64,000 nucleotides of DNA, taken from assembly GCA_025403435.1 (NCBI GenBank), contig JAJQZP010000046.1, forward strand, positions 62,001 through 126,000, read 5' to 3'. Below the pieces are notes generated by a model. That model saw only the letters and a program-made list of their open reading frames with translations, was not told the DNA's origin and searched no databases. The DNA is from Artocarpus heterophyllus. Taxonomy: Eukaryota; Streptophyta; Magnoliopsida; Rosales; Moraceae. Shown piece by piece: positions 1 through 64,000 of the stretch. The position numbers were made by a program, and so were the translations under genes. The first letter of the stretch is position 1, and every line of letters starts with the position of its first letter.

Positions 1-54
1 GAACTTTCACCAAGTTTAGGGCTCACTTGACACCGTTTTTGTTTGTGTTTTTAG
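1..54. repeat. Fragment of a local repeat, cut by the window edge
   Basis: These bases match the start of the MITE-like segment seen again near 821-874 and 9450-9505. At about position 54 the match stops and the sequence continues as the left end of duplication block A. This suggests that another, truncated copy of the duplicated unit lies just left of the window. Confidence 0.5.
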
Positions 55-838
55 TTACATTCTTAACAAATTTTTTAGCACAAAATTTAGCTTACAAATT
101 TATACATAATTTACTTATTATAATCTTAATTATTACATACTTAACGCATTAGAAATTCTTGAATGTCATATAAACTACCACCTTGGTGATTACGTGCTTA
201 CTGCTGAGAGAATTTGCAGCCTAATTTACAGGGACAACGCTTAAGAAGAACAATGTTGTATGGTTTAAAGAACTTAAAGAAAGCTCTATCAAAAATGACT
301 CATCAGAGGAAGAGATAGGGTTGCATGGGAAGGTGACTATTCAGTGCATCAATCACACATCACAAAATCAGATGTCCTTCTCAACGACATGAATTATAAG
401 ATCCTGCAACCATCGCATTAACTCTCCCTGTGACGACTTAGGAAGACCTAAACATTTAAAAGAAATTGACAACAAATAATTTACTTACCCCTTAGGAAAG
501 AATAATAATTTTGTTCTCTTGTCACATAAGTATGACTTTTGTTTTTACCGAGTTGTAATATCTTTTTAAAAAAATTTACAAAGTTACCTGTTTCATTGTA
601 AACATCAGACATGAAACTTGTGTAGATAACAGTAGCTCGATTAGTGCTTTTATTGTCGTTTTTTTCATGAATTTTGCCTTTGTACTTAAAAAGTTTTTTG
701 CTAACACACCCGGTATTTGATATTTATGAGACTCATACAACAAAGTAGTTGGCCTTTTGTCTTGGCTACACATTGGCCAATACAGCTTATGATGATTTGT
801 TAGTAAATTGGAAATGCAGAATTTTCACCAAGTTTAAG

Positions 839-1187
839 GCTCGTTTGACACCGTTTTTGTTTGTGTTTTTAGTTAGTAAAAGAAGAGAGACAAAAACTAT
901 AGCTTTTCAATAAGTGTTTGGAACCATATTTTTCAAAGAGCTTTAATAGGTCAAAATGGTTTTAATTTTTTTAAGTTACAAAAATGTTATATTATGCTTA
1001 TAATGTATTATCAATACTTTAGTATAAGTTTCAAAGTTTATTTTAAAAATGTTTTTTTTAGAAGCTACATTTAATGGCTTTGACATGAAACATTTATGGA
1101 GAGCAAAAACACTTCTAACAGTGTTACTTTATCCAAATACTTCCAGAAGTAGCTTTTGCATTTCTAAAAGGCTTTCCCAAACAAGCC
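839..1187. mobile_element. MITE-like element (hAT-style ends), block A copy
   Basis: The segment starts with GGCTCGTTTG and ends with CAAACAAGCC, imperfect inverted ends of the GGGCCYGTTTGG type common in plant hAT-derived MITEs. The interior is AT-rich and non-coding. The same element lies at the same place in block B, so insertion predates the block duplication. No clean 8-bp target duplication is visible, so the class is an inference. Confidence 0.45.
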
Positions 1188-1717
1188 CTTAGAAACTTTC
1201 TCAACAATAGCTTCCTCTTCCTAGCTACCAAATTGATGGCAAGTAATGGTATGAATATGGCAGACTAGTGGTCCACCTTAAACGTTGGTTTAGAAAAAAA
1301 AAAAAAAAATCCCAATGGAGCTGCCTTCTTCTGCAAAAGGTTTAAAAGATCATAAGTAGGAAACCGAAATATTTAGGATTTACCAAGATTCAGAAACTTT
1401 TTATGAGGTGATACATACATAAATACATATACGAATATATGGCACCAACTTGAAAAGAAACAAAATAGGATTAATTATTTTGGCACGTATCAGAACTACT
1501 TCAAAACGAGATTGCATTTTCCATTATCATTACAGCAGAGATTGGTTTCTTGTTTGGTACAAAAATACAGCCTTTGTTGATAAGACGAAACACCTAAAAC
1601 TCCCCATTATAGCTGGCCTACTTCTTTACATGTAGAGTAAATGTACAAACAATAATCTCTCTGTGAGGATTTGGTTTTGAAAAAAAATGATTTTATTTAA
1701 TTGTTTTAGTTTGTTTA

Positions 1718-3870
1718 TGTCACGCCCCGGAGTACGGGAGGTGACGTGGTGGAATATTTAGATTAATTAAAAGAGAATTTAATTAAAAATCGAGAGTTTG
1801 AGAATCAAATTAAATAAAAATTAAGAAGATTTTCCACCACATTTTATAAAAGAATTTATAAATATTAAGCAGGTAATAAAAATTAAATAAAAACCGCGAA
1901 TATGGGTTCCACAACCCACAACTTGTGCACACACATAGTACTGACAATATCATAAATACAATTACAGTCCAGGTACAAATGAAGTTAAGTCTTACATGCC
2001 TTGATTAATAATACAGAATATAAATAAATCCTCCTATTGCTCCTGAGTTCGGTCCGAAGAATCTTCTCCGAACCTAAATGGAAGACCACCTAGATGGGGG
2101 AAATTTAAAACAATAAAACGTGAGCGAAAGGCTCAGTAGGACTATGTTTTATAAAATAGTTTAATGCAAAGAAACATAGCATCATTAGAAGTTATTCAAA
2201 GGAAACTTAAATAAATAAATAATTTGAGTAGAACCGTTCTGTCACAGAACAGTCCACTCGTCAAATCAAAACACCAATTTACTTTTACCTAGGCAAACCA
2301 TGATATCACCACCGTAGTGGCCCAGCTGGGTTTCGGGACCTACCCCCAAGGTCGATCGCTACACGACCCGATCTCTGATATGGCATCATGCCCATGTGTT
2401 TATTATCATTATCATTCAAAACCCAATTACCGAGTGTTGTCAATTACATTTATTATGAAATTCATTTCAGATCACGGTATATTAAAATATAACCGATAAA
2501 ACCATTTTCAAACAACCGTTGAAAACATTTTGATAGAAATCATTTTCAAAGCCAAATCATTTCAAAACCAGGCTACCAAAGAAATAGGATAGAAGTCCTA
2601 CCTCAATATTCGTGCCGGTGCCCCACACCGTAATCCCGGTCCGCTATACGTTAGCTCCACGGAACCACGAACGATCCTAGATACAGACTAAGTCGATCAA
2701 TATCTAGTTTGAGACATTCTATGTTACTAAATCATTTCATGATGTCCTAGTGTGCCATTTGTACCTTTAAAATCATTCTATAAGGTTGAGATTTAAATCT
2801 GGGTTCAAAACAGTGAAAACGGGTAAAAATCACAAAATTTTCCATGCCTCGATCGGCCTGCCGGACGCCCTGCTTCGGCCTGCCGAACTGCACAGTTTGG
2901 CCTGCCGGAAGCAAAGTTCGGTCGGCCGAACATTTCCCAGATTCGGCCTGCCGGTCGGAAGAACATCGGCCTGCTGATCATCACTCCGGCCTGCCGAACA
3001 CACAGTTCGGCCTGCCGAACTAGAAAAATCCAGAAATCCCAGCCACGGGTTTCTGGATCCCCAAAATCCAAATCTTGGTTCTAACCTGTTTTTCTCAAAT
3101 CCTAGGCATGAAAAACAGTTATACTTGATAGAAAAACATACTAAAACATGTTTGGACTCATTTAAACAAGATTTAAACTCAAAATCCTCAAAAATCCAAA
3201 AATGAGAAAATGAGGGGAAAAATGAAAAATCTTGAATCCAATCCGTTTTTCTTCAATCTAAGCTTAGATTCTAGTTGTCCTAAGTTCATTTAACTCGAAC
3301 ACAAGGTTTTCTAAGCTTAATCAAACCTAGATTTCAAAAATGCACAAAATTGAAAATTTTGTAAAAAGTTTAGAAATTTCGAATCTAACCTCGAATCGAA
3401 GCTTCAATCCGCATTCTCGGTTGCCGAATCACGTCCCCGAGCTTCCTCCTCGCTAACCCGAAGCTTGGATTCGAAATTGGGTTTAAAAATTTGAGAGAGA
3501 ATTGAGAGAGAGAGGGGCTGCCGAGAGAGATGAGAGAAGAGAGAGAGAGAGAGTGGGCGTGGAAGTGAGGAAAGAGAGAGAAAAAGGAAATAAATAGAGA
3601 AAATCGGTGGGCAGTTTTACTGTGCGAAAACCATGTGCCGCCTACGGTTTTGTAAAACAGAGTATTTTTAACATTTTACAAATTGTTGTGTTTTAAAACT
3701 CAAAACATCATTTTAAAACAATAAGAAATCTTTTGAACACATCAATTTAACAAAACAACCAAAAACTCAAAATCCAACCAAATAATCTAATTAAAGTTAA
3801 AACTTTAATTATGGCACACTAATTCATCATTTACATTACATTAACATTAAATAAATTTCGGGATGTTACA
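1718..3870 (-). mobile_element. Solo LTR of a Ty3/gypsy-like retrotransposon (copy 1)
   Basis: This 2153-bp unit runs TG to CA (TGTCACGCCCCGG to GGGATGTTACA) and is flanked by perfect 5-bp target duplications, GTTTA at 1713-1717 and 3871-3875. No primer site, polypurine tract or coding region is present, so it is a solo LTR, normally left by LTR-LTR recombination. Read on the minus strand it starts TGTAACATCCCGAAA and contains a CTACTGAGC...CTCA segment also found in the young elements' LTRs; this sets the strand and suggests kinship to Tekay/Del-like LTRs. Block B retains the empty site at 10420-10424. A second copy lies at 61359-63507. Confidence 0.9.
2853..3020. repeat. Eight near-palindromic 14-mers at about 21-bp spacing inside the solo LTR
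   Basis: Variants of TTCGGCCTGCCGAA (6-bp inverted arms around a CT) start near 2852, 2874, 2896, 2917, 2942, 2965, 2985 and 3006. They form a GC-rich island in AT-rich DNA. The number and the spacing recur in the second solo LTR. Confidence 0.85.
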
Positions 3871-6211
3871 GTTTATCGTGAGAATTCTATATGTTTCAAA
3901 GTCTCTCGAAACGCCAGGCTTTACTCAAAGTAAGCAATTTGTATGATTACTTTAGTAGTTACTTTAAATATGCTGCTCTTTCTGGCCTTAACCAAAGAGA
4001 GAGGAAGTGAGAAAGAATAAGAAGGAGAAAAAAGGAAGGAGATTATGAGGTATTGGGTCATAATCTCATCAGATCATAAAAACGTTACATAGTGGAACAT
4101 TTGTTCTAAAGTAAATCCACTAAGCAATTGGTGAATCTTCTTTCTTTTCAACGAATTGAAGAGGAAAAAGAAAAGAAATACTTTGAGACATTTAGAACTT
4201 CTTTTAATTATGATAGTTAAAGATGCTATTATTCTTCTAGGCAAGGCTAAAGTTCTCCATAAAAGATTGGCTCTGCATGTATAAACAATTCGCCATGTTA
4301 ATCTGCGTAGAGAAATGTGAGCTCACTCAAGTTTTAGAAATTTAACTTTTACTCTTAAAATTTTATAAAAATTTTATTCTGCTCTCGTTTTATAAAAAAA
4401 ATTCTATGCCCATTTAAAATTTTCATATTTATTTATGTCCACGTTCGATTAGAAATTATCTCTCTCTTTTTTATTTTTTTCTTCAACATGACCCCATTGA
4501 TTATTTTTCTGTAATAACTAATGATTTATTTTTGGCTCGTATATAAATGCAACAATAATTTTGTAAAAAGTATGACAAGAAATTAATCCATTGCAAAATA
4601 AATGTCATGTGACTAATTTCTAATGCGATAATTGAGACCAAAGACGAACATAATCTTCTATACTTCCTTTAACAAAGCTGCAATTCACGCAAGGGAATCA
4701 CGACCGACAAAGGTCATTGAATTCTTTTTGGAATGGCTCGAAACACACCAACCTGAAGAGTTTGATAAGATACTAGTCATTCATGCTTTTCAAAATAGCA
4801 GAAAGGACTTGTCTGGTTAAAATTGTATTAAGATTAGCACAATATTGCATTAAATTGCTTCCTCATGGAGCAACGAATTGCCGTCCTAGAAAAAGCTACC
4901 ATGGTACTAACTTAAAGGAAAGATCTACAAACTACAGTGACGATTACCTAGCAGAGCGAAACCAGAAAAATTAATCAGGGAACGAAATATGAGTAAAATA
5001 TTGAGTTAGAGCAAATAAAGAAATGTAGGGTAAATTTTATATAATCTTATATGCAAAATAAAAAGCAACAAAAAATTTTAGAGGAACGCCCACTCTTCCT
5101 CGTTCGTAGATGACTCTTTTTACTCCTGCTAGCTAGTAACTGTTGCACTTAAAGTGGTCCCAAAAAAAAAAAAAAAAGGGAAAAGACAGCTTAAAAGGTA
5201 CTTAATGTTAAACTTTCTTTTCATGATGCAAGAAAGATTCCTATTAATCTCAGAAAGAAATTCTTTTTTCCCTCCAACACGGACCATAATTTATTGATAA
5301 ACCTTTAAATAATGATATGGATATTATTGTTTAGCTCGCACTATAGTTGAGTTAGATGACATCATTTGGGGCAAGGTCATCATGACATACACTTTTGGAT
5401 TAGCTTGTTAACCTTAAAACCTTTTTGATGGAATATTAACGTTATAACTTTTTAGTAATTCAGCTGCTCTCACCAAACATGAAGGAAAAAGATTTGCTTT
5501 ATCGGATGACAATGATATAAACTATGAAATTTAACATTATGACTTGACATCCTTGAAAATGAGCATCCAATCTTTAGGTCTAAAGCTCATTACGAAATGT
5601 TGCTTACCAATAATAATAATAATAATATACAATAATTTAATTTACCTGTCTCTTGCATCACATTTCCTTGTATTTTGCCTTGGCCATCATTCTTTCGCTT
5701 TCTTTGTCGTCCATGGATTCGTAATAAACCGTTGATCTGATATCTGGTAACGTTTTTATTTCCTGATGAGGGTCAGAAAATAAATAAGAGACATTATCAT
5801 AAATTAGTTGGTACTACCAGTAAACAGTTTTAAATGCTATATATCTTTTCTCTTCAAAACTTTTCTTATCTTAAAATAATTGGTAGTACTAATAAGCTGC
5901 TCTAGATGAAATATATGTTTTTGGTTTTAAAGTTTTAGATAAAATAACAACTACTCATGTTGATATTTTTTGCTTGAAAATTTCAGATAATTATAACAAC
6001 TACTAAGCAACTTGCCATTTTTTTAAACAGTTCATATGAGATTCATTTTATATTCATCATTACTGGGTTAACCAGACAATGAATAAAACAAATTTGTAGA
6101 GAGAACTCTATCAGAAATTATAAAAAAAAACCATTAAATAATGGGTTTTGGTGAAAAATATAACTTGTTTGACAAAATTAGTTCTAATCAACTTTTCAGT
6201 TAAGAATATTA

Positions 6212-6405
6212 TAATCTGTTATAGCAAAATTTGAGTTTAATACCGTATACTTTGGAATATTTGATATCAATACCTTGATTTTTTAAAAAATCATTTTTAA
6301 GTACCTAGAGGCTTTTTTTAAGGACAAAAAAGACCCAAATACCTTTATTGTAGAAAAGAATCAGTTGGCCTAAAAAGTTTAATTAAGAAAATAATTTGAA
6401 AACCC
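6212..6405 (+). repeat. Left inverted arm of the Pack-MULE-like element
   Basis: The reverse complement of 7312-7508 aligns along most of its length, through shared stretches such as AGCAAAATT, GAATATTT, GATACC, AGTACC, GGACAAAAAA and CCCAAAT. Similarity by eye is roughly three quarters, so the arms are old. Confidence 0.75.
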
Positions 6406-6765
6406 TTGTAACAAAAAGGGGAAAACGAAAAGAAAAGAATGGAAATTTAAAGTTTAGAGCTACACTTGGTGATCAAAGCCCATCTCCAAACCTCCATGAG
6501 TAAAAACAACAACAACAATCCAGTTGTGAGACAACCCAAAACGGGAAGGACCCACCAAATCATGAACAACAACAACAACATGGCAACACCCAAAACCAGA
6601 CATCACCACTAAAGAAGAACAAAGGAAGAAGATGAGGATGAGGTGGACGGAAATCTGACCAAAACGACGTTTTTATGATGAGACCTAGTTCAATATTAAA
6701 TCCATTAAAAATGGCAAGGGCGGTGGTGTAGGTTCTGGTTCTAGTTCGTGTGAATTGATGAACAT

Positions 6766-7306
6766 GGGTTTTCCAACTTCAAGCAATTCTTTAATCTTGC
6801 TCAAAGGCCTAGTTTTGGTCAAATCGGTTTAAAGATTGTTGTTGAAGCCAACCAATTCTTTGCTGAGTTATCGAACAAGGACTTAAAACAGTATGATGTA
6901 AGCTCTATTTTCTCTCTTTTTCTCTCTCTCTTTATCTCTCTCTCTTTTTCAACACAAAATAAGGATTCCATTTTTATTGAAATTGAATTGGGCCCATTTA
7001 ACTAACATTTAATGTACGTAACTAGGTTTTTTTGAACTTGTCCTCTTGTTCTATTCACATTTATTATGAGTTTTTTTTGGAAACATTGGCATTCACTTTT
7101 GTTCTTATTGTTGCGATGTCTTTCACTATCAGTGATCTGTATTATTATTATTAATTATTGTTATTATTTTGGTTTTATTTTGTTTGCAGGTGACCATAAC
7201 TCTTGAAGTGGCATCAAGGACTTTGAACAAGGCTGTAGTGGCAGAACTTGTGAGGCTGTACAAAGAGTTTGATTTGGGAATGAGACTTCCTGCTTATGAT
7301 GGCAGA
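6766..7306 (+). pseudogene. ARGONAUTE gene fragment (N-terminal to linker region), two exons
   Basis: Exon 1 (to 6897) and exon 2 (from 7190) encode a continuous stretch containing EANQFFAELSNKDLKQYD, then [14 protein letters not shown], then [12 protein letters not shown]. These match the plant AGO1/AGO10/AGO5-type pattern that precedes the PAZ domain. The intron at 6898-7189 keeps a GTAAGC donor and TTTGCAG acceptor. Upstream, at 6480-6740, CAACAA repeats and a short Gly/Ser-coding stretch resemble the low-complexity Argonaute N-terminus but are not in one frame; a stop interrupts the frame just before 6766. Downstream the match ends at once after DGRK. PAZ, MID and PIWI are absent, so no slicer could be made. 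The intron shows capture from genomic DNA, not from cDNA. Confidence 0.82.
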
Positions 7307-7311
7307 AAATT

Positions 7312-7508
7312 AAAATTATTTTTTTGATTAAAATTTTCAAGTCAACTAATTTTTTTTATACAATAGGGGCATTTGGGACTTTTTTTGTCCAAAAAAAACA
7401 CCTTTGGGTACTAAAAAAAGGATCGAGGTATCAATATAAAATATTCTAAAACATAGGGTACCAAACTCTAATTTTGCTGCAACAAAGAGTACTAAATTGA
7501 AATTTTCC
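7312..7508 (-). repeat. Right inverted arm of the Pack-MULE-like element
   Basis: This is the inverted partner of 6212-6405. It begins within a few bases of the end of the Argonaute match, so the captured fragment abuts the arm. Confidence 0.75.
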
Positions 7509-8650
7509 TAAAAAATAACAACTTAAAAGTAAAAGGTTTAAGCTTTTACCCACAATTTTGCAGGCTTGGTAATTCTACACAAAAGGCATGAGTTTGGTCA
7601 ACTTCCTTGACATGATTCATGACAAAATCCCTCATTAAAATCATCAAAAACTCAAGAAAACACAAAATTTCATAAGAAAATACTTGAGACTTTTACCTCA
7701 AAAAGTGCTTGTTCTTGAACTAGTATTCTTAAATATTGAGTTTAAGCTTGCTTTGAGGTTTAATCTTAAAAAATATTTGGAGAATTTAAGGGAAGGCGCT
7801 ACCGGTTTTACTTAGAGCCAAAATGGCATTCTTTCCTTTTTGTTTTTTCAAATTTTGGTTACTTAATAATTAGTCAACACTTAACCCTTTTATGGTGCAA
7901 GTTTGGCTTAAAAGCCATGGTGGGAATCCAACCACCACCAAGGAAAATGTAGCAAAATTACACCATTTTGGGTGGCATTTTATGGTGGGTCCCATAATTT
8001 TTTTTTTTTTCCTTTTCTCATGTTTTGTATGAAAAAGAAATGATGAAGACCAATTTGACTCCTTTTGTGAATCCAAAAACAGTGCATTTAAGGGGTGAGG
8101 TGACCTTTTGTCCACCTTAAATGTGGCACCAAAATGGGTCCCACATAAGCTTCTTTAACAATGCATTTATACTGATAGTTTTTTTTATCTACTGTAGGTA
8201 TATGTCCCATACTACTGGCATTCTTTCCTATACCGTGTTTTACGGTCCACAAGCTTCCATATCATTCACATAGTATAATTTTTATACTGCTTAGCTTTGC
8301 ACAGTTTTATTCTATATTGCATTACTTTTTATAATATAATTTCTATACTGCTTAGCTTTATGCAGTATAATTCTTAGACTGCATAACTTTACCTATGTAA
8401 TCTTTACATTATATTATTCTCACATTGCATGATTTTCACACCGTGTATTCCTTATAATGTATTTGTCTTAAAATTTGTTGCTACACATTCTGTTACAATT
8501 AGGCTTTCCAGCTTGTTTTCATATCATTCCTTTTTTGTTTAAGACAATGATATGATTTTTAATCTTAAAAATCTCATTTTCACTTTTATAAATTTTTTCA
8601 TAAAAATCGAATTTAAATAATAATTCTCGTGACATGAAAATGACCCCTTA
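7509..8650. other. Spacer between duplication blocks, no gene seen
   Basis: AT-rich sequence with no ORF showing coding character. A 62-bp unit is imperfectly repeated at about 8270-8310 and 8333-8372 (ATACTGCTTAGCTTT core), with weaker echoes to 8420. A minus-strand ORF at 7870-8115 is unconvincing. Confidence 0.5.
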
Positions 8651-9469
8651 GATTCTTAACAAAATTTTGAACATAAAATTTGTCTCATAAAATTTGTACA
8701 TAATTTACTTATCATAATATTTAATTATTGCATATTTAATGCACTAAAAATTCTTGAATGTCATATAAACTACCACCTTGGTGATTACGTGCTTACTAGT
8801 GAGAGAATTTGCAGCCTATTTCATATGGACAACGCTTAAGAAGAACAATCTTGTATGGTTTAAAGAGCTTAAAGAAAGCTCTATCAAAAACGACTCAACA
8901 GAGGAAGAGATGGGGTTGTATGGGAAGGTGACTATTGAGTGCATCAATCACACATCACAAAATCAGGTGTCCTTCTCAACGACATGAATTATAAGATTCT
9001 GCAACCATCACATTAACTCTCCCTCTAACGACTTAGGAAGACCAGAACATTGAAAATAAATTTACAACAAATAATTACCAGAACATTGAAAAGAAATTTA
9101 CAACAAATGATTTACTTGCCCGTTGAGAAAGAATAACTATTTTGTTCTCTTGTCACATAAATATGACTTTTTTTTTTGGCTAGTTGTAATATCTTTTTTT
9201 TTTTTAAATTACAAAGTTACCCGTTTCATTGTAAACATCAGACATGAAACCTATGTAGATAACACTAGCTCGGTTAATGCTTTTATTGTCGCTTTCTTCA
9301 TGAATTTTGCCTTTGTACTTTAAAGTTTTTTGCTAACACACCCAGTATTTGATATTTATGAGACTCATACAACAGAGTTGTTGGCCTTCTATCTTGACTA
9401 CACATTGGCCAATACAGCTTATGATGTTTTGTTAGTAAATTGGAAATGCAGAACTTTCACCAAATTTAG

Positions 9470-9813
9470 GGCCCGTTTGGCACCACTTTTGCTTGTGCTT
9501 TTAATCAGTAGAAAAATAAAGGCAAAAATTATAGCTTTTCAATCAGTATTTGAAACCATATTTTAAAAAAAAAATTAATAGGTCAAAATACTTTTAATTT
9601 TTTTAAGTTACAAAAATGTTATAATAAGCTTATAATGAAATATCACTACTTTGGTACAAGTTTCTAAATCTATTTTAGAAGCACTTTTTTGAAAAGTTAT
9701 ATTTTGTGGCTTTGACATGAAGCACTTATGGAGAGCAAAACCACTTCTGAAAGTTCATCCAAGCACTTTCAAAAGTAGCTTTTGAACTTCTAAAAAGCTC
9801 TCCCAAACAGGCT
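9470..9813. mobile_element. MITE-like element (hAT-style ends), block B copy
   Basis: Ends are GGCCCGTTTGG and CCAAACAGGCT, imperfect inverted repeats. A possible TTTAG duplication flanks it (9465-9469 and 9814-9818). The interior is AT-rich and non-coding. It is the counterpart of 839-1187. Confidence 0.48.
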
Positions 9814-10040
9814 TTTAGAAACTTTCTCAACAATAGTTTCCTCTTCCTAGCTACCAAATTAATGGCAAGTGATTGTAGGAATATGGCAGACTAGTGGTCC
9901 ACCTTAAACGTTGGTTTAGAAAGAAAAAAAAAAATCCCAACGGAGCTGCCTTCTTCTGCAAAAGGCTTAAAAGATCATAACTAAGAAACCAAAATATTTA
10001 GGATTTACCCAGATTCAGAAACTTTTTATGAGGTGATACA

Positions 10041-10113
10041 TACATACATACATACATATATATATATATATACACACGTATGTATATATGTGACGTATGT
10101 ATATATATGTGAC
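10041..10113. repeat. ATAC/AT/TG microsatellite
   Basis: Runs of ACAT and AT are followed by two GTATGTATATA blocks. The corresponding place in block A (about 1411-1441) has only a short version, so the expansion came after duplication. Confidence 0.8.
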
Positions 10114-10419
10114 TTTGGTTTCTCATTAAGCCAACTGTTTTTTTGGCACCAACTTGAGAAGAAAAAAAATAGGATTAATTATTTTGGCACGTATCAGAAC
10201 TACTTCAAAACGATATTGCATTTTCCATTATCATTACAACAGAGATTAATTTCTTGTTTGGTACAAAAATACAGCCTTTGTTGATAAGACGAAACACCTA
10301 AAACCCCCTACTATGGCTGGCCTACGTCTTAACATGTAGAGTAAATGTACAAACAATAATCTCTCTGTGATGATTTGGTTTTGAAAAAAAAAAAGTATTT
10401 TATTTAATTGTTTTAGTTT

Positions 10420-10424
10420 GTTTA
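10420..10424. other. Empty target site matching solo LTR copy 1
   Basis: GTTTA occurs once here within TTTAGTTTGTTTATGGTGAGAA. In block A the same context is split by the solo LTR, with GTTTA on both sides. The undisturbed paralogue confirms the LTR borders and the 5-bp target duplication. Confidence 0.9.
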
Positions 10425-12865
10425 TGGTGAGAATTCTATATGTTTCAAAGTCTCTCAAAACGCTAGGCTTTACTCAAAGTAAGCAATTTTATGATTACTT
10501 AGTAGTTGCTTTAAGCATGCTGCTCTCTCTGGCTTTAACCAAAGAGAGAGAAAGTGAGAAAGAATAAGGAGAAAAAAGGAAGGAGATTATGAGGTTTTGG
10601 GTCATAATCTCACCCTTTCAAATCATACAAACGTTACATAGTGCAACATTTGTTCTAAAGTAAAACCACTAAGCAATTGGTGGATCTTCTTTCTTCTCAA
10701 CGTAGAATTGAAGAGGAAATAGAAAAGAAATACTTTGAGACATTTAAAACTTCTTTTAATTATGATAGTTAAAGATGTTATTATTCTTCTAGGCAAAGGC
10801 TAAAGTTCTCCGTGAAGGATTTGACTCTACATGTATAAAGAATTCACCATGTTAATCTGAGTGGAGAAATGTGAGCTTACTCATGTTTTGGAAATTTAGT
10901 TTTCACTCTTAAAATTTTTATAAAAATTTAATTATGCTCTCTTTTTATAAGAAAAATTCTATGCCCATTTAAAATTTTCATATTTATTTATGTCCACGTT
11001 CAATTAGAAATTATCTCTCTCTCCCCCTCTTTTTTTTTTTTTCAAAATGACCCCATTGAGTATTTTTCTGTAATAACTAATGATTTATTTTTGGCTCGTA
11101 TATAAATGCAACAATAATTTTGTAAAAAGTATAACATGAAATTAATCCATTGCAAAATAAATGTTATGTGACTAATTTCTAATGTTATAATTGAGACCAA
11201 AGACGAACATAATCTTCTATACTTCCTTTTACAAAGCTGCAATTCCCGCAAGGGAATCACCACCGACAAATGTCATTGAAATCTTTTTGGAATGGCTCGA
11301 AACACATCCACCTGAAGAGTTTGATAAGAGACTAGTAATTAATGCTTTTCAAAATAGCAAAGAGGACTTGTCTGGTTAAAATTGTATTAAGATTAGCACA
11401 AAATTGCATTAAATTGCTTCCTAATGGAGAAACGAAATGCCGTCCTAGAAAAACCAACCAGGGTACGAACTAAAGGAAAGATCTACAAACTACAACGGCG
11501 ATTACCTAGTAGGGCAAAACCAGAAAAATTAATCAGAGAACGAAATATGACTAAAATATTAAGTTGGAGCAAATAAAGAAATGTAGGGTAAATTTTATAC
11601 AATTTCATATACAAAATAAAAAATAAGAAAAAATTTTAAAAGAACGGTCGGTCTTTCTCGTTCGTGGGTGGCTTCTTTTACCCTTGCTATCTAGTAACTG
11701 TTGTACACAAGGTGGTCCACAAAAAAAAGAGAAAAAAGAAAAACATTTTAGGAGCTAATTAATATTAAACTTTCTTTTCATGAAATAAGTGAGATTCCTA
11801 ATAATCTCAGAGAAACTCTTTCATTCCCCAACACGGACCATAATTTAGTGATAAATCTTTAAATAATGACATGGATGATATTGTTAGGTGGCACTATAGT
11901 TGAGATAGATGACATCATTTGGAGCAAGATAACATGATAACATTAAATAAAGAGATAGATAATAACCTGACATGCACTTTTGGATTAGTGTGTTAACATT
12001 ATAGCCTTTTTGATGGAATATTAACGTTATAACTTTTTAGTAATTCAGCTGCTCTCATCAAACATGAAGGAAAAAAAAAAATTGCGTTATCTGATGACAA
12101 TGATATAAACTATGAAATTTAACATTATGATTTGACATCCTTGAAAATTAGCATCCAATCTTTAGGCCTAAAGCTCTTTGCGAAATATTGCTTACCAAAA
12201 TAGCAGCAGCAGCAGTAGTAATAGTAATAATAATAATAATAATAATAATTCAATTTACGTGTGTCTCTTACGTCACATTTCTTTGTATTTTGCCTTGCTG
12301 ATCGAAATTTGCACCCAACATCACATGGCCATCATTCTTTCGTTTTCTTTGTCGTCCATGGATTCGCAATAAACTGTTGTTCTGACATCTGGTAACTTTT
12401 TTTTTTTTTTTTCCTGACGTGGGTCAGAAAAGGATTAAGGGACAATATCATAAGTTAATTGGCACCACTTATAAACAGGTTTGAATGCTAATATATCTTT
12501 TCTCTTGAAAAGTTTTCTTATCTTAAAATAATTGGTAGTACTAATAAGCTGCTTTAGAGGACATAAATCTTTTTGGTTTTAAAGTTTTAGCTAAATATAA
12601 CAACTACTCACGCTGATATTTTTTGCTTGAAAATTTTAGATAATTATAACAACTATTAAGCAACTTTCCATTTTTTAAATGAGTTCATATGAGATTCATT
12701 TTATATTCATCATTATTGCGGGTTAAGTAAACAATGAATAAAACAAATTTGTAGAGAGAACTCCATGAGAAGTTATTAGAAGAAACTATTAAATAATGGG
12801 TTCTGCTAAAAAATATAGCATGTTTGATAAAATTGGTTCTAACCAATTTTTTCATTAGGAACATT

Positions 12866-13871
12866 GTAAAGCTCCACATGTTATAGTAAAAAGGAAAAAG
12901 TTGCTACAGTGTAAAGCTCTTACATGCTACAGTGTTTACAGTTCTAATCAATGGTACTACTCACTATGCCAAATGCTCTTTATTGTCAAATTATGAACCA
13001 AGAGCCGGACCCCTTTTTTGCCCAAAGCTTGACCACTTGTTTGCTTGAAGAGTATAGTTCAAGCATATTGACTGGCCTTGATTTTGCTTTTGCAAGAAGA
13101 GATGTATCCTTTAAGGTGAATTTGCGCTTCGAGATGCAAAGGAAAAATGCCATTATAAGAAGCTTTTGAGTTTTGGGTTTGGAGAGATCTAAAGCCAACA
13201 AAATAGCTAGTATGTCAAAAAAGTGTGAGAAGTAAATGGGCTTGCCAATGAACAACAAAATATGAACCGTGCCACAAAGTTATACGAAATGAAAGCAAAG
13301 CCGTAGGTAGTAACAGCTCTCACATGGCGTTTCACTCTCCATTACCCGCTTATGATGGACTTTTGGACCACTTCATGGTCATTTTTAGGCCACTCAACCC
13401 CTATATTTTGTGTGTGCATGGAGAATGTGCTAATTCTTCTTCTTCTTTTATTTCTTTGGCCGATCAAATTTTTGTACATTAATATTCTGCTATAAATATC
13501 CAATTAGCAAAAACTAAGCCAATACAAGGGAACGTAGATAGGTAATATAAGTATTATTTGAGATATCATATCCATTTTATCTCTCTGTAATAGATAATCA
13601 CTCATGCATTGAATGGCCTTCCTATTATTGTGGAAGCCAAATAAAACATTTGCAAATATCATATACCATAACCATATTCAATATGTCAAAATAAGAAAGA
13701 AAGAGAGAGACATAAGATGGTTGATTGAAAAATCAATCAAATACCAAAGAGCCCCACAACTTAAATAAGATTAAAATTTGGACTAACTTGGGGTCGAGCC
13801 AGAGGCTATGCTTTCTCAAGCCAATGGTTCGAGCCCAAATCAAAAAACAGCTACAATGGTTCCCAATCTCA
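12866..13871. other. Spacer downstream of PG1beta gene A
   Basis: No gene seen. From about 13472 the sequence aligns with 33058-33505 downstream of gene B, so the tandem duplication included 3' flanking DNA. Small ORFs on both strands at 12951-13258 overlap and look like chance. Confidence 0.55.
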
Positions 13872-15881
13872 TCAATCTGCAACAGTCCAAGTCATATCAT
13901 TCTCGAAAATCCAGTGACAAACCTCAATCCGACCCGGACTTGAACCCAAAGCAAGGAAAGCTCCATGGGCGGGGCTCCACACTGAGGTATCCAAGTGACA
14001 GATGGCAACTCCGTGGTTAATCTTGGCCTTAGATTTTGGGTCAAGTAGATCCGCTTCATAGACCCGAACTTTGGGTACAGAGTGGCAGTAATACACTAGG
14101 TAGGGGAACAAACTCTGATGACAAGAAACTGACTCTGTGACTTTTCCGCCGTTGATGCCTTTGACCGATCCAATCGTGATGTTGCTCTTTGACCCGCTGA
14201 CGTTCTCTGTTGACCGAACGACGACGTTTCTCCCCAGCACCGATGTCGCAAAGTCAATCATGTCCTCGACCGATGAAACGCAACGTTTCGTCTCCCCTTT
14301 GCTCGGAGCCCTCTCGCACTCTGCCAGCGTGTCCACTATCATTTTCTCCATCGTTGAATTGTCGCCGGCCTGGAAGATCGTCTTCAACTCCGACACCTTT
14401 GAGGCCGAAAAAGGTAATTTCGAAGTGATAGTTCGGGGCAAAAACGACCTTTTGGGCATTTTATCTCTAATATCAGGCATTGGCATCACCACCCCCTTCT
14501 TCAGCATCGACTCCCTAAAGAATTTGCCTGGTTCCACCCATCTTTTTACCAAACTGCCACTGATCGCCTTAGTCCTCGCCGATTCCCCCGGTCCGGAGCT
14601 CACATTGGTGTAGCTAGCGAAGGTCACGCCCTCCTTGGCGTATTCCTTGAAGGTGTTGTTGACGCCGTAGCCCTTGAACCCGATAGATTGCCCCGCCGCG
14701 CCCTTGCCGTACCCAGTGAACTTCTCCGTACCTTCGTTGATCGATTTTCCATAATTGGAGAAATTGATGTCCTCGTCATTGGAGTTCTTGGCGTAGGACC
14801 GGAATGAGGAGTCGCCGACATTGGACTGATCTCTGTAGCTCGTAAATTTCTCCACCGCCCCGTTGCCACCATCTCCGTAGCTCCTGAAATTGTTCTCCGG
14901 CACATTTCCGTCAAATCCGTAGCTCTTGAACGTGTCCTGTCCGCTAATGGAGGTCTGCTGGTAGCTCGAGAACGTCGAACCAATCACATTGGAGCTGTTC
15001 CCGTAGCTAATGAAGTCATTCTTCGGGCCATTGCTGTTCTTCCCGTAGTTCGCGAAGGACTGGTCCCCGGAGTTGGCGTTGACGCTGTATCCTTTAAACG
15101 TCTGTTTCCTCCCCATGGTCTCATCGGAGTAGGACGTGAATCGGAGATTCGGAATATTCACCGAATCGGCGTACTTCGAGAAATCGCCTGCCCCATCGAC
15201 GGCCGTGGTCCCGTAGGTGTTGAACCTCTGGTCAATTACGTTCCCTTCGGAGGCGTAGTTGTTAAACTTTTCGTCGTGGGCGTTGGAATCTCTGCTGTAG
15301 CGGCGGAAGGAGTTGACGGGGATGTTCTCCTCGAGAGAGTAGTTCTTGAAGACGTCCGCGCCGGTGGCGAGGCCGTCGCCGTAGTTGGTGAAGTTCCGGT
15401 CGATGTAGTTGGCAAAGTTTACGTCCTCGGTGTGCTTTTCGAGGCTGGGGGCCAAATCGGGGAAGCAGAGGAGGTGAGCGGCGGAGCAGAACTCGGGGAG
15501 GCGCTTGGAGAGCGAGTTCTGAGCCGCGAGCTTCGCGAACACCGCCGAGTCAACGGCGGTCAAAGGCGACGCCTTAGAGAGCAGAAACGGCGGCTTCTCG
15601 GCGTCGTTTCGGATCTCCTTGTTCCAGTACCGAATCACATGGGCCTTCGGCGAGAACGGACTCTCCTCCTCCGCTCCGGCGACGGCGGGTCCCACCTACA
15701 TTGGGGAAAAACAATACTCATTATCAAAAATTAGAGAAATGAGAATCATGAGGAAAATCAGAGATCGGTAATGAGAACTGGGAGGATTGATTTTTGATGG
15801 CTTACATTGACAAGAAATGAGAAGAAGATAAAGAGAAAAGTCACAAGACTGGTTTGTGCTTCTCGCTGCAAATTTCCCATT
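13872..15881 (-). CDS. PG1beta-like BURP-domain protein, copy A (intact)
   Basis: Exon 1 is 15807-15881 (25 codons), the intron 15696-15806 (111 nt, GTAAGC donor, TAG acceptor, phase 0), exon 2 13872-15695; total 632 aa, the usual length for the polygalacturonase 1 beta-subunit family. Exon 1 encodes MGNLQREAQ and then a hydrophobic signal peptide. A short propeptide-like part is followed by 21 FxxY repeats about 14 residues apart (residues about 118-380), then the BURP domain (about 412-632) with all four CH pairs spaced 10, 27 and 25, ending in MTWTVAD. Family members are secreted cell-wall glycoproteins; the tomato protein binds and modulates polygalacturonase in fruit, and relatives affect pectin and cell expansion. 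It is nearest to copy B. Antisense ORFs over exon 2 are shadows. Confidence 0.94.
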
Positions 15882-15967
15882 TTTTTTTTCTTTTGGTGTT
15901 GTTTTTTTTTTTTTTTTTGGCCTTTCCAAAGTGAGAATGTTGGTGAGTTCGTTGGGAAGTAGAGAGG

Positions 15968-15975
15968 AATTTATA
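15968..15975 (-). promoter_or_regulatory. TATA box of PG1beta gene A
   Basis: TATAAATT on the minus strand, about 87 bp upstream of the ATG. The same TATAAATTCC context occurs upstream of all four copies. Confidence 0.7.
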
Positions 15976-16699
15976 TTGGAGTGATGAGTTGTGTTTGTGT
16001 GCGTGCATGCAATAATGGGTTTTGGCTAGAAATTACTGAGTAGATTTGTGATACACCGTTTGATAAAAAGTAACGTTTGATTCTAAACAAAGGTCAAAAT
16101 TTGAATAGTTTTTTTTATGTCATGTTTTTATGATTGTGTTATAGGTAGGATTTACCTTATATTTTTTTTTTGTCTTTTTTATTTTTTAATAATATCATGT
16201 CATATTAATTAAAATATTTTAACTAATTTGATTATTGATATTTTTAATTGACATGATATTTTAATTGATGTAGTATAATATTATTAGAGAGAAACCAATA
16301 AAACATGAACAGTAGACAAAGGAGACACAGGGTACGGATCCAATATGTATATGTATTGTATTGATGTTTGAAACAATATTACTACAATTGCTCTTTCTAA
16401 AATTCATATTAATTAATTTACTTAAAAAAAATTATTTTTAAAGTTTTACTTTATAATTGCTCTTTCAAATTTTTGTCTTTTTTGTTTGTGAAGTTTATGT
16501 TGAACGTTGCTTTTCATGAGAAAGGTGTCCGTGTCTATATATATATATATATACACTCGACTATTGTCACCAGGCCTGTTGTATCTCCCCGCGAAATTTT
16601 AGGCGGTGAAAAAATTTTGTTCTTTAGCTCTGTTTCACCACCTAATCATGAGCAATTTTTTTTTTCACAACTCGTCATTTGGTTTATGTCTTTTGTCTA
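15976..16699. other. Distal upstream region of gene A up to the copia insertion
   Basis: AT-rich, with a CATGCA-rich patch near 16000-16012 and a TA microsatellite at 16536-16554. No gene seen. Distal promoter elements of gene A may have been separated by the retrotransposon inserted at 16705. Confidence 0.5.
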
Positions 16700-16704
16700 T
16701 TCTA

Positions 16705-17169
16705 TGTTGGATCAAAATTTAATTATGGGTCAATATATTAAATAAATATGAATTAAAGGCTATCAATAAGGTTGCCTAATTAAAAGTGATCAATTTAGGT
16801 TTTGGGCTTTTAATGCATCATTAAGTGTGGGCCTCCTATATGTAGAGACTAAAAATATAATTACTAATTTTATGATGGGTTAAATTGATAATTAAAGATA
16901 ATTGCTAGGGTTTAGCAATTATATAAAGGGGTTGTGGTCCCCAAGTCAGTACGTACATTATTTTTCTGTTACCCATCTACAGAGAGATTACAGAGCATTC
17001 TGATAAGGAGGATTTACGTACCAAACTTGAAAGATCCTCAACCAAAAGACTCAAGAATCACATTCAATCCATGGATTCAGGTTAGCTTCCGCATCTTAAT
17101 AATATTCTTGATGATTTGACGTAAACGATCCTGGGTGATGATGGTTTTCATCACAATTTTATTCTAACA
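16705..17169 (+). repeat. 5' LTR of the copia element
   Basis: Starts TGTTGGATC and ends TTCTAACA. A TATATAAAGG sequence near 16919-16928 is the likely TATA box. Confidence 0.95.
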
Positions 17170-17170
17170 A

Positions 17171-17185
17171 GCGGTATCTAGAGCC
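17171..17185 (+). promoter_or_regulatory. Primer binding site of the copia element
   Basis: GCGGTATCTAGAGCC just after the LTR is a mutated form of the initiator-Met tRNA complement TGGTATCAGAGCC. Confidence 0.75.
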
Positions 17186-18603
17186 TCTTCATGTTGAATC
17201 ATTGAGAATCAATAATTTTCTATATATGATTCTCATTAAATATTCTCAAATTTAACAATCTATGGTTTTATAAAATTGTTGAATTTGAGAACAATTGTTT
17301 AAATTTCTGGTTGAAAACAATCTACAGTTTCCTAATTCTTGCCGAGAGAACAAAAAAAGGAAAAATAAAAACGTTATTAACGTTTTGCTTAGGTTATGTT
17401 ATATACATGTATTCGGTTGAATCGTTTTGCTTGTATATATGCATATATATATATATATATATGTTTTTTTTTTTGGACCCGAGTTGTATAAGGAAAGTCG
17501 ACGGCATCATTACCGTCGCCGACGAAGCACCCCGTGCGCGACTGTGAGGCTGCGTCGAAAAGACAGCAGGCCGCGGCGGAGCAAGAAAGCAGCGGCCACA
17601 GAGGTCACCGCATAAAAAAAAAATAAAATTGAAAGGGCTTTCGCCGGCGGCTGGCCCCGTGACTGCCGGCGTCGGCCGTGTCTGGGCGCGACCACCAAGT
17701 CGCACCGGAGTAGAGAAGCTGCGGCCAGATACAGGGGCGGCGGCCGTTGGCCAACCGTCATCTTCACCCAGAGTAGGGCTGCTTGGGGAAAGGTCTGGGC
17801 TTCGGCCCAGACCTGAAGTTTTACACGGGCCCGAGCGGGCTCGTGATCAGACGGAACCCAGGGTCTCAACCCCTGGGTTACCGCAAAAAAAAGAAAAAAA
17901 AAAGGGATACACGGGCCGGGCTCGTGACTGGACATTCATACACGGGCTGGGCCCGTGACCGGTAAGTCCCCAGGGGTTCAACCCCTAGGTGACCCAAAAA
18001 AAAAAAAAAAAGAAATAAAGGGTGCTGGTTTAGGATCCAAGTAGGGTTCTCCCGACCCTGTCAATGTTGACCTTGACCAAATTTTTTTTTATTTTTTTTA
18101 TTTTTTATTTTTTAATTTTGGTCATTTTTGGTGCAATTTTAAATTCAAATATTGGTATTTTATATATATTTTGAGATGAATTAATTGAAGCAACATGTCA
18201 CCAAAGTGGCATCTCTTGTGGAAATTAATTTGTTTTGAAATATAAAAGGTTGTGTTTATGTAACTTATGTGAATATTGACCGGCCCAAAGGAAGGCAATA
18301 TTTGACAGAATTACATGTACACCTGTGGTGATAAACACGTGATGATTATTCGGCTTTATATGTAAGCAATAAATCAGCCCAAAGAAAGATTTATTGTTTG
18401 ACATGTTCTTATTGTTAGTGTTTGATTACTACACCAAGATATCACTTACAAGTTAATATTTCTGTCCAAAGACTAAATATTAATGGAGTGCTCGATATCT
18501 TGAGATGGGGTTACCTTTATTTGGATTTATTATTGTTATTATGGATTCTTATGTGAGCTTGTTTTGGTTTTGTTTATTTTGTTATCTGTTTCAGCTACTA
18601 GTT
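17186..18603 (+). other. Untranslated leader of the copia element
   Basis: This leader of about 1.4 kb has a GC-rich island at 17475-17995 with imperfect internal repeats: ACACGGGCC/CTGGGCCCGTGACC variants near 17822-17845, 17910-17932 and 17940-17962, and CAACCCCTGGGTTA/CAACCCCTAGGTGA near 17868 and 17979. ORFs on both strands overlap there and reflect base composition. A TGTTTCAG acceptor-like site lies at 18587-18594. Confidence 0.6.
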
Positions 18604-18641
18604 ATGCCTCTAATATTACTGCCAACATCAATTCAATTCCT

Positions 18642-19679
18642 ATGCTGAATGGTAGCAACTTCAAATCATGGCAAGAGAACCTCCTAATAGTTCTCGGAGT
18701 CATGGATCTCGACCTTGCGTTAAGGGTTCCTTCTCCTGCACCTCTTACAGATAAAAGTTCCTCTGATCAAAAGAAGGACATGGAAAGGTGGGAGAAGTCA
18801 AATCGCATGTGTATGATGATCATAAAGAAGGCGATTTCAGAAACATTCAGGGGCACTATATCGGAAACGATAAAGACAGCCAAAGAATTCCTTGAGGACA
18901 TTGAGAAGAGATTTGCCAAAATTGAAAAGGCTGAAACAAGTACACTTTTGGCAAACCTCATCTCAATGAGATACAAAAGTAAGGGGAACATTAGGGAGTA
19001 CATCATGGAGATGTATCATATTGCTTCAAAATTAAGAGCACTTAAGCTTGACCTTTCTGAGGACTTGTTAGTGCATTTAGTTCTTATATCTCTTCCTGCA
19101 CACTTCGGTCAGTTTAAGGTGAGCTATAATTGCCAAAAGGAGACTTGGTCTCTTAATGAGCTCATCTCACATTGTGTACAAGAAGAGGAAAGGCTGAAGC
19201 AAGAAAAGACAAAAAGTGCTCACTTGGCTAATACTTCCAAGGACAAAGGGAAGAAAAGGAAGAAGGATAAGGAAGCTGCAGTTACAGCACCTCAAAAGAA
19301 GCAACAAAAGAGACCGGTTGATCCAGAATATACGGGTTGTTTCTTCTGTGGAGCTACAGGACATAAGAAGAAGCATTGCACCAATTATCAAGCTTGGCGT
19401 GCTAGAAAAGGTATGCTTCTTAATTTGGTTTGTTCTGAGGTTAATTTAACTTCGGTACCTGAACACACTTGGTGGATGGATTCTAGTGCAACCACTCACA
19501 TTAGTGTGTCTATGCAGGGATGCCTGAGATGCCGAAAGCCAACTGATGGTGAAAGATACATCTACGTGGGCGATGGCAAGAAAGTTGAAGTTGAAGCAAT
19601 AGGAAAATTTAGATTATTGTTAAAGACTGGATGGATCTTGATGAAACATTTATTGTACCGTCTTTTAGACGGAATTTGA
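18642..19679 (+). pseudogene. copia gag and protease region
   Basis: From the first in-frame ATG (MLNGSNFKSWQ) this encodes a UBN2-type capsid, a CCHC zinc knuckle CFFCGATGHKKKHC (about 19339-19380) and a protease start with DSSATTHIS, where the usual glycine of DSGA is serine. An ATG at 18604, where the family start is expected, is one base out of frame, suggesting a deletion just behind it. Near 19620-19630 the frame shifts and the product would run to a false stop. Confidence 0.85.
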
Positions 19680-20623
19680 TTTCTATTTTAGCTTTGGACA
19701 AATCTGGTTATTCTTGTTCATTTGGAAATGGAAAATTTAGTTTGTTTCATGATTCAAAATTAGTTGGTTCCGGTTCTTTATCAGGTTACGATAATCTTTA
19801 TTTACTTGATACAATTGCTTCATTTAATGAATCCTTGCAATTAAGTACACGAGGTACAAAGAGAAAATTAACCAATGAGAATTCAGCTGCGTTATGGCAC
19901 AAGAGATTGGGTCATATCTTCAGAAGGAGAATAGGGCGACTTGTGTCAGACGAAATTCTCGACCCCTTAGACTTTACAGATTTTGATATTTGTGTTAACT
20001 GTATTAAGGGGAAACAAACCAATAAAAGGAGATTTGAAGCCAATAGGACTTTGGACGTCTTAAAACTTATACATACAGACATTTGTGGGCCATTCCCTAC
20101 GGCTTCTTGGAATGGTCAACAATATTTTATAACGTTCATAGACGATTTTTCCAGATATGGCTACATATATCTCATTCATGAAAAGTCACAGTCGCTGGAT
20201 GTGTTCAAAAATTATAAGGCTGAAGTTGAAAATCAACTCAGCAAAAGGATTAAAAGCGTCAGATCTGACCGTGGTGGTGAATACTATGGTAGATATGACG
20301 GTTCAGGTGAACAACGTCTGGGACCGTTTGCTAAGTTCCTAGAGGAAAGCGGTATCGTCCCACAGTACACTATGCCGGGTTCACCCACTATGAATGGTGT
20401 TACTGAAAGACGAAACAGAACGCTTAAGGACATGGTGAGGAGTATGATTTCTCATTCTGCCTTACCAGAATCACTCTGGGGAGAAGCACTTAAGACTGCA
20501 GCGTATATCCTTAATAGGGTTCCAACTAAAGCAACTACCAAAACCCCTTACGAACTTTGGACGGGCAAGAAGCCTAGTCTAAAGCATTTGCATGTTTGGG
20601 GATATCCAGCTGAGGCAAGGCCT
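19631..20623 (+). pseudogene. copia integrase region, cut by the nested element
   Basis: Starting in a shifted frame at [16 protein letters not shown], it has the GAG-pre-integrase HHCC zinc finger (WHKRLGH and CVNC) and an integrase core with all three acidic residues visible in [15 protein letters not shown] and GVTERRNRT. It is cut after AEARP by the element at 20624. The reading resumes at 29470 with YRPNEKKLDS. Confidence 0.88.
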
Positions 20624-22916
20624 TGTGACACCCGTTATTCTCCTAACGGGTATTGAGGTAATTAAATTAATTTTTAGTGTATAAAAAAAAAAATTGCTTC
20701 ATTTAAATTTATTTTATAATATTTATTTTTATCTATTTTTAAATTTTCTAAAATTCTCCTATATTTATTTAGTATGATTACTAAAAAGCCTTAGAACTTC
20801 TAATAAATCTCAAAAATGTCATATTGGCATTATGTGTGTTAAAGTCTTTAGATGAGACATAAGGATATCTTTTCCAACTACTCTTGACCCTCATTTTCTT
20901 TATTTCCTCCGTGACATGCTTCAACATGTCTCCTCTATAATTGTTTCTATCACTTCTCTTCAAAGACTTCATCTTTTCTTCCTTTCTCTTCCACGGTTCC
21001 CACACTCTTCTTCTCATTTCTTTGCTAAAGCAAAATACTTAGAGAACTTCTTCAAGGCAGCCATAAAAATCAGCTACCATCACCTCCATTTGAGCAAGAA
21101 TTTCAGTCATACCGAAGTAAAGGAACCTGTTTTGAAGCCATTTCAAGCTTCCAACTAACCATAATCCGAGGTTAGAATCTTATGAACAAATTTAGTCTTT
21201 CATTTATAAATTTTCTTTTATACTAAAGGATTATTCAAATTTGCGTTCTTAAACCTAAGTATATGTTTGTTGCTATTTTGGAGCATATGTATGAAGTCTA
21301 AGTGTATATGCCCTAGACAGAAAATTTATATTGTTAAACTTTGTAATACCTCTATGGGCAGTGGTTATTTCTTGAAATTCTAAGATTAAATTAAAATGAA
21401 TTTTATGAATTGGTTTGCATATTTGAAAAGTAGCATCCTAGGCTTTCTAACGAGCTATCATAAACCTAAATCGGAGTTGTATTTTATTTTCTAAGAATTA
21501 TTTAATTTTTGTATTGGAAACTAGTAAATCTGCCAGTTTGTTATGGTATACCAGCTGCTAACCTGAACCAAGAACCCATCTTTGCTCACCACCTAATTCT
21601 TTAATGTCTTGCAACCTTTCCAATATTATCCTAAGTGATTGATGAATCTTATTAGGGACTAAAACATATAGATTACTTGTTCACATTTTATATTGTGTTA
21701 AGACAAAAATTGTTTACTGTGGTATTCGAAAGAGATTTATATAAAAGCTTTAATGGCATACTAGTAAGATAGGTTTACACATGATTTATTTATGAATGTA
21801 GTTGTATGTTGTGCTTTAGTTTTAATTGTCCTTATGCACGCCTTAGGATCAAGGGAGTATGGAGCTAACGTTAACTGATTCCAGGATTAAAAGATTGTTG
21901 ATAAGCTTGAAAGGTAGGGATTCTATTACTCATCTTTTGTGAGGTTTTGGTAAATTAAATTTGATTGTTTTATATTGTAAAATATGTATATTGTATAGCG
22001 ATAAATATAATGATTTGACATATGTTATAAATTGAGAAGCATGGTTAGGAAATTGACTCTATAAATATAAATTGAATACAAAGGAATAGTGAGATGTAAA
22101 AAGGGCGACGGTTACGTCCTTGGGCACGAATACCCTAAAAGGAAAAATAGGGGGAAGGTGATGACGCTTCCTTGGGTTGAAAGTCCCAGAACACACTGTA
22201 CAGGAATCGATTTGGTGAGGACTCGGGGCTTGATGTCCCCTCACCGGAACACCCTTGGAATGTTTATAGGGTGATCAAGTGCGCCCATTTGGGTTTCGAT
22301 GAGTTGAGTGATACTCAATTTAACATGGATACCTAGGAACAATGATGATTGGTAATATTTGTATAAATGTGTAATTATGACACTTGGTAATGATTAACTA
22401 CGGTATCCATAAGATGTGATCATAATAAACCTCATAATCTGAAATATGATGTGACTTACTAACCATGCAGATTTTAATGTGGTAATGATAGAGGTGAGTA
22501 ATGGCTTTCTCTACTGAGCATAGTGTTGCTCATTCCCTTATGTTTATATCTTTTCAGGACTCACTAAGTGTAAGGTGGCTACGAGAAATATAGTTGAGGA
22601 AGTGATGTAGCTATATTACATTGGAACTGCTTCAATCGTTGAGAATGTTCTTCATGATAATGTAAGCATCAATTGTTACTTTCTGTGACTGTATTACAAT
22701 GTGTTGAGGGTTAAAATGATGATGACAACAGTTTATATTATTAAATTTAAGGTGCTACATTTAAAACTGTGGTTTATTTATCGTTTATATTTTTATTTTT
22801 GAGTTGAGAGTTTTCATTTAAGTCCCGGGCAAATTTTATTTTTAAGGTTTTACTTTTATTATTTATTTTTATTTTATCTCATTAAAAACTGTTAACCCCC
22901 ATATAGGGGCGTTACA
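20624..22916 (+). repeat. 5' LTR, young element copy 1
   Basis: 2293 bp, TG to CA. It keeps an approximately 390-bp segment (about 21415-21800) that is missing from copy 2's LTRs. Small ORFs here recur in all four LTRs and are not genes. Confidence 0.95.
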
Positions 22917-22923
22917 GAATTTT

Positions 22924-22936
22924 TGGTATCAGAGCC
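22924..22936 (+). promoter_or_regulatory. Primer binding site, young element copy 1
   Basis: TGGTATCAGAGCC, complementary to the 3' end of initiator-Met tRNA, 7 bases after the LTR. Confidence 0.93.
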
Positions 22937-24405
22937 TAGGTTCGGTTAACCTAGGGAGTGTAGCACCACTTTAAAAAATATATTTTTGAGATGGTTTTGA
23001 AGCTGAATTTTCATTGTCATCATCAAAATGAACCTTCACATTGATTTATACAGTCTAGAAGGATGTAACATGGAAAGGCCATAGAATGAAAATATCAATA
23101 GTTATATGAGTACAATAATTACATAGAAGGAAAGTATTAATAGTTATGAGGGAATGATAATTATATGGAATGAGTTTATAAGTAGAATGCTTATGAGAGA
23201 TTCGTATAATATTTGGATCTATAAGCATATTTAATTCGTATAAACGATGAGAAATTTGTATAGATACGAGGATTTAAGAGCCTTTTGTCTCGTGAAAGAC
23301 AATAAGAAATATAAGGCTTGACTTATTGATTTTAAAGTTTGACATAGATATGCCAAATTTTTCGTAATTGATTCAAACCTAAGTAATGATTATGTGTGGA
23401 TTCGATGGAGCACATAAGTGTCAATGTCTTTTCTTAAAAGTTCTATATATTTGAGGAATATGATATAAGTTGGGAATCATGGTGTTGAATTTTGAGAGAG
23501 ATAAATGTTAGACTTTTGGTCTATTGAGACTGTGTAAAGTCTAGAATGCATGAATCTCAAAATTGGAATATTTTGTTACGTACATTGTATTTAAGTGTAT
23601 CAGTGAATCTTTTGGTTACCTAAGGTTTTGTTATATGAGGAAATTATATATTGTATAAGTAGAATTGTGGGGATTGTAGATGATCTTAAGTAGTAACATC
23701 TAGTGTCTTTGCTCATTGATATGGTCTATGTTGGAAGACGTAAATCGTATTGATTTCAAGGTTAGTCGCATTCTAAACCCTTGGTAGTAATGATGATGAA
23801 TCCATTGATAGATGTTAAGTATTATGAATAACATATGGGTGTATGTATTGTTCAATAAGGTTTTGATTAAAACAAAATTATTCTAGTTGCTGGAAGATTA
23901 TGTTGTTATGAAATGATTTTAAATATCATTCAGGAAGATCCTTGTTGTCGTTAAATTAGATTTGTTGTTCATAATTAACTTTATCTATAGTGGGCTTTGA
24001 ATTGGGTTTAAGATTCATACGAATTGGTTTTCAATTTTATGTTTGTTATTTAACTTGTTCTAAATGTGTTAAGGCCCGAAACAACCTGACCATTTTCAAC
24101 TTAGAACATTTGGGCCTAGTTCAAATCTTAAATCAGTTTGATTCACACTGTCTCTCCCACGTGGTCTCTATACGTGTCATATACAGTGGTTTAATTATTG
24201 TTTACATATACGTTTACTGTGCGTAAGACCTTATTTCTCCAAGTTCACTTTTTCTCTCTTAATTTGTTATTTTTTTCTCTAAATCGCAAATCCTCTTCTT
24301 TTTCATTAGAAATTCTTCTTTTCCTCCAAAAGAAGAAGGAATTCTAGGATTCTGCAATTTACTATCTTAATTTTTCATTTCTATTTACTCTTCTTTCATC
24401 TCATC
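22937..24405 (+). other. Internal leader of the young element, copy 1
   Basis: No gag remnant or long ORF. Its last 250 bp look like a plant promoter and 5' UTR: a CACGTG G-box at 24158-24163, then a C/T-rich stretch (24230-24400) up to the ORF1 start. The same layout is kept in copy 2. This could be an internal promoter brought in with ORF1. Confidence 0.55.
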
Positions 24406-24927
24406 ATGGACCCAAAGTACCAACACCTGAGAAAGTATTTCCCATCACTCTCCCAAAAGATTCTCAGAAAGAAATACAAGGCTAGAATTACTCGATTGTG
24501 GATTCTTATGCGTTTTGGTATCCCTTGTGATGTGAGAATGTTAATAGAGGGGAAAATCCGTCCGAGTGACTTTAGTCAAGATGTCGGTTTACCAGGAACG
24601 GGTACCAGTCGTAGTGCAATGAAAAGAAGAGCTCGTGCCATCGTGGTCACTTGTAACAAATGTGGAAGACAAAATTGTAACGGTAAATGTACTTCACCTG
24701 GTTATATGTCTACGAATAGAGAGGATAAAATAAGGTTTTGTAGGGATGGACTTTCAAAGGAGAACTTGGATAGCATCCATCCTCCTCTCCACGGTCACCC
24801 TAGTGGATATGTTCAAGGAGCTATTTTTAAACTCTGGCCTAAATTTTATACAGAAAGACAACGCCTCAGGAATATGGTATTTCTAGATCCTGTTTGTCAA
24901 GCCATAAGAAAACTGGATGGGGAATAA
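24406..24927 (+). CDS. Young-element ORF1: basic Cys-cluster protein, NABP-like (copy 1)
   Basis: 173 aa, no intron. The ATG context is strong (A at -3, G at +4). Seen in order: a Lys/Arg-rich N-terminus (21-30), LMRFGIP (34-40), SRSAMKRRARA (68-78), a Cys cluster C83-x2-C86-x4-C91-x3-C95, PGYMSTN (98-104), and a Trp/aromatic C-terminal part (140-165). The run of hydrophobic helix, arginine-rich patch, Cys cluster and PG-x-(I/M)S-x-N resembles the cysteine-rich nucleic-acid-binding proteins of carla-, viti- and allexiviruses, which are RNA-silencing suppressors; those are shorter (about 100-130 aa). This is an inference from motif order, not a database match. Alternatives are a derived gag nucleocapsid (but this is not CCHC) or an unknown plant protein. 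Copy 2 differs at two residues. Confidence 0.72.
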   Translation: MDPKYQHLRKYFPSLSQKILRKKYKARITRLWILMRFGIPCDVRMLIEGKIRPSDFSQDVGLPGTGTSRSAMKRRARAIVVTCNKCGRQNCNGKCTSPGYMSTNREDKIRFCRDGLSKENLDSIHPPLHGHPSGYVQGAIFKLWPKFYTERQRLRNMVFLDPVCQAIRKLDGE

Positions 24928-25521
24928 GTCATCGCTCTATAAAGGTTATTTAGTCTTTACTTATTTGAAGCAGTTTTAGCTGATGTTCAACAGTTTGTGT
25001 TTTTTCTTTTACTCAGAATATTTACTTTTGTGTTTGAAATAATTGTGATTATTAGATTGATACAGTAAGTGTTAATATCTTATTTAATTTATGATTTTCT
25101 TAAATAAAATATATTATCTTATCAGACACGTTACATACGGTACAGTAATATGTTTGAATTTTGAAAAGCTTATCCAGATATTTCAAGATTTGTGTCTCAA
25201 ATTTCAAAAGTTCTACAGTATTTGTCGTTTATATTAAATTTTTAGACTTGGTGTATATTTGTCAAAAAGTCTACAGTTGTGTCATGAGGGTCTTCTGTCG
25301 AATTGTTCTCAATTGTCAAAAGTTATACAATTAGAGTCTAATCTTTTTCAAAAAGCGAATCAGATTTTCTGTAAACTATCAATCACCTTATCTTACTTTC
25401 TTATCCGCACAAGATTTTGTTTAAATCTTTGGATTACCTTTTCATTACCTACTCGTCTATCTCTTTAGCCCTTTTTGTATATTTCTCATCTTTAAAAACT
25501 TATGTAGAAACCGAAGTCTAA
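24928..25521 (+). other. Gap between ORF1 and ORF2 of the young element
   Basis: 594 bp, AT-rich. A 69-codon open stretch (25259-25468) has a non-ATG start and no recognisable motif. The gap implies separate mRNAs, splicing, or internal initiation if ORF2 is expressed. Confidence 0.5.
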
Positions 25522-26211
25522 GTGGAGCAGACATTAAGCAACCACTTCTATAAACCAAATATGTCTACCTCCCAGTCCACGAAGAAAATAAAGAATGTCT
25601 GTGTCTTTTGTGGTTCCAGCCTTGGAAAAGATAAAGCTTATTTAGAAGCTGCAAATCACTTAGGGCAAGTCCTAGCACGCAAGAAGATTAACATAATCTA
25701 TGGGGGTGGTAGTATAAAAATGATGGTAAATATGGCACTAGCAGCTAGGTCTAGCGACGCTACTGATGTAAGAATTTGGCCTCATATTCCAGTTGAAGGA
25801 AACCTTTGTAAGGAAGCCATAGGTAAGGGAGAAGGAGTCAGGAGTATCCCTAGAAATTTTAAAGACATAATCTATAATTCTGATGCTTTTATAGCATTAC
25901 CTGGTGGTCTAGGTACTCTTGAGGAAATATTTATAGTTGCTTGTGGGCAATTGTTGGGCTTTTATTCCAAACCTTTGGGACTGCTGAATGTAAAGGGTTT
26001 TTATGACGGTCTTTTGAAATTTCTAGATTACGCTGTGGAAGAAAACATCACTACAGAATCGGAGAGACAAATCTTTGTCACTGCTTCAACAGCTGAGGAA
26101 TTGATAGATAAAATGCAAATCATACATCCAGAATCCGACACTGCAACATCCAAGCTTGAATGGGAAAGGGAAAGCCGGGGGCGGCCAATTGATTTGAATC
26201 TCCATCTGTAA
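25522..26211 (+). CDS. Young-element ORF2: LOG-type cytokinin riboside phosphoribohydrolase homologue (copy 1)
   Basis: 229 aa, uninterrupted. A second ATG at 25561 (residue 14) may be the real start, since LOG homology begins soon after at VCVFCGSS (26-33). The Rossmann core follows: IIYGGGS (58-64), DAFIALPGGLGTLEE (121-135) with the PGGxGTxxE signature, KPLGLLNVKGFYDGLL (150-165), then SKLEWE near the end. LOG enzymes release active cytokinin bases from nucleotide precursors in the cytosol. Odd points: the usual GLMG after GGG is KMMV, the MHQRKAEM helix is replaced by IPRNFKDI, and the tail ends in LNLHL, an EAR-like LxLxL. Plant LOG genes normally have several introns, so an intronless copy points to capture of spliced RNA. 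Activity is uncertain. Confidence 0.88.
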   Translation: MEQTLSNHFYKPNMSTSQSTKKIKNVCVFCGSSLGKDKAYLEAANHLGQVLARKKINIIYGGGSIKMMVNMALAARSSDATDVRIWPHIPVEGNLCKEAIGKGEGVRSIPRNFKDIIYNSDAFIALPGGLGTLEEIFIVACGQLLGFYSKPLGLLNVKGFYDGLLKFLDYAVEENITTESERQIFVTASTAEELIDKMQIIHPESDTATSKLEWERESRGRPIDLNLHL

Positions 26212-27158
26212 TCTTTTTGTTTTATCTTTGGCATGTAGGCATGTGTGTCCGTATTTCGTGTGTTACGAATAACCGTTTGCCTTGTATTCTGTGTTTCTTG
26301 TGGTACGTCGTTGTTCAATCTTTTAGATTCATTGAGCCTAATGCCGGGATGGTTGGATACGGAGTACTTGATGCTCTCGAAACGCATCCTTCTTAAGGTC
26401 CGATCTTTTGTTTATCGATGTTTTTGTATCCTCTAAGCATGCATGATATGGATAGCTGGTATACGGAGTGCCTTGTACTCTCGAAACGTATCCGTATTAT
26501 GTTTGTAATGTGTAATATTCTGTTAATATTATGTGGAAGTACCAGAGTCAGTTATGGGGATATTCCATATGAAATATGAGTATATTATTTGGATTGAATG
26601 TTTGTGTCATGAGGATAGCTGTTTAATGAAAAATATGCCGGGTATGTTTGCAACTCTGAGATTCCGTTTAATATCTCTATGAGTAAGTTTAATGTATGGT
26701 TTTGAATATAAGTGTTTGTGATATATGTTTTATGATTATGTTTTAGTTTATTAGTTGAGGTATGAAATCAAATATATTTGACTTTTCCTTACTCAAAAAG
26801 GAAAAGGAACCTAAAGATGAAGTATATAAAATTTCTCTGGCAATCTCCTTAAATGTGATTGTAAATCACAGTCCATGGACAATGAAGGACCGGAATCATG
26901 ATATGGTCAATATGTATGCCTGATCAGATTCTTAGACTATTATACGGTGTTACAAGTTGAAACTTGTCAGAAATACTCTCATTGAGGGATTTAGAATTTA
27001 GAGTAAGATTTATTATGCAAGTAAATAAGTGGAGTTACGATAACTTAAATTTGGAGGACAAAGAACATTAACGGTTTAGACTCAGAATTGGAATCATAGT
27101 GGAATCATAATTTTTACTAGTATTACTAGAATTGAAATTTCGAGGACGAAATTTCTTT
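26212..27158 (+). other. 3' internal region of the young element, copy 1
   Basis: No gene seen. Two related segments that could fold as hairpins, GGATACGGAGT...GCTCTCGAAACGCATCC (about 26355-26392) and TATACGGAGTGCCTTGTACT plus CTCGAAACGTATCC (about 26460-26492), lie about 105 bp apart; copy 2 has both. Confidence 0.5.
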
Positions 27159-27170
27159 AAGGGGGGTAGA
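27159..27170 (+). promoter_or_regulatory. Polypurine tract, young element copy 1
   Basis: AAGGGGGGTAGA two bases before the 3' LTR; it primes plus-strand synthesis. Confidence 0.9.
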
Positions 27171-27172
27171 GC

Positions 27173-29464
27173 TGTGACACCCGTTATTCTCCTAACGGGT
27201 ATTGAGGTAATTAAATTAATTTTTAGTGTATAAAAAAAAAATTGCTTCATTTAAATTTATTTTATAATATTTATTTTTATCTATTTTTAAATTTTCTAAA
27301 ATTCTCCTATATTTATTTAGTATGATTACTAAAAAGCCTTAGAACTTCTAATAAATCTCAAAAATGTCATATTGGCATTATGTGTGTTAAAGTCTTTAGA
27401 TGAGACATAAGGATATCTTTTCCAACTACTCTTGACCCTCATTTTCTTTATTTCCTCCGTGACATGCTTCAACATGTCTCCTCTATAATTGTTTCTATCA
27501 CTTCTCTTCAAAGACTTCATCTTTTCTTCCTTTCTCTTCCACGGTTCCCACACTCTTCTTCTCATTTCTTTGCTAAAGCAAAATACTTAGAGAACTTCTT
27601 CAAGGCAGCCATAAAAATCAGCTACCATCACCTCCATTTGAGCAAGAATTTCAGTCATACCGAAGTAAAGGAACCTGTTTTGAAGCCATTTCAAGCTTCC
27701 AACTAACCATAATCCGAGGTTAGAATCTTATGAACAAATTTAGTCTTTCATTTATAAATTTTCTTTTATACTAAAGGATTATTCAAATTTGCGTTCTTAA
27801 ACCTAAGTATATGTTTGTTGCTATTTTGGAGCATATGTATGAAGTCTAAGTGTATATGCCCTAGACAGAAAATTTATATTGTTAAACTTTGTAATACCTC
27901 TATGGGCAGTGGTTATTTCTTGAAATTCTAAGATTAAATTAAAATGAATTTTATGAATTGGTTTGCATATTTGAAAAGTAGCATCCTAGGCTTTCTAACG
28001 AGCTATCATAAACCTAAATCGGAGTTGTATTTTATTTTCTAAGAATTATTTAATTTTTGTATTGGAAACTAGTAAATCTGCCAGTTTGTTATGGTATACC
28101 AGCTGCTAACCTGAACCAAGAACCCATCTTTGCTCACCACCTAATTCTTTAATGTCTTGCAACCTTTCCAATATTATCCTAAGTGATTGATGAATCTTAT
28201 TAGGGACTAAAACATATAGATTACTTGTTCACATTTTATATTGTGTTAAGACAAAAATTGTTTACTGTGGTATTCGAAAGAGATTTATATAAAAGCTTTA
28301 ATGGCATACTAGTAAGATAGGTTTACACATGATTTATTTATGAATGTAGTTGTATGTTGTGCTTTAGTTTTAATTGTCCTTATGCACGCCTTAGGATCAA
28401 GGGAGTATGGAGCTAACGTTAACTGATTCCAGGATTAAAAGATTGTTGATAAGCTTGAAAGGTAGGGATTCTATTACTCATCTTTTGTGAGGTTTTGGTA
28501 AATTAAATTTGATTGTTTTATATTGTAAAATATGTATATTGTATAGCGATAAATATAATGATTTGACATATGTTATAAATTGAGAAGCATGGTTAGGAAA
28601 TTGACTCTATAAATATAAATTGAATACAAAGGAATAGTGAGATGTAAAAAGGGCGACGGTTACGTCCTTGGGCACGAATACCCTAAAAGGAAAAATAGGG
28701 GGAAGGTGATGACGCTTCCTTGGGTTGAAAGTCCCAGAACACACTGTACAGGAATCGATTTGGTGAGGACTCGGGGCTTGATGTCCCCTCACCGGAACAC
28801 CCTTGGAATGTTTATAGGGTGATCAAGTGCGCCCATTTGGGTTTCGATGAGTTGAGTGATACTCAATTTAACATGGATACCTAGGAACAATGATGATTGG
28901 TAATATTTGTATAAATGTGTAATTATGACACTTGGTAATGATTAACTACGGTATCCATAAGATGTGATCATAATAAACCTCATAATCTGAAATATGATGT
29001 GACTTACTAACCATGCAGATTTTAATGTGGTAATGATAGAGGTGAGTAATGGCTTTCTCTACTGAGCATAGTGTTGCTCATTCCCTTATGTTTATATCTT
29101 TTCAGGACTCACTAAGTGTAAGGTGGCTACGAGAAATATAGTTGAGGAAGTGATGTAGCTATATTACATTGGAACTGCTTCAATCGTTGAGAATGTTCTT
29201 CATGATAATGTAAGCATCAATTGTTACTTTCTGTGACTGTATTACAATGTGTTGAGGGTTAAAATGATGATGACAACAGTTTATATTATTAAATTTAAGG
29301 TGCTACATTTAAAACTGTGGTTTATTTATCGTTTATATTTTTATTTTTGAGTTGAGAGTTTTCATTTAAGTCCCGGGCAAATTTTATTTTTAAGGTTTTA
29401 CTTTTATTATTTATTTTTATTTTATCTCATTAAAAACTGTTAACCCCCATATAGGGGCGTTACA
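27173..29464 (+). repeat. 3' LTR, young element copy 1
   Basis: 2292 bp; same as the 5' LTR except for one A fewer in the run near 27231. Confidence 0.95.
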
Positions 29465-29469
29465 GGCCT

Positions 29470-31493
29470 TATAGGCCTAATGAAAAGAAACTGGACTCAA
29501 GGACGGTTAGTTGTTATTTTATTGGATACTCTGAAAGATCCAGGGGGTACAAGTTTTATGATCCCACGACAAATCGATATTTGAGACGGGAAATGCCAGG
29601 TTCTTTGAGGATGTCGAGTTCGCGGGGGGAGATATGGTTAGGGACTTTGTCTTCGAAGAGGAATATGTTGATATTCCCACAGCTGTTATTGACATTGATC
29701 AAGTTTCTACTCCTGACATTGTTCAAGAAGCAGACCCAAATCAAGACAATGTCGGAGAACCTCCTATTCCTGAAATTGTTCCAGAAGAACAAACTCAACC
29801 ACCTCAAGAACCTATGCCATTAAGGAGATCCACTAGAGAAAGGAGAAGTGCGGTGCCAGATGATTACATTGTATTTCTCCAAGAACATGAGTATGACATT
29901 GGTATGGTGGAAAATGATCCAATCAACTTCCGTCAAGCCATGGAAAGTTCTAGATCTCAAGAGTGGATTGATGCCATGAATGAAGAGATAAAGTCTATGA
30001 AAGACAATGACATTTGGGATCTTGTCCCATTGCTTGAAGGTGCGAAACCCGATGGTTGCAAATGGATATTTAAGACCAAAAAGGATTCGAAAGGCAATGT
30101 GGAGAGGTATAAGGCTCGTCTTGTCGCTAAAGGCTTTACACAGAAAGAAGGCATTGATCATAAAGAGACTTTCTCTCCGGTTTCTTCGAAAGACTCTTTT
30201 AGGATTATAATGGCATTAGTGGCACATTTTGATCTTGAGCTTTATCAGATGGATGTTAAGACTGCGTTCCTCAATGGTGACATTGATGAAACAATCTATA
30301 TGGTGCAACCGGAAAACTTTGTGTCAGGAGATGCAAAGAAGATGGTTTACAAATTAAAGAAATCTATCTATGGGCTCAAGCAAGCTTCTCGTCAATGGTA
30401 TTATAAATTTCATCAGGTTATCATCTCGTTTGGTTTTGAGATGAATTTGGTCGATGATTGTATATACCACAAGTTCAGTGGGAGTAAGTATGTTTTTCTA
30501 GTTTTATATGTCGATGACATTTTGCTTGCCAGCAACGATATAGGCTTGTTGCACGAAACCAAGAGATTTCTATCAAAGAAATTTGAGATGAAGCATCTTG
30601 GTGACGCCTCTTTTGTGTTGGGTATACAGATACACCGGGATCGCTCTTGGGGTATTTTAAGATTATCACAAAAAGGCTATATCGAAAAGATTCTTCAGAG
30701 ATATAGCATGCAGGACTGTAAACCAGGTGATACCCCTGTGGCTAAGGGAGACAAGTTTAGTCTCAATCAGTGCCCTAAGAATGATTTTGAGGTTAAAGAA
30801 ATGCAGAAGATTCCTTATGCGTCAGTAGTAGGGAGTCTAATGTATGCTCAGATTTGTACGCGTCCGGATATTGCGTATGTTATAGGGATGTTGGGCAGGT
30901 ACTTAAGCAATCCTGGAAAGGATCACTAGGTAGTAGCCAAACGAGTCTTGAGGTATTTTCAGAGAACAAAGGATTACATGCTCACGTATCGGAGGTCAGA
31001 ACAGCTTGAGATCATTGGGTATACTGACTCTGATTTTGCTGGATGCTCAGATAGTATGAAATCTACATCGGGCTATGTCTACCTTCTGGCTGGAGGTGCT
31101 GTCTCTTGGAAGAGTGCTAAACAGTCTCTTATAGCATCTTCTACAATGGCGGCAGAGTTCATAGCGTGTTATGAGGCATCAAATCATGGAATATGGCTGC
31201 AAAATTTTGTCACGAGGCTGCGTATAGTGGACAGTATTTAAAGACCACTCAAGATATTTTGTGACAATAAGTCAGCAGTTTTGTATTCCAACAACAACAG
31301 GAGCTCGACGAAGTCAAAGCATATAGAGATCAAGTTCCTAGTTGTGAAAGAAAGAGTTCAGAGTGGACAGTTGTCTATAGAGCACATCGACACAAGCTCC
31401 ATGATTGCGGATCCGCTTACTAAGGGATTGTCACCCAAAATGTTTCATGAGCACACTGCTCGTATGAGTGTCATATCATTTCAAGATATTTAG
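29470..31493 (+). pseudogene. copia reverse transcriptase and RNase H region
   Basis: Continues the integrase-side frame (YRPNEKKLDSRTVSCYFIGY), then shifts by one base near 29565-29575 into the main frame (KSIFETGNARFFEDVEF). RT motifs YQMDVKTAFLNGDIDE and LVLYVDDILLAS are present, so the YVDD catalytic site is kept. TAG at 30927-30929 and TAA at 31239-31241 interrupt an otherwise readable RNase H (GYTDSDFAGC, IFCDNKSAV, KHIEIK). The natural end is TAG at 31491-31493. Confidence 0.9.
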
Positions 31494-31911
31494 TTTTAGT
31501 GGGAGTTTGTAATTTTAAATGCTCTTATGATATAGACATTTTTCAGTTATTTCAGTTTATGGATATTTTAAGGTTATTTTCTGCAGAAATAAAGTTTTCA
31601 GTTTATTCACACTCTGATTTTGGTATGGTTTGATCTTACTAAAGTTTTTAGGTAGACCAGTTGAAAATAGGCATGTTAAGATCACATTACATGAAATTTC
31701 TATGCTACACATCCATGCTTGATCTTGTTATTAGTTGTATTGGTATATATGATCATTGATGGGTCTAGTTACGACATATGTAACGAAGGTCGCTTTGGTC
31801 CTATATTGATATGGTTAATGGACAAGATTATTGAGGTACATAAGGTTTTGATAGCAAAATTCATGAGCTCATAAGGTATAATTCACATTTATAAAGTTTC
31901 ATATATAGCCC

Positions 31912-31922
31912 AAGTGGGAGAT
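31912..31922 (+). promoter_or_regulatory. Polypurine tract of the copia element
   Basis: AAGTGGGAGAT directly before TGTTGG, the usual plant copia arrangement. Confidence 0.9.
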
Positions 31923-32387
31923 TGTTGGATCAAAATCCAATTATGGGCCAATATATTAAATAAATGTGAATTAAAGGCTATCAATAAGGTTGCCCAATTA
32001 AAAGTGATCAATTTGTGTTTTGGGCTTTTAATGCATCATTAAGTGTGAGTCTCCTATGTGTAGAGACTAAAAATATAATTACTAATTTTATGATGGGCTA
32101 AATTGGTAATTAAGGATAATTGCTAGGGTTTAGCAATTATATAAAGGGGTTGTGGTCCCCAAGTCAGTACATACATTATTTTTCTGTTACCCATCTACAG
32201 AGAGATTACAGAGCATTCTGATAAGGAGGATTTACATACCAGACTTGAAAGATCCTCAACCAAAAGACTCAAAAATCACATTCAATCCATGGATTCATGT
32301 TAGCTTCTGCATCTTAATAATATTCTTGATGATTTGACATGAACGATCCTGGGTGATGATGGTTTTCATCACAATTTTATTCTAACA
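31923..32387 (+). repeat. 3' LTR of the copia element
   Basis: 465 bp, same length as the 5' LTR with about 21 substitutions and no net indel. Followed by the TTCTA duplication. Confidence 0.95.
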
Positions 32388-32392
32388 TTCTA

Positions 32393-33505
32393 ATCTTGCT
32401 ATATTATAATATAAAAAAATTGTTTGAAGGTTTTATTCTTTATTACATTTATTATAGAATTAGAGATATTACTTAATTCAATAATCTTCAAAGAGACGGT
32501 GATAGTTGATTTAGGAATGCAATATATGAGGATGCGGCTTATGAAATTTACAAAATGAAATGGCGAATTACAATGCAATATATAAAGGTCAGACCCTAAA
32601 ATAGCTTTTCTATGATTAAATATATTGATTTTTTTTTTTCAAATGTTTGAATTATAATACATATACATGTAATATTTTTTCCCTTTTTCATTTCGGATTG
32701 ATTTCGTCTTCATGTGCTGTCTAGGGATATAATTCGAAAAAAGAAATCTCTGTCCATAACATTGCCAGAAAAAAAAAAAAAAAACAAATAGCAAGCGTTA
32801 ATCAAAATGAAAATTATTTAAACGTATTTTTTTAGTATAAAAGATTTATATAGAGTAATTATGTTGAATTCGGTCAGCAATTAATGCAATTCACACAAAA
32901 AAGAACATAATTATAAAAACTGACTGAAACAAACTATCCAAATATTAAATTTTTATTGAATTAATACACTATATAAGCAAAATAATATAGTACATTTAGT
33001 CTATTGAATAACGGGTTCAGGGTTCACAAGTTCACTTCTTTTTTTGGGTCGAATTTTTGTACATTAATATTCTGGTATAAATCTCCAATAAGCAAAAACT
33101 AAGCAAAGACATGGAAACATATGTAAGGCATTATACGTATTATTTAATATATCATATCCATTTTATCGTATCATTTAATACATCATATCCATTTTATGTC
33201 TCTCAATAATACATTCAATCATTCTTTCGTTGATCGGCCTTCCTATTATTGTGCAAGCCAGATGAGACATTTGTAAGACATTTGCAATTATCGTATATCA
33301 TAACCATATTCAAATTGTTAAAATAAGAAATTAAAAAAAAGGGAGATGCAAGACAATTGATCAAGTAATCAATTAAAATCCAAAAAGCCCCATTACTTAA
33401 ATATGACTAGAATTTGGACTAATTTGGGCTCGAGCCAGAGCCTATGCTTTTAAGCCTATGGTTCGAACCCAAATCAAAAAGCAACTATAATGGGTTTTAA
33501 GCTCA
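32393..33505. other. Spacer between the copia element and gene B
   Basis: AT-rich, no gene. A 30-bp unit (ATCATATCCATTTTAT core) is repeated at about 33142-33197. From about 33058 it is homologous to the 3' flank of gene A. Confidence 0.5.
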
Positions 33506-35511
33506 TCAGTCTGCAACAGTCCAGGTCATATCATTCTCAAAAATCCAGTGACAAACCTCAATCCGACCCGGACCTGATCCCAAAGCAAGGAAGGCTCCAT
33601 GGGCGGGGCTCCACACTGAGGTATCCAAGTGACAGATGGCAACTCCGTGGTTAATCTTGGCCTTAGATTTTGGGTCAAGTAGATCCGCTTCATAGACCCG
33701 AACTTTGGGTACAGAGTGGCAGTAATACACTAGGTAAGGAAACAAACTCTGATGACAAGAAACTGACTCTGTGACTTTTCCGCCGTTGATCCCTTTGACC
33801 GATCCAATCATGATGTTGCTCTTTGACCCGCTGACGTTCTCTGTTGACCGAACGACGACGTTTCTCCCCAGCACCGATGTCGCAAAGTCAATCATGTCCT
33901 CGACCGATGAAACGCAACGTTTCGTCTCCCCTTTGCTCGGAGCCCTCTCGCACTCTGCCAACGTGTCTACTATCATTTTCTCCATCATTGAATTGTCGCC
34001 GGCGTGGAAGATCGTCTTCAACTCCGACACCTTTGAGGCTGAAAAAGGTAATTTCGAAGTGATAGTCCGGGGCAAAAACGACCTTTTGGGCATTTTATCC
34101 CTAATATCAGGCATTGGCATCACCACCCCCCTCTTCAGCATCGACTCCCTAAAGAATTTGCCCGGCTCCACCCATTTTTTTACCAAACTGCCACTGACCG
34201 CCATCGTCTTCGCCGATTCCTCCGGTCCAGAGCTCACATTGGTGTAGCTAGCGAAGGTCACGCCCTCCTTGGCGTATTCCTTGAAGGTGTTGTTGACGCC
34301 GTAGCCCTTGAACCCGATCGATTGCCCCGTCGCGCCCTCTCCGTACCCAGTGAACTTCTCCGTACCTTCGTTGAACGATTTTCCATAATTGGAGAAATTG
34401 ATCTCTTGGCCATTGGAGTTCTTGGAGTAGGACTGGAACGAGGAGTCGCCGACATTGGACTGATCTCTGTAGCTCGTAAATTTCTCCACCGACCCGGCGC
34501 CTCTGTCTCCGTAGCTTCTGAAATTGCTCTGCGGGTTATTTCCGTCAAATCCATAGCTCTTGAACGTGTCGTGTCCGGAAATGGCGCCCTGCGCATAGCT
34601 CGAGAAAGTCGAGCCAATCACGTTGGAGCTGTTCCCGTAGCCAATGAAGTCATTTATCGCAATCTTGCCGTTCTTCCCGTAGTTGGAGAAGGACTGGTCC
34701 CCGGAGTTGGCATCGGTGCTGTATCCTTTAAACGTCTGTTCCCTCAATCTTGTCTCATCGGAGTAGGAAGTGAATCGGAGATTCGGAACGTTCGCCGATT
34801 CGGCGTACTTCGAGAAATCGCCGGCCCCGACAGTGGCCCTGGTCCCGTAGGTGTTGAAGCTCTGGTCAACCACGTTCCCTTCGGTGGCGTAGTTGTTGAA
34901 CTTGTCGTCGTGGGAGTTGGAGTCTCTGCTGTAGCGGCGGAACGAGTTGACGGGGATGTTCTCCTCGAGAGCGTAGTTCTTGAAGGCGTCGGCGCCGAGG
35001 ACGCGCCCGTCGCCGTAGTTGGTGAAGTTCCGGTCGAGGTAGTTGGCGAAGTTTACGTCCTCCGTGTGCTTCTCGAGGCTGGGGGCCAAATCGGGGAAGC
35101 AGAGGAGGTGAGCGGCGGAGCAGAACTCGGGGAGGCGCGTGGAGAGGGAGTTCTGCGCCGCGAGCTTTGTGAACACCGCCGAGTCAACGGCGGTCAAAGG
35201 CGAAACCTTGGAGAGCAAAAACGACGGCTTCTCGGCGTCGTTTCGAATCTCCTTGTTCCAGTACCGAATCACATGGGCCTTCGGCGAGAACGGATTCTCC
35301 TCCTCCCCTCCGGCGACGGCGGGACCCACCTGCATTGGGGAAAAACACTAGCCATTATCAAACATTACATAAATGAGAATGAGAAAATCAAAGATCGTGA
35401 ATGAGAAAATGGGAAGATTGATTTTTGATGGCTTACATTGACAAGAAATGAGAAGAAGATAAAGAGAAGAGTCACAAGTCTGGTTTGTGCTTCTCTCTGC
35501 AAATTTCCCAT
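33506..35511 (-). CDS. PG1beta-like BURP-domain protein, copy B (intact)
   Basis: Exon 1 is 35437-35511 (25 codons, MGNLQREAQTRLVTLL and more hydrophobic residues), the intron 35330-35436 (107 nt, GTAAGC donor, TGCAG acceptor), exon 2 33506-35329; total 632 aa. An ATG at 35333-35335 lies in the intron end and is not the start. It has 21 FxxY repeats and a complete BURP domain with four CH pairs, as in copy A. A and B differ mainly inside the FxxY region and are nearly identical across the BURP domain. A secreted cell-wall, polygalacturonase-associated protein is expected. A long plus-strand ORF (34322-35404) over it is a composition shadow. Confidence 0.94.
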
Positions 35512-35581
35512 TTTTTTTTTTCTTTTGGTGTTTTTTTTTTCAAAGTGAGAATGTTGGTGAGTTTGTTGGGAAATAGAGAGG

Positions 35582-35589
35582 AATTTATA
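35582..35589 (-). promoter_or_regulatory. TATA box of PG1beta gene B
   Basis: TATAAATT on the minus strand, 71 bp upstream of the ATG. Confidence 0.7.
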
Positions 35590-38029
35590 TTTGTGTGCGT
35601 GCGGTTTCAAAGTGGTTTTGGGCTTTGATGATCACTTCAGAGTTCACAGTTCCCTTTTTCTTTTTTTGGGGTTTTTGAGTTCACTTTGGAACTGATGACT
35701 GATCCGCCTGCACAGCTGCAAGGTACAAGTAATTTAAGGGAAAAAACAATGATTGCACTTATTAAAGACATGACTAATGCAAAAAAGCTAACACAAGACC
35801 ATCACTAAACTGAAACGGTGCAAAAGCACAAAAGGAATAACGATAATGGTATTTTCGGCAATTAAAATAAAAGATAATATTTAGAAATTATGATAATGGC
35901 ATTCGTAAAACAATAATGCGTTAATGAACTGGAAATATTGTTAATGGATTTGATAATCGTTAACAATATGGCAAGACTCAAATGAAAAATAAATAAATAA
36001 ATGAAGAAGATGAGTGAGTTTAAAGACTTTACTTTTATGAATTCTGCGTAGAAAATAATAGGGGGAGAAAGCAATATTTATAGGCACAGAAAAGATTGTA
36101 TAAAAAAAAAAAATAATGCTGTTAAACCATGTGAAAAAAAATTATTAAATTTACTAGTAAAGTCATTCAAGATTTTAAGAGAGAACTTTTTTCCCAATAG
36201 TTACTTAGGCAGAAAAAAATATTTTTCCTTTATTTTTTTAAAGTATACACCAATTATAATAAGTAATTACCAAACACATAAATGATTACAGAAATAAATA
36301 ATTTCCTTTCTCATCCTAGTTACCGGGTAAAACCCTCGTTTGGCTCCTAGAAAATACACGAACCTTGTGAAATTCTTATAAGATCACATGAAGCAATTGT
36401 ACACTAAAGCGCACGAATTAAAAAAAAACATAATTAATCTATATTAATTAGTGGAAGAAGTAAACACCAGCTGTAATCAATTTTATGTTTAATTTAGGTG
36501 AATATGGGCCCCCCCAGAGAAAAGCCCTTAGGCAGTCACACATAAACATTCTAAAAATTTGTCTTGGCATAACACAAACATACGTCAAAAATTCATGTTA
36601 TCTTTCAAAAAGAATCACTAAAGGATTTTGTCTAGCACTGAAAAATATATGAAAACCAGTAAAAAAGAAAATTGACCCCACGCCCATAATTTTGCTGGTT
36701 AGTAAATTTTTACCATTATTTTTTTAATTATTAAGTAAATTTTTATCATTATTTTTTAATTATTAACCTCCGCGTCAATAGTCAGAAAACCTTACTCTAT
36801 TGGTGGATGCCAAGGCTGCAAAGTGATCTCTGACTACTTTGTGAAAAAAAGGTTTGGAAAATGGGAAGAATATAATGTAGAAAGAAGTTTTTAGTACACT
36901 TTTTTTCTACTCAGAGTGATGCTGTGTTGGCACACGTGTGAGCCATTTATTCGTCATAGGTCATTCTTAGAATCCAAAAAAAAAAAAAAAAATTAACGCG
37001 TTTTTGCCTCTATTTGTTTTTGTTGTGTAATTTAGATTCTTTTCGTGATCAATCTCTCTCTTTCCAACATGCATTATTTAGAATGATTAAACACGAGCTG
37101 CAGTATCATGGACAGTGTCAAGGCTCGTGAAAATGGCACATACGTAATTTCAAATGGGGTGCCAAGGTTATTTTAGGAATTAACCTTGATCACGTAGTCT
37201 TGGATTTATATGATGAATTATGAAAAGGGTAACTGGTTTTTTTTGCTATTACATGAAAATGATGTGTTATTGTTTCGAATTGTGTCATGTTTGGCAAAAT
37301 CAAAGCAAATTAGTATAAGCATATATCGTCCCTTGAAGATTTACTTACGTGAGTTATCTATTTTTTACGGCGCTCATTTCTCATAATTGTAGTACTAAAC
37401 TACATTATGTATTCAAAAAAATTTCGAGGTTATATATTTCCCTACACAATTATACACTCTCTTTTTTTTTTAGGAAAAAGATGGTCTTTGATTTTCTTCA
37501 AAATAATACATAATTACTAAACTACATTATGTTGCAAAATAATTGCTAGGTCATAGATTTTCCTACACAATTCTACACCTTTTTAAGGGCAAAAAAGATG
37601 CTCATTTGAGCTTTTTCAAGTCATTGGTCAAGAAGGACTTCAAAAGACGAAAAAAAGAGAATAATAAAATGATGCGAGGAAATTAAGAAACATAAAAGAA
37701 GCAAAGCACTTATAATGTTACATATGCTCAATAGTTGTCGTGAAATGCAATCGAAAAACACATATGCATTTGCTCTAATGGGTCAAGAAGGACTTGAGAG
37801 GACAAAAAAAATAAAATAAAATTATACGAGGAAATTAAAAAAAAAAATGGAGCAAAGCACTTATAATTGTACATATGCTCGATAGTTATTGTGAAATGTA
37901 ATCAACAGACACGCATGCATTTGCTCTTATGGGCCAAAAGAAAGATAATCTTTTCCCTGAATTTATTTTATTTGGATCTTATTGGTTGGTGTCTGATAGG
38001 ATTATGACAAATAAGAGCGGGATGAGAAT
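35590..38029. other. Spacer upstream of gene B
   Basis: No gene seen. Low-complexity A/T runs, plus a short doubled TTTTTACCATTATTTTTTTAAT unit near 36706-36767. Tandem duplications near 37385-37931 are listed separately. Confidence 0.5.
37385..37931. repeat. Two adjacent tandem duplications
   Basis: The first pair, about 37389-37462 and 37512-37582, shares ACTAAACTACATTATGT and CCTACACAATT. The second pair, 37626-37780 and 37781-37931, is contiguous and shares GGTCAAGAAGGACTT, GCAAAGCACTTATAAT and ACATATGCTC. Both are diverged and non-coding. Confidence 0.75.
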
Positions 38030-38034
38030 GGCCA

Positions 38035-40000
38035 TGTGACACCCGTTATTCTCCTAACGGGTATTGAGGTAATTAAATTAATTTTTAATGTATAAAAAAA
38101 ATTGCTTCATTTAAATTTATTTTATAATATTTATTTTTATCTATTTTTAAATTTTCTAAAATTCTCCTATATTTATTTAGTATGATTACTAAAAAGCCTT
38201 AGAACTTCTAATAAATCTCAAAAATGTCATATTGGCATTATATGTGTTAAAGTCTTTAGATGAGACATAAGGATATCTTTTCCAACTACTCTTGACCCTC
38301 ATTTTCTTTATTTCCTCCGTGACATGCTTCAACATGTCTCCTCTATAATTGTTTTTATCACTTCTCTTCAAAGACTTCATCTTTTCTTCCTTTCTCTTCC
38401 ACGGTTCCCACACTCTTCTTCTTATTTCTTTGCTGAAGCAAAATACTTAGAGAACTTCTTCAAGGCAGCCATAAAAATCAGCCACCATCACCTCCATTTG
38501 AGCAAGAATTTCAGTCATTCCGAAGTAAAGGAACCTGTTTTGAAGCCATTTCAAGCTTCCAACTAACCATAATCCGAGGTTAGAATCTTATGAACAAATT
38601 TAGTCTTTCATTTATAAATTTTCTTTTATACTAAAGGATTATTCAAATTTGCGTTCTTAAACCTAAGTATATGTTTGTTGCTATTTTGGAGCATATGTAT
38701 GAAGTCTAAGTGTATATGCCCTAGACAGAAAATTTATATTGTTAAACTTTGTAATACCTCTATGGGCAGTGGTTATTTCTTGAAATTCTAAGATTAAATT
38801 AAAATAAATTTTATGAATGTAGTTGTATGTTGTGCTTTAGTTTTAATTGTCCTTATGCACGCCTTAGGATCAAGGGAGTATGGAGCTAACGTTAATTGAT
38901 TCCAGGATTAAGAGACTGTTGATAAGCTTAAAAGGTAGGGATTCTATTACTCATCTTTTGTGAGGTTTTTATAGAATTAAAATTGATTGTTTTGCCGCAA
39001 TATATATATATCTATGTTGAACTGATATTATATGTGTATCACATATGAAACTATGACATGGACTCGTCTTGTATTGTACGGCGAGGAACATAATGAATTG
39101 ACACATGTTATAAATTGAGAAGCATGGTTAGGAAAATTAACTCTATTAATAATGATTTAATATAGAGAAATTGTGAGACATGAAAAGGGCGACGGTTACG
39201 TCCTTGGGCATGAATACCCTAAAAGGTAAAGTAGGGGGAAGGCGATGACGCTTCCTTGGGTTGAAAGTCCCAGAACACACTGTACAGGAATCGATTTGGT
39301 GAGGACTCGGGGCTTGATGTCCCCTCACCGGAACACCCTTGGAATGTTTATAGGGTGATCAAGTGCGCCCATTTGGGTTTCGATGAGTTGAGTGATACTC
39401 AATTTAACATGGATACCTAGGAACAATGATGATTGGTAATATTTGTATAAATGTGTAATTATGACACTTGGTAATGATTAACTACGGTATCCATAAGATG
39501 TGATCATAATAAACCTCATAATCTGGAATATGATGTAACTTACTAACCATGCAGATTTTAATGTGGTAATGATAGAGGTGAGTAATGGCTTTCTCTACTG
39601 AGCATAGTGTTGCTCATTCCCTTATGTTTATATCTTTTCAGGACTCACTAAGTGTGAGGTGGCTACGAGAAATATAGTTGAGGAAGCGATGTAACTATAT
39701 TACATTGGGACTGCTCAATTGTAAAGAATGTTCTTCATGATAATGTAAGCATCAATTGTTACTTTCTGTGACTGTAATTATAATGTGTTGAGGGTTAAAA
39801 TGATGATGACAACAGTTTATATTATTAAATTTAAGGTGCTACATTAAAACTGTGGTTTATTTGTCGTTTATATTTTTATTTTTGAGTTGAGAGTTTTCAT
39901 TTAAGTCCCGGGTAAATTTTAATTTTTAAGGTTTTACTTTTATTATTTATTTTTATTTTATCTCATTAAAAACTGTTAACCCCCATATAGGGGCGTTACA
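38035..40000 (+). repeat. 5' LTR, young element copy 2
   Basis: 1966 bp, TGTGACACCCG to GGGGCGTTACA. Confidence 0.95.
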
Positions 40001-40007
40001 GAATTTT

Positions 40008-40020
40008 TGGTATCAGAGCC
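40008..40020 (+). promoter_or_regulatory. Primer binding site, young element copy 2
   Basis: TGGTATCAGAGCC, initiator-Met tRNA complement, unchanged from copy 1. Confidence 0.93.
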
Positions 40021-41488
40021 TAGGTTCGGTTAACCTAGGGAGTGTAGCACCACTTTAAAAAAATATATTTTTGAGATGGTTTTGAAGCTGAATTTTTATT
40101 GTCATCATCAAAATGAACCTTCACATTGATTTATGCAGTCTAGAAGGATGTAACATGGAAAGGCCATAGAATGAAAATATTAATAGTTATATGAGTACAA
40201 TAATTATATAGAAGGAAAGTATTAATAGTTATAAGAGAATGATAATTATATGGAATGAGTTTATAAGTAGAATGCTTATGAGAGATTCGTATAATATTTG
40301 GATCTATAAGCATATCTAATTCGTATAAACGATGAGAAATTCGTATAGATACGAGGATTGAAAAGCCTTTTGTCTCGTGAAAAACAATAAGAAATATAAG
40401 GCTTGATTTATTGATTTTAAAGTTTGACATAGATATGCCAATTTTTTCGTAATTGATTCAAACCTAAGTAATGATTATGTGTGGATTCGATGGAGCACAT
40501 AAGTGTCAATGTCTTTTCTTAAAAGTTCTATATATTTGAGGAATATGATATAAGTTGGGAATCATGGTATTGAATCTTGAGAGAGATAAATGTTAGACTT
40601 TTGGTCTGTTGAGACTGTGTAAAGTCTAGAATGCATGAATCTCAAAATTGGAATATTTCGTTACGTACATTGTATTTAAGTGTATCAGTGAATCCTTTGG
40701 TTACCTAAGGTTTTGTTATATGAGGAAATTATATATTGTATAAGTAGAATTGTGAGGATTGTAGATGTTCTTAAGTAGTAACATCAAGTGTCTTTGTTCA
40801 TTGATATGGTCTACGTTGAAAGACGTAAATCGTATTGATTTCAAGGTTAGTCACATTCTAAACCCTTGGTAGTAATGATGATGAATCCATTGATAGATGT
40901 TGAGTATTAGGAATAACATATGGGTGTATGCATTGTTCAATAAGGTTTTGATTAAAACAAAATTATTTGAGTTGCTAGAAGATTGTGTTGTTATGAAATG
41001 ATTTTAAATATCATTCAGGAAGATCCTTGTTGTCGTTAAATTAGATTTGTTGTTTATAGTTAACTTTATCTATAGTGGGCTTTGAATTGGGTTTAAGATT
41101 CATACGAATTGGTTTTCAATTTTATGTTTGTTATTTAACTCGTTCTAAATGTGTTAAGGCCGAAACAACCTGACCATTTTCAACTAAGAACATTTGGGCC
41201 TAGTTCAAATCTTAAATCAGTTTGATTCACACTGTCTCTCTCACGTGATTTCTATACGTGTCATATACAGTGGTTTAATCATTGTTTACATATACGTTTA
41301 CTGTGCATAGAAGCTTATTTCTCCGAGTTCACTTTTTCTCTCTTAATTTGTTATTTTTTCTCTAAATCGCAAATCCTCTTCTTTTTCATTAAAAATTCTT
41401 CTTTTCCTCTAAAAGAAGAAGGAATTCTAGGATTCTGCAATTTACTATCTTAATTTTTCATTTCTATTTACTCTTCTTTCATCTCATC
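40021..41488 (+). other. Internal leader of the young element, copy 2
   Basis: Counterpart of 22937-24405; the CACGTG is at 41242-41247 and the C/T-rich stretch before ORF1 is kept. No gag remnant. Confidence 0.55.
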
Positions 41489-42010
41489 ATGGACCCAAAG
41501 TACCAACACCTGAGAAAGTATTTCCCATCACTCTCCCAAAAGATTCTCAGAAAGAAATACAAGGCTAGAATTACTCGGTTGTGGATTCTTATGCGTTTTG
41601 GTATCCCTTGTGATGTGAGAATGTTAATAGAGGGGAAAATCCGTCCGAGTGACTTTAGTCAAGATGTCGGTTTACCAGGAACAGGTACCAGTCGTAGTGC
41701 AATGAAAAGAAGAGCTCGTGCCATCGTGGTCGCTTGTAACAAATGTGGAAGACAAAATTGTAACGGTAAATGTACTTCACCTGGTTATATGTCTACGAAT
41801 AGAGAGGATAAAATAAGGTTTTGTAGGAATGGACTTTCAAAGGAGAACTTGGATAGTATCCATCCTCCTCTCCACGGTCACCCTAGTGGATATGTTCAAG
41901 GAGCTATTTTTAAACTCTGGCCTAAATTTTATACAGAAAGACAACGCCTCAGGAATATGGTATTTCTAGATCCTGTTTGTCAAGCCATAAGAAAACTGGA
42001 TGGGGAATAA
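41489..42010 (+). CDS. Young-element ORF1: basic Cys-cluster protein, NABP-like (copy 2)
   Basis: 173 aa, differing from copy 1 only by Thr to Ala at residue 82, next to the Cys cluster, and Asp to Asn at 114. I count three silent changes in addition. All four clustered cysteines, the KRRAR patch and the LMRFGIP segment are kept. Function is inferred as for copy 1. Confidence 0.72.
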   Translation: MDPKYQHLRKYFPSLSQKILRKKYKARITRLWILMRFGIPCDVRMLIEGKIRPSDFSQDVGLPGTGTSRSAMKRRARAIVVACNKCGRQNCNGKCTSPGYMSTNREDKIRFCRNGLSKENLDSIHPPLHGHPSGYVQGAIFKLWPKFYTERQRLRNMVFLDPVCQAIRKLDGE

Positions 42011-42614
42011 GTCATCGCTCTATAAAGGTTATTTAGTCTTTGCTTATTTGAAGCAGTTTTAGCTGATGTTCAACAGTTTGTGTTTTTCTTTTACTCAGAA
42101 TATTTGCTTTTGTGTTTGAAATAATTGTGATTATTAGATTGATACAGTAAGTGTTAATATCTTATTTAATTTATGATTTTCTTAAATATATATATAATAA
42201 AATATATTATCTTATCAGACACGTTACATACGGTACAGTAATATGTTTGAATTTTGAAAAGCTTATCCAGATATTTCAAGATTTGTGTCTCAAATTTCAA
42301 AAGTTCTACAGTATTTGTCGTTTATATTAAATTTCTAGACTTGGTGTATATTTGTCAAAAAGTCTACAGTTGTGTCATGAGGGTCTTCTGTCAAATTGTT
42401 CTCAATTGTCAAAAGTTATACAATTAGAGTCTAATCTTTTTCAAAAAGTGAATCAGATTTTCTGTAAACTATCAATCACCTTATCTTACTTTCTTATCCG
42501 CACAAGATTTTGTTTAAATCTTTGGATTACCTTTTCATTACCTACTCGTCTATCTCTTTAGCCCTTTTTGTATATTTCTCATCTTTAAAAACTCATGTAG
42601 AACCCGAAGTCTAA
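42011..42614 (+). other. Gap between ORF1 and ORF2, copy 2
   Basis: AT-rich, carrying a TATATATA insertion near 42185-42196 relative to copy 1. No gene seen. Confidence 0.5.
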
Positions 42615-43304
42615 GTGGAGCAGACATTAAGCAACCACTTCTATAAACCAAATATGTCTACCTCCCAGTCCACGAAGAAAATAAAGAATGTCTGTGTCTT
42701 TTGTGGTTCCAGCTTTGGAAAAGATAAAGCTTATTTAGAAGCTGCAAATCACTTAGGGCAAGTCCTAGCACGCAAGAAGATTAACATAATCTATGGGGGT
42801 GGTAGTATAAAAATGATGGTAAATATGGCACTAGCAACTAGGTCTAGCGACGCTACTGATGTAAGAATTTGGCCTCATATTCCAGTTGAAGGAAACCTTT
42901 GTAAGGAAGCCATAGGTAAGGGAGAAGGAGTCAGGAGTATCCCTAAAAATTTTAAAGACATAATCTTCAATTCTGATGCTTTTATAGCATTACCTGGTGG
43001 TCTAGGTACTCTTGAGGAAATATTTATAGTTGCTTGTGGGCAATTGTTGGGCTTTTATTCCAAACCTTTGGGACTGCTGAACGTAAAGGGTTTTTATGAC
43101 GGTCTTTTGAAATTTCTAGATTACGCTGTGGAAGAAAACATCACTACAGAATCGGAGAGACAAATCTTTGTCACTGCTTCAACAGCTGAGGAATTGATAG
43201 ATAAAATGCAAATCATACATCCAGAATCCGACACTGCAACATCCAAGCTTGAATGGGAAAGGGAAAGCCGGGAGCGGCCAATTGATTTGAATCTCCATCT
43301 GTAA
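42615..43304 (+). CDS. Young-element ORF2: LOG-type cytokinin riboside phosphoribohydrolase homologue (copy 2)
   Basis: 229 aa, five residues different from copy 1: Leu34Phe, Ala75Thr, Arg111Lys, Tyr118Phe, Gly220Glu. PGGLGTLEE and the LNLHL tail are kept. Arg111, the nearest candidate for the catalytic arginine of the LOG family in copy 1, is Lys here. Changes between the copies are mostly non-synonymous, so there is no sign of purifying selection since they split, though the numbers are tiny. Confidence 0.88.
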   Translation: MEQTLSNHFYKPNMSTSQSTKKIKNVCVFCGSSFGKDKAYLEAANHLGQVLARKKINIIYGGGSIKMMVNMALATRSSDATDVRIWPHIPVEGNLCKEAIGKGEGVRSIPKNFKDIIFNSDAFIALPGGLGTLEEIFIVACGQLLGFYSKPLGLLNVKGFYDGLLKFLDYAVEENITTESERQIFVTASTAEELIDKMQIIHPESDTATSKLEWERESRERPIDLNLHL

Positions 43305-44245
43305 TCTTTTTGTTTTATCTTTGGCATGTAGGCATGTGTGTCCATATTTCGTGTGTTACGAATAACCGTTTGCCTTGTATTCTGTGTTTCTTGTGGTACG
43401 TTGTTGTTCAATCTTTTAGATTCATTGAGCCTAATGCCGGGATGGCTGGATACGGAGTACTTGATGCTCTCGAAACGCATCCTTCTTAAGGTCCGATCTT
43501 TTGTTTATCGATGTTTTTGTATCCTATAAGCATGCATGATATGGATAGCTGGTATACAGAGTGCCTTGTACTCTCGAAACGTATCCGTATCATGTTTGTA
43601 ATGTGTAATATTCTGTTAATATTATGTGGAAGTACCAGAGTCAGTTATGGGGATATTCCATATGAAATATGAGTATATTATTTGGGTTGAATGTTTGTGT
43701 CATGAGGATAGCTGTTTAATGAAAAATATGTCGGGTTTGTCTGCAACTCTGAGATTCCGTTTAATATCTCTATGAATAAGTTTAATGTATGGTTTTGAAT
43801 ATAAGTGTTTGTGATATATGTTTTATGATTATGTTTTAGTTTATTAGTTGAGGTATGAAATCAAATATATTTGACTTTTCCTTACTCAAAAAGGAAAAGG
43901 AACCTAAAGATGAAGTATATAAAATTTCTCTGGCAATCTCCTTAAATGTGATTGTAAATCACAGTCCATGGACAATGAAGGACCGGAATCATGATATGGT
44001 CAATATGTATGCCTGATTAGATTCTTAGACTATTATACGGTGTTATAAGTTGAAACTTGTCAGAAATACTCTTATTGAGGGATTTAGGAGTAAGATTTAT
44101 TATGCAAGTAAATAAGTGGAAATACGATAACTTAAATTTGGAGGACAAACAACATTAACGGTTTAGACTCAGAATTGGAATCATAGTGGAATCATAATTT
44201 TTACTAGTATTGCTAGAATTGAAATTTCGAGGACGAAATTTCTTT
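43305..44245 (+). other. 3' internal region of the young element, copy 2
   Basis: Counterpart of 26212-27158 with both hairpin-like segments. No gene seen. Confidence 0.5.
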
Positions 44246-44257
44246 AAGGGGGGTAGA
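44246..44257 (+). promoter_or_regulatory. Polypurine tract, young element copy 2
   Basis: AAGGGGGGTAGA, as in copy 1, two bases before the LTR. Confidence 0.9.
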
Positions 44258-44259
44258 GC

Positions 44260-46225
44260 TGTGACACCCGTTATTCTCCTAACGGGTATTGAGGTAATTA
44301 AATTAATTTTTAATGTATAAAAAAAATTGCTTCATTTAAATTTATTTTATAATATTTATTTTTATCTATTTTTAAATTTTCTAAAATTCTCCTATATTTA
44401 TTTAGTATGATTACTAAAAAGCCTTAGAACTTCTAATAAATCTCAAAAATGTCATATTGGCATTATATGTGTTAAAGTCTTTAGATGAGACATAAGGATA
44501 TCTTTTCCAACTACTCTTGACCCTCATTTTCTTTATTTCCTCCGTGACATGCTTCAACATGTCTCCTCTATAATTGTTTTTATCACTTCTCTTCAAAGAC
44601 TTCATCTTTTCTTCCTTTCTCTTCCACGGTTCCCACACTCTTCTTCTTATTTCTTTGCTGAAGCAAAATACTTAGAGAACTTCTTCAAGGCAGCCATAAA
44701 AATCAGCCACCATCACCTCCATTTGAGCAAGAATTTCAGTCATTCCGAAGTAAAGGAACCTGTTTTGAAGCCATTTCAAGCTTCCAACTAACCATAATCC
44801 GAGGTTAGAATCTTATGAACAAATTTAGTCTTTCATTTATAAATTTTCTTTTATACTAAAGGATTATTCAAATTTGCGTTCTTAAACCTAAGTATATGTT
44901 TGTTGCTATTTTGGAGCATATGTATGAAGTCTAAGTGTATATGCCCTAGACAGAAAATTTATATTGTTAAACTTTGTAATACCTCTATGGGCAGTGGTTA
45001 TTTCTTGAAATTCTAAGATTAAATTAAAATAAATTTTATGAATGTAGTTGTATGTTGTGCTTTAGTTTTAATTGTCCTTATGCACGCCTTAGGATCAAGG
45101 GAGTATGGAGCTAACGTTAATTGATTCCAGGATTAAGAGACTGTTGATAAGCTTAAAAGGTAGGGATTCTATTACTCATCTTTTGTGAGGTTTTTATAGA
45201 ATTAAAATTGATTGTTTTGCCGCAATATATATATATCTATGTTGAACTGATATTATATGTGTATCACATATGAAACTATGACATGGACTCGTCTTGTATT
45301 GTACGGCGAGGAACATAATGAATTGACACATGTTATAAATTGAGAAGCATGGTTAGGAAAATTAACTCTATTAATAATGATTTAATATAGAGAAATTGTG
45401 AGACATGAAAAGGGCGACGGTTACGTCCTTGGGCATGAATACCCTAAAAGGTAAAGTAGGGGGAAGGCGATGACGCTTCCTTGGGTTGAAAGTCCCAGAA
45501 CACACTGTACAGGAATCGATTTGGTGAGGACTCGGGGCTTGATGTCCCCTCACCGGAACACCCTTGGAATGTTTATAGGGTGATCAAGTGCGCCCATTTG
45601 GGTTTCGATGAGTTGAGTGATACTCAATTTAACATGGATACCTAGGAACAATGATGATTGGTAATATTTGTATAAATGTGTAATTATGACACTTGGTAAT
45701 GATTAACTACGGTATCCATAAGATGTGATCATAATAAACCTCATAATCTGGAATATGATGTAACTTACTAACCATGCAGATTTTAATGTGGTAATGATAG
45801 AGGTGAGTAATGGCTTTCTCTACTGAGCATAGTGTTGCTCATTCCCTTATGTTTATATCTTTTCAGGACTCACTAAGTGTGAGGTGGCTACGAGAAATAT
45901 AGTTGAGGAAGCGATGTAACTATATTACATTGGGACTGCTCAATTGTAAAGAATGTTCTTCATGATAATGTAAGCATCAATTGTTACTTTCTGTGACTGT
46001 AATTATAATGTGTTGAGGGTTAAAATGATGATGACAACAGTTTATATTATTAAATTTAAGGTGCTACATTAAAACTGTGGTTTATTTGTCGTTTATATTT
46101 TTATTTTTGAGTTGAGAGTTTTCATTTAAGTCCCGGGTAAATTTTAATTTTTAAGGTTTTACTTTTATTATTTATTTTTATTTTATCTCATTAAAAACTG
46201 TTAACCCCCATATAGGGGCGTTACA
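44260..46225 (+). repeat. 3' LTR, young element copy 2
   Basis: 1966 bp, with no difference from the 5' LTR noticed by eye. Confidence 0.95.
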
Positions 46226-46230
46226 GGCCA

Positions 46231-47110
46231 GTAACTTTTTTTTTCTTTTTTTTTTTTTCAAAAAAAAGAAAGATGAGAATGGCCAAATGTAATGTTATAC
46301 AACATGACAGCATTTGCTTTTGTGGCATGTTTTATGCCTTGCTGTAACTTCTAAAACTCTCCAAAATAGTTCGCCATGTCAGTCTCTCTCTGCTTTTCCT
46401 TTTATATTCTATTTTCTATAAATTGAATAGTTGACAAACATTTCTAAGATTAGTACGTAGAGTTTTATTTGATCTGGTTTTTGCATGGTATTGATACGAA
46501 GATTATTAATGCAGCACAAGCTTCCTTGAATGTAAAGACAGACAGATGTTGGGGACTAATTTGCAAGGAAATTAATGACATGGGTTGTTTTTGTTTTAGT
46601 TAAAATATTGAGAACAACAATGGTGGTGAAGAGAGGACTTGTTGCATGTGGTGGGGAAGAAAAGGAAAAATAATAATAATTTCGAGTGACGATACAATAG
46701 GTGACGAATTGATAAAAGAGTATTAGTGTGATACTTTTGTTTGCACGTGATATGTATGGCTTTCTTTATTTCTTTCTCTCTTTTCTTTATCAACTGCATA
46801 AGTTTTGCATTTTTTTATGTTTGTAATTATCCTATAATATAATGTATTTGTGATTCTTTTGCATTTCGTGACTTCCTTTTGGTGATTGCTCTAATTAGTA
46901 TTCATGATCAGTCCAATTCAAAGAGTTTAAAAGGGTTTGAATTATAATTAGTTGAAATTCAATTTTTACCAGACAAAATATAACAAAGTTAGTTTTCGAA
47001 TTACATTCTTAAACAGCTTAATAGTACATTGGATATATAACAATTTTTGTATCACTCAATATTGAAATCAATAATGGCGCAAGAGCTCTTATGCTAAAGT
47101 TTTGAGGAGT

Positions 47111-47148
<38 letters not shown>

Positions 47149-50100
47149 TATATTATATACACAGACGCGGATAAACATATGTAGTTGAAAATTTTAAACA
47201 GAGTTTAGAAAAAGAAGTACTCGTGAAAATTACCGTCCGGACCTACCCTATCTAAAAACCAGACAACAACCAACCTTTTTACATGATAAAGTAAGAGATA
47301 ACAAAGTAAGGAAACTATAGAGGGAAAGCCTTATATATTTGTCTTAGAATGTGTCTGTATCCGTGTCAGTTTGTGGTGTGAGAAGTGCAAAGACAATATT
47401 CTTTTATAAAAATGAAAAGAAAAAAACGAAACACATAAATTGCCCATAGAAGACCCTAGACCCTAAGTGTGGCCTGCACTTCTTGTGGGGAAAATCTCTT
47501 ACACTGCTTACCGCGTTTTGCACAAAAATATATAATAATGTCTTTCTTTTCTTTTCTTTTCTATTTTTTTTACAGAGATTTTCAAAACCGCGTTGACTCT
47601 TTCACTCTCTGCCTTGACTCTCAAAGCCAAAGGTGGGCTACAGTTTGCCACTTACCAAGTTTCACGTCTGCTTCTCACTACTCTCAACCTTGTTAAAATA
47701 AATAAATAAATAACTCAATTATGAAACAAGGAACAAAAAATTCAGAGAATCGTATCATGAGCACCTTTTTAAATGGTGAAAAGTACTTCTTTTTCTCTTA
47801 ATTAGTAGTAGTACTGGACCACATTATATGTCTGTAAACTAGCTTTTAGTGAAAGAGAAGGTGTAAATATTTTAAGGCACAAGGCGACAACGCTAGAGTA
47901 AGACCTCCCCCATATATAAAGGTCAATACTATACAGTATATACTTACATTTGTGTATGTATATATATATATGTATGTATGTGTATTTACATATCTGTCCC
48001 ATTCTTTTAGTGGGGAAGGTTCCTGTTCTAGTCAGATTGCAGAGTTTGATTATTGGTTTTTTTTTTTTTTTGTACATCTTTATGCCGATAAAATGCAACT
48101 TATTTTACTCTGCAACAACAGAAATACAAAGATATATATACGTTGAACTAATCATGACTCTGGCATATGAATACACATGGAAAGTCAGAGGAAAAACAAA
48201 AATTAAAATAAAAGTAGAAAGGGTATACACGGCCAGAACTTATACAGAAGTAGCTATAATGATCCTTCCAATGAATCTTGCACATCTTTTTGATGAGGAT
48301 GACATTTTTGAATTTTGAAGCTCTTGTACTTTGGTTTTCTGTCCTTATGCAAGTATGAATTAACATCATACATATATATACACATACAAAGACTACACTG
48401 CCCCTTAAAAGATTATCATATATGTAAAAGTGAGATAATACTAAGTTTATTTATTTTATATAATAATTTAAAAAGTGTGATAAATAAGAATTTTATTTAT
48501 GTTAAACTAGTGTTACATTTTTTTCAACGTTATTTCTTTTTTTAGTAGAAATGAACCCAATGTGGCCCCTTCTTAAGGCCTTAATACCACCCCACCTTTC
48601 TTAACCACTAGGCAAGCCCCAGTGGTGTATTTTTACACGTTATTGTTACATGGAATATATGTATCTATATATGCACTCGAATTGCTTAGCTGACCTCAGT
48701 CAGTAAAATGAACAAAGAAGATATTAATGATTAATGTTCATTCATTAAGTATCTAATGAAAAAATAATGGTTTTGTTGTTGGGAAAAGACTAAATTATAG
48801 AAATGAGGCTCAATATGGAGAGTAGTGTTTGACTTGGATCTCGGTGAGTTTCCATGGACTGCTTAAGATCTCAAGCTCTTATCATGTGCTCTCACATGGA
48901 CAGCCGTTTTTTTCACAAAGTGGACAAAGATTTAAGGGTAAGGTTATGGTTTTATTTAGAAATATTCTACCTACTACCAAAGCTGTTCCCATATAATGCT
49001 AACGTGTTACGGTTCTTCTAAACAAGAGAATCTCAGTTATCTTGATCTTCTGTCAAAAGTAAACGTGATCTACTCATCTTAGAGAGAGGGAGAACTTTGT
49101 TTGATTACTCTTTATGCTTCCACATATATTTATTAATCAATGGTTCAACTATTGTCAAGCTTGTCAAGTTGTTGAGAAGATAGTGCACTAATCGACCTTG
49201 ATTCATTATAGTGAAGTTTTATAGTGGCTGAAAGTGTGATTTTCTCACCTATTTAAACCTCATTGTTTCTGTCATAACTGAATTTTTACGGTGCTAATTA
49301 AAAAGTGGACGTAAATACCACATTAATGGTGGATCATTATAAGTCTTAAAGTGTTTTTATTTATTTATTTTTCCTACTATTTGATTGCCATCAGTAGTAT
49401 ATGGAATTAGAGCGCCTAACTTGATAAAAACTTTTGTAATGCCATTCACGATTAGACTGATAGTAACATTCAAAAATTATCTTTCGGCAACAAGAAGACA
49501 TAGTAAATGTCAAGATATATAATGATCAACCACATCTTAACCCTTTGCTGCTGCTTTGATTGCGCCTGCCATATTGGCCATACAACCAAAGCTGATATCA
49601 TGATTGAAAAAACTTCCCACATGGTCCTATTACGACTAAGAAACAAAAAGCACGTTTTTCCAACATTCATGAGCTTTTACAACTCTCTATATTATTCCAC
49701 CGAAATTATATGTAGGAATACCACGCCGAGGCCAATCGTGTTTGCACATAAAGAAAGCAACATTCTGAAAAGTCAAAAGGTTTTATTAAAAAAAAAAAAA
49801 TCGGCAAAATTTTATCATTTATTATTTTTTTTAAAAAAAAATTGATGAATATTATTTATCAGGTGATCAAGATACAAGTTGCGTTCTGGATAGGAATGAA
49901 TCTTAGATAAAAACTTTTTGTATTTTTGCATGACAGGGCTGGGCTGATAAAGACTTGATATACTCTAAGGAATAACGTTATTTATATCAGTATTACCTAA
50001 ATGATTATGAAAGAAATGTGGATGTATACACACACACACACACATTTGCATATATGATCTGTATAATCTATATCCAATATTGCATTATAGAAATTGGAAA

Positions 50101-53100
50101 ACCTACCAAAAGTGATGATTTTGTCCAATGAAAATCATATTATATAACAAGTGCACTACCACATATAATCATGATATACTCGGTAGTGCATGAATATCAA
50201 CTTTATGAATTGCGCCAAAAGCAGAAAGTTCAACATGCATAATGGATAAAAGAAGGATTGGTAGGTAAGAAATAGATCGGTCACAATACACAGACAGCTA
50301 AGAAGATAGAGATACTTTCTTAGTTGAACTGATAAACAAACTGATCAAAAAACAAATTTCGTTGAAAACGTGATCATAAAAATCCAAAAAACCATGATCT
50401 AGAGGCTGTAATTAATTATTAATTAGGGTGATCAAATCTTCTTGTTAGTCTACTGATTTAAGCTCAAAGCATGCATTAACGTCATAGACAATCCGAATAA
50501 TAGAAGAGAATCTCAATTAATCATTTGATCATCATTATTCACATCTCTGAAGAGTTTCATAGAAAGGATAATACTAGCTTAATTATATCCATTGTTGTGA
50601 TTTTCCCTAAGCACATTATTACTTGTTCGCCTATGTGAACATGACGTTAATCCAACGTATGCCATCAATTTATAATATCTTCACCTTGGCTTATTTTCTT
50701 GTGTATTGCTTAGATGCTTTTTCATTTGTTTGTTTATTTACTTTCCAATTTTCTTCTTTTGCTCATCCGACGTGTGAGTGGACCCTAATTTCTTTTTTAA
50801 TGCATGTCATGATAATGCGTGGAGCCGAAGTACCACTTGAGGATCACAGAATATAATATCACACATGATGATCAATGGGGAAATTCGGCCGGTCCAAAAA
50901 CAATGAAAATTCAATTAAAAAAAAAAAAAATAGATATGCGAACTTCCTTAAAGGTATCTGTTTTGCACTTGAAGCTCCATTGGCATTCCTTGCCAAATAA
51001 GTATTAATAGGGAAATTTTTAATTTATTAATTAAATACAAGATTTGTTATATTGTTGACCATATAAGAAAAACTCAAAAGTTCATTTCTCAATTATAAAT
51101 TCTAGACAAATCAGCATCAAGATTATTTGTTATACAAATTTGATAAATTAATGACTTTAGATTGCACATTTGACGATGAATTTTCAAAAACAGTTGTTAA
51201 ATGTGAAGCTTTTAATCGTGGTTTTTGACGCTTAAATTGAATGATGGCTGAGGGACGGAGGCAGGGAGGGGGGACCTTTTCTCACTTATTAATCTTCTCC
51301 CCGTAAATTTATAAATTTTCTCCCCCTTTTATAATTTAAAGCACTCTTTCTTTCTTCTTCCCTGAAAAAAACCTAAATTCCCCCTCCACAATCCTTCCTT
51401 CTCAGCCATTCTCTAATTCCTCTCCTTTCAAATCTTAGAGTTATCCCAAATCTCCCCCTCTCTAAATTCATTTTCTCTTTCCCACTGCTCACTCCCTCAA
51501 GTACCATGGCATCATTATGGCCTAGACTCCAAGACTAAGCCACCACCATTGTCATGACCCAACTATTGTATCTACCGTCACCACCATAATCTGAGTCCTT
51601 TTTATTTTCGGCGTTAATTTGGTTTTGTTTAGTATTTTGTTAGATTTGGGGTCTGTTTTTTATTTTATTTTTTGTCTAAATCTACATATGGGGATTTCTT
51701 TGTTTGAATTTATGGTCTTGGATTTGGAATATTTGCGTGATGATGTTAAGAGTGAGTATTTTTTCTTTTAATTGTTACTTGGGTAATGTGATAAAATTGA
51801 TAGTTTTTGTGTTTTCTATATAATTTAAATAAATTGTTGTCTGTGCTAAGAAATATTATTTTGGTTAATTAAATGATTTTTTCAAAATTTGGCAGCACAT
51901 TAGTTGATACTTGTTTTAGTACAAGGCATTACCTAAGGCCTAAGCCCATTATTCCATTCTCTAACATAAATGGGAACACTCGTAAGAAGTGATTTTGTGG
52001 GCCATAATATACATAAATATTTTAATATGTATTTTCCGCAATATGTTTTCTTTCATAAATTTTATATTTATGAACAATTAATTAGTATTACGCAAGTATA
52101 CTCTAGAGACTGAGTTGGTAGTCATTCGACTTCTGTAAAAAAAGGTTTAAAACTTTTAAATAAATATATATTTTTCTATAAATGTTTACAATAAATATAC
52201 ATAAATTTTCTAATAAGAAACTATAGTAATAATTAAATTTAAAAATATTTTTAAATTATTATTTTAATTTAAGAAAGTTAATAAAAGAATAGTTTTTAAG
52301 AAATTAATATGCTAATTTTAAAAGGTTGAGTTTTGACAAGTTATTGTTACGTTAGTTTCTACAAAAATAAGTTTCCTGAAATTATATTACGTTTTAAATA
52401 AAAAAATTTCTGCAAATCTAAGTACCTGATCTTAAAGTATGTTTAAGTATTAAGATTATATAGTTAAGTAATGGCCACATATGTACGGTCATTACAAATC
52501 ATGCAATTTGTGTCAATCGTATTAGGATGGTCAATCTTAAAATCATGTCAACTTGTTATCGACCTAAACTTATTTATAGTAAATGTAAACCTTCTAACTT
52601 CATGCGGGTTGTAAGTAGTGTTGTTGTGTCATGATCCAAATTACCACCCTAGCCTCAATCCTACTCTCAAATCTAAAAAAGCAAAGTCTTCTAAGCTTTA
52701 AAGTCTGTCTTTGAAGTTCTTAGAAATCCAAAACTAGATAGGATCAAACTTTTGCTTATGGACCCTTTCTAGTAAGTCTGAAGTTTAGCTCTGTGGTCAA
52801 GTTGAGTTCGTCTCTGGAGTAAACTTACTATTACAATCTATGGCCTTATTCAATACCTAATCCATAATCCAAAGTTTTGATCTCTCTAAGTTCTAAGGTC
52901 ATTCCTTAGGGCTCTTAGAAACTCACCGTTCTTTGGAATGTCTTGGTTTGGATCGTTTCTAAATTTTCTTGTTATCCGTCTTTGAAGTCACCAATGTTTT
53001 ATCTTCGACGTCATTTTGATCTATTTTTGGAGAAAGTTTAGTGATAACCACAAGTGTATTTTCCTCTTCTAAAGAGAAAGATTAGTGATAACCACAAGTG

Positions 53101-53814
53101 TATTTTCCTCTTCCAAAGAGTGACCTACCCACTCTTCATTAAATATTTAGTTACTCCTACTATTTTTTTATTTAGTAGAAATTGTTCATTTAAAATTAAC
53201 TACAAGAAGGTTCTGTTGTTTTAATTGTTAGATTAACTTTTTGTAAGTCTAATCAATAGAAGATACCAATAACGTATTGTATGCCATAAATTTTTAACAG
53301 GACAATCATATATTAGATTGTGGAAAAGTTAATATAATATAACAGTTTACACAACAATGTCCACCGACCATAAAAAAGCACAATTTCTATCGTAGAAATT
53401 TTCTAAGAAATAATAGTAAAAATGAGATTTTTATAATAAGGTACAAAAAAACAGTGCACTAGTAGGTTATGTTTTAAACAATTAAATCTATCAAATTTCA
53501 TCAATTTTATATTTTTATTTTAACATAATTTTATGTGGACTAGATATTCAATAACATACACCCATATATACTCTATGAAAAGAGCTCCTAGAAAGAAAAA
53601 AAGAAAAAAAAAAGAAGCCTTTTTAATGCAAAGCTTTGATATTGACTTGAAATCATAAATTGCATTGTTTGAGACATTTTTTGAGAGTTCGTCTTATTGT
53701 CAAGTACATTCCCCGTCATCTTCGAAAGTTTACACATGCATTTCCTTTTTATATCGTCATAATAAATCAAATCTTCAAATCAACAACTACTTCCATAAAA
53801 TAGTGTTCGATGCA
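46231..53814. other. Long gene-poor spacer
   Basis: No supportable gene. Contents: a poly-T/poly-A stretch and a second GATGAGAATGGCCA (46272-46285) matching the left flank of copy 2; an AT microsatellite at 47117-47152; an AC run at 50029-50043; a C/T-rich stretch at 51290-51500 that looks like a 5' UTR but leads only to an 11-codon reading frame; and a 44-bp doublet at 53035-53120. The part around 50637-50690 resembles 57887-57935 downstream of copy D, so the C/D duplication included 3' flanking DNA. ORFs at 47950-48318 and 49507-49845 lack coding character. Confidence 0.5.
53035..53120. repeat. 44-bp tandem doublet
   Basis: TTAGTGATAACCACAAGTGT followed by ATTTTCCTCTTCYAAAGAG occurs twice in a row with one or two differences. 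Confidence 0.85.
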
Positions 53815-55862
53815 TCAATCCGCTACAGTCCAAGTCATATCATTCTCAAAAATCCAATGGCAAACCTCGATTTGACCCGGACCCGAACCCGAAGCAAGGA
53901 AGGCTCCATGGGTGGGGCTCCATGCAGAGGTGTCCAAGTGACATACAGCAACTCCATGGTTGATCTTGACCTTCGTATTCAGGTCAAGTATATCCGTTTC
54001 ATAAACCCGGACCTTAGGTACAGAGTGGCAATAATACACTAGGTAAGGAAACAGGCTCTGGTGAAATGATACTGACTGCGCAACTTTCCCACCGTTATTC
54101 CCGTTGACCGAACCAATCAGGATGTTCTTCCTCGACCCATTGATGTTCTCTGTTGACCGAACCACAATGTTGTGACCCAACCCCGACGTGGCCAAGTCGA
54201 TCACATCCTCAGCTGAGGAAACACAACGTTTCGTCTCGCCCTTGCTCGGCGCTCTCTCGCATTCCTCGAATGTGTCCACCATCGTGCTCTCTATCGCAAA
54301 GCCATCACGGGCATGAAAAATCTTCTTGAGCTCGTTGATTTTCGAGGACGAACACGGTAATTTCGAGCTAATTGCCCGGGGCAAAAATGACCTTTTAGGC
54401 ATTTTACTCTAATATCAGGCATGGGCATGACAGCCCCTGTCTTCATCATAGACTCTCTAAAGAATTTACCAGGCTCAACTGTCCTTCTTACCATACTGCC
54501 ACTGACCGCCATTGACGTCTTCTCCTCCGTTGCCGTCGCAGACTTCTTGTGGGTGACATTGTAGGTAGCGAACGTGACGCCTTTTTTGTCCTTGGTGTAC
54601 TCCCTGAAGTTATTGATGTCACTGTAGACCTTGAACCCGATCGACTGCCCCGTCAAACCCCCCTTGCGTAGCTCGTGAAATTGTCCTCGCCGAAACTGAA
54701 CGACTCACCATAATTGGCAAAATGACGACCTCGTTCTTCGAATTCTTGGCGTAGAAATCGAAAGAATCCTGTCCTTGACCGGAACTATCTCTGTAAGACT
54801 TGAATTCCTCCACCGTCCCGTCGCCGCCGTCTCCGTAGTTGATGAAAGCGGTCTTCTCAAGGCTGCTGTTCCCGTAGAGTTTAAACGAGTCTTTCCCCCG
54901 ACTACCGCTCTCGCTGTAGCTGGTGAACCCAGTCCCCATTACATTCGCCCCCGTGCCGTAGCTGTCAAAATCGTTCGCTGCTCCATTCCCTTTCTTGGAG
55001 TAGCTCGCGAATATCTGCTCTACGAAGTTTGCCTGGTCGCTGTAGCTCTTGAAGCTCTGCTTCCTTCCTCCGGATCCTTCCGAGTAGGAGGTGCAATAGA
55101 GTTTCGGAACGTTCGCCGACTCGGCGTACTTCTTGAACTTGCCGGTTCCTTTGGTGGAGCCGGTCCCGTGGGTGTTGAACTTCTGGTCCACTCCGTTGGC
55201 GCTGGGGCCGTAGTTATCGAACCGGTCGTCGTGGTTTTTCGATCCGCGGCTGTACCTCCTGAACAAGTCTATCTGATAGCTGGCGCCGTTGTAGTTCCCA
55301 AACGAGTTGGCTCCGCCGTGGCGGTCGGATTCGTAGTTGGTGAAGTTCTGGCTAACGTAGGAGGAGAATGTCGAGTCGTTGACGTGATTCGCGAGGCTCT
55401 GCCCGAATTCTGGAGAGCAGAGGAGGTTCGCGCAGGAGCAGAACTCAGGGAGGCGCGTGGACAGCGCGTTCTCGCTGCGAGCTTCGCGAAAACCGCCGAG
55501 TCGACGGCACTGAGAGGCGAGGCTTTAGAGAGGAAAACGACAATGGCTTGTTCAAGTCGTTTTGGATCTGTTTGTTCCAGTAACAAATCAAATGGGCCTT
55601 CGGCGAAAATGGGCTTCTCTCTTCTCCGCCGCCGCCGATATCACCTGCATTAATCGTGAGCAAAAAAAAAAAAAAATGGTACATAAGTTGTACAAACTAA
55701 CACGTGTTAAAAATAAGAGGATCAAATGTTTTGTGATTAATAAAATTATTACGACAAAAAATGTTAAAGTATGACGGAGTTTGCATGGCTTACGTTGAGA
55801 GATGATAACAAGATGGAGAGGGGAAAGAGGAAAGCGATAAGGCCGGTTTGTTTGAGCCGCAT
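53815..55862 (-). pseudogene. PG1beta-like BURP-domain gene, copy C (frameshifted)
   Basis: Exon 1 (55794-55862, MRLKQTGLIAFLF and more hydrophobic residues, GTAAGC donor), the intron (55645-55793) and exon 2 (from 55644) are recognisable. Compared with copy D there are at least five indels: near 55531-55555, 55464-55478, 54717-54722, 54655-54666 and 54402. Most FxxY repeats and the BURP end (195 codons in one frame, MTWTVAD) are readable in separate frames. The first BURP cysteine is Phe (54064-54066), so even a repaired frame would lack one CH pair. Nearest relative is copy D. Confidence 0.9.
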
Positions 55863-55976
55863 AATGTGGTCATTTTTCTTTTCTTTTCTTCTTCTCTTTT
55901 TTTTTTTTAATTTTTTTTTATTTTTAATCAAGGGAGTGTCCTGGTGTGTTTGTTTGTCCTGCGGTCAGGATTAAGG

Positions 55977-55984
55977 AATTTATA
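55977..55984 (-). promoter_or_regulatory. TATA box of PG1beta copy C
   Basis: TATAAATT, 115 bp upstream of the ATG. Upstream, CATGCACGCGTTAAG (about 56039-56053) is shared with copy D. Confidence 0.6.
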
Positions 55985-56604
55985 CTGATCAAGTGGAGGG
56001 GAACTGGGGAGTCTCTCTTCGAGTCTTTCATCATTGCACATGCACGCGTTAAGTTTTTGACTATTTTAATTTATTAAAATGAATAATTTTTAAAATATGT
56101 TTAAACCATGTGAACCTTAAAAAGGAGACAATGTTTGGACTGTGGTTGTTTTGATAGGTTCAAAACTGTTTTTATGGTTTAAACTATCTTAAATTATTAT
56201 TTTATTAAATATTAATTTAAATTGCTTGTATGGTTTTAACTTGTTTAAAATCATGCGCCAAACGGCACATCGTCCTGTACTTAGCCGACGAGCAGGGTCA
56301 TGTTTTGGCTCTATTGACCGGGCCCGGTTTAGCGCCGCTTCTTTATTCAGGTCAGTTTCTGTTTACCTTTGAACCTGCATGTACCAAGCTTAATAGGACG
56401 ACCAGTATTTGCAGCACTTCTAATATTTCAGTACTTAATTATTATTCCCCTTTTCATGTTTGTAACCATCATGTAATATCTCTGTGAATTGTCTCGCATT
56501 TTATATTCGATACTCAAAAATCTAGCAAATTCATACTTGAAGAAGTATCACTAATTAAAAACACTAATTTCTTGATTATGCCCACGCACCACTACACGTA
56601 CCGT

Positions 56605-56960
56605 TTGTTTGGTGCATAAATTTGAAATGGCTTGGTTTAAAACAGTAGGTTTTAAACTTTGTGATATAAATAGTAATTTTAAACTGACGTTTAAAATATA
56701 AATATTTAAAACGAAAATAGTATCTTAAAATAAAAAATAATATTTAAGAAAACTATGGTTAAGAAGGAAAATGAGAATAGGAATTATTTTATGGTAGAAA
56801 ATGGTTCAAAACTGCTTAAATTTTAAAGGAGATAAAGTTTAGATTTTGACTATTGAAATTGGTTTAAAAACTGCCTAAATTATTATTTCATCAAACGCCT
56901 CAATTATTAGTCCATGATTTAAAACTACTCCATGTTTAAGAACCTACGTGCCAAACAAAA
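56605..56960. mobile_element. MITE relic
   Basis: Ends GTTTGTTTGGTGC and GCCAAACAAAAC are imperfect inverted repeats; the interior has repeated GGTTTAAAAC/TTTTAAACT motifs. No clear target duplication, and no coding. Confidence 0.35.
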
Positions 56961-58480
56961 CATTATTTTATTTCCACCCACAATGCTTAATTAATTATTT
57001 TTTGTCTCCTGACATTTATAACTTATTTTGACCACGTGGGAATAAAGAGGAGATTAGCAAATAGAAAATCGTAAAAACGAATCAATCAGTGTTCCTAATC
57101 GTCTTTCCCAATCCTATATGCGCGGAATCAAGATCTGCGGAATCGACTTTCCCATTTAAAAAACTTTAAATTGCTGTATTGACGAGTAGCATGAAATACG
57201 TGTGGGTAACACAAGTGTCCAATAATTGTTTAATGAGAATTAAACTCAAGTGAAGTTATCTCCAATATCCATTTTTAAGTTTTCATCAACATTCATGAAT
57301 AAATTTTCTGCCTGTCCTCTTCTTGATCTGTCTTGCTTTCCTTTTAAAGGCTTTTAGCCTTTTCTTTGGAAGATGATCTTCAAGATTTGATATTTTTGTT
57401 GATAAGTATATAATATTTCAAATATTATTGTTTATCAATTCAAAGTTTTCAACATTATTGTCGATCAAAATTATTAGTCCTTTTCAGATAAAGAACAAAA
57501 CTCGAATACTTGGCAGTTTTTTTTTATAATCCTCCCAGAACATCGTTCATCTTTTGAAGTGAGTGGTAAATTTCCTCTTGATTAACAAAAAGTAGTTCAA
57601 AAAATTTTCTTAACAAATAACGTGATGTTGATTTGTGAGAATATAGAATCCTAAAAAACGTAGAATCTTGATATTATATATTGGTCTATAGTACAAATCT
57701 TGTACTTACTTGAATATCAATTAGAAATTGCCCTCCTAGGCTTCTTAACGGCCATAACTATAATATTACTCTTTGAAGAAGGCGGATCAGAGTAACTTAA
57801 AAAGATTATTATTATTATTATACATAGACAAACTAGTTTATATTTTCTATTTTTTTTCTAAGCACACTAAACGTGCTCCAATACGGGAACATGACGTTGA
57901 TCCAACGTGTAATGCCATGTAATCATATCTTCACTTCTTCATATTTCCTTTTTTTTTTTAAAGATTCCGCAAGCTTTTTGTCTTTTGCAAAATAAATAAC
58001 CTACTTTTTTTTTTCCCTCAAAATAAGCACTTTCTTTTTTCTTTCGTTTACTCTGGTGGCTTTTGTTTTTATGGGCACTATGCTGCTTTTTCATTATTTT
58101 GTTTATTTATTTATTATTTTCTTATATGAAGTGTGGGTGGTCCCTTCATTCACTAGATTTTAGGAGCAAGATAATGTCTCGACCTTAAAGTATTTTCAAC
58201 TCATTCTCAATTTATTTGTAGGCAATATGAGACATTTATTCGCATAATGGAAGAAGTATTCTAGAACTAACAAAAAAAGTTTTGTTTCTTTTTTTTCCTT
58301 TTTTAACTGTTCGTGTTTGGCAACTATTTTACATTTTAACAAGTTGACTTCTTTGAATCCTTAGTAATAAGGATAACATGGCCATTTATTGTCACGGGAA
58401 GATATTGTTATAATTTATAAAATAAAGTTGCAATACGTATCAATTACGAGCTGAATTAAGTATTTCGATAAAACACAAAG

Positions 58481-58585
58481 GACCCGTTTGTTTTTATACT
58501 CGAATCACGGTTCGAATCATTTTGCTACAGTATTTTCTCTCACAAAAATTTAAATCTTCATTCAAATACTCGAACCAAACGAGCC
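58481..58585. mobile_element. Short MITE of about 105 bp
   Basis: Ends GACCCGTTTG and CAAACGAGCC are 8/10 inverted repeats, with ATACTCGAA and mirrored TACTCGAACC inside each end. CAAAG flanks both sides (58476-58480 and 58586-58590). Probably hAT-related. Confidence 0.5.
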
Positions 58586-59059
58586 CAAAGAATCTTTTGC
58601 AATCATCTTCTTTTTTTCTTGAATTAATCATTAAATATAATAATAAATTTATTCATTCAATCAACCATGTCCCTATAACTTCAAGTTGCAGTCTATGGTT
58701 TAGCTAAGCATGGTCTTAGGCTAGAAGAAGATATGGTGAGGTTGGAAAATGTTTCGACACATATTACATCCGTTATACTGAAAGATATTTTAAATCGAAT
58801 AATATATACAATTTTTGCTTAAAAAAAGCTTTGAACGTAATTTAAAATCCTTAATTACAATGGAACAATATCACAAGACATTGATGTCGTCACACGATAA
58901 CAAAATGTGAACTTGTAGCTCATATTATGAGGTCACGTTTTATTAATTGCGTTGTTGGACACCATTCATACACCAAATATTTTATTGATTATGATTTTTT
59001 TTAGGAATTCATCGTTTTGTCGTACAAAACGTTTCCCCCTCATCTTCGAAAAGGTCTTC

Positions 59060-61094
59060 TCAATATGCAACAGTCCAAGTCATGTCATTCTCAAAAATCC
59101 AGTGGCAAACCTCGATCCGACCTGGACTTGAGCCCACAGCGAGGAAGGCTCCATGGGTGGGGCTCCATGCAGATGTGTCCAAGTGACAGATAGCAACTCC
59201 ATTGTTAATCTTGGCCTTCGAAATCGGGTCAAGTATTTCAGCTTCGTAAACTCGGACCTTGGGTACGGAGTGACAATAGTACACTAGGTAAGGGAACAAG
59301 CTCTGGTGGCAGGACACAGACTCGGTGACTTTTCCACCGTTGATTCCTTTGACCGAACCGATCAAGATTTTCTTATTTGACCCTCTGACTTTCTCAGTTG
59401 ACCGAACGGCTATGTTGCGACCCAACACCGACGTGGCAAAATCAATCATGTCCTCCGCCGACGAAACGCAGCATTTCGTCTCGCCTTTACTTGGCACTCT
59501 CTCGCACTCCTCCATGGTGTCCATCATCATGTTCTCTATCGCAGAGCCTTCATCGGCATGGAAAATCCTCTTGAGCTCATCGATTTTTGAGGACGAAAAC
59601 GGTAATTTAGAGCTGATTGTCCGTGGCAAAAAAGACCTTTTAGGCATTTTATCTCTGATATCAGGCATTGGGCATGACAACCCCTGTCTTCATCATAGAC
59701 TCTCTAAAGAATTTACCCGGCTCAACTCTCCTTTTCACCGTACTGCCAGTGACCGCCATTGACGTCGTCTCCGTCGTTGCCGTCGTCGTGTACCTCTGGT
59801 GGGTGACATTGTAGGTAGCAAAGGTGACGCCTTCTTTGTCCTTGGTGTACTCCCTGAAATTATTGATGTCGCTGTAGATTTTGAACCCTATCGTCTGTCC
59901 CGTCGAACCCTTTCCGTAGCTCGTGAAATTGTCTTCTCCGAAACTAAATGACTCACCATAATTGGCGAAATTGACGACCTCGTTCTTCGAATTCCTGGCG
60001 TAGGAGTCAAAAGAATCCTCTCCTTGGGCAGGATCAACTCTGTAAGACTTGAATTCCTCCACCGACGCGTCGCCTCCGTCTCCGTAGCTGTTGAACTCCG
60101 TCTTCTCGATGTTATTGTCATTCCCGTAGCTGCTGAACGTGTCTTTGCCCCGTTTTCCTCCCTCGCTGTAGCCGGAGAACCCTGTTCCCATGAGATTCGC
60201 TTTTGTGGCGTAACTTCCGAACTCGTTCGTCGCTTCATCGGCGTTCCTCCCGTAGGTCTCGAATCCCTGGGACACGAAGTTGGATCCATCGCTATAGCTC
60301 TTGAACCTCTGCTTCCGCCCGCCGGCTCCTTCCGAGTAGGAGGTGAATCGGATTTCCGGAACGTTCGATTTCTTACCATACTTTTTGAAATCGCCCGTTC
60401 CTTTAGTGGATCCGGTCCCGTAGGCGTTGAACCTCTGGCTCACCCCATTTCCGTCAGGTCCGTAGAGAGAGAACCGATAGTCGTGGTTTTTCGAGCCGCG
60501 GCTATACGCCGCGAACGAGTTGAGCTGAAGTTGGCCGCCGTCGCCGGAGTAATTTTTAAAAGTGTCGGCTCCGCGGTTTCGGTCAGGGGCGTAGTTGGTG
60601 AAGTTCTGGCTGGCGTAGGAGGAGAAGCTCGCGTCCTTTCCGTGCTTCTCAAGGCTCTGCCCCAATTCCGGAGAGCAGAGGAGGTTCGCGGAGGAGCAGA
60701 ACTCCGGGAGGCACGTGGACAGCGCGTTTTCCGCCGCGAGCTTCGTAAAAACCGCCGAGTCGACGGCGCTGAGAGGCGAGGCTTTAGATATGAAGAACTC
60801 TGACGTCTTCTTCACCTTGTTTTGGATATGTTTGTTCCAGTAACGGATCAAATGGGCCTTCGGCGAGAATGGGCTTTTTTCTTCCCCGCCGCCGATAGCA
60901 ACCTGCATTATTTTGGAAAAAAAAAAAAAAGTACATCAGTCAAATTTACTAGCACGTGTTAAAATAAAACGGCAACATATATCCGATGTGACTAATAATA
61001 TTATGACAGAATTTGCATGGCTTACGTTGAGAGATGAGAACAAGATGAAGAGAAGAAAGTGAAGAGCGATAAGGCCGGTTAGCTTGTGATGCAT
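59060..61094 (-). pseudogene. PG1beta-like BURP-domain gene, copy D (single 1-bp frameshift)
   Basis: Exon 1 is 61026-61094 (23 codons, MHHKLTGLIALHFLLF, GTAAGC donor), the intron 60903-61025 (CAG acceptor), exon 2 60902-59060. All 21 FxxY repeats are in frame. At 59670-59672 a GGG stands where copies A and B have GG, shifting the frame inside MPMPDIRDK at the start of the BURP domain and stopping after MPNA. Past that point the BURP domain is complete with four CH pairs and ends MTWTVAY. It is either a very young pseudogene or an assembly error in a short G run; if the extra G is an error this is a working gene. Confidence 0.88.
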
Positions 61095-61171
61095 GGTGTA
61101 TATTATTTTTTTATTTGTTATTTTTTTTTTCAAGTGAGTGTTTTGGTGCGTTTGGTTGTGTTATAATAAGG

Positions 61172-61179
61172 AATTTATA
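61172..61179 (-). promoter_or_regulatory. TATA box of PG1beta copy D
   Basis: TATAAATT, 78 bp upstream of the ATG. CATGCACGCGTTAAG lies further up near 61235-61249. Confidence 0.68.
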
Positions 61180-61358
61180 TTGATCAAGTGAGGGGGGACT
61201 ACGGAGTCTCACCTTAATTGTGTGCTTTTCTTACATGCACGCGTTAAGTGTTTGAATATTTTAATAGATGGAATGTTTTATTTATTCTTCACATTAAAAC
61301 TAGCTGCATTGAGGAAATTGGAAGATTGAGAGAAAAACAAAAGGACAGAAAGACGATG

Positions 61359-63507
61359 TGTCACGCCCCGGAGTACGGGAGGTGACGTGGCGGAATATTT
61401 AGATTAATTAAAGGAGAATTTAATTGAAATTAAGGGTTTAAAAATCCAATTAAGCAAGAAATAAAGAGATTTTTCCACCACATTTGATAAAGAATTTAAA
61501 ATCATTAAACAAATAACAATAATTGAATAAAAACCGCGAATATGGGTTCCACAACCCACAACTTGTGCACACACATGGATCTGACAATATCATAAATACA
61601 ATTACAGTCCAAGTACAAATAAAGTTAAGTCTTACATGCCTTGATTAACAAATACAGAATGTAAACAAATTCTCCTATTGCTCCTGAGTTCGGTCCGAAG
61701 AATCTTCTCCAAACCTAAATGGGAAACCACCTAGAGGGGGGGGATTTAAAACAGATAAAACATGAGCGAAAGGCTCAGTAGGACTAAGTTTTATAAAATA
61801 ATTTAATGCAAAGAAACATAACATTATCAGGAGTTATACAGAAAGAAACTTGAATAAATAAATAAATAAATTGAGTAGAACCGTTCTGACACAGAACAGT
61901 CTACTCGTCAAATCAAAACACCAGTTTACATTTACCTAGGCAAACCATGATATCACCACCGTAGTGGCCCAGCTGGGTTTCGGGACCTGCCCCCAAGGTC
62001 GATCACGACCCGATCTCTGATATGGCATCATGCCCATGTGTTTATTATCATTATCATTCAAAACCCAATTACCGAGTATTGTCAATTACATTCATTATGA
62101 AATTCATTTCATGTCACGGTATATAAAAATATAACCGATAAAATCATTTTCAAACAACCGTTGAAAACATTTTGATAGAAATCATTTTCAAAGCCAAATC
62201 ATTTCAAAACCAGGCTACCAAAGAAATAGGATAGAAGTCCTACCTCAGTACTCGTGCCGGTACCCCACACCGTAATCCCGGTCCGCTATACGTTAGCTCC
62301 ACGGAACCACGAACAATCCTAGACACCAACTAAATCAATTAATATCTAGTTCGAAACATCCTATGTTACTAAATCATTTCATGATGTCCTAGTGTGCCAT
62401 TTGTATCATTAAAATCATCCTATAAGGTTGGGATTTAAATTAGGGTTCAAAACAGTGAAATCGGGTAAAAATCACAAAATTTTCCATGCCTCGGTCGGCC
62501 TGCCGGACGCCCTGCTTCGGCCTGCCGAACTGTACAGTTCGGCCTGCCGGAAGCAAAGTTCGGCCTGCCGAACATGTCCCCAGATTCGGCCTGCCGATCG
62601 GAAGAACACCGGCCTGCCGATCATCACTCCGGCCTGCCGAACATGAACTTCGGCCTGCCGAACTGGGAAAATCCAGAAATCCCAGCCACGGGTTTCTCGA
62701 TCCCCAAAATCCAAATCTTGTTTCTAACCTGTTTTTCTCAAATCCCAGGCATGAAAAACAACTATAGTTGATAGAAAAACATTCTAAAACATGTTTGGAA
62801 TCATTTAAACAACATTTGAACTCGAAATCCTCAAAAATCCGAAAATGAGGAAAAGAGGAGAAAAATGAAAAATCTTGAATCCAATCCGTTTTTCTTCAAT
62901 CTAGGTTTAGATTCTAGTTGTTCTAAGCTCATTTAACACAAATCCACGGTTTTCTAAGCTAAAACAAACTTAGATTTCAAAAACACACAAAATCGAAAAT
63001 TTTGAAAAAAGTTTAGAAATTTCGAATCTAACCTCGAATCGAAGCTTCAATCCGCGTTCTCGGTCGCCGAATCACGTCCCCGAGCTTCCTCCTCGCTAAC
63101 CCGAAGCTTGGATTCGAATGTGGTTTCAAAATTTGTGAAGAAATTAGAGAGAGAGAGAGGCTGCCGAGAGAGAGAAGAGAGAGAGAGAGTGAAACGTGAA
63201 TGAGGAGAGAGAGAGAGAAAAGAGAAATAAATAGAGAAAATCGGTGGGCGGTTTTACTGTGCGAAAACCATGTGCCGCCCACGGTTTTGTAAAACAGAGT
63301 ATTTTTAACATTTTACAAATTGTTGTGTTTTAAAACTCAAAACATCATTTTAAATCAACAAGGAATCTTTTGAACACATCAATTTAACAAAACAACCAAA
63401 AACTAAAAATCCAACCAAATAATCTAATTAAAGTTAAAACTTTAATTATGGCACACTAATTCATCATTTACATTACATTAATATTAAATAAATTTCGGGA
63501 CGTTACA
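61359..63507 (-). mobile_element. Solo LTR of a Ty3/gypsy-like retrotransposon (copy 2)
   Basis: 2149 bp, same ends as the unit at 1718-3870, with perfect CGATG duplications at 61354-61358 and 63508-63512. The two are highly similar along their length with scattered substitutions. No internal region remains. It lies about 265 bp upstream of the ATG of copy D, so it may affect that promoter. Confidence 0.92.
62495..62663. repeat. Eight near-palindromic 14-mers at about 21-bp spacing (second solo LTR)
   Basis: TTCGGCCTGCCGAA variants start near 62494, 62516, 62538, 62559, 62585, 62608, 62628 and 62649, matching the number and spacing in the first solo LTR. Confidence 0.85.
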
Positions 63508-63512
63508 CGATG

Positions 63513-64000
63513 ATAATCGGAGTGTAGATCTGGCCATTGATAATTGAGGTGGAGAGAGTGAAGAATGATGAAGATTGAGGAAAATTAGAGACAGAAATGC
63601 AAGTGGTGAGTGATAAATTATCCTTCTTTCTTTTTTTTTTTTTTTTTTATGGAAACCCAAAATAAAAAAAGAGTACGTTGATTTAAACTTCCTAGTTAGT
63701 ATATAAAAAAATATAAAATTAAAAAAAAAAACTTCATAATCTGTCCCTTTTTGTTTTTTTTTTTTGTTTTGTTTTGTTTTTTTTTTTTTTTTTTTTTTTT
63801 GCGTGAAAGTGTTTAGTTCACTCTAAACGCGGTACATGCAACTTGTGGAATAAATTATTCTGCACTAATTAAGACAAATAATGCACAAAATCCCACATGA
63901 CCACATTATAGCAACGTGTTAAATTAAAATACTACGTTTTCAATGAATATTTAAATACTACTTGATATAGTCGATAGTTTGTGCACAATTATGAACCTAA
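63513..64000. other. AT-rich end of the window
   Basis: Long poly-T runs (63630-63650, 63753-63800) and AT-rich sequence; no gene seen. Confidence 0.5.

What the first reader, a model, noticed from the sequence alone, without database searches (positions are those of the whole stretch)
20624..29464. LTR retrotransposon family whose only ORFs are a LOG-like cytokinin gene and an NABP-like gene
Seen: complete LTRs, primer site, polypurine tract, target duplications, no gag or pol, and two sense ORFs kept open in two independent insertions (20624-29464 and 38035-46225). Known: LARD-type elements usually carry no genes, and captured host genes in plant LTR elements are usually fragments. Inference: a non-autonomous element that replaced gag-pol with a near full-length hormone-activation gene and a second gene, spread by an autonomous Tekay/Del-like partner. 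Active cytokinin in meristems could help an element reach the germ line.
Basis: partly seen in the sequence, partly recalled or inferred. Interest (0 to 1): 0.93.

Follow-up and report, generated by a model that had tools for sequence, protein, structure and literature searches.

The report
Jumping element carrying two odd genes
About three thousand copies of a plant jumping element have no copying machinery of their own and carry instead a gene resembling a plant-virus silencing suppressor and a hormone-enzyme look-alike that seems to have lost its enzyme site, which suggests a parasite that borrows machinery and spends its coding space on steering the host.

Summary
Two LTR elements (20624-29464, 38035-46225) have intact ends, primer site, polypurine tract, 5-bp target duplications, no gag-pol and two open sense ORFs. 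Genome-wide, markers for polypurine tract/3' LTR, ORF1 start and ORF2 core occur 3064, 3225 and 3069 times. Of 12 systematic picks 11 could be judged: all 11 carry both ORFs, 10 have both open. A gag-protease-RT element with the same LTR-end/primer-site junction exists, the likely helper. ORF1 belongs to a large plant protein family matching the NABP zinc-finger family of carla-like RNA viruses and is under purifying selection. ORF2 is a LOG-family protein, but the proposed catalytic Arg is Asn in all 34 gap-free copies read, the GLMG loop is changed, and a C-terminal LxLxL (EAR-type) tail is invariant. Active cytokinin is therefore unlikely for this family; one divergent relative in the same genome keeps the Arg. 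LOG domains in Ty3/gypsy elements were already reported (Citrus, Populus; PMC9289625). New here: an RT-less, high-copy element made of two conserved non-replicative genes. Function of both proteins is inferred; ORF2 shows no amino-acid constraint among recent copies.

The parts
20619..20623 (.). target-site duplication GGCCT (partner copy at 29465-29469)
20624..22916 (+). 5' LTR of element 1 (2293 bp, TGTGACACC...GCGTTACA)
22924..22936 (+). primer-binding site TGGTATCAGAGCC (initiator-Met tRNA type, assignment recalled)
   Evidence: the LTR-end/PBS 35-mer occurs 3929 times in the genome
24406..24927 (+). ORF1, 173 aa, NABP-like C4 zinc-finger protein with basic stretch
   Evidence: open in 33 of 35 copies
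24652..24690 (+). C-x2-C-x4-C-x3-C motif of ORF1
25561..26211 (+). ORF2, 216 aa, LOG-family protein (probable pseudoenzyme)
   Evidence: open in 34 of 35 copies
25855..25857 (+). Asn codon at the position of the proposed catalytic Arg of LOG
26188..26208 (+). C-terminal IDLNLHL, LxLxL (EAR-type) motif
27159..27166 (+). polypurine tract AAGGGGGG
27173..29464 (+). 3' LTR of element 1
29465..29469 (.). target-site duplication GGCCT
38030..38034 (.). target-site duplication GGCCA of element 2 (partner at 46226-46230)
38035..40000 (+). 5' LTR of element 2 (1966 bp)
41489..42010 (+). ORF1 of element 2
42654..43304 (+). ORF2 of element 2 (from ATG)
44260..46225 (+). 3' LTR of element 2

Best explanation
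A high-copy, recently active non-autonomous LTR retrotransposon family of a plant genome. Shown: LTRs, primer site, PPT, TSDs, near-identical LTRs, about 3000 genome copies of each ORF marker, no gag-pol in the copies read through, and a gag-protease-RT element with the same LTR-end/primer-site junction. Inferred: its LTR transcript is packaged, reverse transcribed and integrated by proteins of that Ty3/gypsy relative. Its coding space holds two trans-acting proteins: ORF1, a basic C4 zinc-finger protein related to carlavirus-type nucleic-acid-binding proteins, most likely protecting or activating element RNA/DNA (silencing suppression or transcriptional activation), and ORF2, a LOG-type pseudoenzyme that no longer releases cytokinin and acts through its LxLxL tail, most likely by binding TOPLESS-type corepressors.
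For: Both LTRs recovered in 21 of 22 copies, interiors 4217-4269 bp, TSD matched in 20 of those 21; markers 3064/3225/3069, controls 0; 11 of 11 judged systematic picks (12 taken) carry both ORFs, 10 with both open; gag-pol relative with identical 35-base junction and related LTR end. ORF1: variants seen in more than one copy 14 synonymous to 5 nonsynonymous, p=9e-5; all variants 22 to 25, pN/pS 0.50, p=0.009; 104 of 118 family members match Viral_NABP and 103 Carla_C4 at E<=0.01; the first 7 of 9 weak structural hits among viral proteins are from flexiviruses (families recalled), 6 of them named nucleic-acid-binding protein or silencing suppressor. ORF2: Asn for Arg and LxLxL tail both invariant in 34 of 34 gap-free copies; LxLxL in 95 of 107 full-length sequences (92 of 104 without this element's own three) versus 8.5% of shuffled tails. 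Gap runs: 1 in ORF1, 0 in ORF2, against 17 and 11 in the 5' and 3' interior.
Against: ORF2 shows no amino-acid constraint among the copies read (15 synonymous, 33 nonsynonymous variants, pN/pS 0.99, p=0.50), so its protein may no longer matter. Young copies would often be open without selection. The window ORF1 itself scores below both Pfam cut-offs (16.3 of 23 and 13 of 20.9 bits); no viral structural hit reaches E<=0.001 and no PDB hit was found. The inter-ORF stretch is about as conserved as the ORFs. No expression, protein or mobilisation data. One helper element was seen, over 2.5 kb of interior only.
Confidence: 0.5

Rival explanations
1. ORF2 is still an active LOG and the element boosts cytokinin in meristems to enter the germ line.
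For: LOG domain and PGGLGTLEE motif kept; a divergent ORF1+ORF2 pair in the genome keeps the Arg.
Against: Asn replaces the proposed catalytic Arg in 34 of 34 gap-free copies; G53, L54 and G56 of the GLMG loop, found in 115, 119 and 100 of 119 relatives, are K, M, V in window ORF2. In CgLOG, alanine in place of active-site residues gave almost complete loss of activity, S19A excepted (PMC4979012, passages; Asn itself was not tested in what I read). ORF2 is on a long branch, 1.5 changes per column, place in the tree unresolved.
Confidence: 0.07
2. The ORFs are passengers: only cis signals matter, and ORFs look intact because the copies are young.
For: 9 of 21 elements have no LTR substitution (best-matching copies); ORF2 pN/pS 0.99.
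Against: ORF1 is under significant purifying selection; both ORFs diverge less (0.86, 0.57%) than the 5' and 3' interior (2.67, 1.63%), though the inter-ORF stretch is also low (0.95%); full-length relatives of both proteins exist in other eudicots at 40-60% identity.
Confidence: 0.25
3. ORF1 and ORF2 are nested host genes or insertions that happen to be copied along.
For: Each ATG follows a pyrimidine-rich leader-like stretch (by eye).
Against: Same place and order in the 35 copies whose ORF region was read, marker counts equal to element 3' ends, and a diverged pair in the same order elsewhere.
Confidence: 0.03
4. ORF2 and the inter-ORF stretch matter as RNA (packaging or translation signal), not as protein.
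For: Low divergence of ORF2 with pN/pS near 1, and of the 633-bp inter-ORF stretch.
Against: A 216-codon frame with LOG domain and tail was kept over a long branch, which a pure RNA role does not explain.
Confidence: 0.12

Closest known systems
Ty3/gypsy elements with a YgdH (LOG) domain in Citrus sinensis, C. clementina and Populus trichocarpa (PMC9289625, passages and section 12 read; it cites Steinbauerova 2011, not held)
   Same: LOG-family domain inside a Ty3/gypsy LTR element; possibly the same wider clade (Populus LOG relatives).
   Different: That screen used reverse transcriptase as marker, so its elements have RT; the NABP-like ORF is not named in the section read; here RT, gag and integrase are absent.
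LARD-type non-autonomous LTR retrotransposons (recalled)
   Same: LTRs, PBS, PPT, TSD, no gag-pol, presumed mobilisation in trans.
   Different: LARDs lack coding capacity; here two ORFs are carried by the copies read.
[quoted passage not shown]
   Same: Extra sense genes conserved in most copies of a family.
   Different: There the extra ORFs accompany gag-pol; here they are all that is left.
Carlavirus/allexivirus/mandarivirus NABP (CRP) silencing suppressors (PMC12172455, passages)
   Same: ORF1 family matches PF05515/PF01623; four-Cys motif next to a basic stretch.
   Different: Encoded in plant genomes; motif C-x2-C-x4-C-x3-C and a long conserved C-terminal half; activity untested.
LOG cytokinin-releasing enzymes (AtLOG3, PDB 2a33)
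   Same: Same family by sequence (E 9e-44 to 2a33), PGGXGTXXE motif.
   Different: Catalytic Arg and GLMG loop lost, LxLxL tail present.

Membership tests
Non-autonomous LTR retrotransposon | two LTRs, PBS, PPT, TSD, many dispersed copies | tested here: met
   TSD matched in 20 of 21 judged elements (22 examined)
Non-autonomous LTR retrotransposon | no gag or pol of its own | tested here: met
   for element 1; same-size, homologous interiors of about 4.2 kb in 21 copies
Non-autonomous LTR retrotransposon | mobilised in trans by a related gag-pol element | tested here: inconclusive
   one candidate with identical LTR-end/PBS junction and gag, PR, RT; transposition not testable
LARD | non-coding interior | tested here: not met
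   two ORFs, ORF1 under selection
LOG enzyme | PGGXGTXXE motif and LOG/Lysine_decarbox domain | tested here: met
LOG enzyme | catalytic Arg | tested here: not met
   Asn in 34 of 34 gap-free copies; Arg in 111 of 119 relatives
LOG enzyme | releases free cytokinin from the nucleotide | not testable with these tools
   needs enzyme assay
Viral NABP / Carla_C4 family | Pfam gathering score | tested here: not met
   window ORF1 16.3 bits vs 23 and 13 vs 20.9
Viral NABP / Carla_C4 family | homology through relatives | tested here: met
   104 and 103 of 118 aligned family members match at E<=0.01
Viral NABP / Carla_C4 family | silencing suppression or nucleic-acid binding | not testable with these tools
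   needs assay
EAR-motif repressor | LxLxL motif | tested here: met
   invariant IDLNLHL; definition from PMC10942257 (passages)
EAR-motif repressor | binds TOPLESS | not testable with these tools
   needs interaction assay
Tekay/Del chromovirus | chromodomain and RT phylogeny of the helper | not tested
   only 2.5 kb of the helper interior was read; the Tekay label rests on recalled look of PPT and PBS

The most novel reading that the evidence does not exclude
A two-part transposon system in which the replicative genes and the host-manipulating genes sit on separate, cooperating elements: a gag-pol element supplies copying, and the RT-less partner supplies, for both, a virus-type silencing suppressor (ORF1) and an EAR-tailed LOG pseudoenzyme that redirects corepressors (ORF2). 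NABP genes would then be shared between plant RNA viruses and retrotransposons.
Probability: 0.2. Interest if true: 0.88.

Novelty: new variant of a known kind. Interest (0 to 1): 0.72.

Why it matters
Non-autonomous elements are normally seen as empty passengers. A family of about 3000 copies that kept only two non-replicative genes, one selected and virus-like, makes it testable whether such elements pay their way with trans-acting anti-silencing or corepressor-binding proteins. It also links the NABP family of plant RNA viruses to a large family of plant genome-encoded genes, mobile at least here, raising the question of which way the gene moved.

Tried and rejected
Splicing around ORF1: a donor-like site in window element 1 is kept in 5 of 22 copies only, so rejected. 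gag-pol remnants in the interior: none in ten frames scanned. Relatives in IMG/VR: no confirmed hit for the ORF1 or ORF2 alignment. PDB fold search with the ORF1 model: no hit; PDB sequence search with ORF1: nothing convincing (best E 0.038). The first, shallow ORF1 model was poor (pLDDT 52.6) and not searched. Profile comparison of ORF1 with ORF2: unrelated. Papers: carlavirus/NABP with retrotransposon terms gave 0 papers; a broader search listed 25 of 2004 and a Pfam-name search 17 of 18, none joining NABP to plant elements by title or abstract start; LONELY GUY with LTR terms gave only PMC9289625 as a prior report of LOG in LTR elements, as far as titles and abstracts show. The library lacks most subscription papers. 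Host species was not identified. Physical linkage of ORF1 and ORF2 relatives in other plants could not be checked; shared genera (Populus, Xanthoceras) are only suggestive. The family search PF03641 in the genome did not complete.
Full report
What is there. Element 1 spans 20624-29464 and element 2 38035-46225. LTRs of element 1 show no substitution and one indel, those of element 2 are identical; TSDs are GGCCT and GGCCA. A TGGTATCAGAGCC primer site follows the 5' LTR and AAGGGGGG precedes the 3' LTR. The interior of about 4.26 kb holds two sense ORFs; ten of the longer other interior frames gave no Pfam match. Element 1 is itself inserted into a Ty1/copia element (gag at 18564, integrase frame to 20656, RT from 29634). 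The 229-aa ORF2 of the mechanical list starts at GTG; the ATG at 25561 gives 216 aa, the length of the 99% identical public protein P0020.

How common. The window lies in a 985-Mb assembly of 334 contigs. Markers with up to 3 mismatches occur 3064 times (PPT/3' LTR start), 3225 times (ORF1 start), 3069 times (ORF2 core) and 3929 times (5' LTR end/primer site); reversed-pattern controls gave 0 each time. If full length, about 3000 copies of about 8.2 kb are roughly 2.5% of the genome (estimate). I fetched 22 further copies from the 40 scored DNA matches (of 2373 candidates): 20, 2. Of 22 copies examined (window 2 + the first 20), both LTRs were recovered in 21, with interiors of 4217-4269 bp, LTR identity 98.04-100%, no LTR substitution in 9, and matching TSDs in 20. 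Because those were best matches, I also took every ninth of the 100 listed PPT junctions, 12 in all (contigs C1-C3, exact marker matches), reading about 2.9 kb upstream of each, so not the 5' third of the interior: 11 could be judged and all 11 carry both ORFs; 10 have both open, one (L036) has both broken by gaps. In all, ORF1 is open in 33 of 35 and ORF2 in 34 of 35 copies (L033 left out as unreadable). L045, chosen because its ORF markers were missing from the printed lists, has an early stop in ORF1 and is not in that count.

Selection. In 22 copies the ORFs diverge by 0.86% (ORF1) and 0.57% (ORF2) per pair, the 5' interior by 2.67%, the 3' interior by 1.63%, and the inter-ORF stretch by 0.95%; distinct gap runs number 1 and 0 in the ORFs against 17 and 11 in the 5' and 3' interior and 3 between the ORFs. 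On 33 and 34 gap-free copies, ORF1 variants are 22 synonymous to 25 nonsynonymous (pN/pS 0.50, p=0.009), and those seen in more than one copy 14 to 5 (p=9e-5). ORF2 variants are 15 to 33 (pN/pS 0.99, p=0.50), so no amino-acid constraint is visible in the recent burst. Earlier, smaller sets of best-matching copies gave dN/dS-type values of 0.17 and 0.44 (pairwise) and pN/pS 0.35 (p=0.006) and 0.64 (p=0.16); the larger set is to be preferred. The tests treat variants as independent.

ORF1. 15 close relatives and, with a profile, 856 proteins at E<=1, of which 120 were listed; the named ones are from Populus, Xanthoceras, Acer, Hibiscus, Rhamnella and Orobanche. 104 of 118 aligned family members match Viral_NABP and 103 Carla_C4 at E<=0.01, though the window protein is under the cut-off. 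A four-Cys motif of total length 13 is found in 103 of 126 sequences. A model from 118 sequences (pLDDT 73, pTM 0.35) has nine viral structural hits, none at E<=0.001; the first seven come from flexiviruses (families recalled), six of them named nucleic-acid-binding protein or silencing suppressor and one only '15kDa protein'. Viral relatives act as silencing suppressors and pathogenicity factors (PMC12172455, passages).

ORF2. It is a LOG-family protein (Pfam PF03641 E 1.5e-21; PDB 2a33 E 9e-44). CgLOG work names Arg99 and Glu122 as proposed catalytic residues, and alanine at active-site residues, S19A excepted, gave almost complete loss of activity (PMC4979012, passages). ORF2 has Asn at the Arg in 34 of 34 gap-free copies; of 119 relatives 111 have Arg. 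Its GLMG loop reads KMMV in the window copy. PGGLGTLEE is kept. The tail IDLNLHL is invariant in the 34; LxLxL occurs in the last 25 residues of 95 of 107 full-length sequences (92 of 104 without this element's own three) against 8.5% of shuffled tails, and not in the five Solanaceae LOGs of the same list. LxLxL is an EAR type that binds TOPLESS (PMC10942257, passages). In the tree ORF2 is on a branch of 1.5 changes per column and its place is unresolved.

Kin in the same genome. P0012 (ORF1 family) against the genome: 150 scored of 5312 candidates, 51-54% identical, 149 without a stop other than one TAA, which fits the end of ORF1. P0026 (Populus LOG with tail) finds 150 scored of 5879 candidates in single unspliced stretches, 46-56% identical, roughly two thirds without a stop, some matching only to residue 198; part of them belong to this family. 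One hit of each list lies side by side on contig C17 (ORF1-like 24140594-24141115, LOG-like 24139196-24139828, same strand, same order). A short piece of that LOG frame reads ISNRLENM at the active site, so the Arg is kept, whereas a copy on C1 next to an ORF1 marker reads IPKNFKDI. So the two-gene arrangement seems older than this burst, and loss of the Arg seems to have preceded the amplification (inference from one relative; whether the C17 pair lies in an LTR element was not checked).

Helper. At one place with an identical LTR-end/primer-site junction (L044) the interior is 84% identical for about 106 bp and then encodes pieces of gag (PF03732), aspartic protease (PF08284) and RT (PF00078) in separate frames; whether that copy is intact was not examined. 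Its LTR end is related (local pieces at 83-93%, 86.7% over 487 aligned columns). It is one of three places read because ORF markers were missing from the lists; of the other two, L045 is a family copy and L043 unreadable. The excess of primer-site junctions over ORF markers (3929 against 3069-3225) is compatible with several hundred such elements or with truncated copies; not resolved. Mobilisation in trans is inferred.

Reading. The family works like other non-autonomous LTR elements but is not an empty one. ORF1, selected and virus-like, is the best candidate for a protein that helps the element in trans. ORF2 is most likely a scaffold or corepressor-binding pseudoenzyme; the absence of constraint among recent copies leaves open that it is now dispensable. 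The cytokinin idea is unlikely for this family but remains possible for Arg-bearing relatives.

Prior knowledge. LOG (YgdH) domains in RT-bearing Ty3/gypsy elements of Citrus and Populus are on record (PMC9289625, section 12 read). That screen used RT as marker and would miss elements like this. I found no paper joining NABP-like genes to plant LTR elements in the searches named under Tried and rejected.

Noticed in passing
window 13872-15695, 33506-35335, 53815-55266, 59060-60908 (minus strand): Related frames (about 78-90% alike at DNA level), two of which were scanned and hit the BURP domain, look like a local gene cluster.
   Followed up: no
window 18564-30929: Element 1 is nested in a Ty1/copia element, interrupting it near the end of its integrase frame.
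   Followed up: partly
G000 genome, one search list: 150 scored unspliced LOG-like frames of several identity classes, roughly two thirds without a stop, some matching only to residue 198 of the Populus query, suggest further LOG-bearing element families besides this one.
   Followed up: partly
window 20624-22916 (about LTR positions 788-1165): Element 1 LTRs hold about 380 bp that most of the copies read lack; LTR length is polymorphic (1903-2404 bp).
   Followed up: no
window 24928-25560: The inter-ORF stretch is nearly as conserved among copies as the ORFs (0.95% per pair), which hints at a promoter, RNA or translation signal for ORF2.
   Followed up: no
window 55-6214 and 8648-12869; 1718-3870 and 61359-63507: Long diverged repeats (about 86-94% identical) elsewhere in the window.
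   Followed up: no
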